DNA of 34,669 nucleotides from an uncultured Acetobacteraceae bacterium (lineage in GTDB: Bacteria; Pseudomonadota; Alphaproteobacteria; Acetobacterales; Acetobacteraceae): assembly GCA_937902425.1 (NCBI GenBank), contig CALFNB010000383.1, positions 1 to 34,669 of the forward strand, given 5' to 3'. Position 1 is the first letter of the stretch. Each line of letters opens with the position of its first letter. Of this stretch, positions 1-34,669 are shown one piece after another. The translations under genes and the position numbers were made by a program. Under the pieces are notes generated by a model. The model did no database searches. It was not told the origin of the DNA and saw only the letters and a program-made list of their open reading frames with translations.

Positions 1-327
1 CAGCGCGTGCATTTCCCCGACAGCATCGCGCGCGGCCGCGACTACTACACGCCGTACCGCGCGTTGTTGCCGAAGGGGATCGATCAACTGCTGGTGGCCG
101 GACGGCATTATTCCGCGACCTCCTCGGCGCAGAAAATTTCCCGGGAAATTCCGCCCTGCATGGCGATGGGCGAAGCGGCCGGCGTCGCCGCGACGATGGC
201 GTTGTCCTCGCGTGGTCTGGTGCGCGATGTTGACGTTCCCTTATTGCAACGGAAGTTGCGGGACCAGGGTGCCGATCCGGGCGACCGGCCCTCAACCAAT
301 GCACGCGTGCTGGAGGCCCAGTTATGA
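1..327 (+). CDS. FAD-dependent oxidoreductase, C-terminal end (partial)
   Basis: The reading frame is open from base 1, so the gene begins outside the window. The visible 108 residues match the C-terminal end of FAD-dependent oxidoreductases of the FAD_oxidored type. A tyrosine-rich YYTPYRALLP stretch leads into LLVAGRHYSAT, a typical segment announcing the flavin-contacting end of the fold, followed by the conserved IPPCMAMGEAAGVAA helix that closes the FAD site. The stop codon overlaps the start of the CoA-transferase gene (ATGA), so the two are translationally coupled and probably act on the same pathway. The substrate cannot be told from this fragment. Confidence 0.8.
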   Translation, partial: QRVHFPDSIARGRDYYTPYRALLPKGIDQLLVAGRHYSATSSAQKISREIPPCMAMGEAAGVAATMALSSRGLVRDVDVPLLQRKLRDQGADPGDRPSTNARVLEAQL

Positions 328-1499
328 CGCAACCGCTGTCGGGACTGCGGGTGATCGATTTCACGCAGGTGATGTTGGGGCCGTGTGCCACGCAGACGCT
401 CGGCGATTATGGCGCCGACGTGATCAAGATCGAGCGGATCGGTGCCGGCGATTTGTCGCGCACCGCGATCGAGGATCCCGCGGGCATGCGGAACCCGGTG
501 TTCTGTAGTCTCAACCGTAACAAACGCAGCATCGCGCTCGATCTGAAGTCGCCCGCCGGCCTGGAGATCGTGCGCACGCTGGCGAAGACCGCCGATGTCG
601 CGGTCAATAACTTTCGTGCCGGGGTGATGGAGCGGATGGGTCTCGGCTACGCGACGTTGTCCGAGATTAACCCCCGCATCATCTACGCCTTCGGTACCGG
701 CTTCGGGACCGAGGGGCCGTACGCGCACAAAGGCGGTCAGGACATCCTGGCGCAGGCGATGAGCGGGGTCATGATGCGCAAATGCGATCCGTCGGATCCG
801 GTGACGATCTATCCCACCGCGCTCGCCGATTATTCGGCCGGCATGCATCTGGTGCAGGGGATTTTGCTCGCGCTGCTGCATCGGGAGCGCACCGGACGCG
901 GTCAGGTCGTCGCGGTCTCACTGTATGACAGCATGCTGGCGATGCAGATGCAGGAGGCCGCGATGTGGCTGATGCGTGACCGGGATTTCAGTTGGGGCTC
1001 GATGCCTCACACTGGCGCGTTTGAAACCACCGACGGAGCGATCGTCATCGTCGGCGCGTTCAAGGCGAACCCGCTGCGCGATATTTCGAAGGCTCTGGGT
1101 ATCGACGATCTGTCGGTGGACGATCGGTTCAGTACATTCGAGCGCAGTGTGCGAAACCGCACGGCTTTGCACGCCATTCTGCGGGCGCGGATCGCCACCA
1201 ACTCCACCGCGCATTGGATGGAGCGGCTGGAGGCGCTGGATTTGCTTTGCTCACCGGTGCGGAACCTGGGTGCCGCGCTGGCCGATCCGCAAACCGAGAT
1301 CAACGGCATGATCGTGCGCGCCGCGGGCGATACCGAGCCGCTTGGTCTGGTCGGCTCGCCCGTGCATTTGTCGGACAATGGCTTCGCGTTGCGCCATGAT
1401 CCGCCGGCATTGGGCTTTCATGGCGCGGAGATTTTGGCCGAGCATGGCTACGATCACGCAACGATCGAACGGTTGCGCACCGCGGGCGTGCTGGCATGA
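324..1499 (+). CDS. CaiB/BaiF family III CoA-transferase
   Basis: This 391-residue protein has the usual length and layout of family III CoA-transferases, which move CoA between carboxylic acids through an aspartyl-CoA anhydride. The N-terminus (LSGLRVIDFTQVMLGPCATQTLGDYGADVIKIE) is the classic signature. NRNKRSIALDLKSPAG and NFRAGVMERMGLGY follow, and the GGQDILAQAMSG region comes next. The likely catalytic Asp is in YPTALADYSAGM near residue 170. It starts at the ATG inside the ATGA overlap with the oxidoreductase and ends in an ATGA overlap with the enoyl-CoA hydratase. The pairing implies activation of an organic acid to a CoA thioester followed by hydration or isomerisation. The acid is unknown. 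Confidence 0.92.
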   Translation: MTQPLSGLRVIDFTQVMLGPCATQTLGDYGADVIKIERIGAGDLSRTAIEDPAGMRNPVFCSLNRNKRSIALDLKSPAGLEIVRTLAKTADVAVNNFRAGVMERMGLGYATLSEINPRIIYAFGTGFGTEGPYAHKGGQDILAQAMSGVMMRKCDPSDPVTIYPTALADYSAGMHLVQGILLALLHRERTGRGQVVAVSLYDSMLAMQMQEAAMWLMRDRDFSWGSMPHTGAFETTDGAIVIVGAFKANPLRDISKALGIDDLSVDDRFSTFERSVRNRTALHAILRARIATNSTAHWMERLEALDLLCSPVRNLGAALADPQTEINGMIVRAAGDTEPLGLVGSPVHLSDNGFALRHDPPALGFHGAEILAEHGYDHATIERLRTAGVLA

Positions 1500-2269
1500 C
1501 GGCGATCTTACGCATCGACAATCAGGTCGCTTATGTGACCATCGACCGGCCGGAGGTGATGAACGCGCTCGACCAGGCGACCGACGAAGCGCTCGAGGCG
1601 ATCTGGCGCCAACTGGAAGCGGATCGGGAGGTTCGCGCCGTGGTGCTGACCGGCGCCGGCGAGCGGGCGTTCTGTGTCGGCTCCGACATGAAGAACGTGG
1701 GGAAATCCGGTCTGGAGTACTGGGCTTTCGGCAATCCCAACGGCTTCGGCGGCATTTCGTTGCGAAATACGCTGGACATTCCGGTCATCGCCCGGGTCAA
1801 TGGTCACGCTCTGGGCGGCGGGTTTGAGATGGTGCTTGGTTGCGACATCGTCATCGCCGCTGAGGAGGCGAGCTTTGGCCTGCCGGAGCCGCGTGTTGGG
1901 CGACTGCCGCTGGATGGCGGCATGGTGCTGCTGCAACGGCAAATTCCGTTTCGTCAGGCGATGGGAATGCTGCTCACCGGCCGCCGTCTGCGGGCCGCCG
2001 AGGCGCTGGCGATGGGCCTGGTGAATGAGGTCGTGCCTCGCGCGGCGTTGGACGACGCGGTGCAGCGCTGGCTGGCGGACATTCTGGCCTGTGCGCCGTT
2101 GTCATTGCGCGCGATCAAGCAATCCGTCCGTCGCACCGCGCAGCTGACGGCGGCGGAGGCTCAGGCACAGCGCTTGCCGGCGGTGATCGAGTGTCTGGCA
2201 TCGCATGATGGCGACGAAGGCGTTCTGGCCTTTCGCGAGAAGCGCGCGCCAGTTTGGACCGGCAGGTGA
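1496..2269 (+). CDS. Enoyl-CoA hydratase/isomerase family protein
   Basis: The 257-residue product is a crotonase-fold protein of normal length. It has the N-terminal VAYVTIDRPEVMNALD motif, the first oxyanion-hole segment (ERAFCVGSDMKN) and the second (NGHALGGGFEMVLGCDIVIAAEEASFGLPEPRVG). The glutamates in the usual active-site positions appear to be kept. It probably acts on the CoA ester made by the overlapping CoA-transferase. The start overlaps the upstream stop by 4 bp (ATGA) and its own stop overlaps the LysR gene. Hydratase, isomerase and hydrolase activities cannot be separated from sequence alone. Confidence 0.92.
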   Translation: MTAILRIDNQVAYVTIDRPEVMNALDQATDEALEAIWRQLEADREVRAVVLTGAGERAFCVGSDMKNVGKSGLEYWAFGNPNGFGGISLRNTLDIPVIARVNGHALGGGFEMVLGCDIVIAAEEASFGLPEPRVGRLPLDGGMVLLQRQIPFRQAMGMLLTGRRLRAAEALAMGLVNEVVPRAALDDAVQRWLADILACAPLSLRAIKQSVRRTAQLTAAEAQAQRLPAVIECLASHDGDEGVLAFREKRAPVWTGR

Positions 2270-3201
2270 TTGTGCCCGCGCGGAATGCGTCCAGTCTGCA
2301 TTCCGCCGTGCTGCGCTACATCCGGGAAGTCGGCCGCAGCGGCTCGATCCGCAAGGCAGCACAGGTGTTGAACGTCGCGTCCTCGGCGGTGAACCGGCAA
2401 ATCCTGAAGGTCGAGCAGGACCTCGGCGTCAAGCTGTTCGACCGCACGCCCGACGGCATGCATCCGACCTCGGCGGGCGAAATCCTGTTGCGGCACATTC
2501 GCGACACGCTGTCCGACTACGACATCCTGCTGGCGGAGATCGACGGCCAGCGCGGCATCCGCAGTGGCCATGTTCGTATCGTGGCACTGGATAGTTTGCT
2601 GGTTGAGTTCCTGCCCAGAATTTTGGACCCGCTTGGTCGCCGTTACCCGGCGGTCACGTTTTCGGTCCTGGCCACGGCGCCGATAGCGGTGTTCCATGAG
2701 GTCATCGCCGCTCAGGCGGATATCGGCCTGACCTTCGTTGCCCCGGCGAGCGCGGCCGTGCAACTGATCGCCAGTGTGCCGATGCCGCTTGGCGCGGTGA
2801 TGTCGCCCAGACACGCGCTGGCGGGACACAAACGGCTCAGCTTTCCGGATTTCGAGGGTCACGCGGTGCTGATGCAGCACGACGCGCTGCCGGTCGTGCC
2901 GTTCATCGACGACGAGTTCGCCGCGTTTCGTGGTGCCACGCGGCCGCGGCTCGTTTCCAATTCGATTGAAATGCTGCGCCGCGCGATCCACTCGGAACTT
3001 GGCGTCGCGTTTTTCACCCGACTGGGTTTTTTGCGAGAGATCGCTTCGGGCGAACTGATCTGGATCCCGCTGGCCGTGCCGCGGCTGGAGCAATTGCGTC
3101 TGGGGTTGTTTACGTCCGCGCAACGCACAATCGCGCCGGCGACCTCCATGGTGGTGAACGAGATCGTCGGACGCTTCAAGGAACTGGAGGACGCCGCATG
3201 A
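2266..3201 (+). CDS. LysR-family transcriptional regulator
   Basis: The N-terminal winged helix-turn-helix (SIRKAAQVLNVASSAVNRQILKVE followed by LGVKLFDRTPDGM) is typical of LysR-type regulators. It is followed by a periplasmic-binding-protein-like effector domain; total length is about 311 residues. I chose the GTG at 2266 because it forms a GTGA overlap with the hydratase stop, matching the other 4-bp overlaps in this operon. An in-frame TTG at 2254 and GTG at 2272 are alternatives. It is unusual for a LysR gene to lie inside the operon on the same strand rather than divergently at its head. It probably responds to an intermediate of this pathway. Confidence 0.88.
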   Translation: MIVPARNASSLHSAVLRYIREVGRSGSIRKAAQVLNVASSAVNRQILKVEQDLGVKLFDRTPDGMHPTSAGEILLRHIRDTLSDYDILLAEIDGQRGIRSGHVRIVALDSLLVEFLPRILDPLGRRYPAVTFSVLATAPIAVFHEVIAAQADIGLTFVAPASAAVQLIASVPMPLGAVMSPRHALAGHKRLSFPDFEGHAVLMQHDALPVVPFIDDEFAAFRGATRPRLVSNSIEMLRRAIHSELGVAFFTRLGFLREIASGELIWIPLAVPRLEQLRLGLFTSAQRTIAPATSMVVNEIVGRFKELEDAA

Positions 3202-4646
3202 ACCGGCCGCTGTTGATTGATGGCGCCCTTGTGTGGGGGGAGGCGGGATTTCGGGCCGGTGGCGTGCTGGTGGAGGGCGAACGGATTGCCGCGGTGGGCT
3301 GGACCGATGACGAGCGGCGGGATTTGCGTGCCCGTGCCGCCGAAACCGTGCCGGCGGATGAGCATTGGCTGATCCCGGGCCTGATCGATGCGCATGCGCA
3401 CGGATACGCGACGTTGCTGCGCGGGACGGAGAACAGTCTGCCGCTGGAACTTTGGGCGCTTTACACGACGCTGTACGGCCGGGCTTACGATGCGCGCGCC
3501 ATTCGCGCGGCGGTGCTGCTTGGCGCGGCCGAGCGCATCCGCGGCGGTGTTACCGGTGTGATCGACCACGCGCCGATGGTGCATCTGGCGGAGGCCGCGC
3601 TGGCGGCGCACGAACAGACCGGGCTGCGCGTCGGCTATGCCGCGTTCCTGCACGATATCTCCGACCATGATTTGTTAGGGATGACGTTGCCGCCGTCAGT
3701 CGCCGGTGGATTGCCGCCGGTCGATCCCTCGGCTTACGCGGCCCGGTTCGCGGAGGTTCTCGCGGTTGCGAGGGCCGGTTCGGGGCGGGTCGGCGTGCAG
3801 CTTGGCCCGAACGCGCCGCAGCGCTGCTCACCCGAGGCATGGGCGTTGTGGAAAACGTTGCGCGATCGGCACGGCGTGAATGTGCACATGCACCTGATGG
3901 AGACGCGTGCGCAGGCGGAGATCGGCAAGTGCCGCGGGCCGGAAGGACTCGTGGCGGAGATGGAACGGTTCGGCCTGCTGGAGGACGGACTGGCGGCCGC
4001 GCATGGCATCTGGCTGAGCGAAGTGGAGCGGGAGCGTCTGGCGCGGCATGCGGTCACCGTCGTGCATAATCCGGCCAGCAATCTGATGCTGGGGTCTGGG
4101 ATCATGCCTCTCTCGTCATACCGGGATCTGGGCACGACGGTGGCGCTTGGTACGGACTCGGCGAACACCGGCGGCCGGCATGACATGTTCGAAACGATGC
4201 GGCTGGCGTTGATGCTGCCGCGGATCGGCACCAGTCAGCATGAAACATGGCCGCGGGCGGAGGAAATCCTGACGATGGCGACCCGTAACGGCGCCCAGGT
4301 GTTGGGGCTTGGCGGGCAGGTGGGAGAGATCGCCGCGGGTCGGCTCGCCGATCTGGCGCTGGTGCGATGTGACCATCCAACAACGCTGGGGATGCGGCGC
4401 GATGCGTCGGCGTTCGTGCAACATGGCAGTCCCGAGGCGGTGGACAGCGTGATGGTCAACGGCACGTGGGTCATGCGAGAGCGGCGGATTTTGGCGTTCG
4501 ACGAGGTGGCGGTGCTGCGTGAAGCGGAGGCGGTGATGGCTGCGTTACGCGAGCGAACCGAGGCGGATCGGGCTTTGCTCGACGCCGCGTTACCCGCACT
4601 GAGCCAATCGTTCGCCGCTCAATTGCCCGGCTTCAGAAAGACGTAG
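3198..4646 (+). CDS. Amidohydrolase of the TRZ/ATZ (chlorohydrolase/deaminase) type
   Basis: This 482-residue metal-dependent hydrolase has the subtype III amidohydrolase pattern. LIPGLIDAHAHGY supplies the HxH metal ligands, VHMHLMET the next His, AHGIWL the following His, and LGTDSANTGGRHDMFE the metal-binding Asp. The family deaminates or dechlorinates N-heterocycles such as aminotriazines, cytosine, guanine or adenosine derivatives. It overlaps the LysR gene by 4 bp (ATGA), so it belongs to the upstream operon. Its last 28 bp overlap the 3' end of the convergent DUF3455 gene. A nitrogen heterocycle as substrate would suit the neighbouring pyrimidine cluster, but that is inference. Confidence 0.9.
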   Translation: MNRPLLIDGALVWGEAGFRAGGVLVEGERIAAVGWTDDERRDLRARAAETVPADEHWLIPGLIDAHAHGYATLLRGTENSLPLELWALYTTLYGRAYDARAIRAAVLLGAAERIRGGVTGVIDHAPMVHLAEAALAAHEQTGLRVGYAAFLHDISDHDLLGMTLPPSVAGGLPPVDPSAYAARFAEVLAVARAGSGRVGVQLGPNAPQRCSPEAWALWKTLRDRHGVNVHMHLMETRAQAEIGKCRGPEGLVAEMERFGLLEDGLAAAHGIWLSEVERERLARHAVTVVHNPASNLMLGSGIMPLSSYRDLGTTVALGTDSANTGGRHDMFETMRLALMLPRIGTSQHETWPRAEEILTMATRNGAQVLGLGGQVGEIAAGRLADLALVRCDHPTTLGMRRDASAFVQHGSPEAVDSVMVNGTWVMRERRILAFDEVAVLREAEAVMAALRERTEADRALLDAALPALSQSFAAQLPGFRKT

Positions 4647-5158
4647 TCGCTGGCATATGGCACGGCGACCAGATCGCCGGCTTTGTCGCACCCGCCGGCG
4701 AGCGCTCCACCCTTGGCGTTGATACGTTGGATGATCGTCACGGCCACGAACTGACCGCTGCCATGACCCGTCGCGGGCTCCAGCTTCAACCAGGGAATAT
4801 CGTCCCCCGTCGCGCCGGGCGCGCGGCCCACGACCTTGCCGACGATCAGGCTGCCGTCGGGAAGTTCCCAGCTCGGCCCCGCGAAGTGGCGTCCCACCGT
4901 GCGGCCATCGATCAGCAGCGTCGCGACCGGCTCACGGAACTGCCAGCCGCGCTTGCCGGACGCGTCGGCCACGCACTCATAAATCTGCGCGCCCACGCCA
5001 TGCGCCGTCATCACGGCCGAGGTATCCGGCACCGCGATGGCGGCGGGTAACGATTGCTGGGCTTGCGCGGCGATTGCCAGAGACGCGACAATCAGGCCGG
5101 CGAGCGGCAACAGGGATACGGCCGTGCGGATCGCACGCATTATGCCGCTGAAAATCAT
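4619..5158 (-). CDS. Exported DUF3455 protein
   Basis: The 179-residue product begins with a clear Sec signal peptide (hydrophobic core roughly residues 14-30, AQA cleavage site near residue 33). The remainder matches the DUF3455 pattern: GVGAQIYECVADASGKRGWQF near the start of the mature domain, a GRHFAGPSWELPDGS motif, and a C-terminal block containing GGALAGGCDKAGDLVAVPY. Two cysteines in the mature protein could form a disulfide. The ATG at 5158 is preceded by GGAAGGAA at good spacing. It lies 36 bp after the ABC binding-protein gene, so it may be the last gene of that operon. The family's function is not known. Confidence 0.85.
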   Translation of the reverse strand: MIFSGIMRAIRTAVSLLPLAGLIVASLAIAAQAQQSLPAAIAVPDTSAVMTAHGVGAQIYECVADASGKRGWQFREPVATLLIDGRTVGRHFAGPSWELPDGSLIVGKVVGRAPGATGDDIPWLKLEPATGHGSGQFVAVTIIQRINAKGGALAGGCDKAGDLVAVPYASDYVFLKPGN

Positions 5159-5194
5159 GGTCGTTCCTTCCCATCATTCAAGCGGCCGGTCTTT

Positions 5195-6190
5195 TTACTT
5201 CCCAAACGCCTTGTCCCACACGGCGTGCGTCCACGCACCCTCGGGCTTCTTCGTGATGACCGGGTCCGACATCCCCGACATCAGTTCACCGACGGTGCGC
5301 GTATAGGCCGCCTCATCCAGATATCCCAACCCATGCGGCGCCGGCACCACCAGTTTCGCGATCTCCGACATCATCCGCTTTTGATGCGCGGCCGTCTGCG
5401 CGCCGGCGGTATCGTTGTCCATCACGATCTTCACCGCCTCATCCTGATGGTCGACGGCGTACTGCCAACCCTGCATCGATGCCTTCAGGAACCGCGCCAG
5501 GCGGTCCGCCTTCGCCGGGTCTTTCAGCGTGGCCTCGGTCGCATAGAGACCATCCTCCAGCGTCGCCACGCCTTCATCAGCGTACTTGAACACGATCAGT
5601 TGCTCGGGCTTCATGGCCGCCTCGATCAACTGCCAATATTCGTTGTAGGTCATGGTGGAGATGCACGCGGCCTGCTTCTGCAACAACGGATCCACGTTGA
5701 ACCCCTGCTTCAGCACTTTCACGCCGCCCGCCGAGCCGTCGGTCTTCAAACCAAGTTTGCTCATCCAGGCCAGGAACGGATACTCGTTCCCCGAGAACCA
5801 GACGCCCAGAGTCTTACCCTTGAAGTCGGCCGGCACCTTGATGCCGCTGTCCTTGCGGCAGCTCAGTTCCATACCGGAACGTTGAAACACCTGCGCGATG
5901 TTGACGAGCGGAACGCCCTTTTCCCGCGCCGCGAGCGCGGACGGCATCCAATCGACGACCACATCGGCACCGCCTCCGGCGATCACCTGCGACGGATTGA
6001 CGTCCGGCCCGCCCGGCTTGATCGTCACGTCAAGCCCAGCTGCCTTATAAAACCCCTTCGCCGCCGCCACATAATATCCCGCGAACTGCGACTGGGCTAC
6101 CCATTTAAGTTGTAACGTTAGCGGATCGGCGGCCCGCGCCGGTCCGAACATTCCGATGAGCAACGCCACCGCGAGTACCATTCTGTGCAT
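5195..6190 (-). CDS. NMT1/THI5-like ABC transporter substrate-binding protein
   Basis: This 331-residue periplasmic binding protein has a signal peptide (MHRMVLAVALLIGMFGPARA). The mature start, LTLQLKWVAQSQFAGYYVAA followed by KGFY, is typical of the NMT1/THI5 group. Members bind pyrimidine-like compounds (for example ThiY for hydroxymethyl- or formylamino-pyrimidine), riboflavin, taurine or nitrate. The gene is the terminal component of an operon with two permeases, an ATPase and three pyrimidine-degrading enzymes, so a pyrimidine base, hydantoin or similar ring is the most likely ligand (inference). It begins 21 bp after the permease gene. Confidence 0.88.
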   Translation of the reverse strand: MHRMVLAVALLIGMFGPARAADPLTLQLKWVAQSQFAGYYVAAAKGFYKAAGLDVTIKPGGPDVNPSQVIAGGGADVVVDWMPSALAAREKGVPLVNIAQVFQRSGMELSCRKDSGIKVPADFKGKTLGVWFSGNEYPFLAWMSKLGLKTDGSAGGVKVLKQGFNVDPLLQKQAACISTMTYNEYWQLIEAAMKPEQLIVFKYADEGVATLEDGLYATEATLKDPAKADRLARFLKASMQGWQYAVDHQDEAVKIVMDNDTAGAQTAAHQKRMMSEIAKLVVPAPHGLGYLDEAAYTRTVGELMSGMSDPVITKKPEGAWTHAVWDKAFGK

Positions 6191-6211
6191 CGAACCGTTG
6201 CCTTTCTTCTA

Positions 6212-7042
6212 TCATCGAAACGACGGATGCCAGAACGTCACGACACGTTCCACCAGCGTCAACAAAGCGAAACTCAGCGACCCGGCCAGCGCCGCCATCA
6301 CGATCTCAGCCCAGACCACATCCAGATTGAGCCGCGCGGCCTCGGTGGAAATCCGGAAACCCATGCCGACGATCGGCGTGCCGAAGAACTCCGCCACGAT
6401 GGCACCGATCAACGCCAGCGTCGCGTTCAACTTCAGTGCATTGAACACGAACGGCAGAGCCGACGGCAAGCGCAATTTCAGCAGCGTCCGCGCGTAACCG
6501 GCGCCGTAGGAGCGCATCAGATCGGCCTCCATTGCCCCGGTCTGGCCGATCCCCGCCGCGGCATTCACCAGCATCGGGAAGAACGTCATCACCACGACCA
6601 CGGCCGCTTTCGATTGCCAATCGAAACTAAACCACATCACCATGATTGGCGCGATACCAACGATCGGCATGGCGCTGACCAGACTGCTCAGCGGCAGCAC
6701 GCCGCGGCGCAGGAAGGGCGAGGCATCGAGAGCGATCGCCGCCAGCAGGCCCGACGCACAACCAATCAGCCAGCCCGGAATGACCGCGCGCAGAAACGTT
6801 TGCTGAAAGTCCTGGCCCAGGGTCGGCAGATGTCCAATGATGGCGGCGCCGATGCGGGACGGTGGGGGCAGCAACACCTCCGGCACGCCATATCCGGTGC
6901 ACACGACCTGCCAAAGCCACAAGACCAACCCGCCGAACACGACCGGCGTCGCCGCGCGGAACGCCGGCCGCTCATCGCGGGCCAGCAGGACCAGCGCGGA
7001 GCCGCCGACCGCCAGCGAGGCGATCAAGAGCATTGTCGTCAC
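6212..7042 (-). CDS. ABC transporter permease (SsuC/ThiX type)
   Basis: This integral membrane permease of the BPD_transp_1 family has about six predicted hydrophobic segments. The EAA-type cytoplasmic loop reads MRSYGAGYARTLLKLRLPSALPFVFNALK near the C-terminal half. I placed the start at the GTG at 7042, which forms a GTGA overlap with the preceding permease and follows GAGGCGGA; an ATG nine bases further on is an alternative. The open frame extends 85 codons further upstream, but that part is antisense-like, lies over the other permease and has no membrane character. It forms a heteromeric channel with the next gene. Confidence 0.87.
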   Translation of the reverse strand: MTTMLLIASLAVGGSALVLLARDERPAFRAATPVVFGGLVLWLWQVVCTGYGVPEVLLPPPSRIGAAIIGHLPTLGQDFQQTFLRAVIPGWLIGCASGLLAAIALDASPFLRRGVLPLSSLVSAMPIVGIAPIMVMWFSFDWQSKAAVVVVMTFFPMLVNAAAGIGQTGAMEADLMRSYGAGYARTLLKLRLPSALPFVFNALKLNATLALIGAIVAEFFGTPIVGMGFRISTEAARLNLDVVWAEIVMAALAGSLSFALLTLVERVVTFWHPSFR

Positions 7043-7893
7043 AGCCGTCCGCCTCGGGCGCGCACCAGCAACGCCTGGGCGCCATCGACCGCGGCGACCG
7101 CCAGCATCGCGAGGATCGCCGCCATGAAAAGCGCAGCCCAGATCTGCGGTGTATGCCCATAATACGATCCGGTCAGCAGCCGCGCGCCTAGTCCGGCCTG
7201 GGCTCCGGTGGGGAGCTCCGCGACGATGGCGCCGACCAGAGCCAGAGGTGCCGCGACCTTCATCGCCGGGAACAGGAACGCCATCGAATCGGGCCAACGC
7301 AGTTTCATGAAGACCTGTGTGCCGGTCGCGCTATATGTGCGCAGCAGATCCCGCCGCATCGGATCGGACGAGCGCAACCCTTTCACCATCCCGGTGGTGA
7401 TCGGGAAGAAGCTCAGCCACCCGGCGATCAGCGCTTTCGGCGTGACACCGGTCAAACCGATATTGCCGAGCACCACGACCACCATCGGTGCGATCGCCAG
7501 CACCGGCACCGCCTGGCTGACGATCAGCCATGGCATCAACGCGCGATCCAATGTGCGGATGTGTACGATTCCGATCGCGAGAGTCATCCCCGCGATCAGC
7601 GCGACCATGAACCCAAGCGACGCCGCCCATGCCGTCACGCCGGCGTGGAACAACAGGCTGCGCGATGAGACGACGTTGTAGCCAAACACGCCGCGGATCA
7701 TTTCGCCCACGACCTGATCGGGTGTCGGCAGCAACGGCCGCTCCAGCGTCAGCGCGGCCGTTGCGACATCGGTCCATCCCGCGTCATCGTCCGCCAGCGT
7801 CTGGGCTTGATCCCAGTTCATCGCCAGGGCGGCGCCGTACCAAAGCGTGGTCAGGATCACGAGAACAACGAGCACCGGCGCAACCTTACCCAT
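7039..7893 (-). CDS. ABC transporter permease (SsuC/ThiX type)
   Basis: This second permease of the importer is about 284 residues long. It starts at the ATG giving MGKVAPVLVVLVILTTLWYGAALAMNW, a first transmembrane segment, and contains the EAA loop LLRTYSATGTQVFMKLRWPDSMAFLFPAMK. A conserved GLTGVTPKALIAGWLSFFP segment is also present. The start overlaps the 3' end of the ATPase gene by 8 bp and its stop overlaps the next permease. The longer open frame reaching 7998 lies inside the ATPase gene and was not used. The two permeases are homologous, consistent with duplication and a heterodimeric channel. Confidence 0.87.
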   Translation of the reverse strand: MGKVAPVLVVLVILTTLWYGAALAMNWDQAQTLADDDAGWTDVATAALTLERPLLPTPDQVVGEMIRGVFGYNVVSSRSLLFHAGVTAWAASLGFMVALIAGMTLAIGIVHIRTLDRALMPWLIVSQAVPVLAIAPMVVVVLGNIGLTGVTPKALIAGWLSFFPITTGMVKGLRSSDPMRRDLLRTYSATGTQVFMKLRWPDSMAFLFPAMKVAAPLALVGAIVAELPTGAQAGLGARLLTGSYYGHTPQIWAALFMAAILAMLAVAAVDGAQALLVRARGGRL

Positions 7894-8773
7894 CGCGATG
7901 GCCTTCTCGCAGCGCGGCACGGACCGCGTGCGCCACGGCGAGATATTCCGGCGTCTCGCGCACATCCAGGTCACGTTCTCGCGGCAGAGTGGACTCAATC
8001 ACCGCGACGATCCGGCCAGGATGGGATGACATCACGACGATGCGCGTTGACAGGAACACCGCCTCGGGCACCGAGTGTGTAACGAACATCGCTGTCAACC
8101 CGGTGCGGCGCCACAGTTGATGCAGATGCAGCGTCAGTCCATCGCGGGTGATCTCGTCGAGTGCGCCAAACGGCTCATCCATCAGCAATAGATTTGGCTC
8201 GAAGCTCAATGCGCGCGCGATCGAGGCGCGCTGCTGCATGCCACCTGATAGTTGCCACGGAAACCGTCGCCGGAACGCCGCGAGTCCGACCAGGTCCAGC
8301 ACGCGGGCCGCTCGGGCCTGACGCTCGGCGCGGGGTAGGCCCATGACTTCCAATGGCAGCATCACGTTGCGTTCGACGTTGCGCCAGGGATACAGCGCCG
8401 GTGCCTGAAAGACGTAGCCATAGGCCCGCTGCTTGCGCGCTTGCTCGGGCGCGACGCCATTCACCAGCAGGGTCCCGGTCGTGGCCTGCTCCAGGTCGGC
8501 GATAAGACGGAGCAGCGTCGTCTTGCCACAGCCGGAGGGGCCGATCAGCGAAACGAACTCGCCCTCACGGATCGCCAGATCGACGCCGGTCAACGCGACG
8601 GTTTGCTGTCTGTCGGCCGCGAACGTCACGCCGAGGTGACGCGCCTCGATAACGGTCTCCGCGACGCCGTGGTCCGGCTTGACCACGCCATGATCGGGGA
8701 GCGCGTCCGGGCCACGATTTTGACCGGAGCCCGTATCGGGACGCGGAAGCGAATTGTGCGTCATTGCTTCCAC
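7886..8773 (-). CDS. ABC transporter ATP-binding protein (SsuB/ThiZ type)
   Basis: The 295-residue ATPase carries all canonical motifs: Walker A GPSGCGKTTLL, Q-loop YVFQAP, signature LSGGMQQR, Walker B LLLMDEP, D-loop FGALDE and H-loop VTHS. Its domain structure is that of nitrate/sulfonate/taurine-type importers. About 45 residues before the ABC fold are low-complexity and poorly conserved. The start is either GTG 8773 or ATG 8764, with the amidase stop just upstream. It energises the two permeases that follow and sits between them and the pyrimidine catabolic enzymes in one operon. Confidence 0.9.
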   Translation of the reverse strand: MEAMTHNSLPRPDTGSGQNRGPDALPDHGVVKPDHGVAETVIEARHLGVTFAADRQQTVALTGVDLAIREGEFVSLIGPSGCGKTTLLRLIADLEQATTGTLLVNGVAPEQARKQRAYGYVFQAPALYPWRNVERNVMLPLEVMGLPRAERQARAARVLDLVGLAAFRRRFPWQLSGGMQQRASIARALSFEPNLLLMDEPFGALDEITRDGLTLHLHQLWRRTGLTAMFVTHSVPEAVFLSTRIVVMSSHPGRIVAVIESTLPRERDLDVRETPEYLAVAHAVRAALREGHRDG

Positions 8774-8782
8774 GGGCCGAAC

Positions 8783-10054
8783 TCAGTCGCCACGGCCCGC
8801 GCGTTCGGCCAGGCGCTGGTCGGTTTCCAGCACGGCGCGCAGCAGAACGTTCGCGCCGGCGACGACATCGGTTTTCTCGGCGTGTTCGGCCTCGTTGTGG
8901 CTCAGTCCTTTCTCGCAAGGAACGAACACCATGGTCGTTGGCGCGACGCGGGCGATGTACGCGGAATCGTGCCCAGCGCCGGAGACGATGTCACGACTGG
9001 GGTAGCCGGACAGGTCGGCCGCGCGCCGCACCGAAGCGATGCAGTCCGGATCGAAGCGCACCGCCGGGGAATCCCACACGCGTTCGATAACGATTTCCAA
9101 TCCGGACTCAGCGGCGATGCGTCGCAGCGCCGCCTGAGTCTCGGCTTCCATCGCCGCCACGACGCCGTCGCTCGGGTGACGCAGGTCGATGGTGAAAAAC
9201 ACCGAGCCGGGCACGACGTTGCGGCTGTTTGGCCGGCTCTCGATCAGTCCGACGGTCGCCACGGCGTCGGGGGTATGCGCGCAGGCAACGTCGTTCACGG
9301 CGGCGACCATGCGGCTGGCACCGAGCAGCGCGTCGCGCCGCAGCTTCATCGGGGTGGTGCCGGCGTGACTTTCCGTGCCGGTCACGGTCACTTCGTACCA
9401 GCGCATCCCTTGCACGCCGGTCACCACGCCGATCGTTTTGGCCTCGGCCTCCAGGATTGGCCCCTGCTCGATATGGAATTCGAAGTGCGCGCCAAGCGCG
9501 TGGGAGCCGCACTTCACATCGCCCTTGTAGCCGATGCGGGTCAGTTCATCGCCGAACCGCTGACCCTCACGATCCTCGCGTGCATAGGCGTAATCGGTGT
9601 CGAACACGCCGGCGAACACCCCTGACGACAGCATCGCCGGCGCGAAACGCGAGCCTTCCTCATTGGTCCAATCGATGATCTCGATCGGCGCGTTGGTCTC
9701 GTAGCCCTGGTCGTTGAGTGTGCGCAACACTTCCAGTCCGGCCAGCACGCCGATGATGCCGTCGTATTTGCCGCCGGTCGGCTGGGTGTCCAGATGGCTG
9801 CCGATCGCGATCGGCGGCAGCGCGGGATCGCGGCCGGGCCGGCGTGCGAAAATGTTGCCCATGTCATCGACGACAACGGTGCATCCGGCGGCCTCACAGG
9901 CGGAACGAAACCAGTCGCGCACCTGGTGGTCGAGATCGGTCAACGTCAGCCGGCGGATCCCGCCCTTTGGTGTGCCACCGATCTGGGCTGTCTCCATGAT
10001 CGTGGCCCACATCCGGTCGCCGTCGATCGAGATGTTGCCAATAGGTGCACTCAT
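8783..10054 (-). CDS. Zn-dependent hydantoinase/carbamoylase family amidase (beta-ureidopropionase or N-carbamoyl amino acid hydrolase)
   Basis: This 423-residue M20-family amidase has the binuclear metal motif GSHLDTQPTGGKYDG, the NEEGSRF glutamate, HIEQGP, the dimerisation-domain stretch GTESHAGTTPM, and the late SGAGHDSAYIA histidine. Enzymes of this group hydrolyse N-carbamoyl-beta-alanine or N-carbamoyl-L-amino acids to the free amino acid, CO2 and ammonia. Beside PreTA and dihydropyrimidinase it most plausibly performs the third step of reductive pyrimidine breakdown. The start overlaps the preA stop by 4 bp (ATGA). Substrate choice between beta-ureidopropionate and other carbamoyl amino acids is inferred from context. 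Confidence 0.9.
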   Translation of the reverse strand: MSAPIGNISIDGDRMWATIMETAQIGGTPKGGIRRLTLTDLDHQVRDWFRSACEAAGCTVVVDDMGNIFARRPGRDPALPPIAIGSHLDTQPTGGKYDGIIGVLAGLEVLRTLNDQGYETNAPIEIIDWTNEEGSRFAPAMLSSGVFAGVFDTDYAYAREDREGQRFGDELTRIGYKGDVKCGSHALGAHFEFHIEQGPILEAEAKTIGVVTGVQGMRWYEVTVTGTESHAGTTPMKLRRDALLGASRMVAAVNDVACAHTPDAVATVGLIESRPNSRNVVPGSVFFTIDLRHPSDGVVAAMEAETQAALRRIAAESGLEIVIERVWDSPAVRFDPDCIASVRRAADLSGYPSRDIVSGAGHDSAYIARVAPTTMVFVPCEKGLSHNEAEHAEKTDVVAGANVLLRAVLETDQRLAERAGRGD

Positions 10055-11322
10055 GCCGCTGCCTCCTTACGCAACGGATTGTTCGGGTGATGATCCCAGG
10101 TCAGCACCGCGGCCTCGGTGTTCTGCCGCACCATGGTGATACAGCCATCCACCGGGCAGGCCAAAAAGCACAGGTTGCATCCCACGCATTCGGCGTCGAT
10201 CACCTCGTAGCGCCGCTGTCCGTCGACACGAAGCGCGGCGATCGCCTGATGCGAGGTGTCCTCGCAACCAATATGACACAGGCCGCATTTGATGCAGAGG
10301 TCCTGATCGATCCGCGCGACCGTTTTGTAATTGAGGTTGAGGTCGCTCCAATGGACGTAGTTGCGGATGGCGCGCGCGCGCATCGCCTCGATCGAGGGCC
10401 AGGATTTGTCATCCATCCAGTTCGCCAGCCCATCGATCATGTCTTCGACGATCTTGAAGCCGCGATGCATGGCGGCGGTGCACACCTGCACGTTGGCGGC
10501 GCCAAGTGCGATGAACTCGGCGGCGTCGCGCCAGACCGAGATGCCGCCGATCCCCGACACTTGCAAATTCGGCATGGCGCGGGCGATGTCGGCCACCATC
10601 CGCAGTGCGATCGGCTTCACCGCTGGACCGCAATACCCGCCGTGCGAGCCGAGGCCGTCCACCACGGGCTCGGGTGCCATCAGGTCGAGGTTGACGCCGG
10701 TGATGGCCTGCAGCGTGTTGATCAGGGACACGCCGTCGGCGCCACCGCGTTTCGCCGCCGCCGCGGGGGCCAGGATGTCGGTCACGTTCGGCGTCAGCTT
10801 GACGATCACCGGCATTCGCGTGTGCTGCTTGCACCAGCGCGTGACCATTTCCACGTATTCCGGCACCTGGCCGACCGCCGAGCCCATGTCGCGTTCCGAC
10901 ATCCCGTGCGGGCAGCCGAAATTCAGTTCGACTCCGTCACAGGCGGTGTCTTCCACGCGCGCCAGGATGCGTTGCCAACTATCCTCCGTGCACGGCACCA
11001 TCAGGCTGACGACCACCGCGCGATCGGGCCAGTCGCGCTTGATCTGCTTGATCTCGTCCAGATTGACCTGTAGCGGCCGGTCGGTGATCAGCTCGATATT
11101 GCTGAAGCCGGCGACACGCGTGCCGTTGTAGCTGACGCCGCCATACCGGCTGCTGACATTGACGATCGGCGGGTCCTCGCCGAGGGTTTTCCACACCACG
11201 CCGCCCCAGCCCGCTTTGAACGCCCGCGCGACATTGAAGGCCTTGTCCGTTGGCGGCGCGGAGGCCAGCCAGAACGGATTGGGGGAGCGGATGCCGGCGA
11301 AGTTCGCTGTGAGATTGGCCAT
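10051..11322 (-). CDS. preA: NAD-dependent dihydropyrimidine dehydrogenase, subunit PreA
   Basis: This protein of about 423 residues has a dihydroorotate-dehydrogenase-like FMN TIM barrel followed by two [4Fe-4S] clusters at the C-terminus. The barrel starts NFAGIRSPNPFWLASAPPTD and includes ELNFGCPHGMSERDMG, VKLTPNVTDI and VSGIGGI. The cluster motifs are CIKCGLCHIGC and CVGCNLCFLACPVDGC. With PreT it reduces uracil or thymine to the dihydro form using NADH, the first step of the reductive pathway. I chose the ATG at 11322 because GGAGAGG precedes it and overlaps the preT stop region; an ATG four codons upstream (11334) is possible. Confidence 0.93.
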   Translation of the reverse strand: MANLTANFAGIRSPNPFWLASAPPTDKAFNVARAFKAGWGGVVWKTLGEDPPIVNVSSRYGGVSYNGTRVAGFSNIELITDRPLQVNLDEIKQIKRDWPDRAVVVSLMVPCTEDSWQRILARVEDTACDGVELNFGCPHGMSERDMGSAVGQVPEYVEMVTRWCKQHTRMPVIVKLTPNVTDILAPAAAAKRGGADGVSLINTLQAITGVNLDLMAPEPVVDGLGSHGGYCGPAVKPIALRMVADIARAMPNLQVSGIGGISVWRDAAEFIALGAANVQVCTAAMHRGFKIVEDMIDGLANWMDDKSWPSIEAMRARAIRNYVHWSDLNLNYKTVARIDQDLCIKCGLCHIGCEDTSHQAIAALRVDGQRRYEVIDAECVGCNLCFLACPVDGCITMVRQNTEAAVLTWDHHPNNPLRKEAAA

Positions 11323-11334
11323 GCGCCTCTCCAT

Positions 11335-12726
11335 TTATCCGATGAGCTGACGGTGGATCGCGGCGGCGGCGAGCTTGCCGTCCTGTACAGCGGTGACCGT
11401 CAGATCGGCGCCGGGCACGCAGTCTCCGCCGGCATACACTCCGGGCAAAGTCGTGCGGCGTTCGGCATCAACCACAATGCGTCCGTTTCGCACCGCCGGC
11501 ACGTCGTCCGCACGCTGGATCGGGGTCGATACGAAAGTCTGGCCGATCGCCTTCAATAACATGTCGGCGGTCAGCACGAAGGTCTCGTCCGTCAGCGTCA
11601 GCTGGCCGGACGGGTCGAGCTTTGTCCTGGCGAATTCGACGTCGGTGAGCGTCGTTTCCTCCCCGAACAAGCAGGTGGGTGCAGCCCAGTACCGGATGCG
11701 CACGTTGTTGGTTTGCGCCCATTGCTGTTCTTTGCCGGTGGCGGTCATGTGCTCCGGGCCGCGGCGATAGACGATCGTTACCTCTTCCGCGCCCAGACGG
11801 CGCGCCTGCGTCGCGGCGTCGATCGCCGTATTGCCGCCGCCGATCACCACGACACGCCGGCCGACCGCGACACTATCCTTCGGCATCTGGCGCAGTTCGG
11901 CGATGAAGTCGATCGCGTCGCGGACACTGGTGAATTCCTCGCCGTCCAGGCCCAGAGCGTTCACGCCGGCCAGGCCGAGGCCGAGAAACACCGCGTCGAA
12001 ATCGCGCCGCAGCGTGTCCAGCGTGAAATCGCGGCCCAAGGCTTTGTCGTACTCGATGGTGATCCCGCCGATCGTCAGAATGAACGCGATCTCCCGTTGG
12101 GCGTAATCGTCGGCGACCTTATAGGCCGCGATGCCGTATTCGTTCAGCCCGCCAGGTTTCGGCCGCATCTCGAATATCGTGACATCGTGACCGTGCCGCG
12201 CGAGCCCGTGCGCGCAGGCGAGGCCGGCCGGTCCGGCGCCAACCACCACGATCTTCCGCCCGGTCGCGGCGGCGCGCGCGAACGGTGCGGTACCTTGGGC
12301 CATCAGCCAGTCGGTGGCATGGCGCTGCAACGCGCCGATCTGGATTGGCTTGTGTTCCTGCGCGGTGTGGACGCAGGCCCGCTCACACAGTTCCTCGGTC
12401 GGGCAGACCCGGGCGCAACTGCCACCCAGAATGTTGGCCTCGAGAATGGTTCGCGCCGAACCGCGCGGATTGCCGGTGGCGATCTTGCGGATGAACGAGG
12501 GGACGTCGATCCCGGTCGGACAGGCTTCGACGCAGGGCGCGTCATGGCAGAAGTAGCAGCGGTTGGCTTCCACCACCGCCTGCGCCGGTGTCAACGGCGG
12601 GTGCGCGTCGGCGAAATTTTCCGCCAGTCGCGTGGCATCCAGCCGGCCGGCGGCGATGTCGCCAATCTCGGTCCCAGTCTCGGTCCCAGTCTCGGTCCCA
12701 GTCTCAGTCAATGTCCGGGCCCCCAT
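11335..12726 (-). CDS. preT: NAD-dependent dihydropyrimidine dehydrogenase, subunit PreT
   Basis: The 463-residue product has the GltD-like layout of PreT. An N-terminal double iron-sulfur region has cysteines at about 57, 60, 65 and 69 (CYFCHDAPCVEACPTG) and a second set in CARVCPTEELCERAC. An FAD Rossmann motif (VVGAGPAGLACA) and an NAD(P)H motif (VIGGGNTAIDAA) follow, and the protein ends with GVYAGGDCVPGADLTVTAVQDGK. The ATG at 12726 has GGAGAG five bases upstream. The open frame runs on to 13329 but that part is antisense to the TetR gene. Residues 5-20 are a repetitive TETG tract made by 12-bp tandem repeats. It is the first gene of the catabolic and transport operon. Confidence 0.93.
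   Translation of the reverse strand: MGARTLTETGTETGTETGTEIGDIAAGRLDATRLAENFADAHPPLTPAQAVVEANRCYFCHDAPCVEACPTGIDVPSFIRKIATGNPRGSARTILEANILGGSCARVCPTEELCERACVHTAQEHKPIQIGALQRHATDWLMAQGTAPFARAAATGRKIVVVGAGPAGLACAHGLARHGHDVTIFEMRPKPGGLNEYGIAAYKVADDYAQREIAFILTIGGITIEYDKALGRDFTLDTLRRDFDAVFLGLGLAGVNALGLDGEEFTSVRDAIDFIAELRQMPKDSVAVGRRVVVIGGGNTAIDAATQARRLGAEEVTIVYRRGPEHMTATGKEQQWAQTNNVRIRYWAAPTCLFGEETTLTDVEFARTKLDPSGQLTLTDETFVLTADMLLKAIGQTFVSTPIQRADDVPAVRNGRIVVDAERRTTLPGVYAGGDCVPGADLTVTAVQDGKLAAAAIHRQLIG
12666..12701 (-). repeat. 12-bp tandem repeat within the 5' end of preT
   Basis: Three perfect copies of TCTCGGTCCCAG (plus strand) stand head to tail, followed by a fourth degenerate copy to 12713. 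Read on the minus strand they encode repeated Thr-Glu-Thr-Gly just after the PreT start. The unit is a multiple of three, so copy-number change would lengthen or shorten the N-terminus without shifting the frame. Confidence 0.9.
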
Positions 12727-12778
12727 TCCATCTCTCCGCGAGTGAACGGTATCGCGTCCGGCCCTGTCAACGAAATTC

Positions 12779-12794
12779 TTGACCGAACGGACAG
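12779..12794. promoter_or_regulatory. Candidate RutR-like operator in the preT/tetR divergent promoter region
   Basis: The sequence TTGACCGAACGGACAG matches 11 of the 14 defined positions of the E. coli RutR palindrome (TTGACCA-N2-TGGTCAA, recalled from the literature). It lies in the 108-bp gap between preT and a RutR-like TetR gene. A second inverted repeat, CCTGTC (12763-12768) with GACAGG (12790-12795), overlaps it. A TTGACA-like -35 element reading toward preT sits at 12770-12765, although I could not find a convincing -10 with it. The position suits a regulator controlling both divergent units. Confidence 0.45.
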
Positions 12795-12834
12795 GTTTGA
12801 TTACTGATCGGGCAAATAAGCATGGCTGAACAAA

Positions 12835-14915
<2,081 letters not shown>

Positions 14916-14920
14916 CAGGC

Positions 14921-15499
14921 GTGCTGACAGCCTACCTCGCCGGGCCTGACGTGTTCCTGCCGGACCCGCGGGCGCACGCGGCGCGGAAGATCGAGATTTG
15001 CGCACAACACGGCATTGTTGGCCGCACGCCGTTGAACGAAGACATCCAGCGCACGGCGGGCATGTCCGACGAGGCATTCGCTCGGGCGATCTTTCGCAAG
15101 GACCTCGCGATGATGGAGGGCTGCGACATCGCCATCGCCAATTTGACCCCGTTTCGCGGCACGTCGGCTGATAGCGGCACGCTGGTCGAGCTTGGCTGGT
15201 TCCTCGGGCGCGGCCGGCCGATCTTTGGCTATTCCAATTCCGCCACCCTGTTCGTGGATCGAAGCCGCGCGCAGGTGGACGCGATGCCCGATCCGCTTCC
15301 TGGCATTGTCGTCGAGGGGTTCGGATTGCCGGATAATCTGATGATCCCGTGCGCTGTGCTGCATGGCGGCGGGCTCACGATGATGGTCCCGACCGACGGC
15401 GAGGATCGCGCATTCGACGCGCTGGATGTCTTCGCGCGTTGCGTGGCGGCCGCGGCGCGGACCGTCATCGCCGACCGAACGTCCGGCCAACGCCCTTAA
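14921..15499 (+). CDS. Nucleoside 2-deoxyribosyltransferase family protein
   Basis: The 192-residue product starts with LTAYLAGPDVFLPD and contains CDIAIANLTPFRGTSADSGTLVELGWFLGRGRPIFGYSN, the characteristic core of the nucleoside 2-deoxyribosyltransferase family. The ADSGT-xxE segment holds the likely catalytic glutamate. Such enzymes exchange or hydrolyse the base of deoxynucleosides. I chose the GTG at 14921, five bases after the dihydropyrimidinase stop; the frame is open further upstream but that part overlaps the real enzyme gene. Its place in the pyrimidine operon suggests it releases bases from deoxynucleosides or their derivatives to feed PreTA (inference). Confidence 0.85.
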   Translation: MLTAYLAGPDVFLPDPRAHAARKIEICAQHGIVGRTPLNEDIQRTAGMSDEAFARAIFRKDLAMMEGCDIAIANLTPFRGTSADSGTLVELGWFLGRGRPIFGYSNSATLFVDRSRAQVDAMPDPLPGIVVEGFGLPDNLMIPCAVLHGGGLTMMVPTDGEDRAFDALDVFARCVAAAARTVIADRTSGQRP

Positions 15500-15513
15500 G
15501 TCTTCCTTTCTGC

Positions 15514-16209
15514 TCATACGACGGTGCCGAACAACGCTCCAACGCCAGCGGTGATCCCCATCGCCAATGCGCCCCAAAACGTGACTCGTATCGTGCCTGG
15601 CCCCATGGCCGCGCCGCCCACGCGTGCCGCGAACGCCCCCAACAGCGCGAGAAACAGCAGTGACGTTCCGGACACCGCGACGAGCAGACCCGCCTCTGGA
15701 GCGACGGCGGTAACGATCAGCGGCATGATCGCTCCCACGGCGAAGCTGCCGGCCGACGCGAGCGCCGCCTGGATCGGGCGCGCTTTCAGTGTCTCGGAGA
15801 TGCCCAGTTCGTCGCGGGCATGTGCGCCGAGGGCGTCATGGGCCATGAGTTGGTCCGCGACCTGCCGCGCGAGTGACGGCTCGAGGCCACGACCAACATA
15901 GATCGCCGCGAGTTCCGTATGCTCCGCCTTTGCGTTGGTTCGAAGTTCCGCGCGTTCTTTCGCGAGATCGGCGTTTTCGGTATCGGCCTGCGAGTGTACG
16001 GACACGTACTCGCCCGCCGCCATCGACATGGAACCGGCGACAAGGCCGGCGATCCCCGCGATCAGCACGTTGCCACGGCTGCCATGCGCGGCCGCGACAC
16101 CCAGAACCAGACTGGCTGTTGAAAGGATGCCATCGTTGGCGCCCAGTACGGTGGCGCGCAGCCAGCCGCTCTGTTCCGTGCGATGTCGTTCCCGATGGCG
16201 TACTGGCAC
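15514..16209 (-). CDS. VIT1/CCC1 family iron/manganese transporter-like membrane protein
   Basis: This 231-residue membrane protein starts with the family hallmark GWLRATVLGANDGILSTASLVLGVAAA, continues with GSMSMAAGEYVSVHSQADTE, and has three more hydrophobic segments at the C-terminus. A charged cytoplasmic stretch (about residues 70-125, with many Glu and His) corresponds to the metal-binding region between the second and third membrane segments. Family members move Fe2+ or Mn2+. The GTG start at 16209 has AGGAGG eight bases upstream; the longer frame upstream is Arg-rich and not conserved. It is convergent with the deoxyribosyltransferase gene. Confidence 0.87.
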   Translation of the reverse strand: MPVRHRERHRTEQSGWLRATVLGANDGILSTASLVLGVAAAHGSRGNVLIAGIAGLVAGSMSMAAGEYVSVHSQADTENADLAKERAELRTNAKAEHTELAAIYVGRGLEPSLARQVADQLMAHDALGAHARDELGISETLKARPIQAALASAGSFAVGAIMPLIVTAVAPEAGLLVAVSGTSLLFLALLGAFAARVGGAAMGPGTIRVTFWGALAMGITAGVGALFGTVV

Positions 16210-16347
16210 AGCTGATGCCTCCTCTCTGGATCGTCCATGGGAACGCGATCCATGGCCGGTTGGTTGATCTGCCGCTTCCGCCGGGTTTTCACAAGGCGAG
16301 GACTGAGCTACGCGTGACCTCGCGATGTCCCGACGCAGGAGTTTCCG

Positions 16348-17211
16348 TTGATCGCGCTGACGATCCATCACAAGACGACTTACATTTATCGCCGGCCGGT
16401 CAGCCTTGGACCGCACCGTTTGATGCTTCGCCCGCGTGAGAGCCGCGATCTTCGTCTGATATCAAGCAATGTGACGGTGACGCCCGCCGCGCAGGTGACC
16501 TGGGCGCAGGACGTCTTCGGCAATGCCGTCGCGACCGCCGCGTTTCAAACGATGAGCGACACTCTCGTGATCGACAGCATCGCTGAACTTGAACTGAGCG
16601 CCGTCGCCTGGCCGATCTTCGACGTCGCCGCCTCGGCCATTTACTATCCCTTCCAATATTCCGCCGATGAATGGATCGATCTCGGCGCGCTGACGATCCA
16701 GCAATACCCTGACTCCGCCGCACGATCGCGGGATTGGGCCCAAGCCTTCGTTCGCGGTGTCCCGACGGATACGCTTGCCTTGCTCAAGGACCTCAGCGCC
16801 GGCGTGGCGACGAGCATCCTCTATCAGAGCCGCGAGGATGAGGGCACCCAATCACCGGTCCAGACCCTGGATCTTGGTTGGGGATCCTGCCGGGACCTCG
16901 CCGTTCTGTTTGTCGAAGCCGCGCGCGGTCTTGGGTTCGGGGCGAGGATCGTTTCCGGCTACCTCTATCATCCGGACGCAACCACGACGACACCCGGAGA
17001 CGCGGGTTCAACCCATGCCTGGGCGGAAATCTATGTGCCGGGCGCGGGGTGGATCACCTTCGATCCCACCAACCGCGGTGTCGGCGGTTTCAATCTGATC
17101 CCGGTCGCCGTCGCCCGTGACATACGGCAGGCCGTGCCGGTGGCCGGCAGTTTCGTGGGCATGCCCGACGCGTTTCAAGGGATGTCGGTGGAGGTCCTGG
17201 TCACGTCGTAG
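16348..17211 (+). CDS. Transglutaminase-like protease family protein
   Basis: The 287-residue protein has the Bact_transglu_N domain ([31 protein letters not shown]) followed by a transglutaminase core with the full triad: Cys in [21 protein letters not shown], His in [13 protein letters not shown] and Asp in WITFDPTN. There is no signal peptide, so it acts in the cytoplasm. Proteins of this family are probable peptidases or amide-modifying enzymes, often found with an alpha-E or circularly permuted ATP-grasp partner, which is absent here. The start codon is TTG at 16348 with AGGAG upstream. It is divergent from the VIT-like gene. Confidence 0.88.
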
Positions 17212-17268
17212 ATCGGAAACGCATTGATCAGAGGATCGCCGCTCTTCTGCATCCGAATTCGCCGGTCG

Positions 17269-18699
17269 TTACGCGGCCTCGTATCCGATCACCGCCTTGA
17301 TCTCGGTGAAGTCATCGAGCGCCCATTTGCCGTATTCACGACCGTTCCCCGACTGCTTGTAACCGCCAAATGGCGCCGCTGTATCGCCCGCCGCATAGTT
17401 CACGAACACATTCCCCGCCCGCATCTCGGCGGCCACTCGGTTCGCATGCGCGCGGTCGGCGGACTGCACATAGGCCGCGAGGCCATAGACCGTGTCATTC
17501 GCGAGCCGGATTGCTTCCGCTTCGTCCTTGTACGGCAAGATCGAAAGCACCGGACCGAAGATTTCCTCACGCGCGATGGTCATGTCGTTACGCACATTGG
17601 CGAACACGGTGGGGCGAACGAAGTAGCCGCGGTTCAGGTTCTCCGGACGGCCGGGACCGCCGGTGACCAGTTCCGCGCCCTCGTCGATGCCGGCCTGGAT
17701 CAGGCGCTGGATCTTGTTGTACTGAACTTCGCTGACCACCGGACCGAGATTGGTTTTCGGATCGTTGACGTCGCCGACGACAATGCCCTCGGCCGCGGCC
17801 TTGGCGATCGCCTTGACCTCGTCCTGCCGGCCGGCGGGGACGAACATCCGGGTCGGCGCGTTGCACGATTGCCCGCTGTTGCCCATCATGCCGACCACGC
17901 CCTTCGTCACCGCGGTCTGGAAATCCACGTCAGGCAACAGGATGTTGGCCGATTTGCCGCCCAGTTCCTGACAGACCCGCTTGACGGTGGGAGCAGCGGC
18001 CTGGGCTACCAGAATACCGGCACGCGTGGAGCCGGTGAACGACATCATGTCGATATCGGGATGCGCCGACATGGCACTGCCGACCACCGCGCCCTCGCCC
18101 TGCACCATGTTGTAGACACCCGCCGGAACGCCCGCGGCGTGCATGACTTCCGACCAGATGATGGCGTTCAGCGGCGCGACCTCAGAGGGTTTCAGCACCA
18201 TCGTGCAACCGGCCGCGATCCCCGGCGCGACCTTGCAGACGATCTGGTTGATCGGCCAGTTCCAGGGAGTGATCAGACCAACGACACCGATCGGCTCCCG
18301 CGCGATCAAGGTCGAGCCTTCGACATCCTCGAATTTGTAGGTTTCCAGGACCTCGATCATCCGGGTCAAATGGGCGGTGCCGGTGCCGGATTGCGCTCGT
18401 AGCGCGAAGGCGAGGGGGGCACCCATTTCGCGCGACAGGCACTCCGCGATATCCTGACGCCGCTTGTTGTATTCGGACAGAATGGCGCGCAGCAGATCCA
18501 GCCGGTCCTTCCGCGAGGTGCGGGAGAATGCGGGGAACGCGGCTCTCGCGGCGGCGACGGCGCGGTCGACATCTTTCGGGCCACCCACCGCGATCTGGGT
18601 AAAGGCTTCCTCGGTGGAGGGATTGATGACGTCGAGCAGGACGGGCTCCAGCGGGGCCACCCATTGTCCGTTGACGTAGTGCTGTTGTTCATGTGCCAT
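17269..18699 (-). CDS. NAD(P)-dependent aldehyde dehydrogenase
   Basis: This full-length 476-residue aldehyde dehydrogenase has the motifs LITPWNWPINQIVCKVAPGIAAGC, FTGSTRAGI, the general-base Glu in CQELGGKSANI and the catalytic Cys in GNSGQSCNAPTR. The late EEIFGPVLSI and NVFVNYAAGDTAAPFGGYKQSG are also present. The ATG at 18699 follows GGAGGG. The gene is monocistronic or the tail of the Msr group, with a 116-bp gap upstream that holds a ModE-like palindrome and a TATATAA element. The substrate is not evident; methylmalonate or malonate semialdehyde would suit the pyrimidine pathway, but the CoA-acylating type is longer and differs in sequence. Confidence 0.92.
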   Translation of the reverse strand: MAHEQQHYVNGQWVAPLEPVLLDVINPSTEEAFTQIAVGGPKDVDRAVAAARAAFPAFSRTSRKDRLDLLRAILSEYNKRRQDIAECLSREMGAPLAFALRAQSGTGTAHLTRMIEVLETYKFEDVEGSTLIAREPIGVVGLITPWNWPINQIVCKVAPGIAAGCTMVLKPSEVAPLNAIIWSEVMHAAGVPAGVYNMVQGEGAVVGSAMSAHPDIDMMSFTGSTRAGILVAQAAAPTVKRVCQELGGKSANILLPDVDFQTAVTKGVVGMMGNSGQSCNAPTRMFVPAGRQDEVKAIAKAAAEGIVVGDVNDPKTNLGPVVSEVQYNKIQRLIQAGIDEGAELVTGGPGRPENLNRGYFVRPTVFANVRNDMTIAREEIFGPVLSILPYKDEAEAIRLANDTVYGLAAYVQSADRAHANRVAAEMRAGNVFVNYAAGDTAAPFGGYKQSGNGREYGKWALDDFTEIKAVIGYEAA

Positions 18700-18754
18700 G
18701 AGAATTCCCTCCAGGTGAACCGTGCCGGGGCAATGGATCGCCTCGGGTGTTAAG

Positions 18755-18778
18755 CGTTATATACTGCCTGACATGACG
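18755..18778. promoter_or_regulatory. ModE-like palindrome (weak copy), upstream of aldehyde dehydrogenase
   Basis: CGTTATAT-N8-ACATGACG matches 12 of 14 defined positions of the ModE operator pattern CGnTATAT-N8-ATATAnCG. It lies 55 bp before the aldehyde dehydrogenase start. On the minus strand the same bases could simply be a TATATAA promoter -10, so the operator call is tentative. Confidence 0.3.
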
Positions 18779-18815
18779 GAGGAAAAGGTCCGCCGCTCTC
18801 GGAAAAGGAACCGCG

Positions 18816-19217
18816 TCAGGCGGGCACGAAATTCATCGCGACTCCATTGATGCAATACCGCAGATTCGTCGGCGGCGGACCGTCGTCGAACACGTGCCCG
18901 AGATGGCTGCCGCAGTTCGCGCAATGGACCTCGGTGCGCACCATGCCGTAGCTTCGATCCACCGACGTTTCCACCGCTCCCTCGATCGGGTCATTGAAAC
19001 TGGGCCAGCCGGTTCCACTCTCGAACTTCCCGTGTGAGTCGAACAGTGGTTGATCGCAGCCGGCACAGGAGAACCGGCCATGCCGCTTTTCCAGCAGCAG
19101 CGCGCAGCTTCCCGGCGCTTCCGTCCCATGATCTCGCATCACGTGATATTGTTCTTGTGTCAGAAGCTGGCGCCATCCGGCGTCGCCGCGTGTCACCGGG
19201 TAAACCTTGTCCGCCAT
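18816..19217 (-). CDS. msrB: Peptide-methionine (R)-S-oxide reductase MsrB
   Basis: The 133-residue enzyme has the two zinc CxxC pairs (FSCAGCDQPLF and HCANCGSHLGHVFDD), the GTGWPSF motif and the catalytic RYCINGVAMNF near the C-terminus. It reduces the R epimer of methionine sulfoxide. There is no signal peptide, so it is cytoplasmic, unlike the upstream MsrA. It begins 44 bp after msrA on the same strand and GGAG precedes the ATG, so the pair probably forms one transcript for repair of oxidised methionine. Confidence 0.94.
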   Translation of the reverse strand: MADKVYPVTRGDAGWRQLLTQEQYHVMRDHGTEAPGSCALLLEKRHGRFSCAGCDQPLFDSHGKFESGTGWPSFNDPIEGAVETSVDRSYGMVRTEVHCANCGSHLGHVFDDGPPPTNLRYCINGVAMNFVPA

Positions 19218-19261
19218 ATCGTGCTGCTCCGTTTGGCGCTGCGTTGTTCGGGAGGGAGTGT

Positions 19262-19993
19262 TTAGTTCCCGGCTGCCGTCTTGACCACCAGCGCCGGTTC
19301 GGTTCGCCAGTTCGCCGGAAACAAGGTCTGCACGGCGCGGACTTTCGGCATGTCGTTGATGGCGATGTACGGCGCGTCCGGATGATGTTCCAGATAATCC
19401 TGATGGTACGCCTCAGCGGGATAGAACGGCCCGGCTGGTTCAATCCGCGTGGCGATCGGACGGCTGAAGGCATGCGCGGCTTCAAGCTGAGCGACATATG
19501 CGCGTGCTACTCGCTCCTGATCCGCGCCACTGACGAACAACGCCGAGCGATACTGGGTTCCCCGGTCCGGGCCTTGCCGATCCACCTGCGTCGGATCGAG
19601 CGCCACGGAAAAGAAGATCTGCAACAGTTTTCCATAACTGATCCGCGTCGGATCGAAGGCCACGCTGACCGACTCGGCATGGCCGGTCGTACCCATGCTC
19701 ACTTGTTCGTAGCCCGGATCGGCGACGCTGCCGCCAGCATAGCCGGAGACCGCCCGCGTGACCCCCTTCACATGCTCGAACACACCCTGCACGCCCCAGA
19801 AGCAGCCTCCGGCGAAGACCGCGACCTCGGTTGCCGATTTGCCGGGCGTTTCGTCCACCGCGGGCGCCGGCAGAGCCTGTGCCGTCTCAGCGGACGTCCG
19901 CGCCATCGGCAGCAGGAAGGCGGCCCCGGCGACCAGACCGGCGGCCACGAGCGCCTGGCGGACGTGGTGCGCGTTCAGGGCGATGCGATACAT
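19262..19993 (-). CDS. msrA: Exported peptide-methionine (S)-S-oxide reductase MsrA
   Basis: The 243-residue protein has an N-terminal hydrophobic export signal (about residues 12-35) before the MsrA fold. The catalytic motif is VAVFAGGCFWG, followed by GYAGGSVADPGYEQVSMGTTGHAESV and ending at AEAYHQDYLEHHP. The mature protein contains only this one cysteine, so the usual recycling cysteines near the C-terminus are missing and reduction must use another route. I started it at the ATG at 19993, six bases after GGAG; an in-frame ATG at 20005 is an alternative. It is followed by msrB. Location in the periplasm is inferred from the signal. Confidence 0.92.
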   Translation of the reverse strand: MYRIALNAHHVRQALVAAGLVAGAAFLLPMARTSAETAQALPAPAVDETPGKSATEVAVFAGGCFWGVQGVFEHVKGVTRAVSGYAGGSVADPGYEQVSMGTTGHAESVSVAFDPTRISYGKLLQIFFSVALDPTQVDRQGPDRGTQYRSALFVSGADQERVARAYVAQLEAAHAFSRPIATRIEPAGPFYPAEAYHQDYLEHHPDAPYIAINDMPKVRAVQTLFPANWRTEPALVVKTAAGN

Positions 19994-20077
19994 GGTTTGC
20001 TCCATTGTCAGCCGAGGGCAACGCACACATGCGTCGAACGGAAGACTCACGATCCCGGCGGACGTTACACGCGTCTC

Positions 20078-21001
20078 TCATGTGAAGTGGGGCATGATAT
20101 CCGACGCGACAAGCTCGTGGGTCTCGCGGTCGTTCCTGAAGGCGCTGCTGATGAGCAGTTGCACGCCGGCATCGCGGTACTGACCGATCAGATCGGTGGC
20201 CTGTGCGACTGTGCCGGAAAAGCCCCGGAACGCCGCGGCGGCGCCGAGCCTTTCGCGTTTCGCCGCCAGCGCCGCCTCGTCTCGAGCCAACAGGAAACTG
20301 GCGATGTTGGTCCGCTCGATCGTTTCGTAGTCCCGCTGCGCGGCTTCGCAATGGCGGCGAAGAACCGCGTACTTGTGCTTCACCATGTCCGGGTCGCCAC
20401 CGACATTGCAGGCATCCGCCAAACGAGCGACCGCGCGCAACGTCAATTGCTCACCGCCGCCGGCGATCATGATGGGCGGCCGCGGTGACGGCTTGGGCTC
20501 CAGGATCGCGTCCCGGACGTGGAAATACTTGCCGGTGAACGTCGATCGCTTCTCCGTCCACATCCCGATGATCAGGCGCACAGCCTCCTCCATCTGGCGA
20601 ATGCGCACCGCGGGGTGGGGTGGGAATTCCCAGCCGTATTGGCGATACTCTTCCTCGAACCAGCCCGCCCCGATGCCGAGGGTGAGCCGTCCCCGGCTGA
20701 TCAGATGGACGCCCGCCGCGATCTTGGCCAGATGCGCGGGATTGCGGAACGCGACCGATGAAACGAGCGTGGCCAGGCGAACCCGGCTGGTCACCGCGGC
20801 GAGCGCCGACAGCACGGTCCAGCCCTCTATGAAAGGTTCGTCCGGCGCGCCGATGTGGCCGATCTGGATCAGGTGGTCCATGACCGAGAACCACGTGAAG
20901 CCATGGTTCTCGGCCCATTGCGCTTTGGCCTTCACACCCTCGAACGCTTCCGCGGGGTCGGGGCCAAAGATCCATGATGGATTGTGAATGCCAAACTTCA
21001 T
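20078..21001 (-). CDS. LLM-class flavin/F420-type oxidoreductase (luciferase-like)
   Basis: This 307-residue luciferase-like monooxygenase fold protein has these landmarks: MKFGIHNPSWIFGPDPAEAF, WFSVMDHLIQIG, LGIGAGWFEEEYRQYGWEFPP in the middle and PPIMIAGGGEQLTLRAVARLADACNVGG for cofactor phosphate binding. It resembles the F420-dependent TIGR03560-like group, although many proteobacterial members use FMN. AGGAG lies eight bases before the ATG. It precedes msrA by 84 bp on the same strand, so co-transcription is possible. The substrate is unknown. Confidence 0.88.
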   Translation of the reverse strand: MKFGIHNPSWIFGPDPAEAFEGVKAKAQWAENHGFTWFSVMDHLIQIGHIGAPDEPFIEGWTVLSALAAVTSRVRLATLVSSVAFRNPAHLAKIAAGVHLISRGRLTLGIGAGWFEEEYRQYGWEFPPHPAVRIRQMEEAVRLIIGMWTEKRSTFTGKYFHVRDAILEPKPSPRPPIMIAGGGEQLTLRAVARLADACNVGGDPDMVKHKYAVLRRHCEAAQRDYETIERTNIASFLLARDEAALAAKRERLGAAAAFRGFSGTVAQATDLIGQYRDAGVQLLISSAFRNDRETHELVASDIMPHFT

Positions 21002-21156
21002 GACGAGCGCTCCTGGTTCAGGCCGGCGATGGTCTTACACGAAAAAGTCTGGCTCGGCGTGATCCCCGATCCGCGATCCCTCGAAGCCAGGTTGCGTCCG
21101 GAGGTGGCCATATCTGACGTCCCTGGGCCGCTTCCATCTATCTGGGCTTACTGCTA

Positions 21157-21180
21157 CGCTATGAAAAATGATATACAGCG
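21157..21180. promoter_or_regulatory. ModE-like palindrome (weakest copy) in the gap upstream of the LLM oxidoreductase
   Basis: CGCTATGA-N8-ATACAGCG matches 11 of 14 defined positions of CGnTATAT-N8-ATATAnCG. It shares the flanking TACGCTAT with the box at 29719. It sits in a 224-bp non-coding gap, 155 bp before the oxidoreductase start. The rest of the gap shows no gene. Confidence 0.3.
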
Positions 21181-21225
21181 TCAGCGTGCCAGAGGTCCGA
21201 ATGTTAAGTAAGTTTCGGCTTCTCC

Positions 21226-21936
21226 TCAGCCGCGTGCCGCCTGAATTGCCTGCCAGATCCGATGCGGCGTCGCCGGCATGTCGATATGCGTGATGCCAAA
21301 TTCCGACAGCGCATCGACCACCGCGTTCATCACCGCCGGAAGCGAACCCGCGCAACCCGCCTCCCCGCGGCCTTTGGCGCCAAGCGGATTGGTGCGCGCC
21401 GGAACCGGGTGACTCTCAACGCCCAGTGTGGGAAGGTCGGAAGCACGCGGCAGTCCGTAGTCCACCGCGCTGGCGGTCGTGACCGCGGGCAACTGGTCGA
21501 TATCGACAAAGATCGCCTCGGCCGCGTCCTTGGCCTCCTTGTTCGTTTCCGCCACGACCATCGCGATCGGTTCGCCGACATACCGGACACGATCGGTCGC
21601 CAACGGCCGCTGCGGCGGGCGTGGCGTGGGAGAGCCATCGCGGTGCTTGCCCGCCGCCGCCGGCATGTTTTTGATCCCCGCCGCGTCCAGGTCGGCGAGC
21701 GTGATCCCGGCGCGGACGCCAGGCATCTCGCGTGCGGCTTCGGTGTCGATTGACCGCAATATCCCGTGCGCGACCCGGCTTCGCACCATCACACCATAAA
21801 GCTGCCCGGTACGATTGAGGTCATCGCTATAGCGGCCCTCGCCACGTAACAGAACCGGATCCTCCATGCGTGAGACCGGCTGACCGACGGCGAGCTTCTC
21901 AGTGAACCGCAAGGACGGATCGAACGGCGCATTCAT
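21226..21936 (-). pseudogene. Molybdoenzyme large subunit (xanthine dehydrogenase/aldehyde oxidase family) with a large internal in-frame deletion
   Basis: The 236-residue frame joins two distant parts of a family whose members are normally about 750-800 residues. Residues 1 to about 156 are the N-terminal domain (GQPVSRMEDPVLLRGEGRY, GVMVRSRVAHGILRSID, RVRYVGEPIAMVVAETN). From about residue 158 the sequence jumps to the extreme C-terminus ([47 protein letters not shown]). The molybdopterin- and substrate-binding core is absent, so the product cannot be catalytic. The break is near 21465-21475. No FAD or 2Fe-2S partner gene lies alongside. A ModE-like box precedes the start. Confidence 0.8.
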
Positions 21937-21979
21937 CGTGAAAGACACTTTCGTGACCGAAGGCGCGCGAGGTGCGCTT

Positions 21980-22003
21980 CGCGATATACACCAAAATATA
22001 ACG
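21980..22003. promoter_or_regulatory. ModE-like operator upstream of the molybdoenzyme remnant
   Basis: CGCGATAT-N8-ATATAACG matches 13 of 14 defined positions of the ModE palindrome. It occupies the gap between modC and the deleted molybdoenzyme gene, 43 bp before the latter's ATG. Such boxes upstream of molybdoenzyme genes are known from other ModE regulons. Confidence 0.6.
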
Positions 22004-22017
22004 TCGGAGCGCAACCC

Positions 22018-23097
22018 TTAGCCGCCGAGCACCTCGATCGAGGTGGATTTGATCAGCGCCAGGACCGGCCCGCCCAGAGACAGCGCCAGGCGGGTAATGG
22101 CGTCGGGCGTGACCCGGGCCAGCAGCGCGCCGTCCGCCAGCGCGATCTCCACCATCACCGCTCGCCGCGCGGGATCTCCCGCGATCCGGCGAACGGTTCC
22201 GGCAATGATGTTGTGCAGGCTTATGGCATCCGGCGCCCGACGGGCGAGGATGACTTCGCGCGCCGGAATGCGAATACGGCACGCGGCGCCAACCTCGGCA
22301 TCCAGCAACGGCACCAGGAACGTCGCACCGCCCGCATCCAGGCGGGTGAGTTGACGGCCAACGTCGTGCTCGGCCACGCGACAATGCAGCAGTCCGGCGG
22401 CATCATCCCGCAGCGCCAGCGGCAGGTCGGCGCGTGCCGCCATCTCCGCCAACGGACCGAAGCCAACCACGTGGCCGGCCTCAATCAGCACCATCGAGTC
22501 GGCGAGCCGCGTCAACTCATCAAGGTCGTGGGTCACGTACAGGACCGGCAGCCGCAGCGCTGTCTTCAGGCGTGTCAGCCAGGGCAAAATCTCCGACTTG
22601 CGCGCGGAGTCCAGGCTGGCCAAAGGTTCGTCCATTAACAGCAACTGAGGTTGCGCCAGCAGGGCGCGCCCGATTGCCACACGCTGACGCTCGCCGCCCG
22701 ACAATGTGTTTGGCCGGCGATCGAGCAACGCGGCGATACCCAATAAATCCACGACGTCATCAAATCGAATCGTTCCGGGACGGGCGCGCCGCATGCCGAA
22801 ACGCAGATTGGTCGCGACTGACATATGCGGGAACAGCCTTGCGTCCTGAAACACCAGGCCGGTGCGGCGTTGTTCCGGCGGCAACCACATTCCGGTTTCG
22901 GTGTCGGCCATTATCTGGCCATCGACCTCAATCCGGCATTCGTTGGGTCGCAGCAGGCCGGCGGCGGCGAGAATGATCGTTGACTTGCCAGCGCCCGACG
23001 GGCCGAACAGCACCGTCACGCCAGCGGACGGGACCTCAAACGCCATATCGATACGCGCCGAGGGAAAGTCGTGACGCAACCGGACCGACAGACTCAT
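22018..23097 (-). CDS. modC: Molybdate ABC transporter ATP-binding protein ModC
   Basis: The 359-residue ATPase has Walker A FGPSGAGKSTII, Q-loop FQDARLFPHMSV, signature NTLSGGERQRVAIGRALL, Walker B LLLMDEPLASLD and H-loop YVTHDLDE. A C-terminal TOBE domain (about residues 285-355, with SLHNIIAGTVRRI) binds oxyanion and can gate transport. The order modA-modB-modC and the TOBE domain identify the molybdate importer. It starts at the ATG in an ATGA overlap with modB; the frame open to 23133 lies within modB. Confidence 0.94.
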   Translation of the reverse strand: MSLSVRLRHDFPSARIDMAFEVPSAGVTVLFGPSGAGKSTIILAAAGLLRPNECRIEVDGQIMADTETGMWLPPEQRRTGLVFQDARLFPHMSVATNLRFGMRRARPGTIRFDDVVDLLGIAALLDRRPNTLSGGERQRVAIGRALLAQPQLLLMDEPLASLDSARKSEILPWLTRLKTALRLPVLYVTHDLDELTRLADSMVLIEAGHVVGFGPLAEMAARADLPLALRDDAAGLLHCRVAEHDVGRQLTRLDAGGATFLVPLLDAEVGAACRIRIPAREVILARRAPDAISLHNIIAGTVRRIAGDPARRAVMVEIALADGALLARVTPDAITRLALSLGGPVLALIKSTSIEVLGG

Positions 23098-23783
23098 CTG
23101 CCGAGTGCCACGTTCAATCGCTTCCCCAGCCACTCCGACAGCAACAGTCCGATCAAAGCGAGGGTCAGCGATATCAGCGACAGTTCCGCGGCCTTCTGTT
23201 CGCCGCCTGGCACCTGCAGCGCGGCGTAGATCGCCAGCGGCAACGTCTGCGTCTGACCCGGGATGTTGGCGGCGAAGGTGATCACCGCGCCGAACTCGCC
23301 GAGGCAGGTGGCGTAGCCGACGATCCCGCCGACCAGGATCCCCGGGGAGGCCAGCGGCAGGGTCACGTTGAACAACCGGTCCAACCGCCCCGCGCCGAGG
23401 GTACGCGCGGCCTGCTCAAGACCGGGATCAACGGCCTCCAACGACAGCCGGACGGACCGCACCATCACCGGGAACGTCATGACGGCACAGGCGAGGCTGG
23501 CGCCCGCCGTGGTGAAGACCAGTCGAATATCGAACCACGCCAACAGCAACGATCCAATCGGCCCGCGAATGCCGAACAGGATCAGCAGCAGCCAGCCCGT
23601 AACGACCGGAGGCAGCACCAGCGGCAGATGCACCAGCGCGTTCAGCAGCGACCGCCCAGGGAAGCGGTAACGCGTCAAAACCCAGGCCATCACGACCGCG
23701 AGCGGCAGGCCGAAGCCAACCGCGCGCGCCGCGACGACCAAAGTGAGCCGAACGGCTTCCCATTCTTCAGGCGAGAGGATCAG
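23094..23783 (-). CDS. modB: Molybdate ABC transporter permease ModB (probable CTG start)
   Basis: The permease has the ModB hallmarks HLPLVLPPVVTGW, DPGLEQAARTLGAGRLDRLFNVTLPLASPGI and GEFGAVITFAANIPGQTQTLPLAIY. No ATG, GTG or TTG occurs between the upstream in-frame stop and the TTG at 23741, which would give only 215 residues. Starting at the CTG at 23783 gives 229 residues and restores ILSPEEWEAVRLTL, which aligns from its first residue with the N-terminus of E. coli ModB (MILTDPEWQAVLLSL, also 229 residues, from memory). CTG lies one base after the modA stop with AAGG nine bases upstream. ATGA overlap with modC. Confidence 0.88.
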   Translation of the reverse strand: MILSPEEWEAVRLTLVVAARAVGFGLPLAVVMAWVLTRYRFPGRSLLNALVHLPLVLPPVVTGWLLLILFGIRGPIGSLLLAWFDIRLVFTTAGASLACAVMTFPVMVRSVRLSLEAVDPGLEQAARTLGAGRLDRLFNVTLPLASPGILVGGIVGYATCLGEFGAVITFAANIPGQTQTLPLAIYAALQVPGGEQKAAELSLISLTLALIGLLLSEWLGKRLNVALGR

Positions 23784-23784
23784 G

Positions 23785-24531
23785 TCATTCGACCTTGAAG
23801 CCGCGTTGCACGAACACCTCGCGCGCGGGGGGACTGGTCAGGAAGGCGAGCAAAGCGTGCGCCTCGGCCGTGTCGCCCGATTTGGTGACCGCGAATGGAT
23901 ACGAGACCGGATCGTGGCTGTCGGCCGGGAAAGTTCCGGCGATCATGACGGCCTTCGAGACCGCGGCGTCAGTGGCGTAAACGATACCCGCGGGTGCCTC
24001 ACCGCGTTCCACCAGCAACAATGCGGCGCGCACGTCTTCCGTCCGGGCCAGTTTCGGGGAAATGCTGTCCCACATACCAAGCTTCCTGAGCGCCTGCTCG
24101 GCATAAATTCCGACCGGAACATGTGCCGGATCGCCGGTCGCCAGCCGTCCGTTGGCACCCAAAAGAGCCGCCAGGTCGAAGCTTTTGTTGATCGTTACGT
24201 GCACCGGCCTGGCGGTGGCGACCACCAGCACGAGATCGTTGCCAAGCAGACTTTTCCGCGTGCCGGCGGCGATCAGTTGCTTCTCCACCAGATAGTCCAT
24301 CCATTTTTCGTCGGCTGAGGCGAACACGTTCGCCGGTGCGCCTTGCTCGACTTGTCGCGCCAGAGTCGAACTCGATCCGAACGACATCCGCAACGGTTGA
24401 TGTCCCGCCGCCGCCCATTTCACGGAAATATCCTTCATCGCGTCGGTCAAACTCGCCGCCGCGAACACCGTCACCTCCTGCGCGCGCGCGGCGAGCGGCA
24501 GCAGAACAATCAAAACGTACAGCAAACGCAT
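23785..24531 (-). CDS. modA: Molybdate-binding periplasmic protein ModA
   Basis: The 248-residue protein begins with a short signal peptide (MRLLYVLIVLLPLAARAQ), then EVTVFAAASLTDAMKDI, the conserved first oxyanion-binding loop. FGSSSTLARQVEQGAPANVFASADEKWMD (second loop) and GDPAHVPVGIYAEQAL follow, then GIVYATDAA. These are standard ModA features. It captures molybdate or tungstate in the periplasm for ModBC. It lies 11 bp after the BtuF-like binding-protein gene and immediately before modB. Confidence 0.95.
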   Translation of the reverse strand: MRLLYVLIVLLPLAARAQEVTVFAAASLTDAMKDISVKWAAAGHQPLRMSFGSSSTLARQVEQGAPANVFASADEKWMDYLVEKQLIAAGTRKSLLGNDLVLVVATARPVHVTINKSFDLAALLGANGRLATGDPAHVPVGIYAEQALRKLGMWDSISPKLARTEDVRAALLLVERGEAPAGIVYATDAAVSKAVMIAGTFPADSHDPVSYPFAVTKSGDTAEAHALLAFLTSPPAREVFVQRGFKVE

Positions 24532-24542
24532 GACGGAACCTC

Positions 24543-25532
24543 TCAGGGTTGGATGGAGCGGACGCCGCCGAGCACGGCATCAAGTCGCGGGGGTGTCAGA
24601 GCATGGCCATAGACCACCGCGTGGAACGTCGCCGCCATGCTCGCGGGTTCATGACCGCCCAGAAAAGCGAGGCCGAGCAACCGGTTGATCGACGGCGGTT
24701 CCTCGATCCAACCGAATGGCAAGCCAGGCGCGACCAAGGCATGGCCTTCCCGGATCGCCCGCACGGATTTCCAGGTGTCGGAGTGCGCCAGGGTCTCGCG
24801 CATCGCCGGGTCGGAGAAAATCACGATATCCGGATCGAGGGCGCCGATCGCCGCGATGGTGGAGGCGCGGAACGTACCTTGGCCATCCGGCGCGATCACT
24901 TGCCAACCGAGGTGTTTGAACACCTCGGTCACGTCGGTGTCGGGCGCGGTGACCGTCAGGCCGTCCGCGCCACGCGCGTACAGGACGCGGGGATGCGCGC
25001 CCAACGAGGCGAGCAACGGAATAACCGGCAACGCGAGCATCGCCTCCACGAAGGTCGCCAGCGTTTCGGCGCGTGCCTCCCGGTGCGGAATGGCCCCTGC
25101 CTCGCGAATGACCCGCGGAATGTTGTCGAGTGAACCGGCGAACAGCAGGGTTGGAATGCCGGTCTTTTGCTGGGTCGCCTGGGCCAGTTCGATATAGCGC
25201 GGCGTCACTTCGCCGTAGTCGATGATCAGGTCCGGCTTCAGCGCCTTGATCTTGTCCGTCACATCTTCTCGCCCGGTCAGGCGGGGAATGCGCGGATGAT
25301 TGGCGTTGTCCGGGAGTAATGCCTTTGCGTCGTCGGACAACGGTCCAGGCCAGCCGAGCATCAGATCCGGGGCGATGGCCTCAAGCAAGATGGCGGCGGG
25401 TGGGCCAGCCGGCAACACATGCAGGACCTTATCGGGAATTTGGACTGCTCGGCCGGTGGAATCGGTCACCTCGGCCGCCAACGCGACACCTGAACAAAGC
25501 AGCGGCAGAAGCAATATCAGACGGCGGAGCAT
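24543..25532 (-). CDS. BtuF/TroA-fold (class III) ABC substrate-binding protein heading the mod operon
   Basis: The 329-residue product has a signal peptide (MLRRLILLLPLLCSGVALA) and the Fe3+-siderophore/cobalamin binding-protein layout: VTDSTGRAVQIPDKVLHVLPAGPPAA, then IPRLTGREDVTDKIKALKPDLIIDYG, and a C-terminal lobe with IAAIGALDPDIVIFSDPA. No FecCD/BtuC-type permease is nearby. It is the first gene of the mod operon, just after the ModE box. H. influenzae MolA, which has this fold, binds molybdate and tungstate, so a similar ligand is plausible here. The ATG at 25532 was chosen for the signal peptide; the longer frame upstream crosses the operator. Confidence 0.82.
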   Translation of the reverse strand: MLRRLILLLPLLCSGVALAAEVTDSTGRAVQIPDKVLHVLPAGPPAAILLEAIAPDLMLGWPGPLSDDAKALLPDNANHPRIPRLTGREDVTDKIKALKPDLIIDYGEVTPRYIELAQATQQKTGIPTLLFAGSLDNIPRVIREAGAIPHREARAETLATFVEAMLALPVIPLLASLGAHPRVLYARGADGLTVTAPDTDVTEVFKHLGWQVIAPDGQGTFRASTIAAIGALDPDIVIFSDPAMRETLAHSDTWKSVRAIREGHALVAPGLPFGWIEEPPSINRLLGLAFLGGHEPASMAATFHAVVYGHALTPPRLDAVLGGVRSIQP

Positions 25533-25552
25533 ATTGGTCTCAATGTTTGTCA

Positions 25553-25576
25553 CGGTATATGCCGGTCGATATAGCG
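25553..25576. promoter_or_regulatory. ModE operator upstream of the mod operon
   Basis: CGGTATAT-N8-ATATAGCG matches all 14 defined positions of the ModE pattern CGnTATAT-N8-ATATAnCG. The half sites are inverted repeats with one mismatch. It begins 20 bp before the first mod gene and faces the divergent modE-like gene. Molybdate-loaded ModE bound here would block transcription of the operon. Confidence 0.75.
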
Positions 25577-25631
25577 GCAATACGCCGCGAGGGAAATCCC
25601 GCATGGCGACGCATCGAGTGGGCGCTGCTCG

Positions 25632-25673
25632 CCATGGGCTACGATATGTCCCATGGGCAACGACATGTCGTTG
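25632..25673. repeat. Two 19-bp direct repeats and a 16-bp palindrome upstream of modE
   Basis: CCATGGGCTACGATATGTC (25632-25650) is followed at once by CCATGGGCAACGACATGTC (25651-25669), 17 of 19 bases identical. The second copy runs into a perfect palindrome, CAACGACATGTCGTTG (25658-25673). They lie in the 231-bp gap between the mod operon and modE, separate from the ModE box, and may bind another factor. Confidence 0.7.
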
Positions 25674-25763
25674 TCGTCTCGGCACGCCTGGGCGACAGCG
25701 CGGAGGCCACCGGGGCACGCGTATGATTGATCCTGGGCTCCGGTCGTGTTTGGGTATCTTGTC

Positions 25764-26144
25764 ATGCCGAAGAAAAAACAGAAATCCGAGGAATCGGGCA
25801 ATGCCGGCGATCGCCTGAACATCAGGATCGATTTGGCGGGCGGGCTGCGAATTGGGCCAGGGAAGATCGCCGTGCTGGAGGAAATTGCACGGTCAGGTTC
25901 CATTTCCGCTGCCGGGCGGGCCTTGCGCATGTCCTATCGCCGGACGTGGGAACTCGTCGAGGACCTGAACACCGGTCTCGGCGCTCCGGTCGTTGAAACC
26001 GCGGCCGGCGGCAGTGGTGGCGGTGGCACGGTGTTGACCCAGGCGGGAAAGGCGGTCATCGAGCGCTACCGTGCGATTGAGGTCGATGCGGCGGCGGCGG
26101 CGCGAAAGCATTTGCTTGCGCTTAACCGCTTCCGCGCTAAGTAG
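25764..26144 (+). CDS. ModE-type DNA-binding domain protein, lacking molybdate-binding domains
   Basis: The 126-residue protein consists of the ModE N-terminal winged helix: LGGLRIGPG-like LAGGLRIGPGKIAVLEEIARSGSISAAGRALRMSYRRTWELVEDLN, then TAAGGSGGGGTVLTQAGKAVIERYRAIE. It stops where the two Mop/TOBE domains of E. coli ModE would begin. The separate Mop protein encoded 24 bp downstream could supply molybdate sensing. The lysine-rich start MPKKKQK was chosen at ATG 25764; a GTG six codons upstream is possible. It is divergent from the mod operon. Confidence 0.88.
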   Translation: MPKKKQKSEESGNAGDRLNIRIDLAGGLRIGPGKIAVLEEIARSGSISAAGRALRMSYRRTWELVEDLNTGLGAPVVETAAGGSGGGGTVLTQAGKAVIERYRAIEVDAAAAARKHLLALNRFRAK

Positions 26145-26168
26145 GGTGCTTCCCGACGGAGGCCTGTG

Positions 26169-26375
26169 ATGAAACTTTCCGCCCGCAACCAGATCGCCGG
26201 CACGATCAAAACCGTGAAACCAGGTGCCACGACCTCGCACATCACGATCGAGGTGTCGCCCACGGTGACGATCACCGCTTCCATCACCAACGAGTCCGCT
26301 GAGGAGCTTGGTTTGAAGCCCGGTATGAAGGCCACCGCCGTGATCAAGGCTTCCGACGTGATGGTCGGCGTCTGA
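26169..26375 (+). CDS. Mop: small molybdate-binding TOBE-domain protein
   Basis: The 68-residue protein is a single Mop/TOBE domain: MKLSARNQIAGTIKTVKPGATTSHITIEV, then ITNESAEELGLKPGMKATAVIKASDVMVGV. Such molbindins assemble into hexamers holding several molybdates. GGAGG lies six bases before the ATG. It is 24 bp after the ModE-like gene, so the pair is likely co-expressed and may form a split ModE. Its TGA directly abuts the stop of the convergent DUF2325 gene. Confidence 0.93.
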   Translation: MKLSARNQIAGTIKTVKPGATTSHITIEVSPTVTITASITNESAEELGLKPGMKATAVIKASDVMVGV

Positions 26376-27716
26376 TTACACAACAGACGCGGCGGCGGCT
26401 AACGGCTGCGGCGCCGCGAGAAACGATGTCGCGCTGGCGGACCGCAGAGGGATAAAGCGCCTGGCCGTCTGGCGGCACAGGCGCTTGACCATCAGCGCGG
26501 CGTCGTGACTGACGCAGTCCACCGGGAACAGCACGATATCGGCGCGTGACGTCAGGCCGGCCAGCAGGTCGGGATGATGTTCGATGCCGCCGTCATGGTG
26601 CAGGAGTTCCGCGCCCCGGCTTTCGGACAGCGCGCGGAGATGCGCGACCTGATTGGGACTGCCGCCGACATAGAGGAACGAAATTCCGTCTATCCGCCAG
26701 AGAGGCTCCGCGTTCTCCGGCTGAAGGTCGGCCTCGACCGCGGCAAGCTCAGCGCGTAACGATGTGGCCTCGGCTTCCAGCGCACCGCGTGCCGCGCGTT
26801 CTCGCGCCAGGTCATCGCGCGTTTCCGCTCCACGCGCTTCGACCGCCATGCGGCGACGGCTTTCGGCGGCGAGCCGCTTTTCCAGATCGGCGGCAAGCGC
26901 TCGCAAGGCGGCGGTTTCATCGCCGGCGGCGACCGGTGCTTCGTCCGTCAGCCGTTGGCGCAGGGATTGGCGCAAATCGCGGATACTGGCGTCGCGCGTG
27001 ACGACGGCCTGGTGCAACGCCTCCTGCTGACGACGCAGCTTTGCCTCCAGTTCGGCGTTGCGCTGTTCGAGATCGCACAGACGCCGGATGTCCGCGCGGT
27101 TCGCGGCACCGACAAGGTGTGACAGCATGTGCACTTCACCAAACACCAGCCGCACCAACGCCGGTGTCGTGGCGGGATGGGTCAGCACAACCCAGTACGC
27201 ACCCGGAATATCGCCTCGTTTCACGGCATCGCGCCACAGCGCGGTCAGCTCCGCCTCCGTTCGTGCTTTGCCGAACTGGCTGATCGGCAGTTTATGCCGC
27301 CGATCCAGCGCCTTGTGCAGCAGCTTCGCGGCCTGATCGTGCTTCGCCGCGAGGCTTACCGCCTTGTGATGCAAATCGTGATCGGTCCAATCGCTCTGTG
27401 CCAGGCCGAGGCGGGTGAGGGTCTGACGTAGCTCCCCGGTCGAGAGGCACGTGCCGAGGATGGAACAATGCAGATTCTGGCTAAATTCCCAGATCTTGGT
27501 GCGCCGCGTCGACGAGTCTTCCAGGTCCTCGGTCTGGGCTGGCGCGGGCCGCCGCACAAGCCGCGGCGGTAGCGGAGACAGAGCGAACTGATGCCGGTGA
27601 TCGCATCGCGGTTCATCGATGCGAATGGCGGATTGATCGTCATCGGTCCGTGGCGTCATCGCGAGCCCGCGGCCCCGCGCATACGGTGCGAAAACCGAAT
27701 ATCCCGTGTCCGCCAT
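26376..27716 (-). CDS. DUF2325 protein with central coiled coil
   Basis: The 446-residue protein has an N-terminal helical part (about 90-215, including DHDLHHKAVSLAAKHDQ), a long Ala/Glu/Arg-rich coiled coil (about 220-330) and a C-terminal DUF2325 domain. The conserved sequences of that domain are ISFLYVGGSPNQVAHLRAL, LLHHDGGIEHHPDLL, VLFPVDCVSHDAALMVKRLC and FIPLRSAS. The many conserved His, Asp and Cys residues suggest metal or cofactor binding, but no function is established to my knowledge. GGGGGAG precedes the ATG at 27716. It is convergent with, and touches, the mop gene. Confidence 0.85.
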   Translation of the reverse strand: MADTGYSVFAPYARGRGLAMTPRTDDDQSAIRIDEPRCDHRHQFALSPLPPRLVRRPAPAQTEDLEDSSTRRTKIWEFSQNLHCSILGTCLSTGELRQTLTRLGLAQSDWTDHDLHHKAVSLAAKHDQAAKLLHKALDRRHKLPISQFGKARTEAELTALWRDAVKRGDIPGAYWVVLTHPATTPALVRLVFGEVHMLSHLVGAANRADIRRLCDLEQRNAELEAKLRRQQEALHQAVVTRDASIRDLRQSLRQRLTDEAPVAAGDETAALRALAADLEKRLAAESRRRMAVEARGAETRDDLARERAARGALEAEATSLRAELAAVEADLQPENAEPLWRIDGISFLYVGGSPNQVAHLRALSESRGAELLHHDGGIEHHPDLLAGLTSRADIVLFPVDCVSHDAALMVKRLCRQTARRFIPLRSASATSFLAAPQPLAAAASVV

Positions 27717-27789
27717 GGAACAACAACTCCCCCGATGCCGTATTCTGATGGGTATAACGCAAGGTTGCGCTTCGCCCGGGGCGATGCGA

Positions 27790-29000
27790 TCAGAGACCAG
27801 CCTGGGTGACGAACTTTGTGTTGAGATAACCCTCGATCGCCTCCAGGCCGCCTTCTGAGCCGTAGCCGGAATCTTTCACACCTCCGAACGGTACTTCCGG
27901 CAGCGCGAGACCATGGTGATTGATCGAGATCATACCACTCTCCAACGCCGCCGCGATCGCGTTCGCGGTCTTGGCGGAGCGCGTGTAGGCGTGGGAGGCG
28001 AGGCCGTATGGCAACCGGTTTGCTTCCGTCACGACCTCATCGAACCCGCTGAATGGAGCGATCACCGCGAGCGGACCGAACGGTTCCTCATGCATGACCC
28101 GCGCGTCCTTCGGCACGTCGGTGATGACGGTCGGTTCGAAGAAGTTGCCTTTGTTGCCGATTCGGTTGCCTCCGGTTCTGACGGTGGCGCCCTTTCGCGT
28201 GGCGTCGCCGATGAACATCTCCATCGCGGCGATGCGCCGAGGGTTGGCCATCGGGCCCATGGTGGTGGACGTTTCCATTCCGTCACCAACCCGCGGCGCG
28301 TTCGCATGGCCGACGAACGAGTCGACGAATTGCTCGTACACTTTCTCCTGGATCAGGAACCGCGTGGGTGACACGCAGACCTGACCGGCATTGCGGAATT
28401 TGGCACCCGCCAGCAGCCGGCTCGCGGTTTCGACATCGGCGTCGTCGAACACGATGGCCGGAGCGTGACCGCCCAGTTCCATGGTGACGCGCTTCATGTG
28501 GCGACCGGCGAGGGCGGCGTGTTGCTTGCCGACGGCGGTGGAACCGGTGAACGACATCTTCTTGATGATCGGGTGCGGAATGAGATATTCCGAGATCTCC
28601 GCTGGCACGCCGTAGACGAGATTGATGACGCCCGCGGGAACGCCGGCATCGGCGAAGCAACGGATCAACTCGGCGGGCGAGGCGGGGGTTTCTTCCGCCG
28701 CCTTGACGATGATCGAGCAACCCGCCGCCAGCGCGATGGAAAGTTTCCGCACCACCTGATTGATCGGAAAGTTCCATGGCGTGAACGCCGCCACTGGGCC
28801 TACCGGTTCCTTGACCACGAGCTGGTAGATGCCGTCCGCCCGCGCGGGAATGACGCGGCCGTAGGAGCGGCGGGCTTCCTCGGTGAACCAGTCGATGACG
28901 TCGGCGCAGGCCATCACCTCGCCCTTGGCCTCGGGCAATGGCTTGCCTTGCTCCCGCGTCAGGTAGGGCGCGATCGTGTCGGCACGGGAGCGCAACAGGT
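27790..29000 (-). pseudogene. Succinate-semialdehyde dehydrogenase-like gene, 5'-truncated
   Basis: From about 29000 to its stop the frame encodes a GabD-like dehydrogenase: [49 protein letters not shown], METxGGHAP-type [16 protein letters not shown], catalytic Cys in [11 protein letters not shown], and [14 protein letters not shown] at the end. The usual first 65-70 residues (NAD-binding start) are missing. The frame stays open to 29376, but that extension is unrelated and lies antisense to the TrmO-like gene. The break coincides with the start of another gene fragment on the opposite strand. The active-site residues are intact, yet no proper start remains, so function is doubtful. Confidence 0.75.
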
Positions 29001-29002
29001 CG

Positions 29003-29133
29003 GCGGCTATGCCATCACCACCAGCACGCCGGCCGGCGACAACGGCAAGAACGCGATCCTGCGCTACTATCTGGTGGCGACCAATGCGACAGGACAACAA
29101 TCGGTTGTTTCGCTCGGCGAAGTCGATCCCAAG
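29003..29133 (+). pseudogene. Fragment of a probable molybdopterin-domain-like secreted protein
   Basis: About 43 codons read [20 protein letters not shown] then [20 protein letters not shown] and VDP. This Ser/Thr/Gly-rich pattern resembles the end of oxidoreductase molybdopterin-like secreted proteins (motif N-xxLRxYxVATxxxGxxxVxSLGEIDP). It begins exactly where the dehydrogenase on the other strand breaks off and loses similarity near 29133. The family call rests on recalled motif similarity and is tentative; that this is a gene fragment is more secure. Confidence 0.4.
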
Positions 29134-29203
29134 GTCCGGAGCGGCGCGGGAATCCCGTCCGCTGTTTCTGGCCCGCGTCGGCGCCTTGTGGTACGCTGAT
29201 GCG

Positions 29204-29674
29204 ATGACAAACGGTTCTTCCGATCCCGATATGGAGCCGCGCCCAGGAGAGGTGGCGGTCGAATTGCCGGCACGTACTGATGCGGGCGTGTATTTCATTG
29301 GCGTTATCCACACTCCATGGAAAACGCGAAGCGAGTGTCCGAAGCGAGGCAAGGAAGACGGATCGATCTGCACCATCGTGATCGATGAACGCTGGCACGC
29401 GGCGCTGACCGGTCTGGCGGGTCACCGGCGCATTCAGGTGCTGTACTGGATGCATCGCGCGCGCCGCGATCTCGTGTTGCAGACACCGTTCCGGACGGGG
29501 CGGACGACCGGAACATTTGCCTTGCGTTCGCCGGTCCGGCCGAACCCCATCGCTTCGTCCTTCGTGGAACTGGTGGCGGTCGAGGGCGGGACATTGCAGG
29601 TGCGCGGGCTTGATTGTCTCGATGGGACGCCGCTTATCGATTTGAAACCGGATCACGCGGCCACCGGGCACTGA
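29204..29674 (+). CDS. TrmO-like tRNA (t6A37) methyltransferase family protein
   Basis: The 156-residue protein matches the TrmO/YaeB beta-barrel family: [19 protein letters not shown] at the start, [19 protein letters not shown], then [27 protein letters not shown] and [20 protein letters not shown]. coli TrmO methylates t6A37 in tRNAThr using SAM. Here the short form without the extra C-terminal domain is present, as in many bacteria. The ATG at 29204 has a poor ribosome-binding site and an ATG at 29231 is an alternative. It is intact although both neighbouring regions are broken genes. Confidence 0.85.
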
Positions 29675-29718
29675 ACGAATTTTCGTGCGCGTGCCGTGGG
29701 TGGACTTTTCGCGCGCTA

Positions 29719-29742
29719 CGCTATATACAGTCAGAAATAGCG
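29719..29742. promoter_or_regulatory. ModE-like operator upstream of the gene at 29759
   Basis: CGCTATAT-N8-AAATAGCG matches 13 of 14 defined positions. The inverted repeat extends one pair of bases further on each side (TACGCTAT at 29717-29724 with ATAGCGTA at 29737-29744, perfect). It ends four bases before GGAGGG, the ribosome-binding site of the next gene, so a bound regulator would block that transcript. Confidence 0.6.
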
Positions 29743-29758
29743 TATGGAGGGACACGGA

Positions 29759-30007
29759 ATGGATCGCGTGCCGGACAGTTTCGCATACATCGAAGGTCGA
29801 AAGCTCACCACATGGGCTGTCCTTCCGGGCGGCGAACAAGTTTGCCTTGGCTTCGCGGCCATCGGCGGCGAGACGTATCGCATCGTGTTGCCGCTCGACG
29901 CATTGACCGGATTGCTGATGACCCTGCCGAACATGTTGCAATCGGCACTGAATGAACGTTTCCCCGACAGCACGTTACGTGTCGTGCATCCACTCGGCGA
30001 ATCATCA
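29759..30007 (+). pseudogene. Hypothetical gene, apparently missing its 3' end
   Basis: A good ribosome-binding site (GGAGGG) precedes ATG 29759. The first 80 or so residues look genuine: MDRVPDSFAYIEGRKLTTWA, then LPGGEQVCLGFAAIGGETYRIVLPLDALTGLL and ERFPDSTLRVVHPLGE. From about 30000 the frame passes antisense through an intact Rmf-like gene and then out of frame through an RND gene, staying open to 30973 with Arg-rich sequence. I infer that the 3' end was lost at a deletion point just before 30008. I do not recognise the family. Its promoter carries a ModE-like box. Confidence 0.55.
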
Positions 30008-30193
30008 TTATACCCGGCCCAATCTTACGGCGCGCCTGGTTTCATCACTCTTCCTCTGCCATCCGCGCTGCCACTCGGCATGGCGGATCGTGCCGCGAGG
30101 ACAGGGATTGTCGGAAAGTCTCCGTCCGGCTTCGGCCGCCAGGTAACCCTCGTCCTCCTCCTTATGAGGGTTGAAAGAGGTTGCATCAGTCAT
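30008..30193 (-). CDS. Rmf/CrpP-type small protein (ribosome modulation factor-like)
   Basis: This 61-residue basic protein contains the ribosome modulation factor pattern: EDEGYLAAEAGRRLSDNPCP, with Cys31-Pro32, then Trp41 and Trp45 in AEWQRGWQRK. E. coli RMF dimerises 70S ribosomes in stationary phase, and related CrpP proteins have been linked to quinolone modification. The start at 30193 is supported by GGGAGG six bases upstream. The frame is also open further upstream, but without a ribosome-binding site. It lies between a truncated hypothetical gene and a truncated RND gene, and is antisense to extensions of both. Confidence 0.7.
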   Translation of the reverse strand: MTDATSFNPHKEEDEGYLAAEAGRRLSDNPCPRGTIRHAEWQRGWQRKSDETRRAVRLGRV

Positions 30194-30269
30194 CAAGGCC
30201 CTCCCGATCGTCCATTTATCCGTCAATCCGCCGGCACTCGGCCCGGCCGGCGAACCCGTGCCGTATGCG

Positions 30270-31037
30270 AGTGGCGTCGTCCAGATACCGCTCATGGACG
30301 TCGCGAATGTACGGCTGACCTCCGGCGCGGCGTTCATTTATCGCGAGAAGCAAGAACACTACATCCCGATCAAATTCAGCGTGCGCGGCCGCGACCTCGG
30401 TACCACCGTGCTCGAAGCGCGAAAGCGGATCGCCGATGCGGTGCTGTTGCCAGGAGGCTATCACATGGACTGGGTCGGCGAGTTCGGCAATCCGCGGGAC
30501 GCGATAGGCCGGCTCGCGATCGTGGTGCCGCTGGCGATCGTGCTGATTTGTCTGTTGTTGTACATCAACTTCGGCTCCCTGACCGACATGCTGCTGGCGG
30601 CAAGCGTCATTCCGATGGCGTTGATTGGCGGTATTTTCGCCTTGTACTTCACCGGAACGCCGTTCAGCGTTTCGGCGGCGATCGGATTTGTCGCGCTGTT
30701 CGGCATATCCGCCATGGATGGCATCATCGTGCTCACATACTTCAATCAGGCACTGGAGAGCGGCATCGATCGCGGTGCCGCCATTCTCCGCACGTGTCAG
30801 GTTCAGTTTCGCCCGGTGATGATGACGTGCGTCGTGGCGGCCGTCGGTCTCGCCCCCGCGGCGGTGTCCACTGGTATCGGCTCACAGGTGCAACGGCCAC
30901 TGGCGCTGGTCGTGGTCGGTGGCATACTGCTGGCGCCGGTGCTGATCCTGATCGTGCTCCCGGTGCTGATTGACCTGTTCTCCCGCGGGGAAACGGTCGA
31001 AGGCGAGTTGACCGTTCCACTCGAGCTGGCGGAATAA
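30270..31037 (+). pseudogene. RND efflux pump (CzcA/HME-like), C-terminal quarter only
   Basis: From about codon 30276 the frame matches the last 250 or so residues of heavy-metal RND pumps, normally about 1,040 residues long. It begins in the second periplasmic domain (VVQIPLMDVANVRLTSGAAF, KFSVRGRDLGTTVLEA). Membrane segments follow (IVLICLLLYINFGSLTDMLLA, FALYFTGTPFSVSAAIGFVALFGISAMDGIIVL), then FRPVMMTCVVAAVGLAPAAVSTGIGSQVQRPLA. The N-terminal three quarters are gone, and the region upstream is the promoter of the Rmf-like gene on the other strand. It cannot pump. The gene for its outer-membrane partner follows after 3 bp. Confidence 0.8.
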
Positions 31038-31040
31038 GCG

Positions 31041-32504
31041 ATGCGCGTAACGTCTCTTTCCCTGGCGGTGTTGCTCGCCGGTTGTGCCGTCGGCCCCAAC
31101 TTCAAAAAGCCCGATGCGCCCGCGGTGACCGGCTATATGCCTGGAGCACCACCCGCGCGGACCGTGTCCGCCCATGCCGAATTCGGCGCCGCGCAGCGTT
31201 TCGTCGCCGATATGGACATCCCGGGACAATGGTGGACGTTGTTCCACTCTCAACCGCTCAACGACCTGATCGAGCAGTCGATCAAGGCCAGTCCAAACCT
31301 GATCGCGGCCCAGGCGGCATTGCGCCAGGCGCGGGAGAATACCGCCGCGCAGAAAGGTGCCTGGTATCCACAGATTTCAGCGGGATTGTCCGCCAGCCGC
31401 AACGTTACCCCGACCGCGGCGATTTCCCCGGCGTCGGCCTCGGGCAATCCGTACTACAGCCTGATCACCCCACAGCTGAACCTGTCGTTCGTTCCGGACG
31501 TGTTCGGCGCCAACAGCCGCGCGGTCGAGTCACTGGAAGCCCAGGCCGAAAACCTGCGTTTCCAGCTTGATGCGACGTATGTGACGCTAACAGCCAACGT
31601 CGTGACCGGGGCTTTGCAGGAAGCGTCGTTACGCGGGCAAATCGCCGCCACCCAGGAGACCATCAAGGTCGAATCCGATCTGCTGGCGATCCTGCGCAAG
31701 CAATACGCGCTGGGTCAGATCTCAATGGCCGACGTCGCGGCGCAGGAAGCGGCATTGGCTCAGGCACAATTGGCGTTACCTCCGTTGCAGAAGCAACTGG
31801 CGCAGCAGCGTGACGCGTTGATCGCTCTGGCGGGCCGCTTCCCAGGCGAGGATGTCGCGGCCCGCTTCCAACTCGCGGACCTGACGCTGCCGCGAGACCT
31901 TCCGGTCACTTTGCCGTCGAAGTTGGTGGAGCAGCGCCCCGATGTGCGCGCGGCGGAAGCAACCCTGCATGCGGCCAGCGCTCAGATCGGCGTGGCCGTA
32001 GCGGCCCGGCTGCCACAGATCACGCTCAATGCCAGCGTGGGCAACAGTGCCAGCGCGTTTTCAAATTTGTTCACCCCGGGAACGAACTTCTGGACGCTCG
32101 CGGGCGGATTGACCGCGCCGATTTTCGACGGCGGGATGCTGCTGCATAAGCAGCGCGCCGCTGAAGCCGGTTTCGATCAGGCCGCCGCGCAATACAAAAG
32201 CACTGTGATCACGGCCTTCCAGAATGTCGCCGATGCGTTGCACGCGCTGCAATCCGATGCTGACGCGCTGGCCGCGGCGGTCGCGGCGGAACAGGCGGCC
32301 GGAAGCAGTCTCGCCATTGTGCGCAAACAGTTGGAGCTCGGGCAGGTCGCCTATCTGGCTCTGCTCAATGCCGAGCAGGCTTATCAGGTGGCGAAGTTGG
32401 CCCTGGTGCAGGCACAGGCGGCCCGGCTCACCGACACCGCGGGCCTGTTCCAGGCGCTTGGTGGCGGGTGGTGGAACCAAACCGAGCGAGTGGCGGAAAA
32501 ATAA
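31041..32504 (+). CDS. Outer-membrane efflux lipoprotein (NodT/OprM family)
   Basis: The 487-residue protein has a lipoprotein signal with Cys15 (SLAVLLAGCAVGPNFKKP). Two OEP repeats follow, with WWTLFHSQPLNDLIEQSIKASPNLIAAQAALRQARENTAAQKGAWYPQISAG in the first and LPSKLVEQRPDVRAAEATLHAASAQIGVAVAARLPQITL starting the second. It forms the trimeric outer-membrane channel of tripartite pumps. Its RND partner just upstream is truncated and no membrane-fusion protein is visible, so it may be an orphan or serve another pump. Confidence 0.92.
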   Translation: MRVTSLSLAVLLAGCAVGPNFKKPDAPAVTGYMPGAPPARTVSAHAEFGAAQRFVADMDIPGQWWTLFHSQPLNDLIEQSIKASPNLIAAQAALRQARENTAAQKGAWYPQISAGLSASRNVTPTAAISPASASGNPYYSLITPQLNLSFVPDVFGANSRAVESLEAQAENLRFQLDATYVTLTANVVTGALQEASLRGQIAATQETIKVESDLLAILRKQYALGQISMADVAAQEAALAQAQLALPPLQKQLAQQRDALIALAGRFPGEDVAARFQLADLTLPRDLPVTLPSKLVEQRPDVRAAEATLHAASAQIGVAVAARLPQITLNASVGNSASAFSNLFTPGTNFWTLAGGLTAPIFDGGMLLHKQRAAEAGFDQAAAQYKSTVITAFQNVADALHALQSDADALAAAVAAEQAAGSSLAIVRKQLELGQVAYLALLNAEQAYQVAKLALVQAQAARLTDTAGLFQALGGGWWNQTERVAEK

Positions 32505-32598
32505 AACCAGGGCGGCAGCGTAGGACAGGCCATGCAACACGGTCTTTCGGATATCGGTTGCTCACGCGCCGCTCCTTCGGCACCATTTAACATGCCGA

Positions 32599-32775
32599 AT
32601 CGATGACACGGCGGATACGGTGCATGGCCATCAGCAGTTGTCGCTGTTCAACGCGCATTACGACGAACGCTGCTTCCCGCCGATCCCTGTATATGACGCC
32701 GGTACCGGGCATTGCGTGCTGACCATCCCGCGTCCAGGCAAGGCGCCGGACGGCAAGGAGGTGCGCGCCCATCCG
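32599..32775 (+). mobile_element. IS1380-family transposase fragment
   Basis: In one frame the DNA encodes IDDTADTVHGHQQLSLFNAH, then YDERCFPPIPVYDAGTGHC and VLTIPRPGKAPDGKEVRAH, a well-known internal segment of IS1380 transposases around the first catalytic Asp region. Sequence before and after does not continue the transposase, so only about 59 codons of roughly 450 remain. No terminal inverted repeats were seen. It is a decayed remnant. Confidence 0.8.
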
Positions 32776-32881
32776 CGATGCGACCGGGGAGCACGTCGCC
32801 GGTGCAGCCAAAGTCTTCGGGGCGGCGCTGAACGAGAAGGCTCTGCAAATCCATCTGCAACGGATCACCGGCGCGTTTGTC

Positions 32882-33137
32882 GGCTCCGCCTTCGGCGGAG
32901 CCATTCGGGGCTCCGCCCGTCTCGCGATCGGAGTCCGACGGAGCACGTGGTGTCCTACCGCCTCTGTGCGAGAGGCGTTGCCGGGGGTAAGCCCGCGCCG
33001 CTCCTTTTCACGGAGCGTGCACGCCCCATCCAGACCTCGCGCCTCGGTGGAAATCCTTGTAAGTTAATTGTCCCGAAAGGGTCTCAGCCAACAATTCGGT
33101 CCGGCAGGCCCAGGCATCGCGGGGTCGGTCTCCCCGC
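32882..33137. other. Cluster of GC-rich hairpins
   Basis: Four stems occur in 256 bases. GGCTCCGCC/GGCGGAGCC has a 3-base loop (32882-32902). GCCTCT/AGAGGC spans 32960-32976, CGCTCC/GGAGCG spans 32999-33017 and GCGGGG/CCCCGC spans 33119-33137. None has a U-run to make a clear rho-independent terminator. They could form a structured transcript or be chance in GC-rich DNA. Confidence 0.35.
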
Positions 33138-33339
33138 TCTGTGACCGGCCGGGGAATCATGGGAAAAGAGACGCCATGGGCTGGCGACGCGGAGAGGCAT
33201 CATAGGTTGGAGTTTGTTGGGATGACGTTGGTTCAGGTCGAGTTCCACGGACCTCCTCGCGGGCCGAAATCGAGAAAGTTTTCCACACAGGACCTGAACA
33301 GACTAAAAATAGACGAAAAAATGCAGGAAGATCAATAAG

Positions 33340-34669
33340 ATGGCCAGCTACCAATATGTCTATGTGATGAAGGACCTGACCAAGGCCTTCCCCGGCGGGC
33401 GAGAGGTCTTCAAGGGCATCACACTTTCGTTCCTTCCCGGCGTCAAAATCGGCGTCCTCGGCGTCAACGGCGCCGGCAAATCCACGCTGATGAAAATCAT
33501 GGCCGGTATCGAAACCGAATTCGGCGGCGAGGCATGGGCTGCCCCCGGCGCGACCGTTGGCTACCTGGCCCAGGAACCGCGGTTGGACCCGGATAAGACG
33601 GTGGGAGAGAATGTGGAGGAAGCGTTCACCGACCTCAAAGCCGCGCTCAACCGCTTCAACGAGATCTCCGCGAAATTCACCGAGCCGATGAGCGATGACG
33701 AAATGAACACGTTGCTCGTCGAGCAAGGCGACCTGCAGGAGAAAATCGATAGCCAGGACGGCTGGGAGCTTGACCGCCGTGTCGACATCGCGCTGGACGC
33801 GCTACGCTGCCCGCCGGCGGACGCCGAGGTCACGACATTGTCGGGCGGTGAGCGGCGGCGTGTCGCGCTGTGCAAGCTGCTGCTGGAAAAGCCCGACCTG
33901 CTGCTGCTGGACGAGCCGACCAACCACCTCGACGCCGAGAGCGTCGCGTGGCTGGAGAAGACGCTGCACGATTATGCCGGCACCGTCATGGTGGTGACTC
34001 ATGACCGGTATTTCCTCGACAACGTGACCAACTGGATCCTGGAGATCGAGCGTGGCCGCGGTTACCCGTTCGAGGGCAATTACTCGACGTGGCTGCGGCA
34101 GAAGTTGAAACGCCTGCGGCAGGAAGAGAAAGAGGAAAGCGCCCGGCAGCGTGCGTTGGCCGCCGAGGAGGAATGGATCCAGTCCTCGCCGCGCGCGCGG
34201 CAGACCAAGAACCGCGCGCGTATCCAACGCTATGAAGAGTTGCAACAGAAGTCGCTGGAGCAGGCCGGCGGCGTGGCCGATATCGTCATCCCGCCTGGGC
34301 CGCGTCTGGGCAATGTGGTGATCGAGGCCGAAGCCGTGCGCAAAGCCTATGGCAACAATCTGCTGATCGACGATCTGAACTTCAAGCTGCCGCCGGGCGG
34401 GATCGTTGGCGTGATCGGCCCGAACGGCGCCGGCAAGACGACATTGTTCCGCATGATCACCGGTCAGGAACAACCGGACGGTGGAACGTTACGCGTCGGC
34501 GAAACCGTGAAACTCGGCTACGTCGATCAGTCGCGCGATAGCCTCAACGCAGATAGGACGGTGTGGCAGGAAATCTCCGGCGGCGAGGAGGTCATTTATC
34601 TCGGCAAGCGAGCGATCCAGTCACGCGCTTACGTGGCGGCGTTCAATTTCAAGGGCTCCGACCAGCAGA
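33340..34669 (+). CDS. ettA: Energy-dependent translational throttle protein EttA (3' end outside window)
   Basis: The frame encodes 443 residues and runs off the window. It is an ABC-F protein: Walker A GVNGAGKSTLMKI, signature TLSGGERRRVALC, Walker B LLLLDEPTNHLDAES and THDRYFLDN in domain 1. A charged linker (about 240-320, KLKRLRQEEKEESARQRALAAEEEW, then SPRARQTKNRARIQRYEEL) leads to a second Walker A, GPNGAGKTTLF. EttA binds the ribosomal E site and gates the first elongation step according to ADP/ATP. AGGAAG lies nine bases before the ATG. Full-length relatives have about 555-560 residues, so roughly 110 are missing. Confidence 0.95.
   Translation, partial: MASYQYVYVMKDLTKAFPGGREVFKGITLSFLPGVKIGVLGVNGAGKSTLMKIMAGIETEFGGEAWAAPGATVGYLAQEPRLDPDKTVGENVEEAFTDLKAALNRFNEISAKFTEPMSDDEMNTLLVEQGDLQEKIDSQDGWELDRRVDIALDALRCPPADAEVTTLSGGERRRVALCKLLLEKPDLLLLDEPTNHLDAESVAWLEKTLHDYAGTVMVVTHDRYFLDNVTNWILEIERGRGYPFEGNYSTWLRQKLKRLRQEEKEESARQRALAAEEEWIQSSPRARQTKNRARIQRYEELQQKSLEQAGGVADIVIPPGPRLGNVVIEAEAVRKAYGNNLLIDDLNFKLPPGGIVGVIGPNGAGKTTLFRMITGQEQPDGGTLRVGETVKLGYVDQSRDSLNADRTVWQEISGGEEVIYLGKRAIQSRAYVAAFNFKGSDQQ

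Follow-up and report, generated by a model that had tools for sequence, protein, structure and literature searches.

Predicted operators of a single-domain ModE-like regulator at molybdate uptake and aldehyde dehydrogenase genes in an Acetobacteraceae genus

The window, meaning the whole stretch of DNA analysed here (34,669 nucleotides), comes from a relative of Rhodopila (Acetobacteraceae). It carries a mod operon on the reverse strand. The operon begins with a periplasmic binding protein gene (24543..25532, PF01497 in Pfam), followed by modA (23785..24531, TIGR01256), modB (23094..23741, TIGR02141 and NF006939) and modC (22018..23097, start approximate, TIGR02142), the last with a TOBE domain (PF03459). 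On the forward strand lie modE (25764..26144), which consists of the DNA-binding half only, and mop (26169..26375), which starts 24 bp after modE and encodes a stand-alone molybdate-binding domain of 68 amino acids.

An earlier note on this DNA had described five 24-bp palindromes of the form CGnTATAT-N8-ATATAnCG, and had judged them unlikely to arise by chance. A search of both strands of the window with at most 3 mismatches returned the same five sites and no others, and 100 dinucleotide shuffles gave a mean of 0.20 and a maximum of 2 at this threshold. The distances of 20, 43 and 16 bp from three boxes to start codons are correct for starts at 25532 (binding protein), 21936 (CoxL remnant) and 29759 (an open reading frame). 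All five boxes are non-coding, provided that these starts are used; the crude gene caller had over-extended the binding-protein gene across the box at 25553.

Sites were also scored with a home-made matrix, used instead of a stricter model (R1) that found no match in the host genome at E <=1. The matrix was trained on 22 boxes, one from the window and 21 from other loci, that lie near mod, binding-protein or modE genes; one of these boxes (L139) lies 0.8 kb from modB. Six sites in the window score at least 12, namely the five palindromes and 27736..27759, while 300 shuffles of the window gave a mean of 0.06 and a maximum of 1.

The best match to the pattern, at 25553..25576 (14/14, no mismatches; matrix 25.2, itself a training box), lies in a divergent gap, 20 bp before the start of the binding-protein gene and mod operon and 187 bp before that of modE. 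Many relatives have a box in the corresponding gap. Two boxes match at 13/14 with one mismatch: 29719..29742 (matrix 27.0), 16 bp before the open reading frame at 29759, and 21980..22003 (20.1), 14 bp past the modC stop and 43 bp before the CoxL-like remnant. Three matches are weak. These are 18755..18778 (12/14, 2 mismatches; 12.9), 55 bp before the aldehyde dehydrogenase gene ALDH1; the candidate 21157..21180 (11/14, 3 mismatches; 12.4), 155 bp before an LLM-msrA-msrB cluster; and a sixth candidate absent from the earlier note, 27736..27759 (12.2), 19 bp before a DUF2325 gene. Of these three, orthologs back only 18755 and 27736.

The E. coli ModE consensus, given as ATCGNTATATA-N6-TATATANCGAT in parts of PMC545781 and PMC2700814, has this motif as its core. 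The operator expected of a ModE regulon is CGNTATATA-N6-TATATANCG; the box at 25553 fits all 14 positions of the earlier note's pattern, and those at 21980 and 29719 have one mismatch each.

The regulator has a ModE-type winged-helix DNA-binding domain that aligns with PDB 2ijl and 1b9m. From the start at 25764 it has 126 amino acids and matches TIGR00637 with E 4e-25; the score of 87.8 bits is under the curated cut-off of 98.5. The 132-amino-acid modE reading frame contains one HTH domain (Pfam). The canonical fusion of Mop domains to the ModE DNA-binding domain is absent from the window, where Mop is a separate gene (TIGR00638 E 3.9e-21, over the cut-off; PDB 1h9j). Because of this single HTH domain and separate Mop, the protein is classified as a ModE-like single-domain protein and not as canonical ModE. 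The meaning of the missing molybdate-binding half is a point that the earlier note did not raise. MopA and MopB of Rhodobacter capsulatus carry molybdate-binding domains, unlike the window regulator.

No TIGR00637 match over the cut-off was found in 33 genus genomes, and in none of them does a listed Mop match overlap a listed ModE place. Stand-alone Mop over the cut-off occurs in 10 of the 23 genomes with a strong ModE match and not in the other 13, several genomes being incomplete. This split between 10 ModE genomes with Mop and 13 without makes the genus naturally suited to comparisons of molybdate sensing.

Single-domain relatives of ModE exist elsewhere. PDB 2ijl is a 135-amino-acid "Molybdenum-binding transcriptional repressor" from Agrobacterium with a single ModE-like domain (E 1.1e-21 to the window regulator). 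Parts of PMC545781 describe a ModE gene with only the DNA-binding domain in two Desulfovibrio species and D. psychrophila, and call sensing by the Desulfovibrio protein unclear. For Desulfovibrio the predicted operator is CGGTCACG-N14-CGTGACCG (PMC545781), whereas the boxes here are of the E. coli type.

In the 6.8 Mb host genome, 8 sites match with at most 2 mismatches, 4 of them inside the window; with at most 1 mismatch there are 3, every one in the window. A reversed-pattern control gave 3 sites at 2 mismatches. The four sites outside the window are about at background: two fall within coding DNA as called, and for the other two no gene start was called within 300 bp.

Equal density in coding DNA, which the earlier note had named as evidence against its reading, was not seen in the 28 close ModE loci analysed, which were retrieved through their proteins rather than their boxes. 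Matrix matches number 34 in 70 kb of non-coding DNA versus 3 in 392 kb of coding DNA, a density between genes 64 times that inside genes. Sixteen of these 37 matches, from among the 22 training boxes, had trained the matrix; without them, by subtraction, 2 coding and 19 non-coding matches are left. The whole-genome comparison of coding and non-coding DNA covers only a few pattern matches. Gene calls came from a home-made script based on codon usage, which was trained on window genes and over-extends some starts.

Across the 33 genus genomes, 49 sites match with at most 1 mismatch, compared with 10 summed matches to reversed-pattern controls. Called coding DNA holds 7 of the 49, although such DNA makes up 83% of the genus loci fetched. 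Two of these seven adjoin mod promoters, and there the start was probably called too far upstream. Box matches inside a coding gene of about 261 amino acids (G002, G011, G017, G019), equated by its length and neighbours, were judged to be chance.

Sites also follow the regulator. The 23 genomes with a strong ModE match contain 45 sites and the 10 without contain 4 (Mann-Whitney p 0.001); at least one site is present in 19/23 versus 4/10 (Fisher p 0.035). Four ModE genomes (G007, G009, G013, G021) have no site at this threshold, and two genomes (G011, G014) have convincing boxes with no strong ModE detected. The palindrome might instead be read by another regulator, or be a mere AT-rich promoter element, and those two genomes and the predicted nature of the regulator's binding leave some room for this, but it is very improbable given the match to the ModE consensus, the place between mod and modE, the co-occurrence with ModE and the excess over the reversed-pattern control.

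Boxes at the mod operon, the CoxL-like gene, the gene at 29759 and the aldehyde dehydrogenase gene recur before orthologs elsewhere, in agreement with a ModE-type regulon as the earlier note proposed. Its description as local fits the host genome but not the genus, where some boxes are found on contigs or stretches that carry no mod genes. The boxes would belong to one regulon common to this Acetobacteraceae genus, whose genomes are related, so that orthologs are not independent. Intergenic boxes also occur before some genes for which no molybdenum link is known, such as threonine synthase and YjgF-like genes.

Upstream-box fractions below refer to boxes scoring at least 12 within 150 bp, in the 28 close ModE loci unless stated otherwise. 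Loci mostly fetched for their boxes (L114-L153, L185-L202) are left out of them. In relatives, families were mostly assigned by BLAST against window or locus proteins, and Pfam was applied to 20 box-associated proteins. As at 25553, relatives have an operator-like box before the molybdate transport genes: 7/8 binding-protein genes have one. No such box precedes 14/26 ModE and 11/16 ModA genes; some box-less ModA genes stand behind a binding-protein gene. Among other genes the count is 2/325, both binding-protein-like.

NAD(P)-type aldehyde dehydrogenase genes also carry boxes recurrently. ALDH1 (17269..18699, reverse strand; PF00171 E 1e-151), which the earlier note had placed possibly under molybdate control, has an upstream box in 6/6 genomes that carry it, the host included, in loci fetched with ALDH1. 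ALDH2 (27790..29007, reverse strand; PF00171 profile 60-461), whose 5' end is not homologous to its orthologs in alignment, gives 5/6, and ALDH3-type genes give 4/4, both counts coming from loci fetched for other reasons. The window has a C-terminal RND pump fragment (30171..31037, forward strand; PF00873 profile 784-1018) where relatives carry an aldehyde dehydrogenase gene. Twelve of 25 NAD(P)-aldehyde dehydrogenase genes judged full-length have a box of at least 11.8 no more than 150 bp from the gene itself or from the first gene of its operon, counted in the host genome and three others picked because boxes were already known there.

Aldehyde dehydrogenases of several types are predicted to be recurrent targets, with boxes over likely promoters, a genus-wide link that the earlier note missed. 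Among the publications listed by a literature search that confuses "ModE" with "mode" and omits most subscription journals, none was recognised as linking ModE to aldehyde dehydrogenases. Many molybdenum hydroxylases occur in the genomes alongside the boxed enzymes. The host genome has 21 MoCoBD_2 matches, and molybdenum demand is therefore high.

Other targets include molybdoenzymes. The CoxL-like gene (21226..21936, reverse strand), a molybdenum hydroxylase large subunit, retains only PF01315 after an in-frame internal deletion, as seen in alignment with a 783-amino-acid ortholog. It lacks both MoCo-binding domains; in the ortholog PF02738 and PF20256 are present. In G025 a box scoring 31.2 lies 29 bp upstream of an intact CoxL gene, which bears out the association proposed for the remnant, the CoxL loci having been fetched for other reasons. 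Sulfite-oxidase-like genes have boxes in 3/5 cases. Those of CoxL-like and sulfite-oxidase-like genes and of one molybdopterin oxidoreductase gene lie at 20-102 bp.

For the hypothetical gene at 29759 (29759..30097, forward strand, the stretch searched), relatives match residues 9-84 only. Both orthologs found (2/2 other genomes) have a box 16-17 bp upstream, as expected if this gene belongs to the regulon. The DUF2325 gene (26376..27716, reverse strand; PF10087) has a box at 4/5 orthologs in the close ModE loci, which had not been fetched for this gene; three of these boxes are shared with divergent ALDH3-type genes. A MosB-like protein (E 1.5e-151 to 2ogx_B) is a further box target, with boxes far upstream at 243 and 261 bp. 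Boxes recur less often before CoxL-like and molybdenum-storage genes than before aldehyde dehydrogenase, DUF2325 and sulfite-oxidase-like genes.

In 34 promoters, LLM genes excluded, boxes lie 7-87 bp before start codons. Many overlap -35/-10-like elements that were read from the sequence. TTG stands one base before the box in 13/21 mod and binding-protein rows (counted by eye), and a -35 element TTGnCG would therefore share the CG of the box. TGGAC is found at -20 in 5/61 rows, and in the aligned upstream rows of CoxL no promoter geometry is discernible by eye.

It is probable that the boxes are operators of the single-domain ModE-like regulator, acting by molybdate-dependent repression as a molybdenum-sparing switch over aldehyde oxidation. 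Box match, position, depletion from coding DNA, co-occurrence with ModE and recurrence are direct observations; from them we infer the direction, repression, and the sparing role. When molybdate is plentiful, ModE would bind boxes overlapping the core promoter and block transcription. Molybdate may be sensed by Mop, by the TOBE domain of ModC or by another protein, as ModE carries no sensor domain of its own. Under molybdate scarcity, the genes for uptake and for molybdenum-free aldehyde dehydrogenases would be released. This last step would be a molybdenum-sparing switch analogous to the repression of anfA by MopA/MopB in R. capsulatus, and it suggests that the cell would change its aldehyde oxidation when molybdenum runs short.

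A more specific version is put forward tentatively. Molybdenum shortage may release NAD(P)-aldehyde dehydrogenases, joined in some genomes by aldo/keto reductases and short-chain dehydrogenases, which would replace molybdenum hydroxylases under a sensorless ModE. Because stand-alone Mop occurs in only some ModE-bearing genomes, molybdate might be sensed in trans by partners that differ between them.

Boxes on molybdoenzyme genes (CoxL-like, sulfite-oxidase-like, molybdopterin oxidoreductase) are not predicted by a pure molybdenum-sparing switch. They favour an alternative in which the operators are genuine but ModE activates enzyme genes when molybdate is present. E. coli ModE activates at some operons, and the same box can serve both signs. 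Activators usually bind further upstream, however, than boxes that lie 7-87 bp before starts and in many cases overlap promoter-like elements. The aldehyde dehydrogenase boxes also resemble in geometry those of mod, which is expected to be repressed, and activation is thus considered unlikely.

About equally doubtful is regulatory hitchhiking, in which aldehyde dehydrogenase and other genes were copied or moved beside mod operators and their boxes have no functional meaning. Many box-bearing aldehyde dehydrogenase genes are indeed near mod genes (for instance L202 and L193), and the window island looks partly decayed. Yet the ALDH1 box is kept in 6/6 genomes, including contexts with no mod gene within the 4.4 kb examined (L158, L161, L162), and an ALDH3-type box in G025 lies on a contig (C85) other than those with that genome's modE and modBC.

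The proposed repressive switch has known parallels. Zinc, as cofactor, represses an enzyme that can do without it. The same logic is described for cobalamin, nickel and iron in parts of PMC545781 and, for molybdenum, with nitrogenases in parts of PMC6925177. The R. capsulatus Mo-boxes, alphaproteobacterial like those here, are at mopA-modABC, morAB and anfA; this last gene, which MopA/MopB repress, encodes the iron-only nitrogenase activator (PMC6925177). There a molybdenum-free alternative nitrogenase is repressed when molybdate is present, whereas here the candidate alternative is aldehyde oxidation. The Geobacter ModE regulon is likewise predicted to reach broadly beyond uptake, but to CoA-transferase, tRNA, transport systems and nucleases, and its sites decay after ModE loss (parts of PMC2700814). 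E. coli ModE shares the 24-bp core palindrome, a homologous DNA-binding domain (1b9m, E 9.3e-12) and the mod transporter as target; in the window, unlike E. coli, the regulator ends after that domain and NAD(P)-aldehyde dehydrogenases are prominent targets.

With a switch over aldehyde oxidation, molybdenum sparing would reach into general carbon metabolism. Such a switch would predict that molybdate supply alters which enzymes detoxify aldehydes in these Acetobacteraceae. The system also allows tests of how molybdate is sensed by a ModE that lacks a domain for binding it.

Finally, direct control of the LLM-class oxidoreductase (20078..21001, reverse strand; TIGR03560), which the earlier note had thought possible, finds no backing. 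None of 14 LLM genes (12 in relatives, the window's own with its candidate 155 bp away, and a paralog in the host genome) has a box of at least 12 within 150 bp upstream. With none at this distance in orthologs, the box at 21157 is kept as a weak candidate only, and its link to the LLM gene would be weak. The LLM gene of G029 has a box 200 bp upstream, and six others follow, in the same orientation, a DUF2478 or TrmO gene that bears a box.

Downstream of the window's LLM gene, on the same strand, are msrA (19262..20050, PF01625) and, after it, msrB (18816..19217, PF01641). The idea that their products stand in, without molybdenum, for molybdenum methionine sulfoxide reductases is attractive, but in two locus sets boxes of at least 12 within 150 bp were found for 0/4 and 0/2 MsrA genes and for 0/3 and 0/4 MsrB genes. 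In G009 (L186) the MsrB gene follows a ModE gene that has a box. In G014 MsrB is 120 bp from a box, and MsrA in L061 is 210 bp from one.

The five-copy palindrome CGnTATAT-N8-ATATAnCG is real. A pattern search of the window places this box at the five positions of the earlier note (18755, 21157, 21980, 25553 and 29719), and the distances to start codons reported with them (20 bp for 25553, 43 bp for 21980, 16 bp for 29719) are correct. The motif is the 24-base core of the ModE consensus quoted for E. coli, ATCGNTATATA-N6-TATATANCGAT (PMC545781, PMC2700814). Box 25553, a perfect match, is found in the gap between modE and a divergent binding protein-modABC operon. The first gene of this operon, in the window (24543-25532) and in several relatives, encodes a PF01497 binding protein.

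In the window, modE encodes a DNA-binding domain only, and mop follows 24 bp after it on the same strand. The closest relatives of this ModE come from MAGs labelled Acetobacteraceae and Rhodopila, and from Rhodopila globiformis. No ModE match exceeds the family's curated cut-off in the 33 genomes of the genus, and among the matches listed for them no Mop match overlaps a ModE place. Stand-alone Mop exceeds the cut-off in 11 of the 33, 10 of which belong to the 23 genomes where ModE matches strongly; in other genomes, the Mop-type matches listed lie mostly within long frames such as ModC. The regulator family is already known, and the system is a variant of it because of its targets and its split regulator.

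A pattern scan with at most one mismatch covered 59 genomes, including that of the window (G000) and the 33 of the genus. The latter hold 49 sites, against 10 control matches (summed over genomes), and gene surroundings were inspected for all 49. Called coding DNA holds seven of these sites, yet makes up 83% of the fetched genus loci; two of the seven (window 25553 and one in locus L140) adjoin mod promoters, where the gene caller probably over-extended the start. The targets of non-coding sites include mod, binding-protein or modE genes in many genomes. Also among them are ALDH1, ALDH2 and ALDH3-type aldehyde dehydrogenases, CoxL, a molybdopterin oxidoreductase, aldo/keto reductases, a short-chain dehydrogenase, and genes without evident link to molybdenum.

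Of the 49 sites, 45 occur in the 23 genomes where ModE matches strongly and 4 in the other 10 genomes of the genus (Mann-Whitney p 0.001); any site is present in 19 of the 23 versus 4 of the 10 (Fisher p 0.035). Genome G014, with weak ModE matches, is counted among the 10. Against a regulon stand convincing boxes in G011 and G014, both without a strong ModE match, and four genomes with ModE (G007, G009, G013 and G021) that have no site at this stringency.

Equal box density in coding DNA genome-wide had been set in the earlier note as refuting a regulon. Boxes near mod, binding-protein or modE genes, 22 in all, supplied a symmetric matrix that was applied, at a threshold of at least 12, to 28 close ModE loci, which had been retrieved by their protein rather than by a box. 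These contain 34 non-coding and 3 coding matches (0.486 versus 0.0076 per kb), or 19 and 2 once the 16 training boxes among the 37 are subtracted. A box of at least 12 within 150 bp upstream is present for 7/8 binding protein, 12/26 ModE, 5/16 ModA, 5/6 ALDH2, 4/4 ALDH3-type, 4/5 DUF2325, 3/5 sulfite-oxidase-like and 1/4 TrmO genes, for none of four MsrA and three MsrB genes, and for 2 of 325 other genes, these two being a binding-protein fragment and a ModA-like gene. The core of the proposed local molybdenum regulon stands, and the regulon is wider than proposed. Its direct link to the LLM-class oxidoreductase (20078..21001, minus strand) is weak, with such a box at none of 14 LLM genes.

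In G000, a draft of 6.82 Mb in 667 contigs with 89% completeness, near-matches to the pattern are rare. At most one mismatch gives three sites, all inside the window; at most two gives eight, four of them inside these 34.7 kb, while the reversed pattern gives three at two mismatches. Two of the four outside sites are in called coding DNA and the remaining two lack a called gene start within 300 bp, which makes the regulon appear as one island in this incomplete draft.

Judged by sequence, box 18755 probably serves ALDH1 (17269..18699, minus strand). The earlier note had considered an aldehyde dehydrogenase a possible member, and ALDH1 is boxed in all six genomes that carry it among 32 searched; ortholog boxes score 15.3 to 19.2, and 25.9 in locus L035. 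Box 29719 likewise appears to serve the hypothetical ORF at 29759, as had been proposed. Two of 31 other genomes carry an ortholog, each time preceded at 16-17 bp by a box and followed by a 495-aa ALDH with a one-base overlap. In the window this ALDH is absent after the ORF, and an RND-pump fragment is found instead. Across 29759-31037, the ORF departs from its relatives past residue 84 and the next gene is a lone C-terminal pump piece, possibly a rearrangement or an assembly join.

Box 21980 would serve the CoxL-like gene (21226-21936). Compared with the intact ortholog in locus L202, this gene has a clean in-frame internal deletion that takes out both molybdenum-cofactor domains; in genome G025, the gene after modC is an intact CoxL of 784 codons, preceded by a box at 29 bp. 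ALDH2 (27790..29007, minus strand; region 27790-29376) is without the beginning seen in orthologs, its first part being non-homologous, and the matrix scan of the window gives no site of at least 12 there. Given the CoxL deletion, the absent ALDH and the altered ALDH2, the island is either partly in decay or faultily assembled in the draft. A sixth, weak site (27736-27759), absent from the earlier note, lies 19 bp before the DUF2325 gene (26376..27716, minus strand), which it would serve. Box 21157 is the least certain of the window boxes. The window also contains a tRNA-Ala (CGC) at 5895-5966 on the minus strand.

In 34 promoters, LLM left out, the box lies 7-87 bp upstream of the start codon. 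Among mod or binding-protein promoters, 13 of 21 rows (counted by eye) have TTG separated from the box by one base, and a -35 hexamer TTGnCG would therefore have its last two bases in common with the start of the box. For the unknown ORF and several ALDH3-type genes, TGGAC precedes the box by 18-21 bp (exactly at -20 in 5 of 61 rows), an arrangement in which the -10 would fall within the box. In loci L161 and L162, TTGCCC was seen by eye 17 bp before the TATATA of the ALDH1 box. This placement looks like that of a repressor site. R. capsulatus MopA/MopB are described as repressing mopA-modABC, morAB and anfA when molybdate is present (PMC6925177). Because of both the placement and this precedent, molybdate-dependent repression through the boxes would be expected.

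ALDHs were surveyed in G000 and in G004, G022 and G025, the latter three picked for ALDH boxes already known. PF00171 matches number 5, 6, 15 and 14, respectively, and full-length ALDHs 3, 3, 6 and 13. Twelve of these 25 (1, 2, 4 and 5) have a box of at least 11.8 within 150 bp of the gene or its operon's first gene, a fraction inflated by the genome choice; two further G025 ALDHs have boxes scoring 10.3 and 10.0. Molybdenum hydroxylases are abundant, since each of the 33 genomes has 6 to 30 MoCoBD_2 matches (G000 21). The ALDHs may stand in for these enzymes.

Other boxed genes are found in relatives. In genome G029 (locus L117, 4008-4455), the 116-aa gene that comes after CoxL in G025 is preceded by a box nearly the same as the one at G025 CoxL, which looks as though G029 had lost CoxL as well. 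A homolog of the molybdenum storage protein beta subunit (G024, L142 4297-5106; E 1.5e-151 to PDB 2ogx_B) has a box 261 bp upstream, and a 94% similar gene (G005, L134 4276-5088) has one 243 bp upstream. DUF2478 genes, a candidate molybdenum-linked family, repeatedly adjoin boxes (L187, L196 and L198 by Pfam match; L195 and L197 assigned by a similar start of sequence). Finally, two boxes one base apart lie upstream of a threonine synthase gene (G008, L149 4024-4072).
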